Shown here: in pieces, positions 1-64,000 of the stretch
Layout: the number at the start of each line of letters is the position of its first letter
How positions within the stretch are numbered: the first letter of the stretch is position 1
Assembly (NCBI RefSeq): GCF_003236295.1
Contig: NZ_POTW01000003.1
Location: forward strand, 1 to 64,000
Source of the DNA: Jiangella anatolica
GTDB taxonomy: Bacteria > Actinomycetota > Actinomycetes > Jiangellales > Jiangellaceae
DNA length: 64,000 bases
Direction: 5' to 3'
Notes under the pieces: generated by a model
Seen by the model: only the letters and a program-made list of their open reading frames with translations
Told to the model about the DNA's origin: nothing
Databases searched by the model: none
Made by a program: the position numbers and the translations under genes

Positions 1-189
1 GTGTGATGTGTCCCTTCCGCGAGAACCATTGGCGTGGTCTCGCCGACCATCACACGATGGCCACCCCCGACGTGGTCACCCACGCCGACAACGGCCCGAC
101 CGTTACACCACGACCTGGGACGTCACCCTCCACGACCGGGGGCAAAGACTCGGAGGGGGCCACCCGGAAAATGGGCCCCGGCCCTCAGG

Positions 190-481
190 CTCGCTCGGCG
201 TGAGGTCCGCTGGCCGCTCACCGTCCGTTGTGGGTGGTCTGGGCTTCGGGTTCGCTGGGCGTGGGCTCTGTTGGCCGCTCACGCTTCGTTGTGGGTGGTC
301 TGGGCTTCGGGTTCGCTGGGCGTGGGCTCTGTTGGCCGCTCACGCTTCGTTGTGGGTGGTCTGGGCTTCGGGTTCGCTGGGCGTGGGCTCTGTTGGCCGC
401 TCGCGCTTCGTTGTGGGTGGTCTGGGCTTCGGGCTCGCTGGGCGTGGGCTCGGCTGGCCGCTCACGCTTCGTTGTGGGTGG
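190..481. repeat. 61-bp tandem repeat (about 4.7 copies)
   Basis: The block beginning GGCCGCTCAC recurs at 212, 273, 334, 395 and 456, always exactly 61 bp apart, with a partial copy at each edge. The inner copies are nearly identical; the first (from 212) and last (from 456) have diverged. Because 61 is not a multiple of three, any reading frame cycles through all three frames. The long open frames across it, on both strands, are a by-product of having no stop codon in any phase. It is best read as a non-coding minisatellite. Confidence 0.9.
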
Positions 482-766
482 CCCGGCCGCCGGCCGCCCG
501 GGCTGGCCGGGGCTGGGAGGTGGTGGCTCGGGTGTTGTGCCGGCTTGCGGACAGGTTCGCGCGGCCGGCCGGGCGATGGCTGTGCGTGGCCGGCCGCCCA
601 GTCGGACAGCGCGATCGTCCTTGCCGGCGGTGGCCCAGATCCGTTGCCGTCACGGCGCGTGCATGCCGCCGGCCCGGCTCGCAGCTCGGCCTGGACGGGC
701 TGCATGGGCCCGCCGTCGGCACGCTTGCGTCGAGCCGGTCAGGCGGCTCCGGTCAGGCCCACCCGA
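482..766. other. No recognisable gene
   Basis: This GC-rich stretch follows the tandem repeat and contains only overlapping open frames with low-complexity, Arg- and Pro-rich translations on both strands. None resembles a known family or has a credible ribosome binding site. The first 189 bases of the window are similar, and I see no gene there either. Confidence 0.5.
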
Positions 767-1465
767 TCAGGCGCTGACGGTGCCGGTGAGCCGGCAGGCG
801 TCCTCCCAGCGAGCCGGGTCAGCGGCGCCGCGGGGCTCGACCAGGCGCGCGCAGTCGGCGATGGTCAGCTCCAGCAGCTCGTGCAGCAACGCGTCGGGGT
901 CGGACACGCACGCGTTGGCGACGCCTTCGACCGCGCAGCGCACGGCCGTCGGGGCGGCGTAGCGCTGGAACCCCTTCATCGTGGTCTGCTCGCCCTCGGC
1001 GAAGTCGCGGGCCCACTTGGCCGCCACCGGGACCTTCGCCAGCGCGTGGCGGCTGCGTTCGGTGAGCGTCCCGGCCGGCCGGTGGTCGAGCTCGTCGAGG
1101 ATCCGCTCAGCCGACAGCAGCGCGACGGCGAGGACGCGTTGCCGCTCGGCCGAGGCCACCGGCAGCGCCGTCGCGGCGACCCGGAGCGTGATGTGCACGT
1201 CCATCCGCGGGTCGTCGGAGTCGACGCCGATGACCTTGGGGACCAGCGGCGCCAGCGCCGGCCGTCGCTCGTCGGAGATGGCGTCGTTCACCAGCCGGGC
1301 GACCGCGGCCAGCAGCGGGTGCGTGCAGGACGGATGGTCGCTCCAGCGCTCGCCGGCGAGGTAGGACGCGAATTCCATGAAGCACGCGCCCTTGCGTGCG
1401 TTGCGGTGTTTGCCCTTCGAGAGCACCGGCAGCAGGCCAGGTGCGTCGTTGTGGAGACCGGACAT
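767..1465 (-). CDS. Conserved actinobacterial protein of unknown function
   Basis: This 232-residue soluble protein opens with MSGLHNDAPG followed by a basic patch and a short FMEFASYLAG segment. That opening is familiar from a widespread actinobacterial hypothetical family, but no function is known to me. The body is Ala- and Leu-rich and predicted helical, with no membrane segment, signal peptide or catalytic motif. I chose the ATG at 1465 because the conserved N-terminus begins there; an upstream ATG at 1522 would add 19 poorly conserved residues. The gene is single and lies between the repeat region and a kinase-like gene on the same strand. Confidence 0.65.
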   Translation of the reverse strand: MSGLHNDAPGLLPVLSKGKHRNARKGACFMEFASYLAGERWSDHPSCTHPLLAAVARLVNDAISDERRPALAPLVPKVIGVDSDDPRMDVHITLRVAATALPVASAERQRVLAVALLSAERILDELDHRPAGTLTERSRHALAKVPVAAKWARDFAEGEQTTMKGFQRYAAPTAVRCAVEGVANACVSDPDALLHELLELTIADCARLVEPRGAADPARWEDACRLTGTVSA

Positions 1466-1573
1466 GGATGCACCCCGAGAGTCTTCGACGGGTCGTGTGC
1501 TCTCCATCTTGCTCCTGTTCACGCCCGGATTCCACTGCTTTGCGGCGTACTTTTCCGGCCCGCGGACGGCCGA

Positions 1574-2245
1574 TCAGCGGGCCGTCCGAGCGACGAGTGC
1601 GGCGGCGGCGCCGAGCCGGTCCAGCTCCGTCGCGGACATCATCGGGTCCGCGCCGCGGCGGGCGGTCGCCGTCTCCAGGTAGCGCAGCGGCGCGCCTCCG
1701 GCCATCGTCAGGAACGGCTCGATCAGCGCCGCCGCGAGCGCCTGCGGCCCGGCGCCGGGGTCGACGGCGACCTGCGCGAGGATCAGCGCCGAGTACGCGA
1801 CGTCCAGGTCACCTGGGCCGTCGGTGGCGTTGCGCCAGTCGATCAGCACCGGGCCGGACGCGGTCAGCAGAACGTTGTCGGGGTGCAGGTCGAGGTGGAT
1901 GACGGTCGCCGCCGCGCCGTCCGCCGGTGCGACCGGGCGCGGATGGCCGGACGGCGGGACGGCGTGCAGCCGGTGGTGCAGTCCGGCCAGCACGCCCGCG
2001 ACGTCGTCGGCGGTGCGGTCCCCGCGGAGGGCCGCCTGCAGCAGCGTCGGGCCGGTGAGCCGGTCCAGTACGAGGTCCGGACCAGTGACGTCGTGGACGG
2101 CCGGCACGGGGACGCCGTGGGCGCGGACGTGTTCCATGACGGCCGCCTCCGCGACGGCCGACCCGCCGTCGCGGTAGCGGCGCAGCACCCGGTCGTCGCC
2201 GATCGCGTAGACGTCGGCGGTGCGTCCGGAGCCGATCAGTTCCAT
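1574..2245 (-). CDS. Aminoglycoside phosphotransferase (APH)-family kinase-like protein
   Basis: This 223-residue protein has the APH/choline-kinase fold signature. A nucleotide-binding start (MELIGSGRTADVYAIG) comes first, then the catalytic loop HLDLHPDNVLL at about residue 117, and LIDWRNA supplying the metal-binding Asp. Members phosphorylate hydroxyls on small molecules, including but not limited to aminoglycosides, so a resistance role is not implied. It is a little shorter than typical members (about 250-300). The ATG at 2245 is preceded by a broken copy of the gene's own 5' end, so its present promoter region has been rearranged. Confidence 0.75.
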   Translation of the reverse strand: MELIGSGRTADVYAIGDDRVLRRYRDGGSAVAEAAVMEHVRAHGVPVPAVHDVTGPDLVLDRLTGPTLLQAALRGDRTADDVAGVLAGLHHRLHAVPPSGHPRPVAPADGAAATVIHLDLHPDNVLLTASGPVLIDWRNATDGPGDLDVAYSALILAQVAVDPGAGPQALAAALIEPFLTMAGGAPLRYLETATARRGADPMMSATELDRLGAAAALVARTAR

Positions 2246-2319
2246 GCCGGCCCGCCCAGCACCCCGTGGTCGCCGATCGCGTAGACGTCGGCGGTGCGGC
2301 CGGCGCCGATCTGGTCCAT
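2236..2319 (-). pseudogene. Duplicated 5' fragment of the APH-family gene
   Basis: A 27-codon frame reads MDQIGAGRTADVYAIGDHGV before diverging and stopping. It matches the first 20 residues of the intact gene downstream (MELIGSGRTADVYAIGDDRV). The two ATGs are 74 bp apart, so the copy is out of frame with the intact gene and cannot form a fusion. This is a small tandem duplication of the start region, and the copy overlaps the intact gene's start by 10 bp. Confidence 0.75.
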
Positions 2320-2352
2320 GCCGGCCAGCGTACGGAGGAGCACAATGGCGGC

Positions 2353-2808
2353 ATGGCGACGGAGTTCGACGCGGTGCTCGTCGGCGACGACGGCCCGGGC
2401 TGCGGTTTCGCGCTGCCGTTCGACCCGAAGGAGGCGTACGGCAAGGCGCGCGCGCCGGTGCTCGTGTCGGTCAACGGCGAGCCGCCCTTCCGCACGACGG
2501 TCGCCGTCTACGGCGGCGCCGGCTGGATCGGACTGCGCAAGGCCCTGCGCGCCGACCTCGGCGTCGACGTTGGCGACACGGTGCACGTCGCGATCACGCC
2601 GGACGACCAGCCGCGGGTCGTGGACGTGCCGCCCGAGCTCAGCGCGGCGCTCGCGGCCGATCCGGCGGCACAGGCCGCGTACGAGGCGATGTCGTTCTCG
2701 CACCGCCGCGAATACGCCGACTGGATCGCCGAGGCCAAGCGGCAGCAGACCCGCGACGACCGCGCCGCCAAAGCGGTCCGCATGATCCTCGGCGACGAGG
2801 CACCCTGA
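2353..2808 (+). CDS. DUF1905 / YdeI-type protein
   Basis: This 151-residue protein has an N-terminal DUF1905-like half (FDAVLVG, GCGFALPFDPKEAYGK, VYGGAGWIGLRKALR). The C-terminal half resembles the YdeI/OmpD-associated family (PPELSAAL, AYEAMSFSHRREYADWIAEA). YdeI-type domains are linked to stress and peptide tolerance in some bacteria, but the biochemical role is unknown. The ATG at 2353 gives the family N-terminus; a GGAGGAG box lies about 12 bases upstream. It is divergent from the kinase-like gene. Confidence 0.75.
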   Translation: MATEFDAVLVGDDGPGCGFALPFDPKEAYGKARAPVLVSVNGEPPFRTTVAVYGGAGWIGLRKALRADLGVDVGDTVHVAITPDDQPRVVDVPPELSAALAADPAAQAAYEAMSFSHRREYADWIAEAKRQQTRDDRAAKAVRMILGDEAP

Positions 2809-2898
2809 GCGGACGCCCGAGACCGACCTGAGCCGGCGCCTGGCAGGGAGGGGCACGCCCGGCCTCCGGGTGCCGCGTCGGGGCCTGGGTGGGACACA

Positions 2899-3597
2899 TC
2901 AGCGCACCGCCTCCTCCTTCTCGGCCGCGACGGCCGCGACGGCCGCGGCGGCGTCGTCGGCCACGGTGGCCATGAGGTAGGCCTGCGGCCGCTCCTCCGG
3001 CGGCCGCGGCGCTCGGACCAGCCGCGCCTCGATGGCGAACCCCGCGTCCACCAGGAGGTCGGCGATCAGGTTGGGCGGCAGCCGGTACGCGTCGACGGCG
3101 GGAAAGGAGTGGCCGTAGGCCTGTTCGATCCGCACCCGCTCGTCACCCACCTGGAAGGCCAGCAGCAGCCGCCCGCCGACGGGTGCGAGGACGCGGCGGA
3201 ACTCGGCGAACACGGCGGGCAGCAGCTCAGGCGGGGTGTGGATGATCGAGTACCACGCGACCAGCCCGGCGAGGCCGCCGTCGGGGACGTCGAGGGATGC
3301 CATGGAACCGACGGTGAACCGGATACCGGGGTGGGCGGCACGGGCGACGTCGATCATGGCGGGGGAGAGGTCGATGCCGGCGACGTCGAGGCCGAGTTGG
3401 TGCAGGTAACCCGTGATCCGGCCGGGGCCACAGCCGACCTCGAGCACGGCGCCCGCGCCGGCCAGCGACGCGAACGCGTCGAGCATCGCGCGGTCGAACG
3501 GCTCGCCGGCGAGATGGTCGCGCAGCTGCTCGGCATAGGACGCGGCGACGGTGTCGTACGCGGCCCGGGTGGCGGTGACGAAGTCGGGTTCGATCAT
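2899..3597 (-). CDS. Class I SAM-dependent methyltransferase
   Basis: This 232-residue protein has the Rossmann-fold SAM site VLEVGCGPGRITGYL (motif I), the acidic motif II GIDLSPAMIDVA, and the post-motif GLVAWYSIIHTPPE. The fold matches the Methyltransf_11/25 group, whose members methylate diverse small molecules, so the substrate cannot be told. I chose the ATG at 3597 (MIEPDFVTATRAAYD), where the family start normally falls; an upstream GTG would add 10 residues. The last 20 residues are an Ala/Glu-rich tail, probably disordered. It is divergent from the small HTH gene. Confidence 0.8.
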   Translation of the reverse strand: MIEPDFVTATRAAYDTVAASYAEQLRDHLAGEPFDRAMLDAFASLAGAGAVLEVGCGPGRITGYLHQLGLDVAGIDLSPAMIDVARAAHPGIRFTVGSMASLDVPDGGLAGLVAWYSIIHTPPELLPAVFAEFRRVLAPVGGRLLLAFQVGDERVRIEQAYGHSFPAVDAYRLPPNLIADLLVDAGFAIEARLVRAPRPPEERPQAYLMATVADDAAAAVAAVAAEKEEAVR

Positions 3598-3683
3598 GGT
3601 CCGGACGCTACCGGCCGGCTCCGACAACCTCCGCCGTCAACCCATGTTGACATCAGCAGTGGCGTCAACCTAAGCTGACAACC

Positions 3684-3908
3684 ATGACCGGATCGGAAGC
3701 ACGAGAGGCGGTCGACGCCGCCGCCGGGGCCGTCGACGCGGACCCGAGGGTGGGGCTGCGGGCGGTCGCCGCGCTGCGCCGGCTGGTGGAGCGACTCGAG
3801 GCGCTGCAGGTCGACAGCGCCCGCCGCCAGGGCTGGTCCTGGGAAGAGATCGGGGCCGCCCTCGGCGTCAGCCGGCAGGCCGTTCACAAGAAGCACGCCA
3901 GGAGGTAG
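3684..3908 (+). CDS. Small helix-turn-helix protein
   Basis: This 74-residue protein has an N-terminal helical part (GLRAVAALRRLVERLEALQVDSAR) and a C-terminal sigma-like HTH (GWSWEEIGAALGVSRQAVHKKH). Its stop is 2 bases before the ATG of the Clp N-domain gene, and the GGAGG of that gene lies inside its 3' end, so the two are translationally linked. This HTH plus Clp-N pair recurs in actinobacteria. The HTH protein probably regulates or partners the downstream protein, but I know of no demonstrated role. Confidence 0.75.
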   Translation: MTGSEAREAVDAAAGAVDADPRVGLRAVAALRRLVERLEALQVDSARRQGWSWEEIGAALGVSRQAVHKKHARR

Positions 3909-3910
3909 TG

Positions 3911-4510
3911 ATGTTCGAACGATTCACCAAGGAGGCCCGCTTCGCCGTGATCGGCGCCCAGGAGGAGGCCCGCGAGCTGCGGCACCGCTCGATCGGCACC
4001 GAGCACGTGCTGCTCGCCCTGCTGGCGACGCCGGACGCGCCAGGGGTCGCGACGCTGACGCGGATGGGTGTGACGGCCGAGCGCGGCCGCGACGCCGTGG
4101 TCGCGCTCGCGGGCGGACCGGCGCTGGGCGAGGAGGACACCGAGGCGCTGAAGGCGTTCGGCATCGACCTCGACGAGGTCCGCAAGCGGGCCGAGCAGGC
4201 GTTCGGCGAAGGAGCGCTGGACGCGCCGCTGGAGGACGGCCGCGGCAAGCGGTTCGGCGTGTTCCGCCGCGGCAAGCAGGACGACGGCCGCTTGGGCCAC
4301 CTGCCCTTCACGCCGCGGGCGAAGAAGGCGTTGGAGCTGTCGTTGCGCGAGGCGCTGGCCCGCAAGGACGGCTCGATCGGGACCCAGCACCTCCTGCTCG
4401 GTCTGCTGCGCAGCGACGACCAGCAGACGGTGGCGCTGTTCGACCGGCTCGGCATCCAGCCGCGCGCCGTCCGTGAGCAGATCCTGGCCGACCTGCGCAA
4501 GGCCGCCTAA
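3911..4510 (+). CDS. Clp protease N-terminal domain protein (no ATPase)
   Basis: This 199-residue protein consists of two ClpA/ClpC-type N-domain repeats: MFERFTKEARFAVIGAQEEAR...GTEHVLLALL at residues 1-60, and FTPRAKKALELSLREAL...GTQHLLLGLL near 135-180. A charged linker joins them. There is no Walker A or B motif, so it is not a chaperone itself. Such stand-alone N-domains may act as adaptors or decoys for ClpC substrate delivery, which is inference. The ATG at 3911 has GGAGG five bases upstream; a GTG at 3908 would add one residue. Its 3' end overlaps the converging gene by 4 bp. Confidence 0.8.
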   Translation: MFERFTKEARFAVIGAQEEARELRHRSIGTEHVLLALLATPDAPGVATLTRMGVTAERGRDAVVALAGGPALGEEDTEALKAFGIDLDEVRKRAEQAFGEGALDAPLEDGRGKRFGVFRRGKQDDGRLGHLPFTPRAKKALELSLREALARKDGSIGTQHLLLGLLRSDDQQTVALFDRLGIQPRAVREQILADLRKAA

Positions 4511-4935
4511 GCGGGAACGAGCCGGAAGACGGGGTGCCGGCCGGCCTCCGCGGCGAACGCCGCCGGCGGGTCGGACGCCCGGGCGTCGAAGTACGGACGG
4601 GTGATCGGCTCGGCCCGCGCGTACGCCCGCAGCACCGGCCCGGCCTCGTCCGGCCCGCACTCGACGACGGAGTACACCGCGCGCCAGCGGCCGCGGCGCA
4701 GCGTCACCTTCCCGGCCGCGCGGACGTTCAGCACCCAGCCGACCGCACCGTACGGCGCGACGAGATAGCGCTGCCCGTCATGCGTCATGACCCGCACCGG
4801 CGTGCTCCGTGGCCGCCCCGACGTCCGGCCGCGGACGGTGAGCAGGGCGTACGGCCGCACCAGCCCGGCCCGAAGCGCCGGCGCGAACAACGCGTTCCCG
4901 AGCCGGCGGGCCAGTGTCGTCCGGTACGTCTTCAT
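4507..4935 (-). CDS. F420-dependent nitroreductase-family (DDN-like) oxidoreductase
   Basis: This 142-residue split-barrel protein has the DDN-family core LLTVRGRTSGRPRSTPVRVM, then YLVAPYGAVGWVLNVRAAGKVTLRRG and the C-terminal ARAEPITRPYFDA. Family members use reduced deazaflavin cofactor F420 to reduce small molecules. The length and motif spacing match, while the substrate is unknown. I chose the ATG at 4935 (MKTYRTTLARRLGNALFAPA) as the usual family start. It is divergent from the thiamine riboswitch locus. Confidence 0.8.
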   Translation of the reverse strand: MKTYRTTLARRLGNALFAPALRAGLVRPYALLTVRGRTSGRPRSTPVRVMTHDGQRYLVAPYGAVGWVLNVRAAGKVTLRRGRWRAVYSVVECGPDEAGPVLRAYARAEPITRPYFDARASDPPAAFAAEAGRHPVFRLVPA

Positions 4936-5030
4936 CGTGAGGCGAGCCCGCGCAGCAGCGCCGCCGGCCGCCAGGAGAACCCCTCGTGCGCGTCCATCCC
5001 GGACGAGTCTAGGATCGAGGCGTACCGATC

Positions 5031-5104
5031 GGCCGGGGTGCCCCGCGTGGGCTGAGATCACACCCGCCGAACCTGATCCGGGTCATGCCGGCGCAGGGAG
5101 ACCG
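5031..5104 (+). promoter_or_regulatory. TPP riboswitch (THI element)
   Basis: The conserved thi-box core is present: GGGGTGCCC, then GGGCTGAGATCACACCC, then GAACCTGATCCGGGTCATGCC and GGCGCAGGGA. Folding gives the usual two-armed aptamer that binds thiamine pyrophosphate. It ends about 53 bases before thiD. No strong terminator with a T-run lies between them, so control is probably at translation initiation, as is common in actinobacteria. A TAGGAT -10-like box lies at 5010-5015. Confidence 0.92.
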
Positions 5105-5156
5105 ACGGTGGTGGTGTCGGCGCTCCCTTCCCGGCGGAAGGAGCTGTCCGCGGCAC

Positions 5157-5969
5157 ATGACACCCACGATCATCACGGCGGCGGGGTCCGACCCGTCCGG
5201 CGGCGCCGGCATCCAGGCCGACCTCAAGACGTTCTCCGCCCTCGGCGCGTACGGCGGCGCGGTCCTGACGGCGCTGACCGCGCAGAACACCCGCGGCGTC
5301 ACCGGCGTGCTGCCGGTGCCGGCGAGCTTCGTCACCGAGCAGCTCGACGCGCTGTTCGCCGACCTCGACGTGACGGCAGTGAAGACCGGCATGCTGGGCA
5401 GTCCGGACGTCGTCGAGGCGGTGGCCGACGCGGCCCGCCGGCACGGCGTGCGGCAGCTCGTCGTCGACCCGGTCATGGTCGCGACGTCCGGGGACCGGTT
5501 GGTGGACGACGCGACGGTCGAGGCGATCCGCGACCGGCTGCTGCCGCTGGCCACCGTCGTCACCCCGAACCTGCCCGAGACCGCGGCGCTGCTCGGCCTG
5601 CCTGCGGTCGCGCCCGAGGAGGCCGCCGACGCGGCGACGGAACTGCACGCGAAGGGTCCGGCCGCGCTGGTCAAGGGCGGGCACGCGGCCGGCCCGGACG
5701 CCGTCGACGTCCTGGCCGACGACGACGGCGTGCTGGAGCTGCGCGAACGGCGCGTCGCGACGGCGAACACGCACGGCACCGGCTGCACGCTGTCGTCCGC
5801 GATCGCCGTCGGCCTGGGGCACGGGCGGCCGCTGCGCGACGCCGTCCGCGACGCCAAGACCTACCTCACCGAGGCGCTGCGCGCCGCCGACCAGCTGCAC
5901 GTCGGCTCCGGTCACGGGCCGGTGCACCACTTCCACGCCTGGTGGACGCCGGAAGGGACCCCTGCATGA
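5157..5969 (+). CDS. thiD: Hydroxymethylpyrimidine (phosphate) kinase
   Basis: This 270-residue ribokinase-fold enzyme phosphorylates HMP and HMP-P in thiamine synthesis. Diagnostic segments are the start TIITAAGSDPSGGAGIQADLKTF, the VKTGMLGS segment, VVDPVMVATSGD, the ATP-site VTPNLPETAALL and the C-terminal anion hole THGTGCTLSSAIA with its catalytic Cys/Ser region. Its length is typical. It sits directly behind a TPP riboswitch and overlaps tenA by ATGA, so the two are translationally coupled. The ATG at 5157 gives the normal family start. Confidence 0.92.
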   Translation: MTPTIITAAGSDPSGGAGIQADLKTFSALGAYGGAVLTALTAQNTRGVTGVLPVPASFVTEQLDALFADLDVTAVKTGMLGSPDVVEAVADAARRHGVRQLVVDPVMVATSGDRLVDDATVEAIRDRLLPLATVVTPNLPETAALLGLPAVAPEEAADAATELHAKGPAALVKGGHAAGPDAVDVLADDDGVLELRERRVATANTHGTGCTLSSAIAVGLGHGRPLRDAVRDAKTYLTEALRAADQLHVGSGHGPVHHFHAWWTPEGTPA

Positions 5970-6640
5970 GCTTCTCCTCCGACGCCTGGATCGCGGCGGC
6001 GACCTGGTACGACGCGATCCGCAAGCACCCGTTCCTCACCGGCCTGGCCGACGGGACGCTGGAGCGCACGGTGTTCCTGCGCTACCTCGCCGACGACGCG
6101 CACTACCTGTCCCGCTACGCCCGGGCGCTGGCCACGACGGCGGCCCGCTGGCCGGACCCGGCGCAGGCCGCCGTCATCGCCCGGTTCGCCGCCGGAGCCG
6201 TCGACGCGGAGCGGCTGCTGCACGAGGCGCTGCTGGCCGAGGCGGGCACGACGCTGGCCGACGCGCTCGGCGAGATCGAGCCCACGCCGACCTGTCTGGC
6301 CTACGCCAACACGCTGCAGTCCGACGCCGCGCTGGCGCCCGCCGGCGTCGCGCTGGCCGGGCTGCTGCCGTGCTTCCGCGTCTACACCGAGGTCGGCCGC
6401 GAACTGGTGGCGGTGCTCGACGGGGCGCAGCGGCACCCGTACGAGACGTGGCTGCGCACCTATGCCGACCCGGCGTTCGAGGCCGACACCCGCCGCGCGG
6501 AGTCGTTCGCCGACGAGCAGGCCGAGCGGCACCCCGGCACCGTCGCGGCCATGCACGAGGCGTACGCGCGGGCGACCCGGTTCGAGTGGATGTTCTGGGA
6601 CGCGGCCTGGCGTGGGGAGACGTGGCCGCTGCCGGCGTAA
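5966..6640 (+). CDS. tenA: TenA-family aminopyrimidine hydrolase (thiaminase II)
   Basis: This 224-residue all-helical protein matches TenA: HPFLTGLADGTLERTVFLRYLADDAHYL at the N-terminus, the active-site Cys in LLPCFRVYTEVG, and the C-terminal Glu-containing AYARATRFEWMFWDAAW. TenA salvages aminopyrimidine products of thiamine breakdown to HMP, which ThiD then phosphorylates. The start overlaps the thiD stop by ATGA. Both genes lie under one TPP riboswitch, forming a compact pyrimidine salvage operon; no thiC or thiE is seen in the window. Confidence 0.9.
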   Translation: MSFSSDAWIAAATWYDAIRKHPFLTGLADGTLERTVFLRYLADDAHYLSRYARALATTAARWPDPAQAAVIARFAAGAVDAERLLHEALLAEAGTTLADALGEIEPTPTCLAYANTLQSDAALAPAGVALAGLLPCFRVYTEVGRELVAVLDGAQRHPYETWLRTYADPAFEADTRRAESFADEQAERHPGTVAAMHEAYARATRFEWMFWDAAWRGETWPLPA

Positions 6641-6776
6641 TCCGGACGAAACGAGCCGGCCACCCTACGTCAGGTGGGTGCGCGTTTGGTTTACGTGGCG
6701 TTACACTCGGTCGCAACCCGGGCCCAGTGTCGCGCTCGTCACACCTCGCCCGACACACCCGGAGGTCCAGTCCACC

Positions 6777-8366
6777 GTGACCAAGCCCGTCGTACTCATC
6801 GCCGAAGAGCTCTCGCCCGCCACCGTCGACGCGCTCGGGCCCGATTTCGAGATCCGCAACATCGACGGCGCCGACCGCGCGGCGCTGCTGCCGGCCATCG
6901 TCGACGTCGACGCGATCCTGGTCCGCTCGGCCACCAAGGTCGACGCCGAGGCGATCGCCGCCGCGAAGAAGCTGAAGGTCATCGCGCGCGCCGGCGTCGG
7001 CCTGGACAACGTCGACGTGAAGGCCGCCACGCAGGCCGGCGTCATGGTCGTCAACGCTCCCACCTCCAACATCACCAGCGCCGCCGAGCTGGCCATCGGC
7101 CTGCTGCTGGCGACCGCCCGCAACATCGCGCCGGCCAACGAGGCGCTCAAGGGCGGCGAGTGGAAGCGCAGCAAGTACTCCGGTGTCGAGCTGTACGAGA
7201 AGACCGCCGGCATCGTCGGCCTGGGCCGCATCGGCGTGCTGGTCGCGCAGCGGCTGTCGTCGTTCGGCATGAACGTCATCGCCTACGACCCCTACGTGCC
7301 GGCCGCCCGGGCCGCGCAGATGGGCGTGCGCAGCGTCTCGCTGGACCAGCTGCTCGAGGAGAGCGACTTCATCACCGTCCACCTGCCCAAGACGCCGGAG
7401 ACCGTCGGCCTCATCGGCGAGCAGGCGCTGCGCAAGGTGAAGCCGTCGGTGCGCATCATCAACGCGGCTCGCGGCGGGATCGTCGACGAGCACGCGCTCG
7501 CGCTGGCGCTCAAGGAGGGCCGGGTCGCCGGCGCCGGCATCGACGTGTTCGCGTCCGAGCCGACGACCGAGTCGCCGCTGTTCGACTTCGAGTCCGTCGT
7601 TGTCACGCCGCACCTGGGCGCGTCGACCGACGAGGCGCAGGAGAAGGCCGGCGTGTCGGTCGCGAAGTCGGTGCGGCTCGCGCTGGCCGGCGAGCTGGTG
7701 CCCGACGCCGTCAACGTCAAGGGCGGCGCGATCGCCGAGGACGTCCGCCCCGGCATCCCGCTGGCGGAGAAGCTCGGCCGCATCTTCACCGCGCTGGCCG
7801 GCGGCGTCGCGACCCAGCTCGACGTCGAGGTGCGTGGCGAGATCACCGCGCACGACGTGAAGATCCTCGAGCTGGCCGCGCTGAAGGGGGTCTTCGCCGA
7901 CGTCGTCGAGGACCCGGTCTCCTACGTCAACGCCCCCGTCATCGCCGGCGACCGTGGTGTCGAGGTCCGGCTGGTCACCGACGAGGAGTCCGACGACTAC
8001 CGCAACTTGGTGACGCTGCGCGGTGTCCTGGCCGACGGGCGGAGCGTGTCGGTGTCGGGCACGCTGTCCGGCCCGAAGCACGTGGAGAAGATCGTCGAGG
8101 TGCTCGGGTACGACATCGAGGTGGTGCCGGCCGAGCACATGGCGTTCCTGCGCTACACCGACCGGCCGGGCATCGTCGGCACGGTCGGGCGGGTGCTCGG
8201 CGAGGCGGACGTCAACATCGCCGGCATGCAGGTCAGCCGCACCGGCAAGGGCGGCCAGGCGCTCGTCGCCATGACCGTCGACCAGGCCATCCCGGTCCAG
8301 GTACTCGACGACATCGTCGCCGCCATCGGCGCCGAGTGGGGCCGCACCGTCGACCTCGACGGCTGA
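6777..8366 (+). CDS. serA: D-3-phosphoglycerate dehydrogenase
   Basis: This 529-residue enzyme makes the first committed step to serine (3-phosphoglycerate to phosphohydroxypyruvate). It has the substrate and NAD domains typical of type I SerA (ARAGVGLDNVD, the GLGRIG dinucleotide loop, INAARGGIVDE, and TPHLGASTDEAQ with the catalytic His). An intervening allosteric domain (about 315-450) and a C-terminal ACT domain (FLRYTDRPGIVGTVG) follow. The length equals the long actinobacterial form, which is feedback-inhibited by serine. It uses a GTG start with GGAGG 11 bases upstream. It begins the amino-acid gene run serA-leuB-ilvE-cimA. Confidence 0.95.
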   Translation: MTKPVVLIAEELSPATVDALGPDFEIRNIDGADRAALLPAIVDVDAILVRSATKVDAEAIAAAKKLKVIARAGVGLDNVDVKAATQAGVMVVNAPTSNITSAAELAIGLLLATARNIAPANEALKGGEWKRSKYSGVELYEKTAGIVGLGRIGVLVAQRLSSFGMNVIAYDPYVPAARAAQMGVRSVSLDQLLEESDFITVHLPKTPETVGLIGEQALRKVKPSVRIINAARGGIVDEHALALALKEGRVAGAGIDVFASEPTTESPLFDFESVVVTPHLGASTDEAQEKAGVSVAKSVRLALAGELVPDAVNVKGGAIAEDVRPGIPLAEKLGRIFTALAGGVATQLDVEVRGEITAHDVKILELAALKGVFADVVEDPVSYVNAPVIAGDRGVEVRLVTDEESDDYRNLVTLRGVLADGRSVSVSGTLSGPKHVEKIVEVLGYDIEVVPAEHMAFLRYTDRPGIVGTVGRVLGEADVNIAGMQVSRTGKGGQALVAMTVDQAIPVQVLDDIVAAIGAEWGRTVDLDG

Positions 8367-8380
8367 CCCTTCGCTGACGG

Positions 8381-8412
8381 ACTCCCGTCGCCCCTGGTGG
8401 GGCGGCGGGAGT
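8381..8412 (+). terminator. Hairpin terminator after serA
   Basis: A 14-bp stem (ACTCCCGTCGCCCC with GGGGCGGCGGGAGT, one T-G wobble) encloses a TGGT loop 14 bases after the serA stop. Only a short TTCTC follows, in keeping with the U-poor terminators of high-GC actinobacteria. Confidence 0.75.
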
Positions 8413-8503
8413 TCTCGCATCGTGAGATGGTGCGCCATTCCGCGAGACGGCAGCCGCCTGCGGTCCATAAGCTAGGACGACCGAGTAAATCGTGGAGTCC
8501 ATC

Positions 8504-8620
8504 ATGACCGAAGAACAGCAGCAGGCGCAGGAGACCCGGCACGCGTTGCAGGAGGCCATCGACCGCCGCGACAACGGCGGCGAGTACGGCCGGGCCGACC
8601 TCTCCGTACGCACGCGCTGA
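8504..8620 (+). CDS. Small ORF, 38 residues
   Basis: An ATG at 8504 follows GGAG by six bases and opens a 38-codon frame (MTEEQQQAQETRHALQEAI... ending SVRTR). It is highly charged, Gln/Glu-rich at the N-terminus and has no membrane segment. It fills the gap between the serA terminator and leuB. I do not recognise it. The good ribosome binding site and clean placement favour a real small gene, but its function is unknown and a chance frame is possible. Confidence 0.45.
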   Translation: MTEEQQQAQETRHALQEAIDRRDNGGEYGRADLSVRTR

Positions 8621-8698
8621 CCTCGGTCGACGCGATCCCGCGTCCGAATCGCGGGACGCGGATGCCATCATGTGGACGACGGTCGTACGGTGTGGGGC

Positions 8699-9742
8699 AT
8701 GTCGCGCAGTCTCAACCTGGCAGTCATCCCGGGTGACGGGATCGGTACCGAGGTCGTCGCCGAGGGTCTGAAGGTGCTCGACGCCGTGCTGGCGGGCACC
8801 GACGTCAAGGTGGGCACCACCACCTACGACCTCGGCGCCCGGCGCTGGCACGCGACCGGTGAGACGCTGCCCGATTCCGTCCTCGAGGAGCTGCGCGGGC
8901 ACGACGCGATCCTGCTCGGCGCCGTCGGTGACCCGGACGTGCCCAGCGGCGTGCTCGAGCGCGGCCTGCTGCTCAAGCTGCGCTTCGAACTGGACCACTA
9001 TGTCAACCTGCGCCCGTCCCGCCTCTTCCCCGGCGTCGCCACGCCGCTGAAGGACCCCGGCGAGGTCGACTTCGTCGTCGTCCGCGAGGGGACCGAGGGA
9101 CCGTACGTCGGCAACGGCGGCGCGCTGCGGGTCGGCACGCCGCACGAGGTAGCCAACGAGGTCAGCGTCAACACCGCGTTCGGCGTCGAGCGGGTCGTGC
9201 GTGACGCGTTCGCGCGGGCGCAGGCCCGGCCGCGCCGCAAGCTCACCTTCGTCCACAAGCACAACGTGCTGGTGCACGCCGGCCACCTGTGGCGGCGGAC
9301 GGTCGAGCGGGTCGGCCAGGAGTTCCCCGACGTCGCCGTCGACTACCTGCACGTCGACGCCGCGACGATCTTCTTCGTGACCGACCCCAGCCGGTTCGAC
9401 GTCCTCGTGACCGACAACCTGTTCGGCGACATCCTCACCGACCTCGCGGCCGCGATCACCGGCGGCATCGGCCTCGCGGCCAGCGGCAACGTCAACCCCG
9501 ACCGCACCGCGCCGTCGATGTTCGAGCCGGTGCACGGCTCCGCGCCGGACATCGCCGGCCAGGGCGTCGCCGACCCGACGGCGACCGTGCTGTCGGTGAG
9601 CCTGCTGCTGGACCACCTCGGCCTGGCCGAGCAGGCCACCCGCATCGTCGACGCCGTCGCGGCGGACCTGGGGGAGCGGGGGACGGCCAAGCGCCGCACC
9701 GCGGAGATCGGCGACGCACTCGCCGCCCGCGTCACCGCCTGA
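8699..9742 (+). CDS. leuB: 3-isopropylmalate dehydrogenase
   Basis: This 347-residue NAD-dependent decarboxylating dehydrogenase carries out the third leucine step (3-isopropylmalate to 2-oxoisocaproate). Signature parts are [13 protein letters not shown] at the start, [17 protein letters not shown], the [13 protein letters not shown] loop, VHKHNVL, the metal-binding Asp region [16 protein letters not shown], and [12 protein letters not shown]. Length fits the actinobacterial type. The ATG at 8699 starts the family sequence. A small inverted repeat (TCCCGCG/CGCGGGA, 8636-8656) lies upstream and may be a weak terminator or operator. It converges on the response-regulator gene. Confidence 0.94.
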
Positions 9743-9759
9743 CGTCACAGCAGCAGCTG

Positions 9760-10377
9760 TCACAGCCAGCCGGAGTCCTGCGCCAGCTCGTACGCCTCGG
9801 CGCGGGTCGCGACGCCGAGCTTCTGGGTCACCCGGGAGAGCTGGTTGCGCACGGTGCCGGGCGAGAGGAACAGCTCACGGGCGACGTCGCGGACCGGCCG
9901 GTCGGCGCGGGCGCACCGCAGGACGTCCGCCTCACGCGTGGTCAGTGGCGACGGCGGCGCGGTGAGCGCGTCGGCGCCGAGCAGGGGGTCGACGTAGCGG
10001 TGGCCCTCGTGGACGCGCCGGACGACGTCGGCCAGCGCGGTGCCCGGCGCGCCCTTGGCGAGGAACCCGCGGGCGCCGGAGGCCAGCGCCCGGCGCAGCA
10101 CCACCGGCCGGCCGTGCCCGGTGAGGACGACGGCCGCGCACTCCGGCAGCGCCCGGCCCAGCTCCGTCACGACCTCCAGCCCGTCGAGTCCCGGCATCTG
10201 CAGGTCGACGACGGCGACGTCGGGCCGGTGCCGCAGCGCGAGGTCGACCGCGGCCCGGCCGTCGGCGGCGGCCGCGACCACGTCGATGTCGGGCTCGCGA
10301 TCGAGCAGTCCGGCGAGCGCGACCCGGATCAGCTCCTCGTCCTCCGCCAGCAGGACCCTGATCGGCTCGTCGCGCAC
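9760..10377 (-). CDS. NarL/FixJ-type response regulator
   Basis: This 205-residue protein has an N-terminal receiver (RVLLAEDEELIRVALAGLL, the phospho-acceptor Asp in VAVVDLQMPG, VLTGHG, and the Lys of GFLAKGAPG). A LuxR-type HTH follows at the C-terminus (LTTREADVLRCARADRPVRDVARELFLSPGTVRNQLSRVTQKLGV). It belongs to the DesR-like subgroup that pairs with HisKA_3 kinases. A GTG start is used. It lies 37 bp behind the histidine kinase on the same strand, so they form one operon. Confidence 0.88.
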   Translation of the reverse strand: MRDEPIRVLLAEDEELIRVALAGLLDREPDIDVVAAAADGRAAVDLALRHRPDVAVVDLQMPGLDGLEVVTELGRALPECAAVVLTGHGRPVVLRRALASGARGFLAKGAPGTALADVVRRVHEGHRYVDPLLGADALTAPPSPLTTREADVLRCARADRPVRDVARELFLSPGTVRNQLSRVTQKLGVATRAEAYELAQDSGWL

Positions 10378-10414
10378 AGGGACAGTGTCCGGATCGCGCG
10401 GCCGGGGCGCAATG

Positions 10415-11545
10415 TCACGCGGGCAGGTCGACCCGCAGCTCGAAGCCGCCGTCGACCGGTCCGGCGGTCAGGGTCGCACCGAGATCGGCGCAGCGGACGG
10501 CCAGCCCGGCCAGCCCGGTCCCGCCCGGCCGGTCGCCGTCCGGCCCGGCGCCTACCGACCCGGCGCCGGAACCGTCGTCGACGAACCCGAGGGTGCGCCC
10601 TCCCGGCATTACGGCGAGGCTGATCCGCACCTCGGTGGCGCGGGCGTGCCGCAGGACGTTGGTGACGCCCTCGCGGACGACGGCGGCGAGCAGGGCGGAC
10701 TCGGCCGCGGTCAGCGGCAGCGGGTCCAGCGCGACGTCCATCCGGACGCCGGCCGACGACAGCACCAGGCGCGCCGACTCCAGCTGGTGCCGCAGGTCGG
10801 TTGTCGTCTCGCCCTGCACGGCCCGGCGCACCTCGCCGAGCGTGGCCGCGGCGACCTGCCGGATCTCGTCGCTCTCGGCCCGGGCCCGCTCGGGATCGGC
10901 GCCGGTCAGGCCGGCGGCCAGCTCGGCCTTGAGCGCGATCACCGTCAGCCGGTGCCCGAGCAGGTCGTGCAGCTCACGGCTCATCCGCAGCCGCTCCTCG
11001 GCCACCGCCAGCGCGGCCTCGGACTCACGCGCCCGTTCCGAGCTGTGCAGCAGCCCGAGCAGCCAGATCAGCGCGTTCAGCATGACGACGACGGCGGCCG
11101 CGGCGCCCCCGAGCGTGAGCAGTTCCCTCAGCACGGATGCGTCGTGGGCCAGCGCGCCGGCCGTCGCCGCGACGGTGAACGCCGCCAGGACGCCGGCCGC
11201 GACGATCCACGGCATGGCCAGCGCGACCGCGCCCGCCACCATGCCGGCCAGCCACGCCCACGGCGCCTGGTCGTCGCCGGCCCACGCGAAGGCCGGCCAC
11301 CACAGCGCCAGCGTCACCAGGACCGCCGCCGCGGCCGGCGTCCGGCGGGCCTGGACCAGCGCCCACGCGGCGGCGCGCAGCATCAGGCCGATCGCGACCG
11401 CCGCCGCCAGCAGGCCGGCCGCGAAGGCGACCTCGGCCATCGGCGTGGGCGGGTCGACCGTCCGCCACGGGATGATCAGCACCCAGACCGAGTTGCCCAG
11501 CAGGATCGCCAGCACGACGCGGCGCGCGATCGTCAGGTCAGGCAT
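10415..11545 (-). CDS. Membrane sensor histidine kinase (HisKA_3/DesK-type)
   Basis: This 376-residue protein has about six membrane segments in residues 10-170, with no large extracellular domain. A coiled-coil and dimerisation helix with the phospho-accepting His follow (RMSRELHDLLGHRLTVIALKAE), then a HATPase domain (VREGVTNVLRHARATEV, LGFVDDGSGAG, GTGLAGLAVRCADLGA). Such kinases often sense membrane or envelope state; the signal here is unknown. I chose the ATG at 11545 (MPDLTIARRV), just before the first membrane helix. It is divergent from the secreted peptidase genes, which are plausible targets. Confidence 0.85.
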   Translation of the reverse strand: MPDLTIARRVVLAILLGNSVWVLIIPWRTVDPPTPMAEVAFAAGLLAAAVAIGLMLRAAAWALVQARRTPAAAAVLVTLALWWPAFAWAGDDQAPWAWLAGMVAGAVALAMPWIVAAGVLAAFTVAATAGALAHDASVLRELLTLGGAAAAVVVMLNALIWLLGLLHSSERARESEAALAVAEERLRMSRELHDLLGHRLTVIALKAELAAGLTGADPERARAESDEIRQVAAATLGEVRRAVQGETTTDLRHQLESARLVLSSAGVRMDVALDPLPLTAAESALLAAVVREGVTNVLRHARATEVRISLAVMPGGRTLGFVDDGSGAGSVGAGPDGDRPGGTGLAGLAVRCADLGATLTAGPVDGGFELRVDLPA

Positions 11546-11615
11546 GCGCACACTCTCTCGCGGGTGGCGCAGCCGACGGGAGATGACGAGCATCACGCAT
11601 CAGACGTGACCGATC

Positions 11616-11656
11616 TTGACACCCCTGTTCGCGACCACTTGTATGTGACATGGCAC
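11616..11656 (+). promoter_or_regulatory. Candidate promoter/operator of the first S15 peptidase gene
   Basis: A perfect TTGACA (11616-11621) is followed 21 bases later by ATGTGACATGGCAC (11643-11656), itself part of an ATGTG...CACAT inverted repeat. The same pair, TTGACA plus ATGTCACATGGCAC, stands before the second peptidase gene, so both are probably controlled together. A convincing -10 hexamer is not obvious. Confidence 0.45.
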
Positions 11657-11687
11657 ATATCGGTCCCGCCGGACATGGGAGACAGAC

Positions 11688-13586
11688 GTGGTCAGAGCCC
11701 GCAGGTTGCTCGCGGTCCCCGCCGCCCTCACGCTGACCGCGACCGCGGCGGTCGCCGGCAGCGTGGGCGCCGGCGCCGACGAGCCAGGCATCGTGGTCGA
11801 GAACGGGGTCACCCAGCCGGTCTTCGGCTACGACGACGCGATCCGGGAGCGCGTCTTCATCACCTCGCCCTACGACTCCGACGCGAACGGCGAGGACGAC
11901 GTCATCGCGATCGACATCATGCGTCCGGCCGCGAGCGAGCAGGGCCTCGACGTCCCGGTGATCATGGACCCGAGCCCCTACTACTCCACGCTGGGCCGCG
12001 GCAACGAGTCCGAGCTCAAGGTGGACGTCGACGGCGACGGGCTGCTGGACCGCTGGCCGCTGTTCTACGACAACTACTTCGTGCCGCGCGGCTACGCCGT
12101 GATCCTCATGGACATGATCGGCACCAACAACTCCACCGGCTGCCCGACGGTGCACGACGACTCGGACAACCTGTCGCCGAAGGTCGTCATCGACTGGCTG
12201 AACGGCCGCATCCCCGGCGTCGACAAGGACGGCAACGAGGTCGTCGCCGACTGGCACAACGGGCGGACCGGCCTGATCGGCAAGTCCTACGACGGCACGC
12301 TGGCCAACGCGACGGCCGCGTCCGGCGTCGAGGGCCTGAGCACGATCGTGCCGATCAGCGCGATCTCCAGCTACTACGACTACACGCGCAGCAACGGCGT
12401 CGTCCAGCGCGGCAACAACTACCTGGCCAGCCTCGCGAACACCGTCACGAACCCGGACCGCCGCGACCACTGCCGAGCCGTGCGCGACTTCCTCTCCGCC
12501 AACGACGGCGACGAGACCGGCGACTACACGCCGTTCTGGCGCATCCGCGACTACAACCGCGACGTCGACAAGGTGAAGGCCAGTGTGTTCGTCGTGCACG
12601 GCATCAACGACGAGAACGTCCGGCCGGACCACTTCAGCAAGTGGTGGTACGAGCTGGCCGAGAACGACGTGCCGCGCAAGCTGTGGCTGACCCAGACCGG
12701 GCACATCGACCCGTTCGACTTCCGCCGCGCCGAGTGGGTCGACGAGCTGCACCGCTGGTTCGACTTCTGGCTGCAGGGTGTGGACAACGGGATCATGGAC
12801 GAGCCCATGGTCGACATCGAGCGCGCGCCGGACGTGTGGGAGACGGCGAACGACTGGCCGATCCCGGGGTCGCGGCCGACGCGGCTGTGGCTGGAGCCGA
12901 ACGCCGGCGCCGCGGGCGGCCTGTCCGTCGCGCCGAACCGCCCGTCCGACCCGGTCCTGAGCTTCGTCGACGACCCCGCCCAGCGCGAGACCGCCATGGT
13001 CTCGAACGAGGAGACGGTCACGCCGAACCGGCTGGTGTACCTGTCCGACCCGTTGACGGCGCCGCTGCACATCTCCGGTACGCCGCGGCTCCAGCTCGGC
13101 GCGACGGTGAGTGCGACCGACACCAACTTCGGGGTGATCCTGGTCGACTACGGGCCGGCCGAACGGGTCCAGCGCGCCGGCGACGGCGTCATCACCGGCA
13201 CCGTCGAGGACTGCTGGGGTGCGACGGCGACCTGGGGCGGCTACGCGGAGGACGCCTGTTACAAGGAGGTCGACAAGCGGGTCGCACTCACCCAGCGCGA
13301 GGTGGTGACCAAGGGCATCGTCGACGGCGTCAACCTGTACGACTACAGCACGCCGACGCCGCTGATCCCGGGCAAGCCGTACGACGTGCAGTTCCCGCTG
13401 CTGCCGGAGGACTACGTCTTCCCGGCGGGGCACCGCATCGGCGTCATCGTCGTCGGCAGCTACCGCGACTACGGCAGCCAGGCCGACCCGAACCGCGCCA
13501 CCATCTCGGTGCTGCCCGAGCGCAGCGTCATCGAGCTGCCGATCGTCGGCGGCCGGACGGCGGCCGTCGCGGCCGGGCTGGACTGA
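11688..13586 (+). CDS. Secreted Xaa-Pro dipeptidyl-peptidase-like S15/CocE hydrolase, copy 1
   Basis: This 632-residue alpha/beta hydrolase of peptidase family S15 removes X-Pro dipeptides from peptide N-termini in characterised members. The parts are a signal peptide (RARRLLAVPAALTLTATAAVAG), the catalytic domain with nucleophile Ser about 200 in GLIGKSYDG, acid Asp in HGINDENVRPDHF and His in QTGHIDPFDF, and a C-terminal jelly-roll (ATDTNFGVILVDYGPA). An Asp-rich YDSDANGEDD loop could bind calcium. It uses a GTG start after GGGAGA. It is nearly identical in length and motif to the next gene. Confidence 0.88.
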   Translation: MVRARRLLAVPAALTLTATAAVAGSVGAGADEPGIVVENGVTQPVFGYDDAIRERVFITSPYDSDANGEDDVIAIDIMRPAASEQGLDVPVIMDPSPYYSTLGRGNESELKVDVDGDGLLDRWPLFYDNYFVPRGYAVILMDMIGTNNSTGCPTVHDDSDNLSPKVVIDWLNGRIPGVDKDGNEVVADWHNGRTGLIGKSYDGTLANATAASGVEGLSTIVPISAISSYYDYTRSNGVVQRGNNYLASLANTVTNPDRRDHCRAVRDFLSANDGDETGDYTPFWRIRDYNRDVDKVKASVFVVHGINDENVRPDHFSKWWYELAENDVPRKLWLTQTGHIDPFDFRRAEWVDELHRWFDFWLQGVDNGIMDEPMVDIERAPDVWETANDWPIPGSRPTRLWLEPNAGAAGGLSVAPNRPSDPVLSFVDDPAQRETAMVSNEETVTPNRLVYLSDPLTAPLHISGTPRLQLGATVSATDTNFGVILVDYGPAERVQRAGDGVITGTVEDCWGATATWGGYAEDACYKEVDKRVALTQREVVTKGIVDGVNLYDYSTPTPLIPGKPYDVQFPLLPEDYVFPAGHRIGVIVVGSYRDYGSQADPNRATISVLPERSVIELPIVGGRTAAVAAGLD

Positions 13587-13591
13587 GACCC

Positions 13592-13628
13592 GGTGGGGCG
13601 CCGGCGACCGGCCTCCCGGCGCCCCACC
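13592..13628 (+). terminator. Hairpin terminator after S15 copy 1
   Basis: A perfect 13-bp stem (GGTGGGGCGCCGG with CCGGCGCCCCACC) and an 11-base loop begin six bases after the stop codon. There is no T-run. It separates the two peptidase genes, which each have their own promoter region. Confidence 0.8.
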
Positions 13629-13642
13629 GTCACGCCGCACGC

Positions 13643-13714
13643 GGTGACGTTATGTCACGGTTCATGCCGATATTGACACGGAGCGTTACAGCCGACTTTC
13701 ATGTCACATGGCAC
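13643..13714 (+). promoter_or_regulatory. Candidate promoter/operator of the second S15 peptidase gene
   Basis: The region has TTGACA at 13673-13678 and ATGTCACATGGCAC at 13701-13714, matching the arrangement before copy 1. It also has an extra inverted repeat GTGAC-GTTAT-GTCAC at 13643-13657, suggestive of a regulator binding site. The arms resemble a Crp/Fnr half-site, but the spacing is one base off the usual pattern. Confidence 0.45.
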
Positions 13715-13744
13715 GGCCGGACTCTTCCGACATGGGAGGCACAC

Positions 13745-15643
13745 GTGGTCAGAGCCCGCAGGTTGTTCGCCGTCTCCGCCAGTCTCGCGTTGATCGCCAC
13801 GGCGGCGGTCGCCACCGGCGCCGGAGCCGCCGCCGACGAACCGGCCATCGTGGTCGAGGACGGGGTCACGCAGCCCGTCTTCGGCTACGACGACGCGATC
13901 CGCGAGCGCGTCTTCATCACCTCGCCCTACGACTCCGACGGCGACGGAGTGGTCGACGTCATCTCCGTCGACATCATGCGTCCGGCGGCCAGTGAGCAGG
14001 GCCTGAAGGTGCCGGTCATCATGGACCCGAGCCCCTACTACTCGACGCTGGGGCGCGGCAACGAGTCCGAGCTCAAGGTGGACCTCGACGGCGACGGGCT
14101 GCTGGACCGCTGGCCGCTGTTCTACGACAACTACTTCGTCCCGCGCGGCTACGCGATCGTGCTGATGGACATGATCGGCACCAGCAACTCGACCGGCTGC
14201 CCGACCACCGGCGACGTCTCGGACAACCTGTCGCCGAAGGTCGTCATCGACTGGCTGAACGGCCGCATCCCCGGCGTGGACAAGGACGGCAACGAGGTCG
14301 TCGCCGACTGGCACAACGGGCGGACCGGCCTGATCGGCAAGTCCTACGACGGCACGCTGGCCAACGCGACCGCCGCGTCCGGCGTCGAGGGCATGAGCAC
14401 GATCGTGCCGATCAGCGCGATCTCCAGCTGGTACGACTACACCCGCAGCAACGGCGTGGTCACCCGCGGCAACAGCTACCCGTCGTCGCTGTCGAACACC
14501 GTCACCAACCCGTCCCGGCGCGAGCACTGCCGGCCGGTCCGCGACACGCTGGCCGCCACCGACGGCGACGAGACCGGCGACTACACGCCGTTCTGGCGCA
14601 TCCGCGACTACAACCCCGACGCCGGCAACGTCACCGCCAGCGTCTTCGTCGTGCACGGCATCAACGACGAGAACGTCCGGCCGGACCACTTCAGCAAGTG
14701 GTGGTACGAGCTGGCCGAGAACGACGTGCCGCGCAAGCTGTGGCTGACCCAGACCGGGCACATCGACCCGTTCGACTTCCGCCGCGCCGAGTGGGTCGAC
14801 GAGCTGCACCGCTGGTTCGACTTCTGGCTGCAGGACGTCGACAACGGGATCATGGACGAGCCGATCGCCGACATCGAGCGGGCGCCGGACGTGTGGGCCG
14901 AGTACAACGACTGGCCGGTCCCCGGCGCACGCGAGACCCGGCTGTGGCTCCAGCCGTCCACGACGACGGCCGGCCGGCTCTCGGTCACGCCGAACCGCCC
15001 GTCGGACCCGTCGCTGAGCTTCGTCGACGACCCCGCCCAGCGGGAGGCGACGATGGTCGGCAACGAGCTGGCGCTGCAGCCGAACCGGATCGCGTACGTG
15101 TCCGAGCCGCTCACGGCGCCGCTGCACATCTCCGGCACGCCGCGGGTGCACCTGGACGCGTCGGTCAGCACCACCGACACCAACTTCGGGGTGATCCTGG
15201 TCGACTACGGTCCGGCCGAGCGGGTCCAGCGGGCCGGCGACGGCGTCATCACCGGCACCGTCGAGGACTGCTGGGGTGCGACGGCGACCTGGGGCGGGTA
15301 CGCCGAGGACGCGTGCTACCGCCAGGTCACCAAGCGGGTCGCCCTGACCGAGCGCGAGGTCGTCACCAAGGGCATCCTCGACGCCGTCAACCTGCGGGAC
15401 TACACGACGGCGACGGCGCTGGTGCCGGGCCGCCCCTACACCGTCGACTTCCCGCTGCTGCCGGAGGACTACGTGTTCCCGGCCGGGCACCGGATCGGCG
15501 TCATCATCGTCGGCAGCTACCGCGACTACGGCAGCCAGGCCGACCCGAACCAGGCCACGATCACGCTCGACCCGGTGCGGACGCTGATCGACCTGCCGAT
15601 CGTCGGCGGGCGGAACGCGGCCGTGGCGGCCGGGCTGGAGTAG
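13745..15643 (+). CDS. Secreted Xaa-Pro dipeptidyl-peptidase-like S15/CocE hydrolase, copy 2
   Basis: This tandem paralogue of the preceding gene is exactly as long (632 residues) and mostly identical through the catalytic region (GLIGKSYDG, HGINDENVRPDHF, QTGHIDPFDF). Differences cluster in the signal peptide (RARRLFAVSASLALIATAAVA), the Asp-rich loop (here YDSDGDGVVDV) and the surface of the C-terminal domain. It uses a GTG start behind GGGAGG. The separate promoter and terminator imply independent transcription. Both are probably exported peptidases for extracellular peptide use. Confidence 0.88.
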   Translation: MVRARRLFAVSASLALIATAAVATGAGAAADEPAIVVEDGVTQPVFGYDDAIRERVFITSPYDSDGDGVVDVISVDIMRPAASEQGLKVPVIMDPSPYYSTLGRGNESELKVDLDGDGLLDRWPLFYDNYFVPRGYAIVLMDMIGTSNSTGCPTTGDVSDNLSPKVVIDWLNGRIPGVDKDGNEVVADWHNGRTGLIGKSYDGTLANATAASGVEGMSTIVPISAISSWYDYTRSNGVVTRGNSYPSSLSNTVTNPSRREHCRPVRDTLAATDGDETGDYTPFWRIRDYNPDAGNVTASVFVVHGINDENVRPDHFSKWWYELAENDVPRKLWLTQTGHIDPFDFRRAEWVDELHRWFDFWLQDVDNGIMDEPIADIERAPDVWAEYNDWPVPGARETRLWLQPSTTTAGRLSVTPNRPSDPSLSFVDDPAQREATMVGNELALQPNRIAYVSEPLTAPLHISGTPRVHLDASVSTTDTNFGVILVDYGPAERVQRAGDGVITGTVEDCWGATATWGGYAEDACYRQVTKRVALTEREVVTKGILDAVNLRDYTTATALVPGRPYTVDFPLLPEDYVFPAGHRIGVIIVGSYRDYGSQADPNQATITLDPVRTLIDLPIVGGRNAAVAAGLE

Positions 15644-15656
15644 CCCCACGACGTCG

Positions 15657-15692
15657 GCGTGGGCCCGCGTCCCCCCTCCCGCGGGCCCACGC
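15657..15692 (+). terminator. Hairpin terminator after S15 copy 2
   Basis: A perfect 13-bp stem (GCGTGGGCCCGCG with CGCGGGCCCACGC) around a 10-base C-rich loop lies 13 bases after the stop. It has the same design as the hairpin behind copy 1 but an unrelated sequence. Confidence 0.8.
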
Positions 15693-15835
15693 TGACCGGG
15701 CGGCCACCCATGGTCGCCGCACCGGTGAACCTTCTGTGAACCCTGTCCCGAACAGGCACTTCGCCATCGATCTTCGCGTTGAGGCCTGTCACCGTAAGGG
15801 TCGTGAGCCTGACTCGTTACGGAGTGGAGCCGCAC

Positions 15836-16597
15836 GTGCTGGCCATCGCCCACCGGGGTGGGGCGGGGCTGGCTGCCGAGAACACCCTGGCGGCGTTCGA
15901 GCGGTCGTACGCGCTCGGGCTGCGCTATCTCGAGACCGACGTGCGGATCACCGCCGACGGGGTCTGCCTGGCCTTCCATGACGCGCGCCTGGGCCGGGTG
16001 ACCGACGGGCGCGGGCTGGTCCGGCGGCGCACGTGGGACGAGGTGTCGCGCCTGACGGTGCTGGGGGCGGAGCCGGTGGCCCGGCTGGACGACGTCCTCG
16101 CCGCGTTCCCGGACGCGAAGTTCGTCATCGACGTCAAAGACGAGGCGTCGCTGGAGCCGCTGTCGCGGGTGCTGCGGGCCACGAACGCCGTCGAGCGGGT
16201 GTGCCTGGCCGGTGCGTGGGACGGCTGGCTGGCGGCGCTGCGGGCCGACCTCGGGCCGGGGCTGTCGTGCGCGCTGGGCTGGCGGTCGCTGGTGTCGTGG
16301 CTGGCCTGCTCGCACGGGCGGGTGGCGCCGCCACGGCGGGTGGCCAACGGAGGCTTCGTGCACGTCCCATTGCGCTGGGGTAGACTGCCGATATTCATCG
16401 ACCGTCTGGTCGAAGGCGCCCATGACCTGGGGTTGCGCCTCATCGTTTGGACGGTTGACGACCCTGTCACGATGCACCGGCTGATCAGCGCCGGCGTCGA
16501 CGGGATCATCACCGACCGGCCCGACGTGCTGCGGGAGGTGATGATCGCCGAGGGTCGTTGGCCACGCACCGTTTACGCCGAACGCGAGGATCGGTAG
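15836..16597 (+). CDS. Glycerophosphodiester phosphodiesterase
   Basis: This 253-residue GDPD TIM-barrel enzyme hydrolyses glycerophosphodiesters to glycerol-3-phosphate and an alcohol. The signature IAHRGGAGLAAENTLAAF supplies His/Arg/Glu, YLETDVRITADGVCLAFHD the metal ligands and second His, and KFVIDVKDEASLE and LIVWTVDDP follow. No signal peptide is seen, so it is cytoplasmic. I chose the GTG at 15836 because GGAG lies six bases upstream and it places the barrel at residue 1; GTGs at 15803 and 15824 are alternatives. It is followed closely by the ilvE promoter region. Confidence 0.88.
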   Translation: MLAIAHRGGAGLAAENTLAAFERSYALGLRYLETDVRITADGVCLAFHDARLGRVTDGRGLVRRRTWDEVSRLTVLGAEPVARLDDVLAAFPDAKFVIDVKDEASLEPLSRVLRATNAVERVCLAGAWDGWLAALRADLGPGLSCALGWRSLVSWLACSHGRVAPPRRVANGGFVHVPLRWGRLPIFIDRLVEGAHDLGLRLIVWTVDDPVTMHRLISAGVDGIITDRPDVLREVMIAEGRWPRTVYAEREDR

Positions 16598-16601
16598 CGT
16601 T

Positions 16602-16615
16602 GGTTGGACGTCCAA
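16602..16615. promoter_or_regulatory. Perfect 14-bp palindrome upstream of ilvE
   Basis: GTTGGACGTCCAAC is a perfect dyad 27 bases before the ilvE ATG and 4 bases after the GDPD stop. A possible promoter (TTTACG at 16571, TAGCGT at 16595, 18-base spacer) would put the dyad at the transcription start, the position of a repressor operator. The promoter assignment is tentative. Confidence 0.4.
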
Positions 16616-16642
16616 CTAGTTTTCCGACCCAGGAGCACCGCC

Positions 16643-17737
16643 ATGACAGCGACCGCACCGGCACTGGAGTTCTCGACGACGCTCGCGTCGAACCCGGTAT
16701 CGCCCGAGCGCCGGTCGGAGATCCTGGCCAACCCCGGCTTCGGCACGAACTTCACCGACCACATGGTCACCGCCACGTGGACCCCCGACGGCTGGCACGA
16801 CGCCGGCCTGCGCCCGTACGCGCCGCTCGCGCTCGACCCGGCGACGGCGGTCTTCCACTACGCGCAGGCGATCTTCGAGGGGCTCAAGGCCTACCGGCAC
16901 GCCGACGGATCGATCTGGACGTTCCGCCCGTCGGCCAACGGCGAGCGGATGGCGCGCAGCGCGCACCGGATGGCGCTCCCGGCGCTCCCGGCCGACTCCT
17001 TCGTGGAGGCCGTCGACCTGCTGGTCCGTGCCGACGCCGACTGGGTGCCGGCCGGCGGTGAGACGAGCCTCTACCTGCGTCCGTTCATGTTCGCCTCCGA
17101 GGTGTTCCTCGGCGTGCGCCCGGCCAAGCAGGTCACGTTCTGCGTCATCGCGTCGCCGGCCGGCGCGTACTTCTCGTCCGGGGTGAAGCCGGTCGACATC
17201 TGGCTGTCGTCGGAGTACACCCGGGCCGCTCCCGGCGGGACCGGCGCGGCGAAGTGCGCGGGCAACTACGCGGCCAGCCTGATCGCGCAGCAGGAGGCCA
17301 TCGAGCACGGCTGCGACCAGGTCTGCTTCCTCGACGCGGTCGAGCGCAAGTGGGTCGAGGAGCTCGGCGGCATGAACCTCTACTTCGTGCACGCCAACGG
17401 CTCGATCGTCACGCCGGAGCTGACCGGAACCATCCTCGAGGGCATCACCCGCGACTCGATCCTCGCGCTGGCCGCCGACCGCGGCTACAAGGTCGACGAG
17501 CGCCGCTTCTCCATCGACGAGTGGCGCGAGGGCGTGGCGTCGGGCGACATCACCGAGGTGTTCGCCTGCGGAACGGCCGCGGTCGTCACGCCGCTCGGCC
17601 GCCTCGCCTGGGACGGCGGCGAGCTGTCCATGGGCAGCGAGCCCGGCCCGGTGACGAAGGAGATCCGCTCCGCGCTCCTCGACGTCCAGTACGGCCGCGC
17701 CGACGACCCCCACGGCTGGATGCACCGCGTCGTCTGA
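16643..17737 (+). CDS. ilvE: Branched-chain amino acid aminotransferase
   Basis: This 364-residue PLP enzyme of fold type IV transfers the amino group in the last step of leucine, isoleucine and valine synthesis. Motifs are FHYAQAIFEGLKAYRH near residue 73, YLRPFMFASEVFLGV, the PLP-lysine region GTGAAKCAGNYAASL, the class-IV signature Glu region VEELGGMNLYFV, and EVFACGTAAVVTPLG. The length is that of the BCAT group 1 form. AGGAG precedes the ATG by seven bases. Its place between leuB and cimA is the usual actinobacterial one. Confidence 0.95.
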   Translation: MTATAPALEFSTTLASNPVSPERRSEILANPGFGTNFTDHMVTATWTPDGWHDAGLRPYAPLALDPATAVFHYAQAIFEGLKAYRHADGSIWTFRPSANGERMARSAHRMALPALPADSFVEAVDLLVRADADWVPAGGETSLYLRPFMFASEVFLGVRPAKQVTFCVIASPAGAYFSSGVKPVDIWLSSEYTRAAPGGTGAAKCAGNYAASLIAQQEAIEHGCDQVCFLDAVERKWVEELGGMNLYFVHANGSIVTPELTGTILEGITRDSILALAADRGYKVDERRFSIDEWREGVASGDITEVFACGTAAVVTPLGRLAWDGGELSMGSEPGPVTKEIRSALLDVQYGRADDPHGWMHRVV

Positions 17738-17745
17738 CGCCGCCC

Positions 17746-17773
17746 GGAGGCGGGTTCACCCGAACCCGCCTCC
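17746..17773 (+). terminator. Hairpin terminator after ilvE
   Basis: A perfect 12-bp stem (GGAGGCGGGTTC with GAACCCGCCTCC) and a 4-base ACCC loop lie eight bases after the ilvE stop. It ends ilvE transcription ahead of the separate cimA promoter. Confidence 0.85.
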
Positions 17774-17807
17774 ACCGGCCGGGTGAACTGTGTCATACTG
17801 CTGCACG

Positions 17808-17834
17808 ATGACGTACTCGCTGATTATTTCGTAG
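17808..17834 (+). CDS. Leader peptide MTYSLIIS of the cimA attenuator
   Basis: An 8-codon frame (ATG ACG TAC TCG CTG ATT ATT TCG TAG) stands between a promoter-like CATACT box (17794-17799) and a two-hairpin attenuator. The Leu-Ile-Ile run is what a leader sensing charged branched-chain tRNAs would have, and ATT is a rare Ile codon at this GC content. The -10 box would place transcription start at about 17806, so the leader may be leaderless. The fit to a cimA leader is inference from position and content. Confidence 0.7.
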   Translation: MTYSLIIS

Positions 17835-17898
17835 GCGCGCCGGCACCCAGCACCAATGCCAGGCGCGCAGACCTCTCGCATCCGCGAGGGGTCTTTTT
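17835..17898 (+). promoter_or_regulatory. Transcription attenuator of cimA
   Basis: Two successive hairpins follow the leader stop. The first pairs GCGCGCCGGCA (17835-17845) with TGCC-A-GGCGCGC (17857-17868). The second pairs GACCTCTCGC (17870-17879) with GCGAGGGGTC (17884-17893), has a 4-base loop and runs into five T (17894-17898) and TTT soon after. The second is a classical intrinsic terminator, unusual in this U-poor genome, and lies 36 bases before cimA. Ribosome stalling at the Ile codons would be expected to change pairing and allow read-through. Confidence 0.78.
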
Positions 17899-17934
17899 GT
17901 TTGTAGGCCAACCCCGTGAGGACAGGACAGGGCA

Positions 17935-19527
17935 GTGACCGACCCCGAGCAGTTCCACGTCTACGACACCTCGCTCCGCGACGGCGCCCAGCAGGAGGGG
18001 CTGTCGCTCTCCGTGCAGGACAAGCTCGCCATCGCGGGCCACCTGGACGAGCTCGGCGTCGGCTTCATCGAGGGCGGCTGGCCGGGCGCCGTGCCGAAGG
18101 ACACCGAGTTCTTCCGGCGCGCCCGCACCGAGCTGAACCTGAAGCGGGCGACGCTCGCGGCGTTCGGCGCCACGCGCAAGGCCGGCACGACGGCGGCGGC
18201 GGACCCGCAGGTCCGGGCGCTGCTCGATGCCGAGACGCCGGTCGTGACGCTGGTCGCGAAGAGCCATGTCGGGCACGTCGAGCGGGCGCTGCGCACGACG
18301 CTGGACGAGAACCTGGCGATGATCGCCGACACCGTCGGCTTCCTGACCGGCGAGGGCCGGCGGGTCTTCGTCGACGCCGAGCACTTCTTCGACGGGTACC
18401 GGACGGACCCGGCGTACGCGCTGCGCGTGGTCCGGACGGCGACCGAGGCCGGCGCCGACGTCGTCGTGCTGTGCGACACCAACGGCGGCATGCTGCCCGA
18501 CGACGTCCGGTCCACCGTCGCCGCGGTGCTGGCCGAGACCGGCGCGCGGCTGGGCATGCACGCCCACAACGACACCGGCTGCGCCGTCGCGAACTCCGTC
18601 GCCGCCGTCGACGCCGGCGCCACCCACGTGCAGGGCACCGTCAACGGGACGGGGGAGCGCACCGGCAACGCCGACATCATCACGATCGTCGCGAACCTGG
18701 AGCTCAAGCGGAACCTGACGGTGCTGCCGGACGGCGCGCTGCAGGAGGCCACCCGCATCGCCCACGCCGTCTCCGAGCTGACCAACATCGTGCCGTACTC
18801 GCGCCAGCCCTACGTCGGCGCCAGCGCGTTCGCGCACAAGGCCGGCCTGCACGCCAGCGCGATCAAGGTCGATCCCGACCTCTACCAGCACACCGACCCC
18901 GCGCACGTCGGCAACGACATGCGGCTGCTGGTGTCCGACATGGCCGGCCGGGCCAGCATCGAGCTGAAGAGCCGCGAGCTGGGCTTCGACGTCTCCGGCG
19001 ACCCCGAGCTGGTCACCCGGGTCACCCGCAAGGTGAAGGACCTGGAGGCGGCCGGCTACACGTTCGAGGCCGCTGACGCCTCGTTCGAGCTGCTGCTGCG
19101 CGAGGAGGCCGAGGGCCGGCGGACCAGCTACTTCGACGTCGAGTCGTGGCGGGTCATCACCGAGTCGCGGCCCGGCGGCGACGCCGTCAGCGAGGCGACG
19201 GTGAAGCTGCGGGCGGGCGGCGAGCGCGTCGTCGTGACCGGTGAGGGGAACGGTCCGGTCAACGCGCTCGACCACGCCCTGCGCACCGCGATCGGCGCGC
19301 TCTATCCGGAGATCGACAAGCTGGAGCTGATCGACTTCCGGGTGCGGATCCTGGACGCGGCCCACGGCACGGACGCGGTGACGCGCGTGCTCGTGGAGAT
19401 GACGGACGGCAAGACGTCCTGGGAGACCGTGGGCGTCGGGGCCAACATCATCGAGGCCTCGTGGGAGGCGCTCGTCGACGCCGTCACCTACGGACTGCTG
19501 CGCCAGGGGGGAACCGCGATCAGCTGA
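17935..19527 (+). CDS. cimA: Citramalate synthase
   Basis: This 530-residue DRE-TIM enzyme condenses pyruvate and acetyl-CoA to (R)-citramalate, the threonine-independent route to 2-oxobutyrate and isoleucine. Evidence: HVYDTSLRDGAQQEGLSLSV at the start, FIEGGWPGAVPKDTEFF (characteristic of CimA rather than LeuA), VVLCDTNGGMLP, MHAHNDTGCAVANS with metal-binding His residues, VQGTVNGTGERTGN, and a C-terminal regulatory LeuA-dimer domain (about 410-520). It uses a GTG start. Transcription probably passes through the attenuator. The 3' end overlaps the next, converging gene by 8 bp. Confidence 0.93.
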   Translation: MTDPEQFHVYDTSLRDGAQQEGLSLSVQDKLAIAGHLDELGVGFIEGGWPGAVPKDTEFFRRARTELNLKRATLAAFGATRKAGTTAAADPQVRALLDAETPVVTLVAKSHVGHVERALRTTLDENLAMIADTVGFLTGEGRRVFVDAEHFFDGYRTDPAYALRVVRTATEAGADVVVLCDTNGGMLPDDVRSTVAAVLAETGARLGMHAHNDTGCAVANSVAAVDAGATHVQGTVNGTGERTGNADIITIVANLELKRNLTVLPDGALQEATRIAHAVSELTNIVPYSRQPYVGASAFAHKAGLHASAIKVDPDLYQHTDPAHVGNDMRLLVSDMAGRASIELKSRELGFDVSGDPELVTRVTRKVKDLEAAGYTFEAADASFELLLREEAEGRRTSYFDVESWRVITESRPGGDAVSEATVKLRAGGERVVVTGEGNGPVNALDHALRTAIGALYPEIDKLELIDFRVRILDAAHGTDAVTRVLVEMTDGKTSWETVGVGANIIEASWEALVDAVTYGLLRQGGTAIS

Positions 19528-19753
19528 CGAGGCGGAACGCGCTGCTCATGACGGCCGAGGCGTCGGCCCAGGTGGGCAGCTCGTCGATCTCGATGATGGT
19601 TCGGCGGAGAGGTTCGGTGTCGTACAGTTCGACCCGCCAGCCGTTGCTGCCGTGGTCGAGGATCCCCCGGATCACGCGCGTTCCCTTCTCGTGTGGTGCG
19701 TCGTCGAATATGGCCAACGTGAAGTCTGTCACTTTCGGCCCGGCGTGTCGCAT
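19520..19753 (-). CDS. Small protein of unknown function
   Basis: This 77-residue frame (MRHAGPKVTDFTLAIFDDAP...) converges on cimA and overlaps its last 8 bases. It alternates short strands and helices, with a GWRVELYDTEPLRRTIIEIDELPTW middle, and has no signal peptide or membrane segment. I do not recognise it with certainty. A GTG start at VTDFTL, six codons in, is also possible. It seems intact rather than a shadow because its base use is that of neighbouring genes and its product is well mixed in composition. Confidence 0.55.
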   Translation of the reverse strand: MRHAGPKVTDFTLAIFDDAPHEKGTRVIRGILDHGSNGWRVELYDTEPLRRTIIEIDELPTWADASAVMSSAFRLVS

Positions 19754-19781
19754 CGAATTCCGGCGTGTCGATCAAGATCAG

Positions 19782-19829
19782 CCGTTCGGCCCATGATCGG
19801 TTCGAGCGAATCGATCATGGGCCGAACGG
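19782..19829. terminator. Perfect 18-bp hairpin, likely terminator
   Basis: CCGTTCGGCCCATGATCG (19782-19799) and its exact complement (19812-19829) enclose a 12-base loop. It ends 6 bases before the stop of the minus-strand hydrolase, so it should terminate that operon. It also lies 29 bases upstream of the start of the small minus-strand gene that ends at 19520. It is too long and perfect to be chance. Confidence 0.8.
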
Positions 19830-19834
19830 TGGGC

Positions 19835-20647
19835 TCAGCTCGCCGCCGTCGCGCGCAGCGCCGCGACGACCGAGGCCGTGACGACGTCGGGCGCCGTCCA
19901 GAACGCGGAGTGGTCCTGGCCGGGCAGGACCTCGTACCGCCCGCGGGGCAGCTGGGCGACCAGGGCCTCGGCCCCGGAGTGGAAGAACGGCTCGGAGTCC
20001 CCGCCGACGGCGACGACCGCGGACTGGCCGACACTCCACCGATCGGTCGGCAGCGGCTTCCCGTCCTGGGTGCCGGCGAGGATCCGCCCGTCGTGACCCA
20101 GTCCGTGCGCGTACTTCATCGACGTCTGCCACGACGCGTCGGCCTTCATCGGCTCGATGTACTCGGCCGGGACGCCGACGACCTGCGTCATGAACAGCTC
20201 GACGGCGTCGCTGCGCCGGTCGGCGGCGATCAGGGCCTCCACCTGTTCCACCCAGTCGGCGGGCACCGGCGGGCGGGAGTCGTCGACGATGAACGGCGGC
20301 TCGTAGAGGTAGATCGCGCTCACGGCGTCGCCGAGCGCGGTCGCTGCCTCCAGGACCAGCCCGCATCCGCCGGAGCCGGCGGCGAGGGCGGCGGAACCGC
20401 CGACCGCCTGGATCACGGCGGCGAGGTCCTCGACCTCGCGCTCGAGGGCCCACGGCTCACCGGCGCCGCTCCCGCCGACGCCGCGGCGGTCGTAGCCGAC
20501 GACGGTGAAGTGGTGCGCGAGCGCCGCGGCGGTCGCGTCGAGACTGTGGTGATCGTCCCCGGCGATGGTGACGAGGATCAGGGCCGGTCCGGAGCCCTGG
20601 GTCGTGTAGGCGATCGTGGTGCCGTCGGCGGAGGTGACGTTGTCCAT
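19835..20647 (-). CDS. Alpha/beta hydrolase
   Basis: This 270-residue protein has a family start MDNVTSADGTTIAYTTQGSGPALILV, a VVGYDRRGVGGSG loop, a nucleophile elbow AAGSGGCG (Ser), a late Asp in VAVGGDSEPFF and the catalytic His in LPGQDHSAFW. It is cytoplasmic and its substrate is unknown. It is the last gene of an operon with an SRPBCC protein and an ArsR repressor, a set common in actinobacteria and often linked to stress or solvent response. The ATG at 20647 has AGGAGC upstream. Confidence 0.8.
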   Translation of the reverse strand: MDNVTSADGTTIAYTTQGSGPALILVTIAGDDHHSLDATAAALAHHFTVVGYDRRGVGGSGAGEPWALEREVEDLAAVIQAVGGSAALAAGSGGCGLVLEAATALGDAVSAIYLYEPPFIVDDSRPPVPADWVEQVEALIAADRRSDAVELFMTQVVGVPAEYIEPMKADASWQTSMKYAHGLGHDGRILAGTQDGKPLPTDRWSVGQSAVVAVGGDSEPFFHSGAEALVAQLPRGRYEVLPGQDHSAFWTAPDVVTASVVAALRATAAS

Positions 20648-20681
20648 GGTGTGCTCCTGGTGAGTTCGGTGTGGGGATCGG

Positions 20682-21203
20682 TCAGCCGGCCAGCGGGGAG
20701 CCGGTCTCGAGCAGGCTCTTGAGGTCGCTGAGCACCCAGGCGTGCCCGCCGCCGGCGCCCGAGGCCTCCTGGTCGCCGTGGACCATCGAGGCGAGCAGCG
20801 GCGCGCCCTCAAGCTCGTGCGTCACCGTCAGCGAGCAGGACTTCCCGTCCGGCGCCGGATTGATCTCGTGCGTGATCCGGGTGAAGCCCTCCTCGGCCAT
20901 CGCCGGGTCCATCAGCATCCGGAACGTCGTCACCAGGCGCTTCGGCGGTTCGGCCTCGATGACCTCGCCGTCGACGATGATGTCCGGGCACGGGAAGCCC
21001 TGCGCCTCGGCGGCGGCCCTGAACTCCGGCGTCGGCGCGACGGTGTAAGCGCCGCCGGGCCGCAGGTCGTAGCTGGCCAGGCCGGTGTAGCCGTAACGGG
21101 CCGTCCACTCCGGCTTCGTGATGGCGTCCCAGATCGCCTCCGGGGTCGCCTTGATGTAGATGCGGTACACCTGCGTGGTCGCGGGCTGCGTCGCGGTGGT
21201 CAT
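20682..21203 (-). CDS. SRPBCC (AHSA1-like) domain protein
   Basis: This 173-residue START/AHSA1-fold protein binds hydrophobic ligands in characterised relatives. The signature is VYRIYIKATPEAIWDAITKPEWTARYGY at residues 12-39, with a LRPGGAYTV strand and a C-terminal helix DLKSLLETG. The start overlaps the ArsR gene stop (ATGA), showing translational coupling. ArsR-SRPBCC pairs are common in actinobacteria, and the repressor usually controls its partner. Confidence 0.85.
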   Translation of the reverse strand: MTTATQPATTQVYRIYIKATPEAIWDAITKPEWTARYGYTGLASYDLRPGGAYTVAPTPEFRAAAEAQGFPCPDIIVDGEVIEAEPPKRLVTTFRMLMDPAMAEEGFTRITHEINPAPDGKSCSLTVTHELEGAPLLASMVHGDQEASGAGGGHAWVLSDLKSLLETGSPLAG

Positions 21204-21517
21204 GATTCGTCCTCCAGTTCGGCCTTGAGTTCAAGGAGCGCCGTCGTGTGGTGCTCGGTGTACTTGTCGATCCAGCGGTCGTGGATCTCCCGGATCGGGA
21301 TCGGGTTGAGGAAGTGCAGCTTCTCCCGTCCCGACCGGCGGGTGACGACGAGATTCGCGTCCTCCAGGACGCGCAGGTGCTTCATCACCCCGAAGCGGCT
21401 CATCTCCAGCTCGGACTCCAGCTCGGTCAGCGTGCGGCCGTCACGCGTGAAGAGCAGGTCGAGCAGGAACCGCCGCGTGGGATCCGCGAGCGCCTTGAAG
21501 ACCCGGTCGTCGGTCAT
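21200..21517 (-). CDS. ArsR-family repressor
   Basis: This 105-residue winged-helix protein has the motif VFKALADPTRRFLLDLLFTRDGRTLTELESELEMSRFGVMKHLRVLEDANLV. It lacks the Cys/His metal-binding motif of the metal sensors, so it is of the non-metal type that accompanies SRPBCC proteins. I chose the ATG at 21517 (MTDDRVFKAL). As first gene of the three-gene operon it probably controls its own promoter, in which AGGTGACCAAAAGGTCAC (21530-21547), a near-perfect GTGACC/GGTCAC dyad, is a likely operator. Confidence 0.87.
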   Translation of the reverse strand: MTDDRVFKALADPTRRFLLDLLFTRDGRTLTELESELEMSRFGVMKHLRVLEDANLVVTRRSGREKLHFLNPIPIREIHDRWIDKYTEHHTTALLELKAELEDES

Positions 21518-21529
21518 GGCAACGACGAT

Positions 21530-21547
21530 AGGTGACCAAAAGGTCAC
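21530..21547. promoter_or_regulatory. Inverted repeat, likely ArsR operator
   Basis: GTGACC-AAAA-GGTCAC lies 14-29 bases upstream of the ArsR start codon. The arms are perfect 6-bp complements around an A-rich centre, the usual form of an ArsR autoregulatory operator. Confidence 0.6.
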
Positions 21548-21606
21548 ATGTCAAGGATCGAGGGCGCGACGCTGACGCTTGACGATCATGATGTATGCTG
21601 TGCTGT

Positions 21607-21828
21607 ATGTCGTCGACGCGAACACAGATCTACCTGACCGACGAGCAACGCAGGCGTATCGACGAGGTGTCCCGCGCCGAAGGCGTCACGCTCGCCGAGG
21701 TAGTGCGTCGCGCGCTCGACGCCTATCTCGACCGGGAAGTCGTGTCCTCGGATGCCGTTCTGGCCTCGACGTTCGGAGCCGACCCCACCGCCCACTACCC
21801 CGACCGGGACGAATGGGACCGTGGCTGA
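21607..21828 (+). CDS. vapB: VapB-type ribbon-helix-helix antitoxin
   Basis: This 73-residue protein has a ribbon-helix-helix DNA-binding domain (TQIYLTDEQRRRIDEVSRAEGVTLAEVVRRALDAYL) and an acidic C-terminal tail (DPTAHYPDRDEWD) that would block the toxin. It overlaps the PIN toxin gene by 8 bp. A TATGCT box ends 7 bases before the ATG, so the mRNA may be leaderless. The pair is typical of type II toxin-antitoxin modules, autoregulated by the antitoxin. Confidence 0.85.
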   Translation: MSSTRTQIYLTDEQRRRIDEVSRAEGVTLAEVVRRALDAYLDREVVSSDAVLASTFGADPTAHYPDRDEWDRG

Positions 21829-22168
21829 CGTCCTTGTCGACACCGACATCTTCATCGACCACCTGCGCGGCGCCGTGGAGTTGGTGCCCGGCAAGCACCG
21901 CCTGCACTACTCGGTCGTGACCCGAGCCGAGTTGTTCGCCGGAACGTCGGCTACGGACGCCGTGAGCCTGCTGTTGTCGCCGTTCCGTGAGGTGCTCGTG
22001 ACGCGCGAGGTCGCGGAACGAGCGGGCCGCATCCGTCGCGAATGCGGCATCAGGCTGCCGGACGCGCTGATAGCGGCGACTGCGCTGGAACAGGGCCTCT
22101 CCGTTGCCACCCGGAATCGAGGCGATTTCGAGAAGGTCCGCGGCGTGCGCATCCGTGCGCTGCGTTGA
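21821..22168 (+). CDS. vapC: VapC-type PIN-domain toxin
   Basis: This 115-residue PIN-domain RNase has the acidic metal-binding set LVDTDIFIDHL (first Asp), SVVTRAELFAG (Glu), GIRLPDALIAATAL (Asp) and ATRNRGDFEKV (last acidic residue). Relatives cleave tRNA or rRNA. It uses a GTG start overlapping the antitoxin stop, so translation is coupled. Length and motif spacing are complete, so the toxin looks intact. Confidence 0.87.
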   Translation: MADVLVDTDIFIDHLRGAVELVPGKHRLHYSVVTRAELFAGTSATDAVSLLLSPFREVLVTREVAERAGRIRRECGIRLPDALIAATALEQGLSVATRNRGDFEKVRGVRIRALR

Positions 22169-22175
22169 CGCGGCC

Positions 22176-23177
22176 TCAGTCGAAGTACGGGGCCAGGGTG
22201 AAGATGAGGGGCCAGGCGCCCTCGGAGGTGTTGCCGGCGACCGTGAGCGTGGTGCGGGTCCGCGGGTCGTGGGTGGAGCGGAACGAGACGCCGGCGTCGT
22301 AGCCCTCGATGATCAGGACGGGCTCGGTGCGGTGCAGCCACAGGCCCAGGCCGTAGCGTTTGTTCTCGGCCGGCACGTCGTGACGCGGCCGGGTCATCTC
22401 GGCGACCGTCGCCTCCGACACTATGCGGCCGGCGGTGAGCGCCTGCCAGAACGTGTGCAGGTCGGCGGCGGTCGTGTAGATGCCGCCGTCGCCGGTGCCG
22501 CGCACGGGCAGGTGCAGGACGTTCGTCCGGTCGCCGGACTCGTACAGGTACCCGAGCGCGGCGTCGCCGGGCAGCTCGTCGGAGCGGAGAAACCGCGTCG
22601 CGGACAGCCCGGCGCGGTCGCAGATGTCCTGCTCGACCTGCTCCTGGAAGCCGCGCCCGCCGACCCGCTCGGCCAGCAGCGCCAGGACGACGTAGCCGCC
22701 GTTGCAGTACGCGAACCGCTCACCGGGCGGGAAGGCCTGCGGGTACCCGTCGATGACCGGCACGAACGCCTCGGTCTCGGCCAGCGTGTGCACAGGCACC
22801 GGCAGGACGTAGTCGCTGGCCTCCCAGTCGGCCTCCTCGTCGAGGTAGTCGCCGATGCCGGAGGTGTGGGTGAGCAGGTGCTCGAACGTGACGGCGTCGT
22901 CGATCAGCGGCAGGTCGGCGCCGAGCACCGGCCGGACGGGATCGCCGAGCTCGAGCAGGCCCTGCTCGGCCAGCCGGAGGATGGCGAGCGCGGTGAACGC
23001 CTTGCTGCCGCTGGCGACGGCGAACCGCGTGCCGGCCGTGGCCGGCACCTTCAACGCGCGGTGCGCGAAGCCGTAGCAGCGCTCGACCTCGCGGCTGTCG
23101 CCGACGTCGACCGTCACCACGCCGCTGAACGACGACTTCGCCGCCGCCTCGTCCAGCAGCTCGTTCGTGATCCTCAT
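22176..23177 (-). CDS. Beta-lactamase-fold serine hydrolase
   Basis: This 333-residue class C beta-lactamase/esterase-like protein has the SxxK nucleophile SGSKAFTALAI near residue 57, the HTSGIGDY segment, and the tyrosine motif YCNGGYVVLALL. No signal peptide is present, so it is probably cytoplasmic and more likely an esterase or peptidase than a resistance enzyme. It converges on vapC with an 7-bp gap and is divergent from the small secreted protein gene. The ATG at 23177 begins MRITNELLDEAAA. Confidence 0.8.
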   Translation of the reverse strand: MRITNELLDEAAAKSSFSGVVTVDVGDSREVERCYGFAHRALKVPATAGTRFAVASGSKAFTALAILRLAEQGLLELGDPVRPVLGADLPLIDDAVTFEHLLTHTSGIGDYLDEEADWEASDYVLPVPVHTLAETEAFVPVIDGYPQAFPPGERFAYCNGGYVVLALLAERVGGRGFQEQVEQDICDRAGLSATRFLRSDELPGDAALGYLYESGDRTNVLHLPVRGTGDGGIYTTAADLHTFWQALTAGRIVSEATVAEMTRPRHDVPAENKRYGLGLWLHRTEPVLIIEGYDAGVSFRSTHDPRTRTTLTVAGNTSEGAWPLIFTLAPYFD

Positions 23178-23253
23178 GCCTGCCTCGATCCTTTCGCGCG
23201 GATGTCCCGTACCAGTAGAAGGTTCGTCGTCGTCTCGCGAAAGGGATTTTCCG

Positions 23254-23775
23254 ATGAAGCGCCTACCCGCTGCCGTGCTCGCGTCGTTGGCGACGGCCGC
23301 CCTCGTGGCCCTGCCCGCCTCCGGAGGCCACGGGCAGTCCGGCGACGGACGGACGGTGATCGAGGCCGACGTGATGGCGCCGGTCGACGGCCCGTACGTC
23401 GGCGCCGCCAACCCGATCCGCGGCGTCAACGGCGGCGGCCTGCCGTGGCAGATCGACGACGCGAAGGTCGAGCTGACCAGCACCGGCCGCATCGAGGTGG
23501 AGGTCGACGGGCTCGTCCTGCTCGAGGCCGCGCCCGTGCCGCCGGACCGTCAGGGCGTCAACCCGGCGGCGAACTTCGTCGCGGTCGTCAGCTGCCAGAC
23601 CACCGTCGACGGTGTCGCGGCCGTCGTCAACGTGGCGACCGACCCGTTCCCCGCGAGCAGCGCTGGCGACTCGAAGATCGAGGACCAGCTGGACGTGCCG
23701 GAGCCGTGCATCGCGCCGATCGTGTTCGTCGGCCCGAATCCGGCGACCTGGTTCGCGGCCACCGGCGTGGAGTGA
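23254..23775 (+). CDS. Secreted protein of unknown function
   Basis: This 173-residue protein has a clear Sec signal peptide (MKRLPAAVLASLATAALVALPASGG). The mature part is beta-rich, with VIEADVMAPVDGPYVG, IRGVNGGGLPW, RIEVEVDGLVL and two Cys (VSCQTT and PEPCIAP) that may form a disulfide. It resembles small actinobacterial exported hypotheticals, but I cannot assign a function. AAAGGGA precedes the ATG. Its end lies 1 base before the converging helicase stop. Confidence 0.7.
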   Translation: MKRLPAAVLASLATAALVALPASGGHGQSGDGRTVIEADVMAPVDGPYVGAANPIRGVNGGGLPWQIDDAKVELTSTGRIEVEVDGLVLLEAAPVPPDRQGVNPAANFVAVVSCQTTVDGVAAVVNVATDPFPASSAGDSKIEDQLDVPEPCIAPIVFVGPNPATWFAATGVE

Positions 23776-23776
23776 C

Positions 23777-26299
23777 CTAGAGCCGGCCGGCCTCGGTGAT
23801 CGCGACGACGGGGTAGCCGGCGGCGTTGGACTCGGCCAGGCCGACGTCGGCGGTGAAGCCCCAGTCGCGATCGCCGGCCGGGTCGTCGAGGATCTGCCGG
23901 ACGACCCAGCGGTCCGGGTGCTCGGTGACGATGAGCAGCTTCGCGCTGCGGGCGTCCGGCCCGATCCCGATGTCGGCGTGCTCGTCGAAGTACGGCTCCA
24001 GCGCGTCGGCCCAGTCGTCGGCGGACCAGCCGTCGGCGGAGTCGAGCCCGGCCAGCCCGTCCCAGTCCCGCCGGGCGGCCAGCTCGACCCGCCGGAACAG
24101 CGCGTTGCGGACGCTGACCAGGAACGCGCGCCGGTTCTCCGTGATCGGCCGGGGCGCGTTCTCGACCGGTGCCTCGCCGTGCGCCTCGGCGGCCGCCGCG
24201 GGGTTGCGCAGCGCCTCCCACTCGTCGAGCAGGCTGGAGTCGACCTGGCGGACCAGCTCGCCCAGCCACTCGACGAGGTCGGCGACCTCCTCGGTGCGCG
24301 CCTCCTCCGGCACCGTCTGGCGCATCGCCCGGTAGGCGTCGGCGAGGTAGCGCAGCACCAGCCCCTCGGATCGGGCCAGGCCGTAGAACGCGACGTACTC
24401 GCCGAAGCTCATCGCCCGTTCGTAGAGGTCGCGGGCGACGGACTTGGGCGAGAGCTCGTAGTCGCCGACCCACGGGTGGCTCTGCCGGTAGATGCTGAAC
24501 GCGGCGTCGAGCAGCTCCTCCAACGGCTTCGGGTGGGTGACGTCCTCCAGCAGCTCCATGCGCTCGTCGTACTCGATGCCCTCGGCCTTCATCGCCGCGA
24601 CGGCCTCGCCGCGCGCCTTGAACTGCTGGGCCGACAGCACCTGGCGCGGGTCGTCCAGCGTCGCCTCGACGACGGAGAGCAGGTCCAGCGCGTGCGTCGG
24701 CGACTCCTGGTCGAGCAGGTCGAAGGCGGCCAGCGCGAACGGCGACAGCGGCTGGTTGAGCGCGAAGTCCGGCTGCAGGTCGACCGTCAGCCGCACCGTC
24801 CGGCCCTCGGCGTCGGGCGGGTCGAGCCGTTCGACGACCTGCGCGGCGAGCAGCGCCCGGTAGATCGCGACGGCGTCGTGGACGTGCTTGCGGGTGCGCG
24901 ACGGCGGCTCATGGTTGTCGGTGAGCAGCGTGCGGGCGTGCGCGAACGCGTCGCCGGGCCGGCTGATCAGGCCCAGCACCATCGCGTTGCTGATCTCGAA
25001 GCTCGACGTCAGCGGCTCCGGCTCGGCCGCGATCAGCCGCTCCATGCTGGCCTGGCCCCACGAGACGAACCCTTCCGGCGCCTTCTTCCGGACGACGCGC
25101 TTCAGCTTCCTGGGGTCGTCGCCCGCCTTCGCGACCAGCCGCTGGTTCTCGATCTCGTGCTCCGGCGCCTGGACGATGACCTCGCCGAGCGTGTCGTACC
25201 CGGCCCGGCCGGCGCGTCCGGCGATCTGGTGGAACTCGCGGGCGCTCAGCTGCCGCATGCGGACCCCGTCGTACTTGGTGAGGCCGGAGAAGACGACGGT
25301 GCGGATCGGCACGTTGATGCCGACGCCGAGCGTGTCCGTCCCGCAGACCACCTTGAGCAGGCCGGCCTGGGTCAGCCGCTCGACCAGCCGGCGGTACTTC
25401 GGCAGCATGCCGGCGTGGTGGACGCCGATCCCGGCCCGGACCAGCCGCGACAGCACCTTGCCGAAGCCCGAGCTGAACCGGAACCCGCCGATCTCCGCGG
25501 CGATCCGGTCGCGCTGCTCGCGGCTGGCGACGTTCACGCTGACCAGCGCCTGCGCCCGCTCGACCGCGGCGGCCTGGGTGAAGTGGACGACGTAGACCGG
25601 CGCGCGGTGCGTGGCCAGCAGCTCGGCCAGCAGGTCGTGCATCGGCTCGCGCGAGTACTGGTAGGTCAGCGGCACCGGACGCTGCGCCGACGTGACCACG
25701 GCGACCTCGCGCCCCGTCCGCCGGCGCAGGTCCTTCTCGAAGAACGCGACGTCGCCGAGGGTGGCCGACATCAGCAGGAACTGCGCCTTGGTCAGCTCCA
25801 GCAGCGGCACCTGCCAGGCCCAGCCGCGCTGCGGGTCGGAGTAGAAGTGGAACTCGTCCATCACGACCTGGCCGATGTCGGCGTCGTCGCCGCTGCGCAG
25901 CGCGATGTTGGCGAGGATCTCGGCGGTGCAGCAGATGATCGGCGCCGACGGGTTCACGCTGGAGTCGCCGGTCATCATGCCGACGTTGGCCGGGCCGAAG
26001 ATCTCGATCAGCGCGAAGAACTTCTCCGACACCAGCGCCTTCAGCGGTGCGGTGTAGAACGTCCGGCGGCCGTCGGCCAGCGCGGCGAAGTGCGCCGCGA
26101 CCGCCACCAGGCTCTTGCCCGACCCCGTGGGCGTGCTGAGGATGACGTGCGAGCCGGAGACCAGCTCGATCAACGCGTCCTGTTGCGCGGGGTAGAGGTC
26201 GAAGCCGCGCTCGGCGGCCCACTCGGTGAACGCGTCGTAGAGGGAGTCCGGATCGTGCTCAGCGTTCTGCAGGTACGTGGTCAGATCCGGCACGGTCAC
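23777..26299 (-). CDS. Ski2-like DEAD/DEAH-box helicase with DUF3516 C-terminus
   Basis: This 840-residue superfamily 2 RNA/DNA helicase has motif I STPTGSGKSLVAV, Ia TAPLKALVSEKF, II VVMDEFHFY, III LMSATLG, V GTDTLGVGINVP and VI QIAGRAGRAGYD in residues 50-390. The long C-terminal half matches the actinobacterial DUF3516 extension (HPWVGDYELSPKSVARDLYERAMSF). It probably acts in RNA turnover or repair, but no experiment is known to me. A GTG start (26299) lies inside the upstream membrane protein gene, overlapping it by 41 bp. Confidence 0.88.
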   Translation of the reverse strand: MTVPDLTTYLQNAEHDPDSLYDAFTEWAAERGFDLYPAQQDALIELVSGSHVILSTPTGSGKSLVAVAAHFAALADGRRTFYTAPLKALVSEKFFALIEIFGPANVGMMTGDSSVNPSAPIICCTAEILANIALRSGDDADIGQVVMDEFHFYSDPQRGWAWQVPLLELTKAQFLLMSATLGDVAFFEKDLRRRTGREVAVVTSAQRPVPLTYQYSREPMHDLLAELLATHRAPVYVVHFTQAAAVERAQALVSVNVASREQRDRIAAEIGGFRFSSGFGKVLSRLVRAGIGVHHAGMLPKYRRLVERLTQAGLLKVVCGTDTLGVGINVPIRTVVFSGLTKYDGVRMRQLSAREFHQIAGRAGRAGYDTLGEVIVQAPEHEIENQRLVAKAGDDPRKLKRVVRKKAPEGFVSWGQASMERLIAAEPEPLTSSFEISNAMVLGLISRPGDAFAHARTLLTDNHEPPSRTRKHVHDAVAIYRALLAAQVVERLDPPDAEGRTVRLTVDLQPDFALNQPLSPFALAAFDLLDQESPTHALDLLSVVEATLDDPRQVLSAQQFKARGEAVAAMKAEGIEYDERMELLEDVTHPKPLEELLDAAFSIYRQSHPWVGDYELSPKSVARDLYERAMSFGEYVAFYGLARSEGLVLRYLADAYRAMRQTVPEEARTEEVADLVEWLGELVRQVDSSLLDEWEALRNPAAAAEAHGEAPVENAPRPITENRRAFLVSVRNALFRRVELAARRDWDGLAGLDSADGWSADDWADALEPYFDEHADIGIGPDARSAKLLIVTEHPDRWVVRQILDDPAGDRDWGFTADVGLAESNAAGYPVVAITEAGRL

Positions 26300-26948
26300 C
26301 GAGCCTACGGTCGCCGCGGGCGAACAGCCAGCCGACGCCGAGCAGCAGGACGGTGATCCCGGCGGAGTTCAGCACCGTGCGGCCGTACCCGATGTCGTTC
26401 ACGTCGATGAACGGGTAGGGGTACCAGTCGACGACCTCGCCGCGGATCAGCGTGTAGACGAGCCAGGCGATCGGCCAGACCAGGGTCAGCCCGATGGTGC
26501 GCCGGTCGATCCGCGGCCACGGCCCGAACAGCAGCCAGCCGATGACGGCCATGATCGGCGAGATGTAGTGGAAGCCGATGTTGGCCGCCTGCGCCGCCCC
26601 TTCGAGATCGACCAGTGGCGCCAGCAGCGTCGCGTACACGACGCCCGTGACGCCGATGCCGATCAGCCCGGTGAGTCGCAGCACCCGGAAGAACCGGCCG
26701 TCGGTGTGCGGGGCGACGGCGAGCCAGAGACAACCGGCGATCACCAGCAGGTTGCTCTGCACCGTGAAGTAGCTGAAGAAGTTGGCCACCCGCAGCGCCG
26801 TCGACGGCGGCTCGTCGCCGTCCTCGACCAGCACGTTGCCGCCGTCGAGCACCAGCCCGAACTGGACCACCAGCGCGGCGAGCGGGATCAGCGCGGTGAC
26901 GAGGTGCCACCAGCGGGCCGCCGCCGGATCAGTGCGCCACGATCGCAT
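26259..26948 (-). CDS. Pr6Pr-type six-helix membrane protein
   Basis: This 229-residue protein has six predicted membrane helices and the Pr6Pr-family features SYFTVQSNLLVIAGCLWLAV, NIGFHYISPIMAVIGWLLFGPW, RGEVVDWYPYPFIDV. Relatives resemble FAR-17a/AIG1-like proteins; the function is unknown. The 3' end overlaps the start of the helicase gene by 41 bases, so the pair is probably cotranscribed. It is divergent from the lipoate ligase gene. Confidence 0.78.
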   Translation of the reverse strand: MRSWRTDPAAARWWHLVTALIPLAALVVQFGLVLDGGNVLVEDGDEPPSTALRVANFFSYFTVQSNLLVIAGCLWLAVAPHTDGRFFRVLRLTGLIGIGVTGVVYATLLAPLVDLEGAAQAANIGFHYISPIMAVIGWLLFGPWPRIDRRTIGLTLVWPIAWLVYTLIRGEVVDWYPYPFIDVNDIGYGRTVLNSAGITVLLLGVGWLFARGDRRLGDRAGSDHVPAER

Positions 26949-26999
26949 GGTCGGAGCGTAGCGGGGAACAGGCCTGTGGCCGGGGAGGTTGTCAGCATC

Positions 27000-28046
27000 A
27001 TGCATGGAGAGTTCAAGGTGCCGGGCGGCAAGCTGGTCGTCGTCGACCTCGACGTGGCCGACGGCGTGATCGTCCGGGCCCGGGTGAGCGGCGACTTCTT
27101 CCTCGAGCCCGACGACGCGCTGGAGCGCATCGACGCGTCGCTCGCCGGGGCGCCGGTGACGCTGTCCGCGGCCGAGCTGGCCGCCCGGGTGTCGGCGGTG
27201 CTCGACGGCGTCGTCATGCTCGGGTTCTCCGCCGACGCCGTCGCGATCGCCGTCCGCCGCGCGCTCACCGGCGCCACCGCCTGGACCGACCACGACTGGC
27301 ACTTCCTGCACGAGGGCCCGCAGTCGCCGCGGCTGCAGATGGCGCTGGACCAGGTGCTCGCCGAGCAGGTCGGCGCGGGGGAGCGGCCGCCGACGCTGCG
27401 GGTGTGGGAGTGGGCGTCGAACGCGGTGATCATCGGCAGCTTCCAGTCGCTGCGCAACGAGGTCGACATGGACGGCGCCCGTCGTCACGACGTGAACGTC
27501 GTGCGGCGCATCAGCGGGGGCGGCGCGATGTTCGTCGAGCCCGGCAACACGATCACGTACTCGCTGTACGTGCCCGAGTCGCTGGTGTCCGGCCTCTCCT
27601 TCGTCGACTCTTACGCCTTCCTCGACGAATGGGTGGTGGCGGCGCTGCGGGACCTCGGCATCGAGGCGACCTACCAGCCGATCAACGACATCACCTCGCC
27701 GGCCGGCAAGATCGCCGGCGCCGCCCAGAAGCGGCTGGCCGGCGGCGTCGTCCTCCACCACGTCACGATGGCCTACGACATCGACGCGGCGAAGATGCTG
27801 GAAGTGCTGCGGATCGGCCGCGAGAAGCTGTCGGACAAGGGCACGAAGAGCGCGAACAAGCGAGTCGATCCGCTGCGGTCGCAGACCGGGCTGGCCCGGA
27901 CCGACGTCATCGCCCGCATGGTGGGGACGTTCCGGTCCCGCTACGGCCTGACCGACGACACGCTGGACGAGAAGACGCTGCGGCTGGCCGAGGAGCTGGT
28001 CGAGTCGAAGTTCGGCACCGAGGAATGGCTGACCCGGGTGCCGTGA
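27000..28046 (+). CDS. lplA: Lipoate-protein ligase with N-terminal accessory domain
   Basis: This 348-residue protein has an N-terminal accessory domain (MHGEFKVPGGKLVVVDLDV, ISGDFFLEP-like) followed by the LplA catalytic core. The core has the lipoyl site RRISGGGAMFVEPGN and the ATP/lipoyl lysine in SPAGKIAGAAQKR. In E. coli LplA the accessory domain is C-terminal, so the order is swapped here. It would attach free lipoate to 2-oxoacid dehydrogenases and GcvH. The ATG at 27000 starts the accessory domain; GGGAGG lies about 12 bases upstream. Confidence 0.85.
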   Translation: MHGEFKVPGGKLVVVDLDVADGVIVRARVSGDFFLEPDDALERIDASLAGAPVTLSAAELAARVSAVLDGVVMLGFSADAVAIAVRRALTGATAWTDHDWHFLHEGPQSPRLQMALDQVLAEQVGAGERPPTLRVWEWASNAVIIGSFQSLRNEVDMDGARRHDVNVVRRISGGGAMFVEPGNTITYSLYVPESLVSGLSFVDSYAFLDEWVVAALRDLGIEATYQPINDITSPAGKIAGAAQKRLAGGVVLHHVTMAYDIDAAKMLEVLRIGREKLSDKGTKSANKRVDPLRSQTGLARTDVIARMVGTFRSRYGLTDDTLDEKTLRLAEELVESKFGTEEWLTRVP

Positions 28047-28090
28047 CGCGCGGCCGGAACAACGCCGGCCCGGCCTGGGTTGAGGAGGTC

Positions 28091-28450
28091 ATGAGTACCA
28101 CCACGCTGACCGGCCAGACCTTCGCGCAGACCGTGGAGGACAACGACATCGTGCTGGTCGATTTCTGGGCCGCCTGGTGCGGCCCGTGTCGCATGTTCGC
28201 GCCCGTCTACGAGCAGGCGTCGGAGCAGCACCCCGAGATCGTCTTCGGCAAGGTCGACACCGAGGCCGAGCGCGACCTGGCCGGGTGGGCGCAGATCACC
28301 TCCATACCGACGCTGATGGCCTTCAAGAAGGGCCACCTGGTGTTCGCCCAGCCCGGCGCGCTGCCCGCGGCCGCGCAGCAGGTCATCGACGCCGTCGTCG
28401 ACCTGGACGTCGATGCCGCCGTGGCCGCCGCGGAGAACGAAACCTCCTGA
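28091..28450 (+). CDS. trxA: Thioredoxin
   Basis: This 119-residue thioredoxin has the redox site FWAAWCGPCRMF, the cis-Pro segment ITSIPTLMAFKKGHLV and an FGKVDTEAE strand. There is no signal peptide, so it is cytoplasmic. GAGGAGG stands directly before the ATG. It lies 44 bp behind lplA and may be cotranscribed with it. Confidence 0.9.
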   Translation: MSTTTLTGQTFAQTVEDNDIVLVDFWAAWCGPCRMFAPVYEQASEQHPEIVFGKVDTEAERDLAGWAQITSIPTLMAFKKGHLVFAQPGALPAAAQQVIDAVVDLDVDAAVAAAENETS

Positions 28451-28460
28451 CGCGCCGTCG

Positions 28461-29300
28461 TCAGGCGGTGGCCGCGAGCAGCCGCCGGCGGAGCGCGGCG
28501 CCGCGCTCGGCGAAGGCACGCTGCCGCTCGACGTACTCGCGCTTGCCCTCCGTCGTCTCGATGCGGACCGGCTGGTAGCCGAGGCCGCTGAGGTCGTAGG
28601 GCGAGGCGCGCATGTCCAGCTCCCGGATCTCGGCGGCCAGCTCGAACGCGTCGACGACCAGCTCGGACGGCAGCAGCGGCGTCAGCTTGTAGGCCCACTT
28701 GTAGAGGTCCATGCCCGCGTGGAGGCAGCCCGGCTGCTCCAGCGACGGCTGCAGCTCACGGGTCGGCGTCAGCGCGTTGCGCGGCCTGGCGTCGTCGGTG
28801 AAGAAGCGGAACGCGTCGAAGTGGGAGCACCTGATCTGGTGCGCCTCGACCACCTCGTCGGTCCCCGCATGGCCGAGCCGCAGCGGGTATGCCTCGTGCC
28901 GGACGTCGCCGGGCGACGTGCGGTAGACCATGGCCCACTCGTGCAGTCCGAAGCAGCCTGTGTGCGCGGGCCGCGACGCCGTGGCGGCGAGGAGCCCCCG
29001 CACCCAGTCGACGGTCGCCGCCCGCCGCTCCACAACGGCGCGCCCGACTCTGACCCCGTCGGCCCCGGACTCGTACCCCGACCACGACGCGTGCGGCGGC
29101 GAGCCGGCCAGGGCGACCCCGACGCCGGGGTGCCAGCGGCGCAGCTGGGCCGGCTTGAAGCTGTAGTACGTGAAGAGGAAGTCGTGGACGGGGTGCGCCC
29201 GGCCGGCCCGGCGGCGCGACAGGTGATCGCCCACCAGCGCGTTGACGCGCGCCTCGTGGGCGAGCGACCGCGCCCGCCACTCCGGCTCCGCCAGGATCAC
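28461..29300 (-). CDS. Actinobacterial protein often annotated 3-methyladenine DNA glycosylase
   Basis: This 279-residue soluble protein has conserved stretches [44 protein letters not shown] and [11 protein letters not shown]. Databases commonly label this family as 3-methyladenine DNA glycosylase, but I see no known glycosylase motif, so the label should be treated with care. A GTG start ([12 protein letters not shown]) is used. It is divergent from the FAHD gene, with only 40 bases between starts. Confidence 0.7.
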
Positions 29301-29340
29301 GGTCTCCAGGGTAGGCGGCGAGCGAGATACCCTCGGCGAC

Positions 29341-30123
29341 GTGCGTATCGCGAGGTTCACGACGGGGGACGACCCACGCTTCGGAGCGGTGGGACAGGAC
29401 GACAGCGGAACGACCGTCATCGCGGTCCTCGAGGGCGACCCGCTCTACCGGGCGCCGCAGCTGACCGGCGAGAAGCTGGCGCTGGAGGACGTCCGGCTGC
29501 TGGCGCCGGTCATCCCGCGCAGCAAGGTCATCGGCGTCGGGCGCAACTACGCCGACCACGCCGCCGAGCTGGACAACCCGCTGCCGGAGGAGCCACTGCT
29601 CTTCCTCAAGCCCAACACGTCGGTCATCGGGCCGGACGAGCCGATCGTGCTGCCGCCGCAGTCGAGCAACGTGCACCACGAGGCCGAGCTCGCCGTCGTC
29701 ATCGGGCGGATCGCCAAGTCGGTGCCGCGCGACCGTGTCGCCGAGGTGATCTTCGGCTACACCTGCGCCAACGACGTCACCGCGCGCGACCTGCAGAAGA
29801 CCGACAACCAGTGGGCCCGGGCCAAGGGCTTCGACACGTTCTGCCCGCTCGGCCCGTGGATCGAGACCGACCTCGACCCGTCCGACCTCGCGGTGCGCTG
29901 CCGGGTCGGCGGCGACGAGCGGCAGAGCGGCCGCACGTCGCAGCTGATCTTCGACGTGGCGACGCTGATCGAGTACATCAGCGCCGCGTTCACGCTGCTC
30001 CCCGGCGACGTCATCCTCACCGGCACGCCGGCCGGTGTCGGCCCGATCGTCGCCGGCGACCATGTCGCCGTCACCGTCGAGGGGATCGGCGTGCTCGCCA
30101 ACCCCGTCGTCGCCGCGGAGTGA
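29341..30123 (+). CDS. Fumarylacetoacetate hydrolase (FAHD)-family enzyme
   Basis: This 260-residue protein has the FAHD core [30 protein letters not shown], and the metal-binding Glu pair [11 protein letters not shown] and Asp in [13 protein letters not shown], with a C-terminal [13 protein letters not shown]. Members hydrolyse or decarboxylate 2-oxo acids such as acylpyruvates. The gene before gltX is conserved in actinobacteria. The GTG at 29341 sits 7 bases after a TACCCT -10-like box (29328-29333), so the transcript may be leaderless. Confidence 0.88.
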
Positions 30124-30174
30124 CGGTAGCCTGCCGTGCATCGTGTCCATCCCTGAAACCAAAGGTGATCTGCT

Positions 30175-31704
30175 GTGACTGACGGCTCCGGCTCGTCGGA
30201 CGCGTTCGTCCTCGGCGACCTCGCGCCCGGCGCCGTCCGCGTGCGCTACTCCCCGTCGCCGACGGGCAACCCGCACGTCGGGGTGATCCGCACCGCGCTC
30301 TACAACTCCGCGTTCGCGCGCCACTACGGCGGCACGTTCGTGTTCCGCATCGAGGACACCGACGCCGCGCGCGACAGCGAGGAGTCGTACGAGGCGATGC
30401 TGGAGGCGCTGCGCTGGCTCGGGCTGCACTGGGACGAGGGCCCGGACATCGGCGGCCCGCACGCGCCGTACCGGCAGTCGCTGCGGCACGACATCTACGC
30501 GGCCGCCGCGGAGCGGCTGCGCGAGACCGGGCACGCGTACCACTGCTACTGCACGCCGGAGGAGCTGGACGAGCGGCGCGAGGCGGCCCGGGCGGCCGGC
30601 AAGCCCAGCGGCTACGACGGCAAGTGCCGGTCGCTCTCCGCCGAGCAGGTCGCCGCCTATGAGGCGGAGGGCCGTCGGCCGGTCCTCCGGCTGCGCATGC
30701 CCGACCAGGACGTCACGTTCGTCGACCTCATCCGCGGCGAGATCACCGTCGACCGGTTCAACCTGTTCGACTACGTCATCGTCCGGGCCAACGGCCAGCC
30801 GCTGTACCCGCTGGTCAACCCCGTCGACGACGCGCTGATGGGGATCACGCACGTGCTGCGCGGCGAGGACCTGCTGTCGTCGACGCCGCGGCAGCTGGTG
30901 CTGCACCAGGCACTGCGCGAGATCGGGTTCGCGTCCGGGCCGCTGCCGCGGTTCGGACACCTGCCGCTCGTCACGGGCGAGGGCAACCGCAAGCTGTCCA
31001 AGCGCGACCCCGAGTCCTCGCTGCAGCTCTACCGCGACCGCGGCTTCCTGCCCGAGGGCCTGCTCAACTACCTGGCGCTGCTCGGCTGGTCCATCGGCGA
31101 CGACGTCGAGGTCTTCTCCATGGATGAGATGGCCGCCGCCTTCGACGTCACCCGCGTCAACTCCGCGTCGGCCCGGTTCGACCTCAAGAAGGCCGAGGCC
31201 ATCAACGGCGTCTGGCTGCGCCGCCTCACGGCGGACGATCTGGCCGCCCGGATGGTGCCGTACCTGCAGGCCGCCGGCGTCCTCCCGACGCCCGTCGCGG
31301 AGGCCGACCTGGAGCTGCTGCGCGCGGCGACCCCGCTCGTCCAGGAGCGGATGACCGTCCTCGACGAGTCCGTCGGCATGCTCGGCTTCCTGTTCGCCCC
31401 CGGGGCCGTCGCCTTCGACGAGGACGCCGTCGCCAAAGTGCTGACGCCGGATGCGCGGCCGGTGCTGGAGGCCGCCCGGTCCCGGCTGGCGGCGGACGAG
31501 AAGTGGACGACGGAGACGATCGAGGCGGGTCTGCGTGCGGCGCTGGTCGAGGAGCTGGGCCTGAAGCCCAAGCACGCCTTCGGCCCCGTCCGCGTCGCCG
31601 TCACCGGACGCCGGGTGTCGCCGCCGCTGTTCGAGTCGCTGGAGCTGCTCGGCCGGGAGCGGACGCTGGCCCGGCTGGACGCGGCGCTGCTGCGGATCGG
31701 CTGA
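30175..31704 (+). CDS. gltX: Glutamyl-tRNA synthetase
   Basis: This 509-residue class I synthetase charges tRNA-Glu. The HIGH-type signature is [19 protein letters not shown], and the KMSKS-type loop is [12 protein letters not shown] near residue 278. [16 protein letters not shown] and the acceptor-binding [24 protein letters not shown] are also present, and the C-terminal anticodon domain is complete. It uses a GTG start with AAAGGTGATC upstream. tRNA-Gln and tRNA-Glu genes follow directly. Confidence 0.96.
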
Positions 31705-31705
31705 C

Positions 31706-31739
31706 CGCACCCGGCGCGGTGGGGGCCGTGCCGGGTGCG
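31706..31739 (+). terminator. Hairpin after gltX
   Basis: A 10-bp stem (CGCACCCGGC with GCCGGGTGCG) and a 14-base loop begin two bases after the gltX stop. No T-run follows. It separates gltX from the tRNA promoter. Confidence 0.65.
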
Positions 31740-31770
31740 TGCGCCGGGCGGCGCGCGGCGTCCTGCCGGT

Positions 31771-31800
31771 TTGGAGCGGACCCCTCCGGACCGCTATCCT
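31771..31800 (+). promoter_or_regulatory. Promoter of tRNA-Gln
   Basis: TTGGAG (31771-31776), an 18-base spacer and TATCCT (31795-31800) lie 36 bases before the tRNA. The same -35 TTGGAG recurs before tRNA-Glu. Confidence 0.65.
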
Positions 31801-31835
31801 GACCAGGCGGTCGAGCGGTAATCCGCCCGATCCAG

Positions 31836-31907
31836 TGGGGTATGGTGTAATTGGCAGCACGACTGATTCTGGTTCAGTTAGTCTAGGTTCGAGTCCTGGT
31901 ACCCCAG
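31836..31907 (+). tRNA. tRNA-Gln (CTG)
   Basis: A complete cloverleaf: acceptor TGGGGTA/TACCCCA, D-arm, anticodon loop with CTG in GATTCTGGTTC, and T-arm with GGTTCGAGTCC. The 3' CCA is not encoded. It lies between gltX and tRNA-Glu. Confidence 0.95.
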
Positions 31908-31942
31908 CGCCCGGCACGGCCCGGCGACGATCTCCAGCCAGT

Positions 31943-31971
31943 TTGGAGTCGGAGCGAGGCTCGGGTACAGT
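31943..31971 (+). promoter_or_regulatory. Promoter of tRNA-Glu
   Basis: TTGGAG (31943-31948), a 17-base spacer and TACAGT (31966-31971) lie 26 bases before the tRNA. It shares its -35 hexamer with the tRNA-Gln promoter, consistent with the housekeeping sigma factor. Confidence 0.65.
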
Positions 31972-31996
31972 TTCACCTCGCGACCTCGGTTGCAAC

Positions 31997-32072
31997 GGCC
32001 CCGTTGTGTAGCGGCCTAGCACGCCGCCCTCTCAAGGCGGTAGCGCGGGTTCGAATCCCGTCGGGGCTACCA
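31997..32072 (+). tRNA. tRNA-Glu (CTC), integration target
   Basis: A complete tRNA: acceptor GGCCCCG/CGGGGCT, anticodon stem CCGCC/GGCGG with loop CTCTCAA (anticodon CTC), T-arm with GGTTCGAATCC, and an encoded CCA. Its 3' part from 32034 recurs with its terminator at 44375, marking it as the likely attachment site of the island that follows. Confidence 0.95.
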
Positions 32073-32111
32073 TGAACGGCCCCTCACCTGCGAGAACGTA
32101 GGTGAGGGGCC
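32034..32111 (+). repeat. attL-like direct repeat, left copy
   Basis: The 3' half of tRNA-Glu from AAGGCGGTAGCGC, through GGTTCGAATCCCG, to the terminator hairpin is repeated 12,341 bp downstream. Weaker similarity continues for about 85 bp beyond, in the sequences starting CGGCCGTCG on both sides. Confidence 0.8.
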
Positions 32112-32115
32112 GTTT
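32077..32115 (+). terminator. Terminator of tRNA-Glu
   Basis: A 13-bp stem (CGGCCCCTCACCT with AGGTGAGGGGCCG) and a 10-base loop begin five bases after the tRNA and are followed by TTT. The hairpin is also present in the right copy at 44418-44451, with a slightly shorter stem and TTTT after it. Confidence 0.85.
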
Positions 32116-32266
32116 GCATTGGCCCGGCCGTCGGCCGCTCCAGGCGACTCTCTACGGGTGTTCTCGCCAGGTACGCGCTCAAGTTTTCGAGGCCTGCCGT
32201 GGCCCGGAGCGGCATAGATCCGGGCAGGGCCGCGACGGCGTGTGGCGCACCCTGGGCGGCCGGCCG

Positions 32267-32809
32267 TCGCTCAACCCCTCGATGAAGATCCGCGACATCC
32301 TGACCGAGCCGCTCCTCGCCCAAGGCGTGCGCAAGGAGGAAGCCCAGCAGCGAATACGCGATCTCCTCGACCGGGTGGCGATGCCCTCAGACGCGCTCGA
32401 CCGCTACTCCCGCGAGTTCAGCGGCGGGCAGCGACAGCGCATCGCGACTGCCCGGGCGCTGGCGCTGGACCCCATGCTGATCATCTGCGACGAGCCCGTG
32501 TCCGCACTCGACCTCTCCACCCAGATGCGCGTCCTCGACCTGTTCATCGAACCACAGGAACGCACCGGCGTCGTCTACGTCTTCATCTCCCACGACCTGT
32601 CCGTGGTGCGCCACGTCAGCCACCGCGTGGCCGTCATGTACCGCGGCGAGATCGTCGAAACCGGACCGGCCATCCAGGTCACCGACCACCCACAACACCC
32701 GTACACCAAACGCCTCTGGGCGGCCAACCTCGTCGCCGACCCGACAGAACAAGCCAAACGCCGAACCGTTCGGCAATCGCTACCCACCATGGACCTCACC
32801 AACGCCTGA
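32267..32809 (+). pseudogene. Truncated oligopeptide ABC-transporter ATPase
   Basis: The frame encodes the C-terminal two thirds of a Dpp/Opp-type ATPase: PSLNPSMKIRDILTEPLL, signature EFSGGQRQRIATARAL, Walker B LIICDEPVSALDLS, H-loop VFISHDLSVVRH and the oligopeptide-binding C-terminus HPQHPYTKRLW. The N-terminal part with Walker A is absent, and no start or ribosome binding site precedes the homology. It cannot bind ATP normally. It looks like the remains of a gene cut by island insertion or rearrangement. Confidence 0.8.
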
Positions 32810-32847
32810 AAGCGTCCATTCCTTGAGCTCTCTCGCCTTTGGCGGGG

Positions 32848-35800
32848 TCAGCGGATGCTCAAGCGTAGTTGCCAGCTGGCCGATCGCGGCAGCAGTTGGT
32901 GCTCGGGTAGCACGTCGACGATGCAGGACCGGCTGCCGAGCCCGTGGTGGTAGGCGTCGACGTGCAGGTGGGTCCGGTCGCTGGGCGGCAGCTCGTGGCG
33001 GTGTGCAGCGGCCTCCAGCTCGGCCGGCGTCCAGCGCTGGAGGGCGAAGCCCGGCAGGGTGCCGTCGGCCATCGCGCGGGTCTCGACCCGCAGGACCCGT
33101 CCGTCGGCGCGGGCCAGCTCGAGCCAGCGCAGCTCGGACCGGTGTCCGTTCTCTTGAGGGATCAGGTATGGCGTGGCGAGTCCGTCGACGTCCGAGCGCC
33201 ACTTGCCCACGGTCGCAGCCTCGCGGGAGTCGGGATACGTCTCGCCCGGGCCGAGGCCGAACCACTCGGCGGTGCGCACGTCGTCGGGCAGGGTGAGCCG
33301 CAGGCCGATGCGTGGCCACGACGTGCCGGTCCAGCCCAGTGACGGTTCGACGCTGGTGCGCAGTACCACCTCGTCGCCCTCGGCCCACCAGCGGAAGCGG
33401 ATGTCGACGTGGTGCGCGGCGCCGATAACACCCACACGGGTGTGGACCTCGACGGCGTCCGCGCCGACGTCGACGGCGAGCACGTCTGGGGCGAGACGGG
33501 TCAGGCCGGCCTTGCGCCAGCGCTGGGCCGCCGATGGGGTCGGCGCCGGCTGTCGCGGTTCGGCGGCGCCCGAGAGTAGGTAGTCGACGACACTGCTGCC
33601 GCGGTCGTTGTCGGTGGGTGCCCGGTACAGCTCCAGCGCCGGCCCGTCGAGCATCTCGAACCCGCCGATTCGCAGCAGCCGGCCGGTCCGGGCATCGAGC
33701 TGCGCGGTCCCGACGCGCACGACGTCGCGGTCGCGCGAGGGCGTCGCCCGGGTCACTTGGGCACTCGCGACCGGCGCGCGCTCCGGTCCCCGCGGCCGGA
33801 CCGGGACCTGGGAGCGGGCCACCTCGTGGCCGGCCGGGGCCCACGGTGCCGGCGCGGCCAGCTGCGCGGTCACCGTCAGCCACCACTCGGCGCCGTCGGC
33901 GGCCGGCGGATCGACCGGCCAGGGCACCCTGGCCGCCGAGCGAGCAGCCGCACGCACCTCGAGCAGGCCGTCCTTCCACAGCTCGCCGTCGCGCTCGAGC
34001 CGCCAGCGCAGGGTGAACGCCGAGAGGTCGGCGAAGTCCTGCCGGTTCTCGACGACCAGGCCGTCCTCTCCGAGGCGCGCCCGCACCGGCTGAATCACCC
34101 GCGCGAACTCGGCCAGGCCCGGCGACGGCACCTCGTCCGCGCCGAGCAGGCCGTCGATGACGAACACGCCGTCGGTCACTCGTTCACCGAAGTCGCCGCC
34201 GTAGGCGAGGAACGTCGTGCCGTCATCCGCTGTCGCAGTGAGCGCGTGATCGCGCCACTCCCAGACGAAGCCGCCGTGCAGCCGGGGATAGCGGTCGAAC
34301 AGCTCCTCGTAGACGTGCAGCGCGCCGGGACCGTTGCCCATGGCGTGGGCGTACTCACAGAGGATCACCGGCATGGATCGCACCCGGGCCTGCGCGCCGG
34401 GCGGGAGGTCATGCGAGATCGCGTCGTCCTCGCCGAGCCGGCGCAGCTCATCGGGAGTGGCGTACATCCGGCTGTGGACGTCGGTGTACTCGCCGAGCAG
34501 GTCGCCCTCGTAGTGCACCGGGCGACCCGGGTCGCGGCCGCGCACCCACGCGGCGTTGGCGGCGAGGTTGCGCCCTGTGTAGGACTCGTTGCCCAGCGAC
34601 CACATGACGACGCTGGGGTGGTTCTTGTCCCGCTCCACCGTGCGCCGGATGCGGTCGAGGTAGGCCGCGCTCCAGGCCGGGTCATCGCTCGGGTTGTCTG
34701 CCCAGCCGACGTCCTCGAAGCCCTGACTCTCCAGATCGCACTCGTCGATGACCCAGAAGCCGAGCTCGTCGGCCAGGTCCAGGAGCCGTGGATGTGGCGG
34801 GTAGTGGCTGGTCCGGATGGCGTTGATGTTGTGCCGCTTCATCCGGACGAGGTCGCGCCGGGCGTCCTCGACGTCGAACACCCGGCCGCGGTCGCGATGG
34901 ATCTCGTGCCGGTTCACGCCGCGGAAGGCGATCGGCCGGCCGTTGACCTCGAACCGGTCGCCGCGGATGCGCACGGTGCGAAAACCCAGCCGCACCCGCA
35001 CCGTCTCGCCCGCGGAGGCGACGGTCGCCTCGTACAGCACGGGTGTCTCGGCGGTCCACGGCTTCACCTGGCCGGCGGCGATCGGCGCGACGTCCTCCGG
35101 CTGCTCCCAGCACACGTCCAGGCCCAGCGCCTCGACCCGCAGCCTGACCGGGTAGGCCGCCGCCGGGGCCGTCAGCCAGGGCGTGATCGTCCCCGCGCCG
35201 GCCTGGTGGTCGAAGCCGGCGTCGAGCCAGACGTCGTCCAGCGCACCGGCCGGCCGGGCGAGCAGGGTCACCTCACGGAAGATGCCCGGCAGCCACCACT
35301 GGTCCTGGGCCTCGACCCACGTGGAGGACGACCATTGGTGCACCCGGACGTCGAGCACGTTGCGGCCGGGGCGGACGGCCGACGTCACATCGAACTCCTG
35401 GACCAGGCGACTGCCCGCGCCGATCCCGATCTCCGCTCCGTTGAGCCACACCCGATAGCGGGACTCGACGCCGTCGAAGCGCAGCAGGACCCGCTCGTGC
35501 GCCGCCCAGGACTCGTCGAGGTCGACGAAGCGGCGGTGGTCGCCAGTGGGGTTGTCGTCGCGCGGCACCCGGCCGGTGACCGGGATGGGGAACCGCCTGG
35601 TGGTGTAGATCGGCCGGCCATACCGCCCGCCGCCGGCGAGCACCCAGTGCGAGGGCACCGGGAGCCGGTCCCACTCGCCCTCGTCGTCGGGCCACTCCTC
35701 GTGGTCCGGGGCCTTGGAGAGCGACGGATGCCAGCGGAACAGCCACTCCCCGCTCAGGTCCGAGGAGGGTGCGTCGGTCGGCAGCCAGGCCCGGGCGGGC

Positions 35801-35853
35801 GTGCGGGCACCGCTGCCGGGCGAGGGATCGTCCACGTAGTGCGGGTCGGTCAT
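32848..35853 (-). CDS. GH2 beta-galactosidase-like glycosidase
   Basis: This 1001-residue protein has LacZ-type architecture: sugar-binding jelly-roll (about 40-220), Ig-like domain, TIM barrel with FRGVNRHEIHRDRGRV, acid/base Glu about 423 in WSLGNESYTGRN, nucleophile Glu about 500 in LCEYAHAMGNG, and a C-terminal beta-gal small-chain domain (AEWFGLGPGETYPDS). There is no signal peptide, so it acts on imported sugar. Beta-galactosidase is likeliest, though GH2 also has other specificities. The start overlaps the permease stop by ATGA, and it is the last gene of the operon. Confidence 0.9.
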   Translation of the reverse strand: MTDPHYVDDPSPGSGARTPARAWLPTDAPSSDLSGEWLFRWHPSLSKAPDHEEWPDDEGEWDRLPVPSHWVLAGGGRYGRPIYTTRRFPIPVTGRVPRDDNPTGDHRRFVDLDESWAAHERVLLRFDGVESRYRVWLNGAEIGIGAGSRLVQEFDVTSAVRPGRNVLDVRVHQWSSSTWVEAQDQWWLPGIFREVTLLARPAGALDDVWLDAGFDHQAGAGTITPWLTAPAAAYPVRLRVEALGLDVCWEQPEDVAPIAAGQVKPWTAETPVLYEATVASAGETVRVRLGFRTVRIRGDRFEVNGRPIAFRGVNRHEIHRDRGRVFDVEDARRDLVRMKRHNINAIRTSHYPPHPRLLDLADELGFWVIDECDLESQGFEDVGWADNPSDDPAWSAAYLDRIRRTVERDKNHPSVVMWSLGNESYTGRNLAANAAWVRGRDPGRPVHYEGDLLGEYTDVHSRMYATPDELRRLGEDDAISHDLPPGAQARVRSMPVILCEYAHAMGNGPGALHVYEELFDRYPRLHGGFVWEWRDHALTATADDGTTFLAYGGDFGERVTDGVFVIDGLLGADEVPSPGLAEFARVIQPVRARLGEDGLVVENRQDFADLSAFTLRWRLERDGELWKDGLLEVRAAARSAARVPWPVDPPAADGAEWWLTVTAQLAAPAPWAPAGHEVARSQVPVRPRGPERAPVASAQVTRATPSRDRDVVRVGTAQLDARTGRLLRIGGFEMLDGPALELYRAPTDNDRGSSVVDYLLSGAAEPRQPAPTPSAAQRWRKAGLTRLAPDVLAVDVGADAVEVHTRVGVIGAAHHVDIRFRWWAEGDEVVLRTSVEPSLGWTGTSWPRIGLRLTLPDDVRTAEWFGLGPGETYPDSREAATVGKWRSDVDGLATPYLIPQENGHRSELRWLELARADGRVLRVETRAMADGTLPGFALQRWTPAELEAAAHRHELPPSDRTHLHVDAYHHGLGSRSCIVDVLPEHQLLPRSASWQLRLSIR

Positions 35854-36725
35854 TTCAAGGCTCCCGATCCGAGTCCGGCGCGCCAGTAACGTTGCAGGAA
35901 GAGGAAGAGCAGGATGACGGGGACCACCGCGAACAACGACCCGGTGATCACACTGGGGTAGTAGTCGGCCTCGGTGAGCGACTGGGAGTTCCAGTAGTAC
36001 AGGCCGAGCGCGACCGGGAAGAGATCGCGGTCGGTCAGCATGAGCAGCGGCAGGAAGAAGTTGTTCCAGATCCCGTTGAAGCTGAACAGGAACAGGGTCA
36101 CGACCCCGGGCCACATCGACGGCACCGCGATGCGGAAGAAGATCCCGAACTCGCGCGCACCGTCCAGCCGGCCCGCCTCGACCAGCTCGTACGGAGTGTA
36201 GGAGTGGGCGAACACGCGGGCGAGGTAGACCCCGAACGGGTTGACCAACCCGGGCAGCAGCACGGCCCAGAACGTGTTCACCAGCCCGAGGTTCGAGGCG
36301 AGCAGGTACAGCGGCAGCGCCGTTGCTGCACCCGGTACCAGCACGCCGATGAGCACGAAACCGAACACCTTCTCCTTGCCGCGGAAGTCGAACTTGTCGA
36401 AGGCATGGCCGGCCAGGAAGCAGATCAGCGTGGACGCGGCGGCGCCGACCCCGGCGTAGACCAGGGAGTTCACGAACCAGCGCGGATAGATGCCGCCGTC
36501 GCGTTCCAGCAGGGTCGAGACATTGTCGGCGAAGTTGACGTCGGCGAAGGCGAACCCGTACGTGCCGGTCAGGTCCGCCGCGTCCTTCGTCGCCGCGATC
36601 ACCAGCCAGAGCAAGGGGAACAGGCAGTAGGCCATGACGACGAGCAGCGCCACCGTGACCGCACCACGGCTCAGCAGCCGCGACGGTGCTCGCGCGGCGT
36701 CCCGGCCGCCCGCGGCGCTCACCAT
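35850..36725 (-). CDS. Carbohydrate ABC permease, MalG type
   Basis: This 291-residue membrane protein has six predicted helices and the EAA loop EAGRLDGAREFGIFFRIAVPSMWPGV that docks the ATPase. The N-terminal helix is followed by a typical long periplasmic loop (TKDAADLTGTYGFAFADV). With the adjacent MalF-type permease it forms the channel of a sugar importer. It overlaps the upstream gene by 7 bp and the GH2 gene by 4 bp, so the operon is tightly coupled. Confidence 0.9.
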   Translation of the reverse strand: MVSAAGGRDAARAPSRLLSRGAVTVALLVVMAYCLFPLLWLVIAATKDAADLTGTYGFAFADVNFADNVSTLLERDGGIYPRWFVNSLVYAGVGAAASTLICFLAGHAFDKFDFRGKEKVFGFVLIGVLVPGAATALPLYLLASNLGLVNTFWAVLLPGLVNPFGVYLARVFAHSYTPYELVEAGRLDGAREFGIFFRIAVPSMWPGVVTLFLFSFNGIWNNFFLPLLMLTDRDLFPVALGLYYWNSQSLTEADYYPSVITGSLFAVVPVILLFLFLQRYWRAGLGSGALK

Positions 36726-37651
36726 CGCCTCGCGCGCGTCGCACCCCACGAGGCGGCCCCGATGACCACGGCGAACACCAGCGCCGCCGCGGCGGCGACA
36801 CCGAAGTCGTGATCGGTGAACGCCTTCTGGTAGACGTACATGTTCGGCGTCCACGTCGAGTCGATCCCGGGCGCCCGAGATGACAGCAGCATCGGTTCGG
36901 CGAACAGTTGCATGGCGCCGACGATGGTCATGAGGACGGCGATGCCGATCGCCCCGCGGATCATCGGCAGCTTGACCGACAGCGCGACTCGCACCTGACC
37001 GGCGCCGTCGACCCGCGCGGCCTCCAGGGTCTCGCGCGGTATCGCCTGAAGGGCGGCGAAGAAGATGACGACGTTGTAGCCGACGTGCAGCCAGATCGTC
37101 ACGTTGGCGACGGCGACGATGGACGCCGGCAGCGAGGCGAGCGACCACCCGGCGCCGCTGAGTCCTTCGACCACGTCGACGAGAGGCGAGATGCCCGGCG
37201 TGTAGAGATAGAGCCAGATGATCGCCGCGATCAGCCCCGGCACGACGTTCGGCAGGTAGTACACGAGCTGGAGGAAGCGCCCGCCGACCGCCAGCCCGCT
37301 GTCCAGCAGCAGGGTGATGACGAGTGCGGCCCCGATCATCAGCGGGATGTAGAACAGGCAGTAGATCCCGATGATCCCGAAGCTGCCCAGGAAGTCGGCG
37401 TCGCTGAGCACCGAGGTGAAGTTGCCCAGTCCCACGAAGACCGTGCGCGCGCCGCCGAAGCCCAAGCCCGACGACTGCTCCGAGAACAGGCTCAGGTACG
37501 CGGCGTATCCGAGCGGCAGGATCGTGAAAACGCCGAAGACGAGGAAGAACGGCGCGAGGAACGGCACCGGAGAGGGGCCTCGCCGGCGCGGCCCCGGCCG
37601 CGTCCCGGCCGGCTGGGAGCCGGCCGGGACCGCACGCACGAGGGTAGCCAC
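36719..37651 (-). CDS. Carbohydrate ABC permease, MalF type
   Basis: This 310-residue protein has six predicted helices (from FLAPFFLVFGVFTILPLGYAAYLSLF) and the EAA loop IPRETLEAARVDGAGQVRVALSVKLPMI. A GTG start lies one base after the solute-binding gene stop. It is the partner of the MalG-type permease. No ATPase gene is in the operon; such importers in actinobacteria often share a MsmK-like ATPase encoded elsewhere. Confidence 0.9.
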   Translation of the reverse strand: MATLVRAVPAGSQPAGTRPGPRRRGPSPVPFLAPFFLVFGVFTILPLGYAAYLSLFSEQSSGLGFGGARTVFVGLGNFTSVLSDADFLGSFGIIGIYCLFYIPLMIGAALVITLLLDSGLAVGGRFLQLVYYLPNVVPGLIAAIIWLYLYTPGISPLVDVVEGLSGAGWSLASLPASIVAVANVTIWLHVGYNVVIFFAALQAIPRETLEAARVDGAGQVRVALSVKLPMIRGAIGIAVLMTIVGAMQLFAEPMLLSSRAPGIDSTWTPNMYVYQKAFTDHDFGVAAAAALVFAVVIGAASWGATRARRW

Positions 37652-37652
37652 G

Positions 37653-38957
37653 TCAGTCGACCGCGATCCCGCGGTCGGTGAGATTGCCGATCACCGACTC
37701 CTGCACCGAGGCGAAGATGTCGCGGAGCGGGATACTGCCGGCCTTGACCTGCGCGATGGCGTCGCGGAACGCGGTGTCCATCGTGCTCTGGGCCGGTCCC
37801 CAGGTCCACTCGGCCGGGATGGCGGCCGCGGCCTGCTCGGCGACGGCGTAGATGTCCTGGCCGCCGAAGAACGACGTGTCGAAGACGTCCTTGGCCACGG
37901 GAACGAGGTCGGGGTTCGCGGGCAGCACGCTGGACGCGCCGCCCTCGACCCGCGCGGCGATCCCCTCCTCCGTGGTGGTCATCCAGGCGATGAAGGCCTC
38001 GGCGGCCTGCTGGTGCTCGGAATCGGCCGTCACGGCGAAGGTCGCGCCGCCGTTTCCCGCCGACGCCGGTTCGCCGGTGAACGACGGCGGCAGTGCCACC
38101 CGCCACAGCCCGGCCTGGTCCTCGTAGTTGATCGGCAGGTAGCCGCCGTTCCAGGACCCGGCGAGTTGCGTCCAGGTCTGGCCCGCAGCCTGCTTCTGGC
38201 CCAGCAGCTCGTCCTCGTCGGCCCAGACGAGATCCTCGGCGACGAGCCGCTCCTGCATCTCGGCGACCTCCCGGGTGACGTCGTTGTCGATGTCGACGGT
38301 CCAGGCGTCGTCCTCAGCGGTGAACCAGCGGGCGCCGGCCTGCCAGTTGAGGCTGGCGATGGCGCCGGGGTCGTGGCTGGTCGTGGCGCCGATCCGGGCT
38401 GCCGGATCGATGTCCTTGATCTGGCGGGCGACCTCCTCGTACTCAGCCCAGGTGGTGGGCACCTCGATCCCGTGCGCATCGAACAGGTCGGCGCGGTAGT
38501 AGAGCACCCATGCCGCGAGGTCCAGTGGGTAGGACCAGGTTTCCCCGCCCAGCTCGACGAGGTTGCGGGCAGCATCAGGGAACTCCTCCGCCACCTGGGC
38601 CGCCGCGTCCTCGCTGAGCGGCCGGAGCAGCCCCTGAGCGAGGACGTCGGGCAGGAACGGGTACTCCACGGTGGCGACGTCGGGAGCGGTGCCGGCCCGC
38701 GACGAGTTGGCCAGCGTCGTGTAGTTGTCCGACGCCGAGGGGGTGGTCTGGAACTCGACGATGATGTCGTCCTGCGAGCTGTTGAAGGCGTCGACGACCG
38801 CTTCGGAGTTGCGCAGCCACGACATGAACGTGATCGTCACCGGTCCGTCCGTGGTGTCGCCCGCGTCGTCGTCGCCGCCGCCGGAGCAGGCGACGACCAG
38901 CAGGGATACCGCGGCGGCCAGAGCGGTGCGGCGGGCGAAGGGAGCGAAGTGCGTCAT
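37653..38957 (-). CDS. Sugar-binding lipoprotein of an ABC importer
   Basis: This 434-residue extracellular solute-binding protein has a lipoprotein signal ending in VVACSGGGDDD (lipidated Cys 24). The MalE-like fold shows ITFMSWLRNSEAVVDAFN, PDVATVEYPFLPDVLAQGLLRPL and the C-terminal FIAWMTTTEEGIAARVEGG. It would capture oligosaccharides released outside the cell. The sequence is near the ATG at 38957, 12 bases after the Gfo/Idh gene stop. Substrate is not predictable from the sequence, though the context suggests lyase products. Confidence 0.88.
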   Translation of the reverse strand: MTHFAPFARRTALAAAVSLLVVACSGGGDDDAGDTTDGPVTITFMSWLRNSEAVVDAFNSSQDDIIVEFQTTPSASDNYTTLANSSRAGTAPDVATVEYPFLPDVLAQGLLRPLSEDAAAQVAEEFPDAARNLVELGGETWSYPLDLAAWVLYYRADLFDAHGIEVPTTWAEYEEVARQIKDIDPAARIGATTSHDPGAIASLNWQAGARWFTAEDDAWTVDIDNDVTREVAEMQERLVAEDLVWADEDELLGQKQAAGQTWTQLAGSWNGGYLPINYEDQAGLWRVALPPSFTGEPASAGNGGATFAVTADSEHQQAAEAFIAWMTTTEEGIAARVEGGASSVLPANPDLVPVAKDVFDTSFFGGQDIYAVAEQAAAAIPAEWTWGPAQSTMDTAFRDAIAQVKAGSIPLRDIFASVQESVIGNLTDRGIAVD

Positions 38958-38969
38958 CGGACAAACTCC

Positions 38970-39959
38970 TCAGGTGATGATGGGAGTGGCGACCGGCTCG
39001 TCGCCGGCCGTCGTTGAAGCGCGTCCATCAGCGGTCGGCAGGCCGGCGCAGCTGAGGATGCGGTCCATCAGCTCCTGGGTGCGCACGGCGCTGGACGCGT
39101 CGTTCTGGGTGATCTCCACGCCGGACCGCACGGCTGCGAAGAAGTGGTCGGCCTGGGCGGCGAAGCCGAGGGTGTGGATCGGCGCGGCGAAGCCCGACGT
39201 GGCCCGGGTCTGGCGATGCACCCGCTCCTCACCGCCTGTCGCCACGCTCACCTCGTCCGGCGCCTGCACCGTGACGGACTGCCCGCCGCCGTGCAGGGAG
39301 ACTCGCTCGGTCCACACCCCCGTGCTGCGGTTGCCGATGACCGTCACCAGCTGACCACCCTCGAACTCGAGCAGCGCGGTGAGCGAGTCCTCCCAGTAGG
39401 GGTCGTCGAAGACGGCACGAGCGGAGACCCCGACGCACTCGCCGAAGAAGAACCGCGCCAGGTCGACCATGTGGACGAGGTTCTCGGCCGATCCCCGGTA
39501 GCCGCGCTCGGGGCGCGTCTTCTCGAAGACCCCCACGGACGCCGGATGATCCACGAGCGCCGCCTTGGCCCGCACATAGACGGGGGCGAACCGCCGGTTG
39601 AAGCCGACCATGAGCGGTGTCCCGCGCTCGGCGGCGAGGTCCCGGAGCAAGCGGGCCTCGCGCAGGCTCGGCGCCAGCGGCTTCTCGCAGAGCACCGGCA
39701 CCCGCCGCTCCACCAGCGCCGTCACCAGCTCCACGTGGTGCTGCTCGGGCGCGAGGACGAGGGCTGCGTCCACCTCGGTCCCGGCGAGCAACTCGTGGAC
39801 GTCGGCGAAGCCCGGGATGGCCGAGTGCCTGGCACGTGCCGCTTCCGACGGGTCAGCGACGGCGACCACCTCGACGTCCCGCCGCTCGGCGAGCGTGGGC
39901 AGATGAGCGATGCGGGCGATCCCGCCGACGCCGACGAGGGCGACACGAAGCACAGTCAC
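38970..39959 (-). CDS. Gfo/Idh/MocA-family oxidoreductase
   Basis: This 329-residue NAD(P)-dependent sugar dehydrogenase has the Rossmann start VLRVALVGVGGIARIAHLPTL, the CEKPLAPSLREARLL motif with catalytic Lys, GFNRRFAPVYVRAK and LVHMVDLARFFFG. Members oxidise or epimerise sugars and sugar acids. A GTG start is used, either 39959 or 39953. In this operon it probably acts on the monosaccharide or uronate released after GH2 cleavage. A candidate operator lies 38 bp upstream. Confidence 0.88.
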   Translation of the reverse strand: MTVLRVALVGVGGIARIAHLPTLAERRDVEVVAVADPSEAARARHSAIPGFADVHELLAGTEVDAALVLAPEQHHVELVTALVERRVPVLCEKPLAPSLREARLLRDLAAERGTPLMVGFNRRFAPVYVRAKAALVDHPASVGVFEKTRPERGYRGSAENLVHMVDLARFFFGECVGVSARAVFDDPYWEDSLTALLEFEGGQLVTVIGNRSTGVWTERVSLHGGGQSVTVQAPDEVSVATGGEERVHRQTRATSGFAAPIHTLGFAAQADHFFAAVRSGVEITQNDASSAVRTQELMDRILSCAGLPTADGRASTTAGDEPVATPIIT

Positions 39960-39990
39960 GCGGGACAGCCTTCGATCGCGGCGACGGTCC

Positions 39991-40015
39991 CGTCAACGGA
40001 ACCGATCCGAAACGG
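39991..40015 (-). promoter_or_regulatory. Candidate operator before the Gfo/Idh gene
   Basis: The 56-bp gap between the regulator and Gfo/Idh genes holds AACGGAACCGATCCGAAACGG. Its core CGGAACC (39997-40003) recurs upstream of the regulator (41136-41142) and the lyase (43943-43949). Confidence 0.35.
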
Positions 40016-41104
40016 TCATCCGGCCGATCGGCGCACCGAAGAGGCCCGCACGTTCAGGGTCGGCATGATCCGCACCTGCTGCATGGCGTCCGGCGCGTCG
40101 CCTACCGGCCGGCGCATCCGGTCCAGGCACAGCTCGATCGCGGTGCGGCCGAGGGCCTCGGCCGGCGGCGAGACCGCCGTGAGAGGGATCTCGGACAGTT
40201 CGGAGAACTGGTCGTCGTAGGCGACGATGGCCAGGTCGTCCGGTATGCGGATGCCGAGTTCCTTGGCCTCCTGTACCAGGGCCATCGCGTGGGCGTCGGG
40301 CTGCACGACGACCGCGGTGATGCCGTCGGCGACGAGTTCCTCGAGCAGCGCGCGGATCTCGCCACGGCGCTCCTCGGCCACCCACGCCTCCTCAGGCAGG
40401 TCCCGGCGCGGCGTGTGGTCGCCCAGCCCCAGCTCGGCGACGGCCTTGCGGTACCCCGCGACCAGCCGCGGCGAGGTCGGGTTTCCGGCGGTGAGCAGGG
40501 CGATGCGGTCGTAGCCCTGGTCGGCGAGATGGTGCACGCACAACTCCGCCCCGAACTCGTGGTCGGACCGCACCGATTCCAGCCGGGCCGGACCGACGTA
40601 CTGGTCGAGCGAGCGCTCGACCAGCACGATCGGCACCGGCGACTCCAGCAGCAGATCCAGGGTGGGTCCGGAGAAGTCGACCCGCGACGGCGTGACCAGC
40701 AGGCCGTCGGCGCCGGCCGCGATCATGCCGGCCACGAAGCGTCGCTCGTCGGGCGCGATGTAGTTCGTGACGCCGAGCACCAGCCGCACGCCGTTCGCCT
40801 GTGCCGCTCGCTTCGCCGACCGGATGATCGTGGCGTAGTAGTTTCCGGTCGTGGGCGCCACCATGCCGATGGTGGGGACCTCGCCTGGACGAGCTACCCT
40901 GCGGGCGCCCGGTTCCGGGCGGCGCACGACGGCGGTCGCGCCGCCGTGCACGCGGCGCACCAGCCCGCGGCGCTCCAGCCCCGCGAGGTCGCGTCGCAGG
41001 GTCACGACCGACACCCCGAGACGCTCGGCGAGGTCGGTGACGACGAGCGACCCGCGCAGCTGGAGCTCCTTGAGCAGGGCGTCCTCGCGCTGTGGCTTGA
41101 TCAC
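40016..41104 (-). CDS. DeoR-HTH / LacI-type sensor hybrid regulator
   Basis: This 362-residue regulator joins an N-terminal DeoR winged helix (REDALLKELQLRGSLVVTDLAERLGVSVVTLRRDLAGLERRGLVRRVHGGA, residues 5-58) to a periplasmic-binding-type sugar sensor (about 75-355: TIGMVAPTTGNYYATIIRSAKRAA, DGLLVTP, VAYDDQFSELSEIPLTAVSPP). This arrangement is known but less common than classical LacI. A GTG start is used. As first gene of the catabolic operon it is likely its local repressor, responding to an imported sugar. Confidence 0.88.
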   Translation of the reverse strand: MIKPQREDALLKELQLRGSLVVTDLAERLGVSVVTLRRDLAGLERRGLVRRVHGGATAVVRRPEPGARRVARPGEVPTIGMVAPTTGNYYATIIRSAKRAAQANGVRLVLGVTNYIAPDERRFVAGMIAAGADGLLVTPSRVDFSGPTLDLLLESPVPIVLVERSLDQYVGPARLESVRSDHEFGAELCVHHLADQGYDRIALLTAGNPTSPRLVAGYRKAVAELGLGDHTPRRDLPEEAWVAEERRGEIRALLEELVADGITAVVVQPDAHAMALVQEAKELGIRIPDDLAIVAYDDQFSELSEIPLTAVSPPAEALGRTAIELCLDRMRRPVGDAPDAMQQVRIMPTLNVRASSVRRSAG

Positions 41105-41135
41105 GCCGCAGAGTATGGCCGACTGGCGACCGATT

Positions 41136-41142
41136 CGGAACC
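41136..41142 (-). promoter_or_regulatory. Candidate operator before the regulator gene
   Basis: CGGAACC within GATTCGGAACCAAACGATCC lies 32 bases upstream of the regulator start. The surrounding TTCGG-AA-CCAAA is a near-palindrome. It shares its core with the two other candidate sites of the island. Confidence 0.35.
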
Positions 41143-41168
41143 AAACGATCCAAATCGATCGCTTCCGC

Positions 41169-43844
41169 TCATCCCATCCGCGCCACGAGCCGTGACGCCA
41201 GATCGATCGCCGCATCGACCTCGGCCGACGGGCGCTGCTCGGCCCAGGTGTCCAGGACAGCCCGTACGGCGCTCAGCGCGGCGGCGCCTCCGCCGCCACG
41301 GCGGGCCCGCACCACCGAGTTGACGACTTCGCGTTCCTGATCCGGTGAGGCGACGCCGGCCCGTGCCGCCCGGACGACGGCACCTGCCAGGTCGGTCAGG
41401 GTGGGAGGGGTCCATGCCAGCCGAGCGGCTTTCGTCGAGCCTGGCAACCCGGCCACGTCCACGGTGAGCGTGGCGCCGTCGGCCGTGAGGTCGAGCTCCA
41501 CTCCGTCGTCGAGTTCGATCGCGCCGGAGACGTCCGCCGCGAGCTGGATGACGATGGTCGTCGACTCCTGGGTGGGGTCGCTCACGTGGACGGTCAGCTC
41601 GTCGTCGCCTTCCTCGACGGCGACCGCGGCGCCGGTGTCCGTCGACACCAGCGATGCCGACCCGGGTGTGAAGAACACGAAGCCGGTGCGTCCGCTCGGC
41701 TCGTCACGCACGGCCTGCATGTCAGGCGTCCGGACGACGACGTGGTAAGGCGGCGCCGCGGACGCCGCGGCGGTAGCGCTGGCGGAGACGCCGGGTAGGA
41801 CGGCGTAGGCATAGCCGGCGGGCGGCGAGGCCGTGCCGTGCGGCAGCACCAGCGTGACGTAGTCGTGCAGGCGTTCGGTCGTGGCGCCGGCGTAGGTCGC
41901 GCCCGTGTTGATGTCGACGGGGCGCCCGCGCCGCTGTTCCTTGACGACGGTCAGATCGTGCGGCTCGAGCAGGAGATACCCCGCCGTGCCCGCCAGGTGT
42001 GCCCACCGCGCCGCTGCGAAGTGGCCCGATGCGCCCGCCGCCGAGCCGTCGACGGTCAGCGTGCCGCTGCTCACCTGTGTGACCCGCCGGTTCTCGACAG
42101 TCGTCTCAGCGGTTCGTCCGGCGCCGACGGTGATGCCGGCGCCCAGCAGCACATAGCCGTGCTCGAAGAAGAACCGGGAGAAGCGGCCGTGCATCGTGGA
42201 CGGCGGCTCGCCGGCGAGGTCGATCGCCGCCGCGCCCCAATCCCCGGCGGTGACGCCGCCGGCCCAATAGCTGGGATTGTGGTACTCGTTCGCCCATCCA
42301 CCCGGGTAGGGGTCGCGGGCCACCGTGTCGATCGTGACGCCGGGGATGCGGTAGGAGTCGATCGTCGCCCAGTAAGCGTCGTCGTACTGCACGATGTCCG
42401 ACGTGTACAGCATGACCGCGGCATCGGACTGATACCACCCGCGCTTGTTCTCGACCAGTCCCTTCTCCGCGTTCGCCATCCGCCAGGAGTGCATCGCCAG
42501 CACCGCGATCCAGTCCGCCCGCCGATGCAGCACCCGGTCCATCACGCCGTACACCCAGGTGCCGGTCAGCGGCGGACGCGGCGCGATGCCCGGGTCGGCG
42601 AGGATGGCCGAGGCGATCGAGGCCTGCGCCAGCGTCAGCCCGGCGGTCGCCGGCTGACCACGGTACGGCAGCTCCGCCTTGATCAGCGATGCCAGCCGGG
42701 CGCGGTTCGTGGCGTCGGCACTGGCCAGCAGGTCGATGAAGCCGGCGAGGAACGAGGTGCCGGTCTCCCGGCCACCGAGCGGCCGGTCCACCTGGCGGCC
42801 CCGCACGGTGTCCGGGACCCGGCTGCGGAACAGCCACGGCTCGTACGCGGACCAGACCCACTCCCACAGGATGCCGGTGTCGGGCTGCCACTCGGTGCCC
42901 GCCGTGCGCGCGGTGATGGCGGGGATCGAGCCCAGGTAGGAGGTGCCGTAGAGGCCGATGTACGGGAACTGCCCGTGCTGGACGAACGAGCCGTCCGGGT
43001 AGAACCCGTCGTGGCTGAAGAAGGCGGCGTTCTCCGTCTGGGGGTCGATCAGGCCGGGCGGCCGCGGGTCGGGGTCCGCCCACGCGAGCACCGGCAGCAG
43101 ACCGTCCCGGCCGGCGACGACGTCGTCCTCGTCCTCCCCGAGCAGGCCGCGCCCGACGAAGCAGTCGCAGAACCAGACCCGGTTGCCGGCGGCGGCGAAC
43201 GTGCCCGAGGTCGGGATCGCCGGGGTGAAGTGCTTGCTCCCGGCGACGACGGCGGCGGCCGTCCCCGGCGTCAAGGCGTCGTAGGTGAGCACGACCGTGT
43301 CGTGGATGGTCCGCGGGATGGCGATGTCCCAGTCGTACCAGTCGCCGAAGCGTACGCCGCTGGTGGACCAGACATCGGACGTGAGGAAGTCCAGTGCCTC
43401 CTGGATCGCGGCGAGCACAGCGTCCGCGTCGGCGCCGAGCACACCGGCCGCCCAGGCCAGCGCCATCTCGCGCAGCCGCCTGGTGCTGTAGGAGACCCGT
43501 TGCGAGTCCTGGTACGTCGCACGGCTGGTGAATGGAGCGTCGGTGAAGACGCCGAGTCGCGGTTCGGCGCGGTCGATGCCGGCGAGATGGGTGCGCGCAG
43601 TCGTCGCGAGCTGCTGTGCGGGCGCCGCCACCAACGGATCGTCCACGTCCAGGTCCGCGGGAATGTAGAAGCGCCGCCACCGCTCTCGGGCCGCGGCGAA
43701 AGCGGCAGGGTCCGCGGTGATCGCCGGGGCGGCCCAGGCACTGCCTGCCGGGCCGCGTACGAGGTCGATGCCGAGCGCCGCGGCGGTGGCCCCCAAACCA
43801 CCGATCAGGACGTTCCGCCGGCTGATTCCGTTCGATCCGCTCAT
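41169..43844 (-). CDS. Tat-exported PL8-family polysaccharide lyase
   Basis: This 891-residue protein has a twin-arginine signal (SRRNVLIGGLGATAAALG), an alpha/alpha toroid (about 50-390) and a beta-sandwich C-terminus, as in hyaluronate, chondroitin and xanthan lyases. The conserved FVQHGQFPYIGLYG places His 290 and Tyr 299 nine residues apart, as in characterised PL8 enzymes; GNRVWF (Asn about 221) may supply the catalytic Asn. It cleaves uronate-containing polymers by beta-elimination. Host polymer is unknown. The ATG at 43844 follows GGGAG. Confidence 0.85.
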   Translation of the reverse strand: MSGSNGISRRNVLIGGLGATAAALGIDLVRGPAGSAWAAPAITADPAAFAAARERWRRFYIPADLDVDDPLVAAPAQQLATTARTHLAGIDRAEPRLGVFTDAPFTSRATYQDSQRVSYSTRRLREMALAWAAGVLGADADAVLAAIQEALDFLTSDVWSTSGVRFGDWYDWDIAIPRTIHDTVVLTYDALTPGTAAAVVAGSKHFTPAIPTSGTFAAAGNRVWFCDCFVGRGLLGEDEDDVVAGRDGLLPVLAWADPDPRPPGLIDPQTENAAFFSHDGFYPDGSFVQHGQFPYIGLYGTSYLGSIPAITARTAGTEWQPDTGILWEWVWSAYEPWLFRSRVPDTVRGRQVDRPLGGRETGTSFLAGFIDLLASADATNRARLASLIKAELPYRGQPATAGLTLAQASIASAILADPGIAPRPPLTGTWVYGVMDRVLHRRADWIAVLAMHSWRMANAEKGLVENKRGWYQSDAAVMLYTSDIVQYDDAYWATIDSYRIPGVTIDTVARDPYPGGWANEYHNPSYWAGGVTAGDWGAAAIDLAGEPPSTMHGRFSRFFFEHGYVLLGAGITVGAGRTAETTVENRRVTQVSSGTLTVDGSAAGASGHFAAARWAHLAGTAGYLLLEPHDLTVVKEQRRGRPVDINTGATYAGATTERLHDYVTLVLPHGTASPPAGYAYAVLPGVSASATAAASAAPPYHVVVRTPDMQAVRDEPSGRTGFVFFTPGSASLVSTDTGAAVAVEEGDDELTVHVSDPTQESTTIVIQLAADVSGAIELDDGVELDLTADGATLTVDVAGLPGSTKAARLAWTPPTLTDLAGAVVRAARAGVASPDQEREVVNSVVRARRGGGGAAALSAVRAVLDTWAEQRPSAEVDAAIDLASRLVARMG

Positions 43845-43942
43845 GGCCTGACTCCCTTGTCGGGTCCTCCGATTGCCACGTGTCGCTCGTGATATCGGGC
43901 CGACACTAGGACCGGGCGGAGTGCCGGCGGGAGACAAGCGAT

Positions 43943-43949
43943 CGGAACC
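43943..43949 (-). promoter_or_regulatory. Candidate operator before the lyase gene
   Basis: CGGAACC within GCGATCGGAACCGGTCACC lies 99 bases upstream of the lyase ATG. The same core stands before the regulator and the Gfo/Idh gene. Confidence 0.3.
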
Positions 43950-43951
43950 GG

Positions 43952-44275
43952 TCACCCCAACCGCTGTCGGCGCCCTCGCGCCGTGACGCTGCCGACATGG
44001 CAGCAGCCAGTTCCGAGCGACGAGGCGCGCGGGACCAGGGCCAGGCGCCGGATCTCGCCTTGGCGGCTCGTGTGCTCACGACTGGGCTGGACTGGACTGC
44101 GTCTGCGCGCGAGCGTGGTCAAGGTGGTGTCGGTGAGCGAGGCGCGCGCGGCGTGCCGATCACGGTCGTCGCCGGCGAGTAGCAGCGCCCGGAGCCGGTT
44201 GGTCTGCGCGGTGGTGAGGTCGCGGCGGTCGCCGAGCGACCGTGACGGTGGCTTCCGGCGGTCCACGGTCGGCAC
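43952..44275 (-). pseudogene. IS110-type transposase remnant
   Basis: The minus strand encodes DRRDLTTAQTNRLRALLLAGDDRDRHAARASLTDTTLTTLARRR and a basic tail with HTSRQGEIRRLALVPR. This is the middle helical region of IS110/IS1111-family DEDD transposases. The DEDD catalytic part and C-terminus are missing, and there is no start or terminal inverted repeat. It sits about 85 bp inside the right boundary of the island and may mark an old insertion that brought or broke it. Confidence 0.7.
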
Positions 44276-44360
44276 GTGGCCAATACGTGTCCAAGTTCGC
44301 GAAGCCGCCTTCGCAGATTGTGTGTTCTCGCAGGTCAGGGGCGGTCCACCATGGGGCCGC

Positions 44361-44413
44361 CACGCCGCTCTCCCAAGGCGGTAGCGCGGGTTCGAATCCC
44401 GTCGGGGCTACCA
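44361..44413 (+). pseudogene. tRNA-Glu 3' fragment (attR-like copy)
   Basis: The fragment starts CACGCCGCTCTCCCAAGG and continues through the T-arm and CCA exactly as in tRNA-Glu at 32021-32072. Two changes alter the anticodon loop (CTCTCAA to CTCCCAA), and the 5' acceptor and D-arm are absent or unrecognisable. It therefore cannot fold as a tRNA. Confidence 0.8.
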
Positions 44414-44452
44414 TGTCGGCCCCTCACCTGCGAGAACGTAGGTGAGGGGCTG
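44375..44452 (+). repeat. attR-like direct repeat, right copy
   Basis: This matches 32034-32111 in all but a few bases, including the terminator stem CCCCTCACCT/AGGTGAGGGG. It marks the right end of the island. Confidence 0.78.
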
Positions 44453-44659
44453 TTTTCGTTCGTCCGGCCGTCGACGGCTATGGGCGGCCCTCAACGGCTG
44501 TTCTTGTCGAATACGTGTCGAAGTTTCGCGGCCGCGCGGCATACGAATTCGACGGCGCAAGGCGCAGGCTGGCGAGGCTGGGCCGGATGCGAGGTGATCC
44601 TGGGATCTGCTGGCGGCAGAACGCTGCCGCCGGCGGGCGCAGTCCACCCGTAGGCTCGC
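44453..44659. other. Non-coding junction right of the island
   Basis: The first 85 bases loosely repeat the sequence that follows tRNA-Glu at 32112-32200, extending the duplicated boundary. No gene is seen. A TAGGCT box at 44651-44656 is a candidate -10 for the MFS gene. Confidence 0.4.
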
Positions 44660-45916
44660 GTGGTGCGAACGCGGCAGCCGCTTGGGCGGGCATTGAGGAA
44701 CGTCGTGGCGGCGAATGCCAGTTCGAGCTTGGGCGATGGCATCGCGAGGGTCGCGGCCCCGTTGCTGGCGGTGCGGCTGACCGATGATCCGCTGCTGGTG
44801 TCGGGTATCGCGGCGGTGGCGCTGTTGCCGTGGCTGATCTTCGCCATCCCGGCGGGCATCTTGCTGGATCGCATCGACCGGCGACGCGCCATGACGTTCG
44901 CGAACGGGGTGCGGTCGCTTGTGGCGGTCCTCCTGCTGGTGCTGTTCGCGACGGACGCGCTGACGATCTGGTGGCTCTACCTGGTCGTGTTCGTCTACGG
45001 GGCGTTCGAGACGGTCTACGACGGCGCGCTGCGGGCGGTCCTGCCCTCGATCGTCGCCAGGCCGGACCTCCCTCGAGCGAACTCGCGGGTCGAGGCCGGG
45101 GAGATCGTCGTCCAGCAGTTCCTGTCCGGGCCGCTGACCTCGGCGCTGTTCGCGGTCTCGGTGGTGGTGCCGCTCGGGATCAACGCCCTGACGTACGCGA
45201 TCGCCGGCGTCCTGGCGGTGTTCCTCCCGGTCGCGGCCGCGGGCAGCCACCGCACGAACCCGACCGGCGAACCGCACGTGGCTTGGTACCGGCAGTTCAG
45301 CGATGGGTTCCGCTACCTCATGGGTGATCCGATGCTGCGGAACCTGTGGATGATCAGCGTGGTGATCGGCCTGCTGTTCTCGGCCGCCACGGCCACGATG
45401 GTGCTCTACGTGCTGAACCGGCTCGGGCTGCCGGAGGCGTGGTACGGCGGGTTCATCCTGGCCGGCGCGATCGGTTCACTCGGCGCCGCCACGATCGCCG
45501 ACCGGCTCAAGGAGCGGTACCGGGCCGGGCCGGTGATGGCCGTGGCGCAGACCGTGGCGCTGGCGGCGCTGGTGCTGATGGGCGCGGTTCCGGTGCTCGG
45601 CGTGGTGGCGGTCGGCTATCTGGTCTCCGCCGGCGGCACGACGGTGTGGAACATCCTGGTCATGTCGCTGCGCCAGGCCGCGATCCCGGGCCGACTGCTG
45701 GGCCGGGTCCACGGCACCTGGCGCACGCTGCTGTGGGGCACCATGCCGCTCGGCGCGTTGCTGGGCGGACTGCTGGGCCGGATCGACCTGCGTGCCCCGT
45801 TCCTGATCGCCGGGGGCGCGGCGACGCTGGTCACGCTGGCGTCGTTCCGCTTCCTGTCCCGTTTGCCCAACCCGGAGGAACTCGACGATGCGGACGCCGC
45901 CCTCCCGACACACTGA
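44660..45916 (+). CDS. MFS transporter (drug-export type)
   Basis: This 418-residue protein has about 12 predicted membrane helices and the loop motif GILLDRIDRRRAMTFAN between helices 2 and 3. It resembles the MFS_3/TetV group of exporters (SSLGDGIARVAAPLLAVRLTDDPLLVSG, GTTVWNILVMSLRQAAIPGRLLGRVHGTWR). The substrate is unknown. Starts are two consecutive GTGs (44660, 44663) lying 3-7 bases after a TAGGCT box, so it may be leaderless. It is the first intact gene beyond the island. Confidence 0.85.
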   Translation: MVRTRQPLGRALRNVVAANASSSLGDGIARVAAPLLAVRLTDDPLLVSGIAAVALLPWLIFAIPAGILLDRIDRRRAMTFANGVRSLVAVLLLVLFATDALTIWWLYLVVFVYGAFETVYDGALRAVLPSIVARPDLPRANSRVEAGEIVVQQFLSGPLTSALFAVSVVVPLGINALTYAIAGVLAVFLPVAAAGSHRTNPTGEPHVAWYRQFSDGFRYLMGDPMLRNLWMISVVIGLLFSAATATMVLYVLNRLGLPEAWYGGFILAGAIGSLGAATIADRLKERYRAGPVMAVAQTVALAALVLMGAVPVLGVVAVGYLVSAGGTTVWNILVMSLRQAAIPGRLLGRVHGTWRTLLWGTMPLGALLGGLLGRIDLRAPFLIAGGAATLVTLASFRFLSRLPNPEELDDADAALPTH

Positions 45917-46215
45917 CGTGCAGGTGGTCGCCGGTGGGGGAGTTGGGGTCGTGCCTGCCGCCGCCGTCGTAGGGACGCCAGCCCTCAGGTGCAGGAGCTG
46001 GCGGGTGATGAGGCCGGAACTGGTCGGGTCGGGGACCAGGCCGCCCGGGACGTCGGCGAACGGCGCGGGTGGCGCGGGGACCAACGATGGCATCGCCGGC
46101 GTCTGGCGCTGAGCGGTCCGCGCCTCCTTGCTCGCGGCTTCCAGCCAGGCGGTTGGATCGCGCTCGGTCGGCCCCCTCGGGAACGCCCGTTCGTCACGAG
46201 TCGGGCGTCGATCGG
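45917..46215. other. Intergenic stretch without a recognisable gene
   Basis: About 300 bases between the MFS and hydrolase genes carry only short open frames with Arg/Pro-rich translations. On the minus strand a stretch reads VPGGLVPDPTSSGLITRQLL, which could be a gene remnant, but I cannot assign it. Confidence 0.4.
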
Positions 46216-46233
46216 GTCGGTCCTACGACCGAC
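46216..46233. promoter_or_regulatory. Inverted repeat upstream of the hydrolase gene
   Basis: GTCGGTC-CTAC-GACCGAC is a perfect 7-bp dyad about 33 bases before the ATG, the position of a repressor site. AGAGGA at 46255-46260 is the likely ribosome binding site. Confidence 0.4.
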
Positions 46234-46266
46234 TGCGTCCTAGCACGTGATACGAGAGGAACCGCG

Positions 46267-47193
46267 ATGACCCCGATCCTGCACGTCCGCACCGATGTCC
46301 TCGACATCGCATATGTCGAGGCCGGCCCGGCCACCGGCCCGGCCGTCGTGCTGTTGCACGGCTACCCCTACGACATCCACAGCTACGTCGACGTCGCGCC
46401 ACGGCTGGCGGCGCTGGGCTACCGGGTCGTGGTGCCCTACCTCCGCGGCCACGGTCCGACGCGTTTCCTGGAGGACTCGACGCCGCGCTCCGGGCAGCAA
46501 GCGGCGCTGGGCGCGGACGTCCTCGGCCTGATCGACGCGCTGGAGCTCCCCGAGGCCGTGCTCGCCGGGTATGACTGGGGCGGCCGTGCCGCCTGTGTGG
46601 TCGCGGCACTGCGGCCGGAGCGCGTCACCGGGCTGGTGAGCGTGAACGGCTACCTGATCCAGGACGTGACCGCCTCGGCGCGACCCATCAGTCCCGAGCT
46701 CGAGGCCGGCTTCTGGTACTTCTACTACTTTCTCACCGAGCGCGGACGGGCCGGTCTGACGGCCAACCGACGCGAGATCGCCGAGGTGATCTGGCGCCGC
46801 AACTCGCCGGCATGGGACTTCGACCAGGCGACGCTCGACCGGGTGGCGGCCGCGTTCGACAACGACGACTACGTCGACGTCGTCCTGCACTCCTACCGGC
46901 ACCGACTCGGGCAGGCTCCCGGGGCGCCGGAGTACGAGGCGCTCGAACGTGAACTCGCGCGGATGCCGACGATCTCAGTACCGAGCGTGACCCTGGCCGG
47001 ACTGGCCGACGGCAACTTCCCGGCGGCCGAAGGCCTTCCCGACGTCGGCCGGTTCACGGGTCCTCGCCTGCACCGGCGGGTTCCGGAGGCGGGGCACAAC
47101 CTGCCGCAGGAGGCGCCGGATGCGTTCGTCCAAGCGGTCCTCGACGTGACCCGGCTGGCGACCGGTCGTGACCAGGTGCTGGACGCGTCGTAG
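46267..47193 (+). CDS. Epoxide-hydrolase/dehalogenase-like alpha/beta hydrolase
   Basis: This 308-residue protein has the oxyanion motif LLHGYPYD, a PYLRGHGPTRF loop, an elbow AGYDWGGRAA in which the nucleophile is Asp rather than Ser, and a C-terminal His in EAGHNLPQE. An Asp nucleophile points to epoxide hydrolase or haloalkane dehalogenase chemistry rather than esterase. It is cytoplasmic. It ends immediately before the converging sigma-factor gene, with no spacer. Confidence 0.82.
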   Translation: MTPILHVRTDVLDIAYVEAGPATGPAVVLLHGYPYDIHSYVDVAPRLAALGYRVVVPYLRGHGPTRFLEDSTPRSGQQAALGADVLGLIDALELPEAVLAGYDWGGRAACVVAALRPERVTGLVSVNGYLIQDVTASARPISPELEAGFWYFYYFLTERGRAGLTANRREIAEVIWRRNSPAWDFDQATLDRVAAAFDNDDYVDVVLHSYRHRLGQAPGAPEYEALERELARMPTISVPSVTLAGLADGNFPAAEGLPDVGRFTGPRLHRRVPEAGHNLPQEAPDAFVQAVLDVTRLATGRDQVLDAS

Positions 47194-47943
47194 TCACGGG
47201 ACCCCTGGCGCGGGGCGGTGGGTGAGTCGCATGGGTGCCCGATCGTGTGTCCGCGTCGACGGCTGCGCGGCGCGCATGAGCAGCGCCTCGAGTGATGCGA
47301 GGTCTCCGGTGCGAGTTGCCGCCTCGAAAGCCGTCACGAGGCGACGGTGGTCGGTGGCGTCGACCGGCCGCTCGTGGTCACCTTCGATGCGCTGCTGGGC
47401 CCTTCGTACCAGCTGTCGCGCGTTGGCGCTGCTGGTGCGCAGCAGGCGTGCGATCTCACCGTACGGATAGTCGAAACCTCTGCGCAGCACGTACGCGGCG
47501 AGCTTCCCGGAGCTCAGCCGCGCCATCAGGAGCTCGAGTATCTTCTCGAGGACGGCCTTCCGCTCGGCTTCGAGCGCCGGGTCGTTGGAGGGGTCCGCCA
47601 GCCTGGCGAGGGGTGACTCGGTGGGGGCCTCGTGCCGGTGGCGAGCCGACTGGATGACATTGATCGCGAGATGGGTCGTGGTCGTGGTCAGGAATGCCGC
47701 AGGGTTCTTGATGAGGCCGCGGTCGGTGCGCTGCCAGCGGAGCCACGCCTCCTGAACCACGTCCTCGGCGCTCGCGACGTCGCCGGTGACGCGATGGGCG
47801 ATCCGGAAGAGCTGGGTGCGCTCCGCGAGGAAGACCTCGAGCGCGGTGTCGAGCCCTGCGCCGGCGGTCTCGTTCGCCTGGCCGGTCCCCGACCGGACCG
47901 GTGGGTCGGCTGGTGTGGCGGTCTCCAGTCCTGGCGCGGTCAT
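47194..47943 (-). CDS. ECF sigma factor (SigJ-like) with shortened C-terminus
   Basis: This 249-residue protein has region 2 (FRIAHRVTGDVASAEDVVQEAWLRW) and region 4 (LSSGKLAAYVLRRGFDYPYGEIARLLRTSSANARQLVRRAQQRI). The start of a SnoaL-like tail (HRRLVTAFEAATRTGDLASLEALL) follows, as in SigJ/ECF41-type factors, but stops about 30 residues later in an unrelated sequence. In that group the SnoaL domain modulates activity, so regulation here is probably altered. AGGAGA precedes the ATG. It lies 131 bp behind the LuxR gene on the same strand. Confidence 0.82.
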   Translation of the reverse strand: MTAPGLETATPADPPVRSGTGQANETAGAGLDTALEVFLAERTQLFRIAHRVTGDVASAEDVVQEAWLRWQRTDRGLIKNPAAFLTTTTTHLAINVIQSARHRHEAPTESPLARLADPSNDPALEAERKAVLEKILELLMARLSSGKLAAYVLRRGFDYPYGEIARLLRTSSANARQLVRRAQQRIEGDHERPVDATDHRRLVTAFEAATRTGDLASLEALLMRAAQPSTRTHDRAPMRLTHRPAPGVP

Positions 47944-48074
47944 CAGTGGTCTCCTCTTCGGCAACGGCATCCCTCGGCTGCGACGAGACCAACCCTCTGC
48001 CCGCGTGGCGTCCGGGCGGACCACGAGGCGCGCGTGGTCGGTGCGTGGGGTGTCCGTGGGAACGACCACGGACC

Positions 48075-50867
48075 TCAGGCAGAGGTCGTCGTACCGGTGC
48101 CGACGCCCGAAGTCGCGAGCGCGGCGGGCAGGTCGCGGCGCGAGGTGATGTCCAGCTTCGTGTAGACCTTGCGCAGGTGCCATTCCACGGTGTGCGGACT
48201 CAGGAAGAGTTCGGCGCCGATCCTGGGGTTGGTCATCCCGCCGGCGGCAAGCGTGGCGATCTGCGCCTCCTGCGGCGTGAGCCTGGCGACAGGTTCGGCA
48301 TCGCGCGTGGACACGCGCTCACCGGTCGCGAGCAGCTCGCGCCTGGCGCGCTCGGTGAAGGCGATCGAGCGCATCGAGTCGAACATCCGGTGGGCGACAC
48401 GCAGCTGATGACGGGCGTCTGCCCGACGTCGGATGCGACGGAGCCACTCGCCGTAGATGAGATGCGTGCGAGCGACCTCGACGGTGACACGGTCGAGGCT
48501 GAGCTCGTCGATCGCGGCCCGATAGAGGCGGTCGGCCTCGTCGATGTCGTCGGTGAGCAGAGCCTGGCTACGAGCCCTGATGCCGCGGGCCCAGCCGGTG
48601 TCCGCGGCCCGGGTCAGCTCGATGAGCCGGTCGAGCGACTCCCGCGCCTGTGCGAGCTCGCCGCAGTGAAAAGCCGCCTCGACGTGCTCGACGAGCGACA
48701 GGCCCGTGAAGTTGTACCCGTCGTGCTCGATACCGGTTCGTGCTGCGGCGAGCGCTTCCTCGTATCGGGCCAGGCCGTTGTAGAGGACGCCCTGCACATA
48801 CCCCTTGACGCCGAGCAGCGAGACCTCACCGTGCTCAGCGGCCCTGATCCGGGCCTCCTCGAACGCACGGTCAGCGGCCTCCTCGTCGCCCCGCCAGGCC
48901 GCGAGGACCAGCGTGGCATAGCGGTGTGGAGCTTGGCCGGTGGCCAGGGCGATCGCGTCGGCCTCTTCGATCATTCGGGTAGCGGCAGCGAAGTCGCCGT
49001 AGTGGATCTGCACGCCGCCGTGGTAGATCAGGGCCGACGGCAGCACGCTGAGCGCACCGATGTCACGGGCGAGCCGCACAGCGCGAGAGGACAGCGCGTC
49101 CCAGGCCGGGAGGTCCCAGCGGTGGTGGATGAAGGACTCCAGCGCCACTGGCACGGACAGCAGCCAGCGCATCGACGCGTCTCGGCTCTCGAGCGCCTCG
49201 TGGGCGAAGGGCTCGAACGCACGGACCAGCGCCGGGACCCCGAGGTGGTGGCCCTCGGCGAGCAGCGTGGAGACCCCGTCGAGGAGCAGGTCCGAAGCCT
49301 GGGAGCCCGACGGCGGCGAGCCGGACGTACGGGCCGCGATCGCCACCGCCCGCGCACCGTGTGGACCGTGCACGCGGCCGGCGAAGACGGTGGCGCTGAT
49401 CGCCTCGAGGTAGGTCTCGCGCGCCAGGGACGAGCCCTCCGCGGCGAACCGGGCCGCGGCATCGAGCAGCAGCGGCGCCGCATCGTCGCCCCGGCTGCGG
49501 CTGAAGAGCATGCGCCCCCGCAGCCGCGCGAGGCGGGCCCGGTCCAGCGGCGAGAGTGGGCACAGGTCGGCGAGCGCGGCCAGTTCGGTGGCGTGCTCCG
49601 GCGCGGCGGCCGAGAGGTGCGCCTCAGCGGCGGCGAGGGCACGCCGACCGCGTTGCCAGGGATCCGGGGTGAGCGCTGCGGCGCGTTCGAGCAGTACGGC
49701 CTCGGCGGACATGCCGCCGCGCTGACGGGCCCGGTCCGCAGCCTCCTCGAGCGCCGCGGCGACGACCTCGTCCGGGCCGTCCGATGCCTGAGCGGCGTGC
49801 CACGCCCGGCGGTCCGGTTCCACCAGGGGGTCGGTGGCCTCGGCCAGGGCCCGATGCACTCTGCGGCGCTGCTCGGCGTCGGCCTCGCGGTAGACCGCCG
49901 AGCGCGCCAGCGGGTGGCGGAACCGGACCGACTCCCCGAACTCGATGAGACCAGCGGCCTTCGCCGGAGCGGCATCCGCCGTGATGCCGAGCAGGTCGGC
50001 GGCCCGCAGCAGCAACCGCGCATCGCCCACCGGTTCCGCGGCGGCGACGAGCAACAGCGTCCGCGTGTGCTCCGGCAATGACGTCAGACGTCGCGCATAG
50101 TCCTCCTCCACGCGGGTCGACACCGACTCCGGGTCCGCGGCGTCGAGACCATAGGCCAGCTCCGCGGCGGTTCGGCCACGCGAGAGCTCGACCAGCGCGA
50201 GCGGGTTGCCGCGGGTCTCGGCGACCAGGCGGTCTCGGACACGTGGTTCCATGCGGCCCTCGACCGAGGCCTCGAGCAGTTCGCCGGCCGCTGGTTTGTC
50301 CAGACCGCCGATCCGCAGCTCGGGCAGCCCGACGAGTACTCCCTCGCCCTCATGGTCGCGGACGGTGAACACCAGGGCGACGGCCTCGGCCAGCAGCCGT
50401 CGGGCCACGAACTCCAAGGTCTGCAGCGAGACCCGGTCGAGCCAGTGGGCGTCGTCGACGACGGCCAGGACCGGCCGGGTCTCCGAAGCGCGAGTGAGCA
50501 GAGTGAGAACCGCCAGCCCGACCAGGAAACGGTCAGGCGGGTCACCCGCCGCCATGCCGAACGCGACCTGAAGGGCGTCGCGTTGCGGTTCGGGCAGAGC
50601 CTCGATCGCGCCCAGGAAAGGAGCACAGAGCTGGTGCAGGCTCGCCCAGGCGAGCTCCATGTCGGCCTCGATGCCCTGCGCCCGGGTGACGGTGACGCCG
50701 GACGCCCGTGCCGCGACGTAGTCGAGCAGTGCGGACTTTCCGATGCCCGCCTCGCCCCGGATGACACGCACCGCGGACTCGCCCCTACGCAGGCCGGCGA
50801 GAACCTCGTCCAGCACCGCGCGCTCGTGGTGCCGGCCGAACAGGTTCGGCAGCGGGGTCGCGCTCAT
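48075..50867 (-). CDS. Large LuxR-family ATPase regulator (LAL type), paralogue 1
   Basis: This 930-residue regulator has an N-terminal ATPase (Walker A GEAGIGKS at 38-45, Walker B VLAVVDDAHWLD, NPLALVELSRG), a long helical repeat region (TPR-like, about 330-820) and a C-terminal LuxR HTH (LTPQEAQIATLAAGGMTNPRIGAELFLSPHTVEWHLRKVYTKLDITSRRDL). Such proteins activate nearby pathways on binding ATP and an unknown inducer. It is divergent from two hydrolase genes, likely targets. The ATG at 50867 has AGGAGC nearby. It is highly similar to the regulator at 52873-55641. Confidence 0.88.
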   Translation of the reverse strand: MSATPLPNLFGRHHERAVLDEVLAGLRRGESAVRVIRGEAGIGKSALLDYVAARASGVTVTRAQGIEADMELAWASLHQLCAPFLGAIEALPEPQRDALQVAFGMAAGDPPDRFLVGLAVLTLLTRASETRPVLAVVDDAHWLDRVSLQTLEFVARRLLAEAVALVFTVRDHEGEGVLVGLPELRIGGLDKPAAGELLEASVEGRMEPRVRDRLVAETRGNPLALVELSRGRTAAELAYGLDAADPESVSTRVEEDYARRLTSLPEHTRTLLLVAAAEPVGDARLLLRAADLLGITADAAPAKAAGLIEFGESVRFRHPLARSAVYREADAEQRRRVHRALAEATDPLVEPDRRAWHAAQASDGPDEVVAAALEEAADRARQRGGMSAEAVLLERAAALTPDPWQRGRRALAAAEAHLSAAAPEHATELAALADLCPLSPLDRARLARLRGRMLFSRSRGDDAAPLLLDAAARFAAEGSSLARETYLEAISATVFAGRVHGPHGARAVAIAARTSGSPPSGSQASDLLLDGVSTLLAEGHHLGVPALVRAFEPFAHEALESRDASMRWLLSVPVALESFIHHRWDLPAWDALSSRAVRLARDIGALSVLPSALIYHGGVQIHYGDFAAATRMIEEADAIALATGQAPHRYATLVLAAWRGDEEAADRAFEEARIRAAEHGEVSLLGVKGYVQGVLYNGLARYEEALAAARTGIEHDGYNFTGLSLVEHVEAAFHCGELAQARESLDRLIELTRAADTGWARGIRARSQALLTDDIDEADRLYRAAIDELSLDRVTVEVARTHLIYGEWLRRIRRRADARHQLRVAHRMFDSMRSIAFTERARRELLATGERVSTRDAEPVARLTPQEAQIATLAAGGMTNPRIGAELFLSPHTVEWHLRKVYTKLDITSRRDLPAALATSGVGTGTTTSA

Positions 50868-50936
50868 CGTGCTCCTGACAGGTGCTGGACACGCCGGTGC
50901 GGCTGCGCTCCCCGACAAAGGTATATCGGTCCTGCC

Positions 50937-50948
50937 ACAGATCGGTAC
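50937..50948. promoter_or_regulatory. Shared motif in the LuxR-1/hydrolase divergent region
   Basis: ACAGATCGGTAC lies 70 bp before the LuxR-1 start. It differs by one base from ACAGATCTGTAC at 55701, 60 bp before LuxR-2, and shares ACAGATC with 51044-51052 before the hydrolase. Confidence 0.45.
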
Positions 50949-51043
50949 GCGCGCCCGGCCTCAGGCGTCGCAGGCGGCTTGTCACACCGGGGCCGGTGGC
51001 CCGGTCGAACTCCTCGTCCGCACATCACGCCCGCCGCCGTCTG

Positions 51044-51052
51044 ACAGATCTG
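51044..51052. promoter_or_regulatory. Motif copy upstream of the acetylesterase-like gene
   Basis: ACAGATCTG (51044-51052), followed by CTGACGGC, lies about 36 bases upstream of the hydrolase ATG and repeats the motif found before both LuxR genes. Confidence 0.35.
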
Positions 51053-51088
51053 CTGACGGCGACCCGTCCACCATCGGAAGGAGATCTC

Positions 51089-52036
51089 ATGAACAGGCAC
51101 TACCTGGAGCCTGAGGCCCAGCAGATCACCGAGGCGACCGCCAACCCGCCGTACTTCTATGAGATGACGCCGGAGCAGGCCCGCAAGGTGCTCGACGACG
51201 TGCAGTCCCAACCGGTCGACATGGCCGACATCGACGAGAAGTGGATCGTCGTTCCCGCCGAAGTCGGCGACGTCCGGGTCCGCATCGTCAAGCCGGTCGG
51301 GAGCACAGGACCGCTGCCCGCGATCCTCTACGTCCACGGCGGCGGCTGGGTGCTGGGCAACGCACACACCCACGACCGGCTGGTCCGGGACCTGGCCACC
51401 GGCGTGGACGCCGCGGTCGTGTTCGTCGAGTACGACCGCTCCCCAGAGGCGCGGTACCCGGTCGCGATCGAGCAGGCCTATGCCACCGCGCAGTGGATCA
51501 CTGCGCACGGCGCCGGAGAGGGCATCGACGCCTCCCGGATCGCCGTCGCCGGTGACTCGGTCGGCGGCAACATGGCGGCGGCAGTGGCGATCATGGCCAA
51601 GCAACGCGGCGACGCGACGTTCTGCCACCAGTCGCTCTACTACCCGGTCACGGACGCCGCGCAGGACACCGACAGCTACACCGAGTTCGCCGACGGCCCG
51701 TTCCTGCTCGCCAAGTCGATGGCCTGGTTCTGGGACGCGTACCTGCCCGAGGAGTCCCGGCGCAGCGAGATCACCGCCTCGCCGCTGCGAGCCACCCTCG
51801 AGGACCTCGCAGGCCTGCCCGAGGCGTTCGTGGTCGTCGATGAGAACGACGTACTCCGCGACGAGGGCGAGGCGTACGCCCGCCGGCTCATCGAGGCCGG
51901 CGTGCGCACCACGACGGTCCGCTACAACGCGACGATCCACGACTTCATGATGCTCAACCCGCTCCGTTCGTCCGCCGCCAGTACGGGTGCCGTCGAGCAG
52001 GCGGTCCACGTCCTCCGCAAGGCCTTCGCGGCCTGA
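51089..52036 (+). CDS. HSL-type alpha/beta hydrolase (esterase)
   Basis: This 315-residue hormone-sensitive-lipase-family hydrolase has the oxyanion motif YVHGGGWVLG at about residue 80, the nucleophile elbow VAGDSVGGN, Asp in VVDENDVLRDEG and His in NATIHDFMMLN. Members hydrolyse short acyl esters. It is cytoplasmic. AAGGAGAT stands before the ATG. It is divergent from LuxR-1, and the next gene follows after 30 bp. Confidence 0.87.
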   Translation: MNRHYLEPEAQQITEATANPPYFYEMTPEQARKVLDDVQSQPVDMADIDEKWIVVPAEVGDVRVRIVKPVGSTGPLPAILYVHGGGWVLGNAHTHDRLVRDLATGVDAAVVFVEYDRSPEARYPVAIEQAYATAQWITAHGAGEGIDASRIAVAGDSVGGNMAAAVAIMAKQRGDATFCHQSLYYPVTDAAQDTDSYTEFADGPFLLAKSMAWFWDAYLPEESRRSEITASPLRATLEDLAGLPEAFVVVDENDVLRDEGEAYARRLIEAGVRTTTVRYNATIHDFMMLNPLRSSAASTGAVEQAVHVLRKAFAA

Positions 52037-52066
52037 CCCCGCCGCTACAGCGAATCAGGAGAAATC

Positions 52067-52804
52067 ATGTCTGAGCAGTCCCCACTCGTCGTCCTCGTGC
52101 ACGGCGCCTTCGCCGAGTCCTCGAGCTGGTACGGCGTGATCGAGCAGCTGGACGCCAACGGCGTCGACGCTGTCGCCGTCGCCAACCCGCTTCGGGGTGT
52201 GCGCCACGACGCCACCTACCTGCGTGACGTGATCGCCGGGCTGGGCCGGCCCGTCCTGTTGGTCGGGCACTCGTACGGCGGCATCGTCATCACCGGTGCG
52301 GCCGGCGCGAGGAACCCTGCCGTCGTCGGGCTCGTCTACGTCTCGGCGTTCGCTCCCGACGAGGGGGAAAGCGCCTTCGAGCTGTCGTCGCGACACCCCG
52401 GCAGCACGTTGGGCGACGCCCTCGTCGCCTATCCGATCACCACCGGCGGCAACGAGTTCACCATCCGTCCCGAGCTCTTCCATGGGCAGTTCTGCGCCGA
52501 TGTCCCGGAGTCGGTTGCCAGGCTGATGGCGCAGACCCAGCGCCCGGTCACCGAGCAGGCGCTCACCGAAGGTCTGCCGACCGACCTGCCCGGGTGGAAG
52601 ACCCTGCCCAGCTGGTTCGTGATCGCGCAGGACGACCGCAACATCCCCGCCGCGGAGCTGCGCGAGGAGGCCGGCCGGGCAGGAGCGCGCGGCGTGCGCG
52701 AGATCGCCGGCGCCTCGCACGCCGTCAGTGTGTCTCATCCCGAGGAGGTCGCCGAGATCATCCTCGAGGCGCACGCCGCCTGCGCGAGCGCCGACGCCGC
52801 CTGA
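52067..52804 (+). CDS. Alpha/beta hydrolase, small esterase-type
   Basis: This 245-residue hydrolase has LVVLVHGAFAESSSWYGVI, the elbow LLVGHSYGGIV and a late His in GASHAVSVSHPEE, plus Asp in FVIAQDDRNIP. It resembles the salicylate-methylesterase/AB-hydrolase_6 group common in actinobacteria. AGGAG precedes the ATG. It is in one operon with the HSL-type esterase between the two LuxR genes. Confidence 0.85.
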   Translation: MSEQSPLVVLVHGAFAESSSWYGVIEQLDANGVDAVAVANPLRGVRHDATYLRDVIAGLGRPVLLVGHSYGGIVITGAAGARNPAVVGLVYVSAFAPDEGESAFELSSRHPGSTLGDALVAYPITTGGNEFTIRPELFHGQFCADVPESVARLMAQTQRPVTEQALTEGLPTDLPGWKTLPSWFVIAQDDRNIPAAELREEAGRAGARGVREIAGASHAVSVSHPEEVAEIILEAHAACASADAA

Positions 52805-52872
52805 CCCCTTCCGAGCCGCGGGTGGCAGCGCGACACGCGATCCGCTCCACCCGCGGCCGGTCGAACGGCCGG

Positions 52873-55641
52873 CTACGTCGCCTCGGCAGCCGCCAGCGCA
52901 TCGGGGAGTGTGCGGCGCGAGCTGATGCCGAGCTTCGCGTAGACCTTGCGCAGGTGCCATTCGACGGTGTGCGGGCTGAGGAACAGTTCGGCGCCGATCT
53001 GAGGGTTCGTCAAGCCGCTTGCGGCGAGGGCGGCGATCTGGGCCTCCTGAGTGGTCAGGCGCGCCGTTGCCGCCGGGCGGCGGCTGCGCGCGCGCTCGCC
53101 GGTCGCCGCCAGCTCTCGTCGGGCGCGCTCCCCGAACGCCGCCAGGTGCATCTCCTCGAACATCCGATGCGCAGTCCGGAGCTGGTCACGTGCCGCCGCC
53201 AGCTGATCGGTCCGTCGTAGCCACTCGCCGTAGAGCAGATGCGTACGAGCTACTTGCACGGCGATGCCCTCGCTGTCGAGGAGTGCGAGCGCTCGCCGAT
53301 AGAGGGCGTCCGCGGCCGCGCCGTCGGCCAGGAGCGCCTCGCAGCGTGCCTGGATCCCGCGGGCCCAGGCGGTGCCGGTGTCGTCGGTCCGCTCGGTCAG
53401 CCGGCGCAGCGACTCCGCCGCCTGCCGGGTTTCGCCACATCGGACCGCGGCCTCGACGTGCTCCGTCAACGACCACCCGGTGAAGTTGAAGCCGTCGTGG
53501 TCGACGCCTTCACGCGCTCCGGCAAGTGCGAGATCGAAGCGGCCGAGCCCGTTGTAGAGCACTCCCTTGACGTAGCCGCTGACGCCGAGGAGCGAGACCT
53601 CGCCATGCTCGGTGGCGCTTCGCCGCGCCTGCTCGAGGACCGCGAGCGTCGCTGCCTCGTCCCCCTGCCAGGCGGTCACGACCAGCGAGGCATAGGTGAG
53701 GGGGGCGTGCCCCGTCGCCGCGCTGATCGCGAACCCCTCCTCGACCCGTCCCACGGCCTTGGCGACGTCACCGCGGTGGAAGTCGACACCAGCGGCGAAC
53801 ATCAGGGCGAGCGGGAGCGTGCTCAAGGCCCCGATCTCGCGCGACAACCGCACGGCTCGCGCCGACACCACCTCCCAGGCATGAAAGTCCCAGAGCTGGT
53901 GAGCGAACGTCTCCTGCGCAATGGACGCCTGGAACAACCATCGCATGATCGCGTCGCGACTGACGAGTTCCTCGTCGACCAGCGCGGTCAGGGCCTCACG
54001 CAGCATGGGGACGCCCCGCGCGCGGTCGCCGGTCAGAAGCGTTGCCACGCCGTCGAGCAGGAGGTCCGAAGCGGCGGACGTGGACGGTGGAGCGGTGGCG
54101 GCCAGGGCCGCGGTCGCCGCGGCGAGGGCGCCGTACGGACCTTGGACACGGCCGGCGAAGACCGTGGCGCTGATCGCCTCGAGATAGGTCTCGCGTGCGA
54201 GTGGCGAGCCCTGCGCTTCGAACTGGCCGGCAGCGTCCAGCAGGAGCGGGGCGGCCTCGTCGCTGCGGCTCAGGGCGAACAGGATCTGGGCTCGCAGGCG
54301 GTCGAGGCGGGCCTGGTCGAGTGGGCTCAGAGGACACAGGTCGGCGATCGTGGCGAGCTCGGTGGCACGCTCGGGCACGGCTGCGGAGTAGTAGGCCTCG
54401 GCAGCCGCCAGTGCCCGGCGGCCGCGGTCGGCCTGGTCGGGCGTGAGCTCGGCGGCTCGCTGCAGCAGAGTGCCCTCGGCGACCACACCGCCGCGCTGCC
54501 GAGCCCGGCCGGCCGCCGCCTCCAGCGCGGCAGCGACCTCCTCGTCAGGGGCACTGGCCGCGTGGGCGGCGTGCCAAGCCCGGCGGTCCGGCTCATGGTC
54601 AGGGTCTGTGGCCTCCGCCAGCGCTCGGTGCACGGCGCGACGCTGCGCGAGGCCGGCCTCGCGGTAGACCGCGGACCGTGCGAGGGGGTGGCGGAACTGG
54701 AACGGCTCCGCGAGCTGGATGAGTCCGGCGGCCGCCGCGGGGACCGGGTCGGGTGTCACACCGAGTCTCTCCGCAGCGCGGACCAGCAGCTGTGCGTCAC
54801 CCGCCGGCTCCGCGGCCGCGATGAGCAGCAGCGTACGCGTGTGCTCCGGCAGGGACCGGAGCCGGCGCGCGAAGTCGTCCTCGACCCGGCTCGACACCGA
54901 GCCCGAGCCGGACGCGTCAGGACCGTAGGCCAACTCGACGGCTCTGCGGCCCCGTGTGAGTTCCAGGAGCGCCAGCGGGTTCCCCCGGGTCTCGGCCACG
55001 AGCCTGTCCCGGACCCGGGGTTCCAGACGACCCTCGACGACGGACTCGAGCAGCGCCCCCGCCGGCCTTCGGTCCAGTCCCTCGAGTCGCAGGGCCGGCA
55101 GGCCGCCGAGTAGGGCCGCGCCTTCGGGGTCGCGGACCGCGAACACGAATGCGACCGACTCGGCCAGCAGCCGGCGGGCCACGAATTCCAGGGTCTGCAG
55201 CGAGACCCGGTCGAGCCACTGAGCATCGTCGATCAGCACCAGAACCGGACGGGTCTCCGAGGCGCGAGTGAGCAGCGTGAGCACCGCCAGCCCCACGAGG
55301 AAACGTCCGGGCGGGTCACCGGAGGCCATCCCGAACGCCACACGCAAGGCGTCGAGCTGTGGGCCGGGCAGACGGTCGATCTCTCCGAGGAAGGGGCCGC
55401 ACAGCTGATGCAGGCTCGCCCACGCCAGTTCCATGTCGGCTTCTATGCCCTGCACCCGCGAGATGGTCGTCCCTGATGCGCGCTCCGCGAGGTAGTCCAG
55501 CAGCACCGACTTTCCTATGCCCGCCTCGCCTCGAATGGCGCAGACGACCGAGCCGCCTGAACGCAGCCTGGAGAGCAGGTCGTCCAGCTCCGCGCACTCG
55601 CGTTGCCGACCGACCAGGTTCGGCGACGGCGTGGCGTTCAA
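52873..55641 (-). CDS. Large LuxR-family ATPase regulator (LAL type), paralogue 2
   Basis: This 922-residue paralogue of LuxR-1 has the same parts: Walker A GEAGIGKS, Walker B VLVLIDDAQWLD, a TPR-like middle, and HTH LTTQEAQIAALAASGLTNPQIGAELFLSPHTVEWHLRKVYAKLGISSRRTL. I chose the TTG at 55641 because its product (LNATPSPNLVGRQRE) aligns with the start of paralogue 1 (MSATPLPNLFGRHHE), and GGGAG lies five bases upstream. A GTG at 55671 would add 10 residues. It is divergent from the MEDS-TetR gene. Confidence 0.86.
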   Translation of the reverse strand: MNATPSPNLVGRQRECAELDDLLSRLRSGGSVVCAIRGEAGIGKSVLLDYLAERASGTTISRVQGIEADMELAWASLHQLCGPFLGEIDRLPGPQLDALRVAFGMASGDPPGRFLVGLAVLTLLTRASETRPVLVLIDDAQWLDRVSLQTLEFVARRLLAESVAFVFAVRDPEGAALLGGLPALRLEGLDRRPAGALLESVVEGRLEPRVRDRLVAETRGNPLALLELTRGRRAVELAYGPDASGSGSVSSRVEDDFARRLRSLPEHTRTLLLIAAAEPAGDAQLLVRAAERLGVTPDPVPAAAAGLIQLAEPFQFRHPLARSAVYREAGLAQRRAVHRALAEATDPDHEPDRRAWHAAHAASAPDEEVAAALEAAAGRARQRGGVVAEGTLLQRAAELTPDQADRGRRALAAAEAYYSAAVPERATELATIADLCPLSPLDQARLDRLRAQILFALSRSDEAAPLLLDAAGQFEAQGSPLARETYLEAISATVFAGRVQGPYGALAAATAALAATAPPSTSAASDLLLDGVATLLTGDRARGVPMLREALTALVDEELVSRDAIMRWLFQASIAQETFAHQLWDFHAWEVVSARAVRLSREIGALSTLPLALMFAAGVDFHRGDVAKAVGRVEEGFAISAATGHAPLTYASLVVTAWQGDEAATLAVLEQARRSATEHGEVSLLGVSGYVKGVLYNGLGRFDLALAGAREGVDHDGFNFTGWSLTEHVEAAVRCGETRQAAESLRRLTERTDDTGTAWARGIQARCEALLADGAAADALYRRALALLDSEGIAVQVARTHLLYGEWLRRTDQLAAARDQLRTAHRMFEEMHLAAFGERARRELAATGERARSRRPAATARLTTQEAQIAALAASGLTNPQIGAELFLSPHTVEWHLRKVYAKLGISSRRTLPDALAAAEAT

Positions 55642-55700
55642 GCGGGCTCCCGGGACGGCTTCTACTGGCACGAAACGCTACCGGAGCTGGCACAAGACAG

Positions 55701-55712
55701 ACAGATCTGTAC
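55701..55712. promoter_or_regulatory. Shared motif in the LuxR-2/MEDS-TetR divergent region
   Basis: ACAGATCTGTAC, whose first ten bases are a perfect palindrome, lies between the divergent starts at 55641 and 55732. It is 11 of 12 identical to the motif before LuxR-1. Confidence 0.5.
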
Positions 55713-55731
55713 ACCGCGCCGAGCGGCTCGT

Positions 55732-56916
55732 ATGGTGGACACCACGATGGCCACGAGCAGTGCAGCCGATCGAGGCTTGCCGACGACTGGCCACGTCGTT
55801 CAGTTCTACGGTCACGACAGCGAGCTGGTCGAGCGAGTTGTGGGGTATCTCCTCGGGGCGGTCGAAGCGGGCGACGTGGCCATCGTCGTGGCGACACCGG
55901 CACACCGGCGCGCCATGCAGGCGCGGCTCGCCGACACCGGGGTCGACGTGGCGGCGGCGCTGCGGGGCGGCACGTTCCGGTTCCTGGACGCGGAGCAGAC
56001 GATGCGCCGGTTCCTGGTCGACGACTGGCCGGATCCAGGCGGTTTCGCGTCGGTGATCGGAGGGCTGATCCGGCGGGCTCTCGGGAGCGGCCGGTCGGTT
56101 CGGGTCTTCGGTGAGATGGTGGCGCTGCTCTGGGACGCGGGGCACGTCAACGCGGCGCTGGAGCTCGAGTCGCTCTGGAACGAGCTGGGCCGTCAGCTTC
56201 CGTTCGCCTTGTTCTGCGCCTACCCGACGACATCGGTCGCCGGTGCGGACCTCGACGCGTTCGCCCAGGTGTGCGGGCTGCACACCGCTGTCCTGCCGAC
56301 GAAGCCCGCGATCACATCTGGCGAGGAGTCCGCGACAGTCGTGGTTGGTGGGGTGGGCGCCCGTGAACGGATCCTGGCGACCGCACACGCGTTGTTCTCC
56401 CGGCGCGGTATCCGCAGGGTCGGCGTGAACGAGTTGATCGCTTCGTCTGCGGTGGCCAAGGCGACGTTCTACCGGCACTTCCCGTCCAAGGACGCCCTCG
56501 TGCTGGCCTACCTGGCCCGAAGCGAGCAACTGTGGACCCGCGATCTGGTCGAGGCCGGTGCGCGGCGGCGCGGAGACACCCCGGCCGAGCGGCTGCTCGC
56601 GATCTTCGACGTGTTCGACGAGTGGTTCGCCCGCGACGACTTCGAAGGTTGTGCGTTCATCAACCTCCTGCTGGAGATGGGCGCGGATCATCCGCTGGGT
56701 CAGGCCAGCATCGGCCACCTGGACGAGGTCCGCGACATCGTGCGCCGGTGGGCCACCGAGGCCGGTCTCGCGGAGGTGGAGAGCTTCGCCCGCTCCTGGC
56801 ACATCCTGATGGTGGGATCGATCATCTCAGCGGCCGAAGGTGACGTCGCCGCGGCCCGCCGCGCTCAACAGTTGTCGCTGCGGTTGATCGAACAGCACCG
56901 GCCAGTCCGTACCTAG
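55732..56916 (+). CDS. MEDS-domain / TetR fusion regulator
   Basis: This 394-residue protein joins an N-terminal MEDS (DcmR-type sensory) domain (residues 21-185: HVVQFYGHDSELVERVVGYL, AGDVAIVVATPAHRRAM, GRSVRVFGEMVALLW) to a full TetR regulator (209-394: ARERILATAHALFSRRGIRRVGVNELIASSAVAKATFYRHFPSKDALVLAYL). MEDS domains occur in sensors of methylated or chlorinated compounds and in kinases. Fusion to TetR is unusual. No strong ribosome binding site precedes the ATG at 55732; 55747 is an alternative. It shares its promoter region with LuxR-2. Confidence 0.83.
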   Translation: MVDTTMATSSAADRGLPTTGHVVQFYGHDSELVERVVGYLLGAVEAGDVAIVVATPAHRRAMQARLADTGVDVAAALRGGTFRFLDAEQTMRRFLVDDWPDPGGFASVIGGLIRRALGSGRSVRVFGEMVALLWDAGHVNAALELESLWNELGRQLPFALFCAYPTTSVAGADLDAFAQVCGLHTAVLPTKPAITSGEESATVVVGGVGARERILATAHALFSRRGIRRVGVNELIASSAVAKATFYRHFPSKDALVLAYLARSEQLWTRDLVEAGARRRGDTPAERLLAIFDVFDEWFARDDFEGCAFINLLLEMGADHPLGQASIGHLDEVRDIVRRWATEAGLAEVESFARSWHILMVGSIISAAEGDVAAARRAQQLSLRLIEQHRPVRT

Positions 56917-56970
56917 CCCACGGCCGCCGATCAGATCAAGGCGTCAGACGCCGGGCGCGCCGGCCGTTCG

Positions 56971-57645
56971 TCAGTCGAGGATGCCCAGCCCTTGGCCGAG
57001 GAAGTAGCCGCCGAGGATGCCCAGGACGCAGATGGTGATCGGCGACATGTTGGCTTCGAGCCAGTCGCGGGCCCTCGCCAAGGACGGGTCGAGTCGTGGT
57101 CCGCCGACGAGGGCGACCGCAAGCGGGACCAGGACGCCGGCCGTCGACACCACCGCGAAGACGACCAGCCCGACGACGGCGTCGGCGCCTGTGAGGGCGG
57201 CCTCGCCCAGGCGTGCCCCCGCGCCGAGTGCCAGCGGGAGGTTCTTGATCACAAGGAACCCCTGTGCGAGGCCGAGGCCGAAGGCTCCACCGACGCCGAT
57301 GGTGTCGAGCCGTCGCACGAGCCCGTTCTTCCGCGCCGGCTCGTCCTGCTGGGCGCGTTTGCGCCAGGCCAGCACCGCCAGGATCAGGAACAGTGCGGCG
57401 AACAGCAACTGGACGAGGTCGACCCCGTCGGCGGTCTGCTCGGCCGCATCGTCAGCAGCCGCCTCGACCAGCCACAGGGCGGCCGCGGCGATGGCGAGGA
57501 CGGCGAGGAGCCAGCCGAGGCCGAAGACCGCCGTCTTGGCCCGGCCGCTGCGACCCAGCAGCAGGACGATCCCGGTGATGACCGCTACCGGGCTGAGTGC
57601 GAGGCCGGCGGCCAGAGGAAGGGTCTCACCGATCGCCGTCCACAT
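56971..57645 (-). CDS. GAP-family membrane protein
   Basis: This 224-residue protein has about six predicted membrane helices (from LPLAAGLALSPVAVITGIVLLL) and a charged loop RKRAQQDEPARKNG between helices 3 and 4. It matches the GAP/Sap family, in which M. tuberculosis Sap helps move sulfolipid; other members have unknown substrates. It converges on the MEDS-TetR gene and is divergent from the hydrolase/oxidoreductase block. Confidence 0.78.
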   Translation of the reverse strand: MWTAIGETLPLAAGLALSPVAVITGIVLLLGRSGRAKTAVFGLGWLLAVLAIAAAALWLVEAAADDAAEQTADGVDLVQLLFAALFLILAVLAWRKRAQQDEPARKNGLVRRLDTIGVGGAFGLGLAQGFLVIKNLPLALGAGARLGEAALTGADAVVGLVVFAVVSTAGVLVPLAVALVGGPRLDPSLARARDWLEANMSPITICVLGILGGYFLGQGLGILD

Positions 57646-57731
57646 GTCTCGCTCCTTCTCGCGATGCCGGTTCGGAGGAACGGTCCGGGACCCATCAACG
57701 CCTGAGCGGCGTGGGCACACCCTACCCGCAC

Positions 57732-57766
57732 TTGACAGCTGATTCTGATTGCCCTCATAATTGAGG
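57732..57766 (+). promoter_or_regulatory. Strong promoter with overlapping inverted repeat
   Basis: TTGACA (57732-57737), an 18-base spacer and CATAAT (57756-57761) make one of the best sigma-70-type promoters in the window. CCTCATAATTGAGG (57753-57766) is a perfect dyad over the -10, a classic repressor operator. It drives the truncated hydrolase, oxidoreductase, hydrolase and EthD genes; the TetR gene at 60846 is a candidate repressor. Confidence 0.65.
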
Positions 57767-57802
57767 AAGCTCAGATTTCTTCACGAGGCTTCAGGGGAAG
57801 GC

Positions 57803-58036
57803 ATGGCACAGGGGAGCGCGGCACGGGGTGATCGGGATGCGTCGACGCGGATGACCGCGGCGGCCGGGGCGGAGTTCGCCTACCGGGAGCTCGGCCCACA
57901 GAGCGGTGTTCCACTGGTCCTGGTGACGCAGCTGGGGGCGAACCTGGACAGCTGGGATCCCCGCATCGTCGACGGTCTCGCGCGTGACCGGTGGGTGCCC
58001 ATCTCATCCAACATCGCGAGCAGGGAGCGGTACGCC
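57803..58036 (+). pseudogene. Truncated alpha/beta hydrolase, in frame with the next gene
   Basis: A well-placed ATG (after GGGGAAGG) opens MAQGSAARG..., and residues about 24-65 read EFAYRELGPQSGVPLVLVTQLGANLDSWDPRIVDGLARDR. These match residues 30-70 of the intact hydrolase at 59072 (VTYAYRELGPKGG...ATLDNWDPRIVDPIARNR). The nucleophile, acid and His are all lost. The frame then continues without a stop into the oxidoreductase, so a 409-residue fusion is possible, but the oxidoreductase has its own start. Confidence 0.7.
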
Positions 58037-59032
58037 ATGAGAGCGTTCGTCGTCGATCGGTACAAGGAGCCGCTGCGGGAGGCCGAGGTCCCCGAGCCAG
58101 TGGTCGGAGAGCACGACGTGCTCGTGCAGGTGCAGGCCGCCGGGCTCAACGTGCTCGACGAGAAGATCCGGTCCGGAGCGTTCAAGTCGTTCCTCCGGTA
58201 CCGGCTGCCGCAGGTCATGGGCAACGACGTCGCCGGAACGGTGATCGGCGTCGGCTCGGGAGTGCGGGGGTTCACGCTCGGTGACCAGGTGTATGCCCGG
58301 CCCGACAAGGACCGCATCGGAACCTTCGCCGAGCGCATCGCGGTGGCCGAGGCCGACCTGGCTCTCAAGCCGGCGACGATCAGCGTCGAGGAGGCGGGCT
58401 CGTTGCCGCTGGTGGCCCTGACCGCCTGGCAGGCGCTCGTGGAGAAGGGCCACGTGCGGCCGGGCCAGCGGGTCCTGATCCACGCCGGGGCGGGCGGCGT
58501 GGGGACGATCGCGATCCAGCTCGCCAAGCACCTGGGCGCCACCGTCGCCACCACGGTCAGCGCCCGCGACGCGGACTTCGCCCGTGAGCTCGGAGCGGAC
58601 GTCGTCATCGACTACCGCGGCCAGGACTTCGAACAGCTCCTGGACGGCTACGACCTGGTGCTGGACAGCCTCGGCGGGAAGAACCTGGAGAAGTCCCTGC
58701 GGGTGCTGCGCCCCGGCGGCAAGGCGATCGGCATCGCCGAACCGCCCGACCCCGCGTTCGCCAGAGAGGCCGGGCTGAACCCGGTCCTGCGCCTCGCGAT
58801 CGCGGTGCTCAGCCGCAAGATCCGCCGGCAGGCGAAGAAGCTCGGTGTGACGTACGAGTTCCTCTTCATGCGCGCCAGCGGCGACCAGCTCCGTCAGATC
58901 AGTGCCCTCGTCGACCGCGGCGTCCTGCGTCCCGTCGTCGGGCGGGTCTTCGACTTCGACCAGACCGCACAGGCGGTGCAGTCGCTGGGCAAGGGCGGCA
59001 TCCGCGGCAAGGCCGTCATCACCCGGGCCTGA
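58037..59032 (+). CDS. Quinone-oxidoreductase-type (MDR) reductase
   Basis: This 331-residue zinc-independent medium-chain reductase starts MRAFVVDRYKEPLREAEVPEP. It has NVLDEKIRSGAFK, GNDVAGTVIGVGSG, and the NADPH loop HAGAGGVGTIAIQLAKHLGA near residue 155. It would reduce quinones or enones with NADPH. GGGAG lies nine bases before the ATG, so it can be translated alone, although it is also in frame with the truncated hydrolase upstream. Confidence 0.88.
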   Translation: MRAFVVDRYKEPLREAEVPEPVVGEHDVLVQVQAAGLNVLDEKIRSGAFKSFLRYRLPQVMGNDVAGTVIGVGSGVRGFTLGDQVYARPDKDRIGTFAERIAVAEADLALKPATISVEEAGSLPLVALTAWQALVEKGHVRPGQRVLIHAGAGGVGTIAIQLAKHLGATVATTVSARDADFARELGADVVIDYRGQDFEQLLDGYDLVLDSLGGKNLEKSLRVLRPGGKAIGIAEPPDPAFAREAGLNPVLRLAIAVLSRKIRRQAKKLGVTYEFLFMRASGDQLRQISALVDRGVLRPVVGRVFDFDQTAQAVQSLGKGGIRGKAVITRA

Positions 59033-59071
59033 CAACGCCGTCAGTGACGAATCGATCAACAGGAGAGCCTC

Positions 59072-59938
59072 ATGAGCACCAACGACACCTCGAGCCAACC
59101 CCTCACCACGTCCTACGCGAAGGCCCCGACTCGCACCATCACGGCCGGCGGCGTCACCTACGCCTACCGCGAGCTGGGGCCGAAGGGCGGCATCCCCGTG
59201 GTCTTCTTCGTGCACCTCGCCGCGACGCTGGACAACTGGGACCCGCGCATCGTCGATCCCATCGCGAGGAATCGCCACGTCATCACCTTCGACAACCGCG
59301 GCGTCGGGGCGTCCACCGGACGTGTTCCCGGCAGCGTCGAGGCGATGGCCGACGACGCCTACACCTTCATCACGGCGCTCGGCTTCGACAAGATCGACGT
59401 CTTCTCCTTCTCCCTCGGTGGCTTCATCGCCCAGGACCTCGTGGTCAAGCACCCCGAGCTCGTCCGCAAGCTCGTCCTGACCGGCACCGGGCCGAGGGGC
59501 GGCAAGGACATCGACAAGGTCGCCCGAGTCACCTACTGGGACATCCTGCGGGCGACCCTGACCCGGTCGGACCCGAAGGAGTTCCTGTTCTTCAACCGCA
59601 ACGCCACCGGCAAGCCCGCCGCCCGCGCGTTCGTCAACCGGCTCGAGGAGCGCACCGCCGGCCGCGACGCGGACATCAGCGTCAGGGCGTTCCAGACGCA
59701 GCTGAAGGCGATCAAGAAGTTCGGACGCTCGGCACCCGCCGACCTGTCGACGATCACCCAGCCCACCCTGATCGCCAACGGCGACAACGACCGCATGGTG
59801 CCCTCGGTGCTCTCCGACGACTTGCACCGCCGTATCAAGGGCTCCGAGCTGATCATCCACCCCGACTCCGGCCACGGTGGCATCTTCCAGTTCCACGAAG
59901 AGTTCGTACCTGGAGCCGTCGAATTCCTCGCCCGCTGA
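59072..59938 (+). CDS. Alpha/beta hydrolase
   Basis: This 288-residue hydrolase has VTYAYRELGPKGGIPVVFF, HVITFDNRGVGASTG, the elbow FSFSLGGFIAQ (Ser), Asp in NGDNDRMVP and His in DSGHGGIFQF. It is a paralogue of the truncated copy at 57803. Similar hydrolases appear beside reductases and TetR regulators in actinobacteria, suggesting a detoxification role, which is inference. AGGAGAG stands before the ATG, and the operon spacing is 39 bp. Confidence 0.85.
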   Translation: MSTNDTSSQPLTTSYAKAPTRTITAGGVTYAYRELGPKGGIPVVFFVHLAATLDNWDPRIVDPIARNRHVITFDNRGVGASTGRVPGSVEAMADDAYTFITALGFDKIDVFSFSLGGFIAQDLVVKHPELVRKLVLTGTGPRGGKDIDKVARVTYWDILRATLTRSDPKEFLFFNRNATGKPAARAFVNRLEERTAGRDADISVRAFQTQLKAIKKFGRSAPADLSTITQPTLIANGDNDRMVPSVLSDDLHRRIKGSELIIHPDSGHGGIFQFHEEFVPGAVEFLAR

Positions 59939-59970
59939 CCAGCAGCGCACGGACATCAGGAGGGCACGTC

Positions 59971-60762
59971 ATGGCTGTCACCCGTCCCTACACGAAGAAG
60001 CCCTTCGCGTCGTCGATTCTGCTGTGGATGCGCACCGATCGGCCTCGCCAGCAGGGAATGGACTACTGGAAGGGCCCGCACTCGAAGATCATCTCGGCGA
60101 CCCCGGGCTTCGACGAGTACCGGCAGCTCCACCTCGAGGCAACCGGTCCCGGACTGTGGCCGGCCACCGACGGCGTCGAGACGGCCATTCCCGCGGACCG
60201 CAGGATCGACGGGGTCGCCGAGGTCACGTTCGCCCCGGTGCTCGCGCCGTTGCGGGGCCGCAAGCAGACCAGGCTCGCCTACAAGGACGAGGTGAACGTG
60301 TTCCGGCGCACCCTGCTCTACGCCGGGCCGCCGAACTCGGCGCGCTGGTACGACGTCGCCCGACCTGGCGAGCGCGTCGGCGCCCGCGTCCTGGTCTACC
60401 TCCGACGACGGAACGGCGTACGCACCCGCGACTTTCGCAGGCACGTCGACGAGCTCGCCAGAACGCTCGCCGACACGGGCGACCTGAGGGAACTGCGCAC
60501 GCAGGTCTTCATGCCCTGGAACGAGAAACTCTGGGACACCCCGAACGTCGCACACGACAACCCGCCAGACCAGCGGTTCCACGCGGCGCTGCTCCTGGGC
60601 TTCGCGGATCCGGCGGCGCGAGCGGCCTTCCTCACGAGCCCTGAGCTCGAGAGGCTGTCCGCCGCACTGGCTCCGTCGGCCTCCGCCGTCCACGCCTACG
60701 AGGTGAGCGACGCGCTGACCTTCGTGAAGGAGGGCAAGGCGCTCCAGCACCACCAGCGATGA
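59971..60762 (+). CDS. EthD-domain (dimeric alpha-beta barrel) protein
   Basis: This 263-residue protein has two ferredoxin-like halves. The first has ASSILLWMRTDRPRQQGMDYWKGPHSKIISATPGFDEYRQLHLE, typical of EthD-like proteins (conserved YWKGPH). The second repeats the fold more loosely (FHAALLLGFADPAARAAFLTSPEL). EthD-type proteins take part in aromatic or ether degradation, with unclear chemistry. AGGAGG lies before the ATG. It is in one operon with the hydrolase. Confidence 0.75.
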   Translation: MAVTRPYTKKPFASSILLWMRTDRPRQQGMDYWKGPHSKIISATPGFDEYRQLHLEATGPGLWPATDGVETAIPADRRIDGVAEVTFAPVLAPLRGRKQTRLAYKDEVNVFRRTLLYAGPPNSARWYDVARPGERVGARVLVYLRRRNGVRTRDFRRHVDELARTLADTGDLRELRTQVFMPWNEKLWDTPNVAHDNPPDQRFHAALLLGFADPAARAAFLTSPELERLSAALAPSASAVHAYEVSDALTFVKEGKALQHHQR

Positions 60763-60845
60763 CGACGTCGCCACCACGCCCCGGCCGCCCTGGAAGAATG
60801 AGCGTCGGCGGAATCGAGCCCACTCAGCGACGAAGGACTGCATCC

Positions 60846-61448
60846 ATGGCACTCTCGTCCCAGCCGGTCGGACGGCGCGAGCGGAACAAGCAGGCCAAGC
60901 TCGAACGGATCGTGGCGGCCGCTGACGAGCTCTTCGCCCAGCGCGGCGTCGACGACGTCACCACCCAGGAGATCGCCGACAAGGCCGACATCGGGGCGGG
61001 CACGCTGTTCCTCTATGCCAAGACCAAGGGCGAGCTCCTGCTGCTCGTTCAGAACTCCACCTACGCCGACGCGCTCGAGCAAGGAAAACGGGCGGCCGAG
61101 AGCATCACCGGCCCGCTCGACGCGGTCATGGCGATCGTCCGGCCCATCGTGGAGTGCAACCGCAAGCAGATCGACAACGGGCGGACCTATCTGCGCGAGA
61201 TCGTCTTCGGCGACCCCGCCGAGCCCCACCACCGCGACGCCCTCGGCCTGACCGTGCAGACCGAGGAGGCGATCGCCGCCGTGCTACAGCGCGACGGGCG
61301 CACCAGCTCCGGGAATGCCGCGACGCTCGCGCACATCGTCTCCGCGATCATGTTCATCAGCATGGCGGCGACGATCAACATCGCCCACCCGGTCGACACC
61401 ATCGTTCAAGAGATCCGAGACCAGGTCCGCGCACTCCTCCCGGAATGA
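60846..61448 (+). CDS. TetR-family regulator
   Basis: This 200-residue TetR protein has HTH NKQAKLERIVAAADELFAQRGVDDVTTQEIADKADIGAGTLFLYAKTKGELLLLV at residues 14-65 and a helical ligand domain. AAGGA precedes the ATG at 60846; an upstream ATG at 60798 is possible. It follows the EthD gene by 83 bp and is the likely repressor of this operon, whose promoter has a dyad over the -10. Confidence 0.85.
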   Translation: MALSSQPVGRRERNKQAKLERIVAAADELFAQRGVDDVTTQEIADKADIGAGTLFLYAKTKGELLLLVQNSTYADALEQGKRAAESITGPLDAVMAIVRPIVECNRKQIDNGRTYLREIVFGDPAEPHHRDALGLTVQTEEAIAAVLQRDGRTSSGNAATLAHIVSAIMFISMAATINIAHPVDTIVQEIRDQVRALLPE

Positions 61449-61542
61449 CGCCACCCCGGTGGGGCTCCCCGCGCCGGCTCTTGCCGGGAGCCCTCCAGTC
61501 GTAGAACGTCGACCGCGCGACGTTCAGCTCGGCGCAGAGCGG
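61449..61542 (-). pseudogene. IS3-type transposase fragment
   Basis: The minus strand reads LCAELNVARSTFYDWRAPGKSRRG, the start of an IS3-family OrfB (helper helix and STFYDW motif). Nothing of the catalytic core is present. It fills the gap between the TetR and dehydratase genes. Confidence 0.6.
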
Positions 61543-62703
61543 TCAGGGGGTCCTCACCCAGTCGGGGTCGGGGTGGTCGGCGATGAAGTCGTGGTTCAGC
61601 TCGATGCCGAGGCCCGGCCGGGCGGGCAGGTGCAGGCGGCCGTCCCGGATCTCCAGCGCGGGCGTGATGGCGGCATTGAACGACTCGAGCCAGCCGCTGT
61701 TGATCTCCAGGCGATAGAAGTTCGGCACGGTCGCCATGACGTGCGCACCGGCCACGATCTGGACCGGTCCCTGTGCTCCGTGCGGGCTGATGGGGACCAG
61801 GAATGTCTCGGCGAGTGTGGCGATCTTCTTGAGCTCGGAGACGCCGCCGGTCCAGCAGACGTCAGGCATCACGTAGTTGACCAGACCGTCCTGGAGGACG
61901 GGCAGCACGTCCCACCGGGTGAACAGGCGCTCGCCGACGCACAGCGGCACGTCGACCTGGCGGCGGATCTGCCGGAGCGCGTCGAGGCCCTCGGGTGGGA
62001 CGGGTTCCTCGAACCAGCCGATGTCGTAGGGCTCGAGCGCCCGGATGCACTGAATCGCCGTCGCGACGTTGAAGTTGCCGTGCAGGTCGATGAGCAGTTC
62101 GACGTCCGGGCCCACGGCCTCGCGCATGGCCGCGGTGAGCGCAGCGCCGTCGCGGATCCCGCGACGGGAGATCTGCCCGCCCCGGTAGTCCAGGAACCGG
62201 CGCCACATCTCCGCGAACGGGTCGTGCTTGATCGCGGTGTAGCCGTCGGCGACGACCTGCCTGGTCGTGGCCACGATCTCCTCGGGGGTCGTGCCCCACG
62301 GATGCGTGTAGAGCAGGAGGTCGTCCCAGACCGGGCCGCCGAGAAGGTCGTAGAGCGGGCGGTCGAGCACCTTGCCGCGGATGTCCCACAGCGCCTGGTC
62401 GATGCCGCTGATGACCGTCGTGATCAGGCCGCGGTTGCCCAGATAGGTCTGGCGATGGAACAGCTCCTGCCAGATCCGCTCGATGTGGGCCGGGTCGCGC
62501 CCGATCAGGTCCCGCCGGACGATCTCCAGCGTCCTCGCGATCAGGAGGTCGCCGTGCATCGGCCAGTTCGAGCACTCGCCGACGCCGGTGACGCCCTCGT
62601 CGGTGTGGACCTCGACGAACACCCAGCCGAGGCGGGCGCCGGACACCGGCTCCACCGTGTCCATGGGTGCGACGACGTGGATGCCGACATCGACGATCTT
62701 CAT
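61543..62703 (-). CDS. Enolase-superfamily sugar-acid dehydratase (mandelate racemase type)
   Basis: This 386-residue protein of the galactonate/gluconate-dehydratase branch has a capping domain (GWVFVEVHTDEGVTGVGECSN) and a TIM barrel. Barrel features are KHDPFAEM, metal ligands in LIDLHGNFNV, WFEEPVPPEG and VGERLFTRWDV, and a catalytic His in SPHGAQGPVQIV. It would dehydrate a sugar acid such as galactonate. The exact substrate is uncertain. It is 24 bp behind the SDR gene, in one operon. Confidence 0.85.
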   Translation of the reverse strand: MKIVDVGIHVVAPMDTVEPVSGARLGWVFVEVHTDEGVTGVGECSNWPMHGDLLIARTLEIVRRDLIGRDPAHIERIWQELFHRQTYLGNRGLITTVISGIDQALWDIRGKVLDRPLYDLLGGPVWDDLLLYTHPWGTTPEEIVATTRQVVADGYTAIKHDPFAEMWRRFLDYRGGQISRRGIRDGAALTAAMREAVGPDVELLIDLHGNFNVATAIQCIRALEPYDIGWFEEPVPPEGLDALRQIRRQVDVPLCVGERLFTRWDVLPVLQDGLVNYVMPDVCWTGGVSELKKIATLAETFLVPISPHGAQGPVQIVAGAHVMATVPNFYRLEINSGWLESFNAAITPALEIRDGRLHLPARPGLGIELNHDFIADHPDPDWVRTP

Positions 62704-62727
62704 GCCTGACTCCGTTTCGTAGCCCGT

Positions 62728-63528
62728 CTAGTGAGCCGTGTAGCCGCCGTCGACGGGCAGGATCGCGCCGTTGACGAAGGACGCCCGGGGTCCGGCGAGG
62801 TACACCACCGCATCGGCGATCTCGCCGGAGTCGGCGATGCGCCCGACGACGGCACGGAACGGCTGCAGGTCCGCCTCGTCGGCCGGCTCGCCTTGCGATC
62901 TCGTCGCACCCGGGCAGACGGCGTTGCAGCGGATGCCGTACCGCCCGTACTCCACCGCGACCTGCCGCGTGAGCTGGATCAGCCCGATCTTGCTGACGGC
63001 GTAAGGGGCGAAGCCGGCGCCGGCCACCAAGCCGTGGATCGAGGCGATGTTCACGAATACGCCGTGGCCTCCCTCGAGCAGGTGAGGGAGGGCCGCACGG
63101 GTGACCAGGTAGGGCGCGCGGGTGTTGACGGCGAGCGCGCGGTCCAGGGTGGCGGTGCTCGACTCGAGGATGGTCCCGCCGGGCTCGGTGGTGGCCGCGC
63201 AGTTCACCACGTGGGTCAGCCCGCCCAGGTGACCGGCGGCCGCCGTCACGAGGGCGGTGATCTCATCCTCGCTGGTGAGGTCGGCGACCCGGGTCCGGTG
63301 CGGATCCCCGAGCCGGCCCGCCGTTGCCGCCAGGCCGGCCGCGTCGACGTCGCTGGCCAGGACGTGGGCGCCCGCCTCGGCGAGCGCGACGGCGATGGCC
63401 CGCCCGATGCGTCCGGCCGCGCCGGTGACGAGGGCACGAGCGTCGTCCAACTCGCCGATGTCGATCAACTCCTCGTCCAGCGGTGAAGGCCCGCTCCGGG
63501 CTCGTGTCGAGTCCGGAGCGGGCCTCAT
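62728..63528 (-). CDS. Short-chain dehydrogenase/reductase
   Basis: This 266-residue SDR has the NAD site ALVTGAAGRIGRAIAVAL, NCAATT, the catalytic Ser in NIASIHG and Tyr/Lys in YAVSK, and the C-terminal FVNGAILPVDGGYTAH. It likely oxidises a sugar or sugar lactone ahead of the neighbouring dehydratase. The ATG at 63528 gives a 25-residue extension before the Rossmann fold; a later start is possible. Confidence 0.85.
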   Translation of the reverse strand: MRPAPDSTRARSGPSPLDEELIDIGELDDARALVTGAAGRIGRAIAVALAEAGAHVLASDVDAAGLAATAGRLGDPHRTRVADLTSEDEITALVTAAAGHLGGLTHVVNCAATTEPGGTILESSTATLDRALAVNTRAPYLVTRAALPHLLEGGHGVFVNIASIHGLVAGAGFAPYAVSKIGLIQLTRQVAVEYGRYGIRCNAVCPGATRSQGEPADEADLQPFRAVVGRIADSGEIADAVVYLAGPRASFVNGAILPVDGGYTAH

Positions 63529-63556
63529 GACGGGCTCGGTCAGACGAGCGTGGCGG

Positions 63557-64000
63557 TCACTCGCCGAGCCAGTCGACTCTGAGGAAGTCGTAGGCCAGCT
63601 TCGGGGTATTGCTCGTCGTCGCGACGCCGAAGTTGCACTGGACGTTCAGCGGCGAGGTGCAGTCGTCGTGCATGTCGTAGACGATGAAGCCTCCGCCCCA
63701 GGTGTAGGTCTTCCACTTCGCGAACTCGGAGTGCAGCAACAGCGCCTGGTCGGACTGGTACACGCACGGGTACACGGCGAAGAGCACGCACGTCGGGATG
63801 CCGGCCTCGGTGATCCAGACCTTCTTGGCGCTGTCGCCGTTCGCCACCATCAGCGAGCGGGCGGAGACCGGTGTCTCGGCCAGCTGCGACCAGGTCGAGC
63901 ACGGGTCGTAGTCGAGCAGCTGCGGCATCGTCTTCTCGCCGTCGAAGTCGAACACGTACGGATGCCAGCCGACGGCGTCGAAGTAGCCCTGCGCTCCCGC
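63557..64000 (-). CDS. C-terminal part of a glycosidase (partial)
   Basis: The last 147 residues of a protein that continues beyond the window. YFDAVGWHPYVFDFDGEKT and KKVWITEAGIPTCVLF resemble the second half of clan-A TIM-barrel glycosidases (GH5/GH39-like), with Glu of ITEAG as probable nucleophile. Further Cys and FAKWKTYTWGGGFIVYDMHDD follow. Two or more Cys suggest an exported enzyme. It precedes the SDR and dehydratase genes on the same strand, forming a sugar-use operon. Confidence 0.65.
   Translation of the reverse strand, partial: AGAQGYFDAVGWHPYVFDFDGEKTMPQLLDYDPCSTWSQLAETPVSARSLMVANGDSAKKVWITEAGIPTCVLFAVYPCVYQSDQALLLHSEFAKWKTYTWGGGFIVYDMHDDCTSPLNVQCNFGVATTSNTPKLAYDFLRVDWLGE

Follow-up and report, generated by a model that had tools for sequence, protein, structure and literature searches.

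The window analysed here, a 64,000-nucleotide stretch belonging to contig C190 of the 7.0-Mb draft genome of the soil bacterium Jiangella anatolica, carries seven genes on its minus strand between positions 43844 and 32848. Read in that direction, they encode a PL8 lyase, a LacI-type regulator with a DeoR-type HTH, a Gfo/Idh protein, a solute-binding protein (SBP), permease A, permease B and a GH2 enzyme (Table 1); the comparison set for the order comprised 22 genomes. All seven assignments by Pfam domain search are unambiguous: Lyase_8 (1.5e-61) together with the N- and C-terminal PL8 domains, HTH_DeoR with Peripla_BP_3, GFO_IDH_MocA, SBP_bac_1, BPD_transp_1 in both permeases, and GH2 with Bgal_small_N and LacZ_4. 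An earlier sequence-only reading had named these same gene types and was right to do so, every domain being matched. The seven reading frames are intact and the packing is tight. Genes for the SBP, the two permeases and GH2 follow each other with almost no gap or with short overlaps: 1 bp separates SBP from permease A, the permeases overlap at ATGGTGA, and the GH2 start at 35853 overlaps the permease B stop. Domain searches of the operon genes found no ATPase and no GH88/GH105 enzyme, and the absence of the latter, remarked on earlier, is real. Three features had gone unremarked: direct repeats derived from tRNA-Glu on either side, a GATC repeat 5' of the repressor gene, and a truncated ATPase relic at one border.

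Table 1. Features of the operon and its borders, in window coordinates
Feature	Position	Strand	Basis and remarks
tRNA-Glu (CTC), left border	31997..32072	+	ARAGORN; 3' half and terminator form the left direct repeat, 32020-32110
Opp/Dpp-type ABC ATPase, C-terminal fragment lacking the N-terminal half, probably a relic	32102..32809	+	ABC_tran profile matched over 67-136 of 137 only
GH2, LacZ-type beta-galactosidase (predicted), 1001 aa, export signal not apparent	32848..35853	-	Pfam, PDB matches, residues compared with E. coli LacZ
ABC permease B (MalG/UgpE type)	35850..36725	-	Pfam; 51-59% to importers adjoining PL8 or DUF2264 elsewhere
ABC permease A (MalF/UgpA type)	36719..37651	-	Pfam; at most 55% to importers adjoining PL8 or DUF2264 elsewhere
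Solute-binding lipoprotein, SBP_bac_1	37653..38957	-	Pfam; 36-42% to relatives in Arthrobacter and Streptomyces
Gfo/Idh/MocA oxidoreductase, no equivalog assignable	38970..39959	-	Pfam, equivalog models, PDB relatives
LacI-type regulator with DeoR-type HTH	40016..41104	-	Pfam; GTG at 41104 the likely start
Operator-like GATC-N6-GATC, between PL8 and regulator	41147..41160		Motif comparison across regulator loci
PL8 lyase, predicted Tat-exported, 891 aa; insertion at about 258-276; helical C-terminal domain 816-890	41169..43844	-	Pfam, alignments, AF2 model
Right direct repeat, tRNA-Glu 3' half and terminator without the 5' half (attR-like)	44361..44451	+	Repeat alignment; ARAGORN calls no tRNA gene there

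The N-terminus of the PL8 protein reads SRRNVLIGG, which by eye is Tat-like. Three Pfam domains and an AlphaFold (AF2) model with a mean pLDDT of 85.6 agree on alpha-helical N-terminal, super-sandwich and C-terminal domains. The catalytic Asn, His, Tyr and Arg of the PL8 family are kept as N221, H290, Y299 and R350, and these four and E465 are invariant in an alignment of 25 homologues. Compared with PL8 structures, the model reaches a best TM of about 0.91 by target length, the best matches being xanthan lyase and the chondroitin AC lyases of S. coelicolor and Arthrobacter, with xanthan lyases as the closest folds. Beta-elimination on a uronate polymer is the predicted activity. Identity to any characterised enzyme is only about 30%, and a tree of 87 PL8 proteins joins the window sequence with support 100 to one from Arthrobacter terricola (50% identical), the two standing isolated on a long branch outside the ScPL8Hyal-like clade; for these reasons the substrate cannot be carried over from relatives. 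Of the three pyruvyl-mannose contacts of xanthan lyase, Arg313, Tyr315 and Arg612, the first is kept (R354) and the other two are changed (L356 and G648), and a xanthan-specific identity was rejected because two of the three contacts differ. No close PL8 was found in 11 congeners, the best reaching 36%. The genome has a second PL8 gene (G000:C202; L004:13199-15892) from a different, long-branch, genus-wide lineage with no importer nearby, and it was accordingly rejected as part of the operon's system.

The lack of an ATPase in the operon, to which the sequence-only reading had drawn attention, proved true but ordinary for actinobacteria. An orphan MalK/MsiK-type ATPase is encoded at C256, where the surrounding sequence examined holds no permease gene, and the idea that the missing ATPase is something unusual was dropped on this ground. 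That one MsiK can power more than one importer is established for Streptomyces (PMC4890002, PMC6167110). The gene pattern fits an MsiK-dependent importer, the dependence itself being a prediction. A regulator-SBP-permease A-permease B module related to that of the window is found again beside PL8 genes of Arthrobacter terricola and several Streptomyces, and in other actinobacteria it adjoins DUF2264 genes where PL8 is absent. In the tree of 87 PL8 proteins the module is paired with two separate PL8 lineages, which argues that the importer carries PL8 products. A GATC-N5/6-GATC repeat like that of the window lies 5' of the regulator in 7 of 10 loci with importer and PL8, versus 1 of 19 other regulator loci and a background of 0.034 per 260 nt, a count whose significance is exploratory, the motif having been discovered by inspection of the very regions later counted.

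The sequence-only reading had offered the GH2 and Gfo/Idh enzymes as possible stand-ins for GH88/GH105. For GH2 this is unlikely. The protein matches the Arthrobacter beta-galactosidase 1yq2 at 1034 bits and glucuronidases at only about 94-104 bits, so that a beta-glucuronidase identity was rejected, and it keeps the LacZ catalytic and galactose-site residues E461, E537, D201, H357, H391, H540, W568 and F601. Its LacZ placement and these retained residues disfavour it as the remover of an unsaturated uronate, and any uronidase role appears unlikely. Three positions deviate from E. coli LacZ: N102T, H418Q and N604D. An Asp at the last of these occurs likewise in 1yq2 and in the GH2 of a Streptomyces locus, L150; the Mg2+ ligand His418 is Gln in the window protein and His in that of L150. 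Because of the lost Mg2+ ligand and N102T, beta-galactosidase activity is put forward as a prediction only. The Gfo/Idh protein scored above the cut-off of none of the equivalog models; among solved structures it is closest to a putative oxidoreductase and to inositol dehydrogenases.

ARAGORN places tRNA-Gln and tRNA-Glu genes ahead of the operon, and a direct repeat of the tRNA-Glu 3' end stands at the far border. Left and right repeats align with 127 of 145 identities (E 2e-46), the longest exact run being 42 bp. Between them lie 12.3 kb, made up of the operon, the truncated ATPase and in all about 1.3 kb outside the seven genes; no integrase domain was found among the ORFs tested in this segment. 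With the tRNA-Glu 3' half directly repeated on both sides, the segment is probably an island inserted at tRNA-Glu. Insertion is the likeliest reading of the repeats, with a decayed tandem tRNA-Glu gene as the alternative source of the right one. Base composition was set aside as proof of transfer, as the segment, at 71.0% GC, does not stand out from flanks of 71.2-71.3%. No tRNA was found in related PL8 and importer loci, and insertion of this kind is therefore not common to them.

Those related loci bear on the substrate. The closest PL8, in Arthrobacter terricola JH1-1 (L036), comes with the same importer and regulator as in the window but with a 2-hydroxyacid dehydrogenase and ThuA, and its operon has neither GH2 nor Gfo/Idh. 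Streptomyces loci of the ScPL8Hyal-like type (2wco; L095, L102, L108, L148, L150, L151, L156, L159) share the regulator-SBP-permease A-permease B module and a PL8, in most cases the GATC operator-like motif and in L150 a GH2, and their genomes hold no confident GH88; they differ from the window in having a PL8 of another lineage (31-33% identical), a 2-hydroxyacid dehydrogenase in place of the window-type Gfo/Idh and, often, a phosphodiesterase-HAD gene. The Gfo/Idh gene is not conserved in related importer loci. Beta-galactosidases of two families adjoin the module, GH2 in the window and L150 (46% identical) and GH35 in L108 and L156, although such genes occur in only 4 of about 11 loci with importer and PL8. 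L095 and L159 encode a SIS-domain sugar-phosphate protein and a class II aldolase of tagatose/fructose-bisphosphate type; since neither reached an equivalog cut-off, these may point to galactosamine catabolism but do not establish it. The PL8 of L102 matches S. coelicolor 2wco, an exolytic hyaluronan/chondroitin lyase acting on HA, C4S and C6S (PMC11669647), at 800 bits. Taken together, the GH2 and GH35 beta-galactosidases, the SIS and aldolase genes and the likeness of L102 to 2wco suggest, with low to moderate confidence, that the uronate's neighbour is a galacto-configured sugar, as in a chondroitin-like polymer or a glucuronylated galactan. In L156 a small secreted protein encoded next to PL8 (L156:4641-5363) belongs to PF14099 (Polysacc_lyase), and a protein at L063:12574-13215 resembles it by eye.

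In described PL8 glycosaminoglycan pathways, the unsaturated product passes to GH88/GH105 and then to KduI or DhuI. By family model, the present genome has a single GH88/GH105 homologue (G000:C234; L005:9537-10493), on another contig than the operon, in a pectin-like locus that also has a PL22-like gene and an ABC importer of oligopeptide type. It also has a single DUF2264 gene (G000:C223; L175:9513-11507), adjoining genes for an IclR-like regulator and a 1325-aa Tat-type secreted protein; its product matches the solved glucuronate dehydratases 9o4u and 9nwf, members of the former GH154 family that prime sugars for GH88 in Bacteroides (PMC12269599). Among genomes with related PL8, the GH88/GH105 family model scores 45 bits or more in 6 of 41 actinobacterial versus 15 of 18 other genomes (Fisher p 7e-7). 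The test takes related genomes to be independent, the threshold of 45 bits was chosen after the scores were seen, and eight weaker actinobacterial matches (about 20-36 bits) and two weaker others are counted as absent. KduI scored above its cut-off in none of the 20 actinobacterial genomes tested, this one included, versus all six Paenibacillus; DhuI is a known substitute for it (PMC12838403). Transport and regulatory genes aside, those found most often within 10 kb of PL8 in 57 actinobacterial loci encode a 2-hydroxyacid dehydrogenase, in 26 of the loci, and DUF2264, in 22; DUF2264 is present in 30 of 36 actinobacterial PL8 genomes. The dehydrogenase was rejected as PL8-specific, having homologues in other sugar loci of the genome, and is retained as a candidate only. 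In six Paenibacillus/Neobacillus genomes (G418, G424, G427, G431, G432, G445), DUF2264 and GH88 genes lie within a few kb of each other, whereas most actinobacterial PL8 genomes have DUF2264 without GH88.

These distributions suggest that the phylum mostly handles unsaturated uronate ends without GH88/GH105 and KduI, the enzymes known for the job elsewhere. We propose tentatively, at a little under even confidence, that actinobacterial PL8 systems including this operon use a route free of both, in which the new releasing enzyme would be DUF2264 acting as an unsaturated-uronyl hydrolase, or in which a 2-hydroxyacid dehydrogenase or Gfo/Idh would reduce the alpha-keto acid arising from the unsaturated uronate. 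That help might come from other loci, as had been supposed, is possible in this genome, with its one GH88/GH105 homologue and one DUF2264. Such help does not generalise, because the genomes of the nearest PL8 relatives (L036, L037, L038, L053) have no DUF2264 and, apart from a borderline score in one, no GH88.

Described systems show the same core with different accompaniments. The glycosaminoglycan cluster Smon0116-0127 of Streptobacillus moniliformis (PMC5430744) likewise combines PL8 with a binding-protein ABC importer, one that takes up unsaturated disaccharides, but it has its own ATPase, GH88, KduI, KduD, KdgK and KdgA, six components that the operon lacks, and it does not share the operon's GH2 and Gfo/Idh. 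The haloarchaeal locus SSP2 (PMC13260240) resembles the operon in bringing together PL8, an ABC importer and GH2, and differs in also carrying GH88, GH154 and a sulfatase. Relatives of the glucuronate dehydratase BT_3677 (GH154), which with Bacteroides caccae PUL25 has been described in PMC12269599, are the DUF2264 proteins, encoded in the vicinity of many actinobacterial PL8 genes and at one place in this genome. They are about 640 aa long in actinobacteria versus about 400 aa in Bacteroides, and the Bacteroides dehydratase feeds GH88, whereas a confident GH88 is missing from most of the actinobacterial PL8 genomes searched.

As a catabolic cassette the operon is real and coherent, and it represents a variant of the PL8 import-and-degrade theme. 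The description of the locus as a complete pathway holds in so far as a PL8-based import-and-degrade operon is supported; completeness does not, as no operon gene is a credible unsaturated-uronyl hydrolase. Gene content and packing, the intact PL8 active site, the conserved importer module, the operator-like motif and the flanking repeats are all legible in the DNA, and beyond these we infer a chemistry, a substrate, an order of steps, a mode of induction and a history of transfer. At a probability of roughly 60%, we favour an inducible cassette, probably acquired as a tRNA-Glu island. The exported PL8 would cut X-(1->4)-glucuronate bonds of a polymer outside the cell by beta-elimination, and the binding protein and two permeases would import the oligosaccharides with energy from the shared MsiK-type ATPase. 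In the cytoplasm, the LacZ-type GH2 would take off beta-galactosyl residues and Gfo/Idh would perform a redox step on the released sugar or keto-uronate. Acting at the GATC repeat, the DeoR-HTH/LacI protein would keep the importer genes repressed as long as no product is bound. The uronate would most likely stand next to a galacto-configured sugar, and its unsaturated form would be removed by an enzyme encoded outside the operon, possibly the DUF2264 protein or the GH88/GH105 homologue in trans, or one yet unrecognised.

A glycosaminoglycan operon of known type would fit some of the same observations: PL8 would yield delta-GlcA-HexNAc disaccharides, the importer would take them up, and the genome's GH88/GH105 and DUF2264 proteins would finish the work in trans. 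The presence of one homologue of each, the second related to glucuronate dehydratase, speaks for it, as do the match of the L102 PL8 to the exolytic lyase 2wco and the aldolase and SIS genes that fit galactosamine. We nevertheless hold it to be distinctly less probable than the inducible cassette, since the sole GH88/GH105 homologue shares its locus with a PL22-like gene and an importer of oligopeptide type, the operon has no HexNAc genes, KduI is below cut-off in the genome, and a LacZ-type GH2 would be superfluous for such disaccharides. An unsaturated-uronyl hydrolase would not be needed at all if PL8 were a side-chain lyase resembling xanthan lyase, freeing a terminal sugar from a glucuronate side chain; the cell would then import nothing but that sugar or oligosaccharide, and the polymer would keep the unsaturated uronate. 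The closest folds and the absence of DUF2264, and of GH88 but for one borderline score, from the genomes of the nearest PL8 relatives accord with this, but the two changed pyruvyl-mannose contacts, and the occurrence of the same importer type beside a Streptomyces PL8 related to chondroitin/hyaluronan lyase, make it unlikely. Least probable by far is a decaying or chance neighbourhood with no joint function; the truncated ATPase at one border and the inconstant Gfo/Idh gene would suit it, yet the seven frames are intact with several stop/start overlaps, and the association of importer, regulator, operator-like motif and PL8 recurs across orders.

Interest in the system lies mainly in the phylum-wide rarity of known unsaturated-uronate enzymes. 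If a phylum of soil bacteria mostly uses other enzymes, then a new glycan-cleaving or uronate-redox activity awaits assay, with DUF2264, the 2-hydroxyacid dehydrogenase and Gfo/Idh as candidates, and the operon offers a compact, apparently mobile test case within an isolated PL8 clade. Elsewhere in the window, a 300-nt direct repeat (11661-11960 and 13718-14017; 84% identical, 2057 bp apart) suggests tandem paralogous genes. A further sugar locus starts at 61543-63955 and continues in L176, with a mandelate-racemase-like enolase and an SDR and, beyond the window, two GH2-like proteins and an oligopeptide-type importer.
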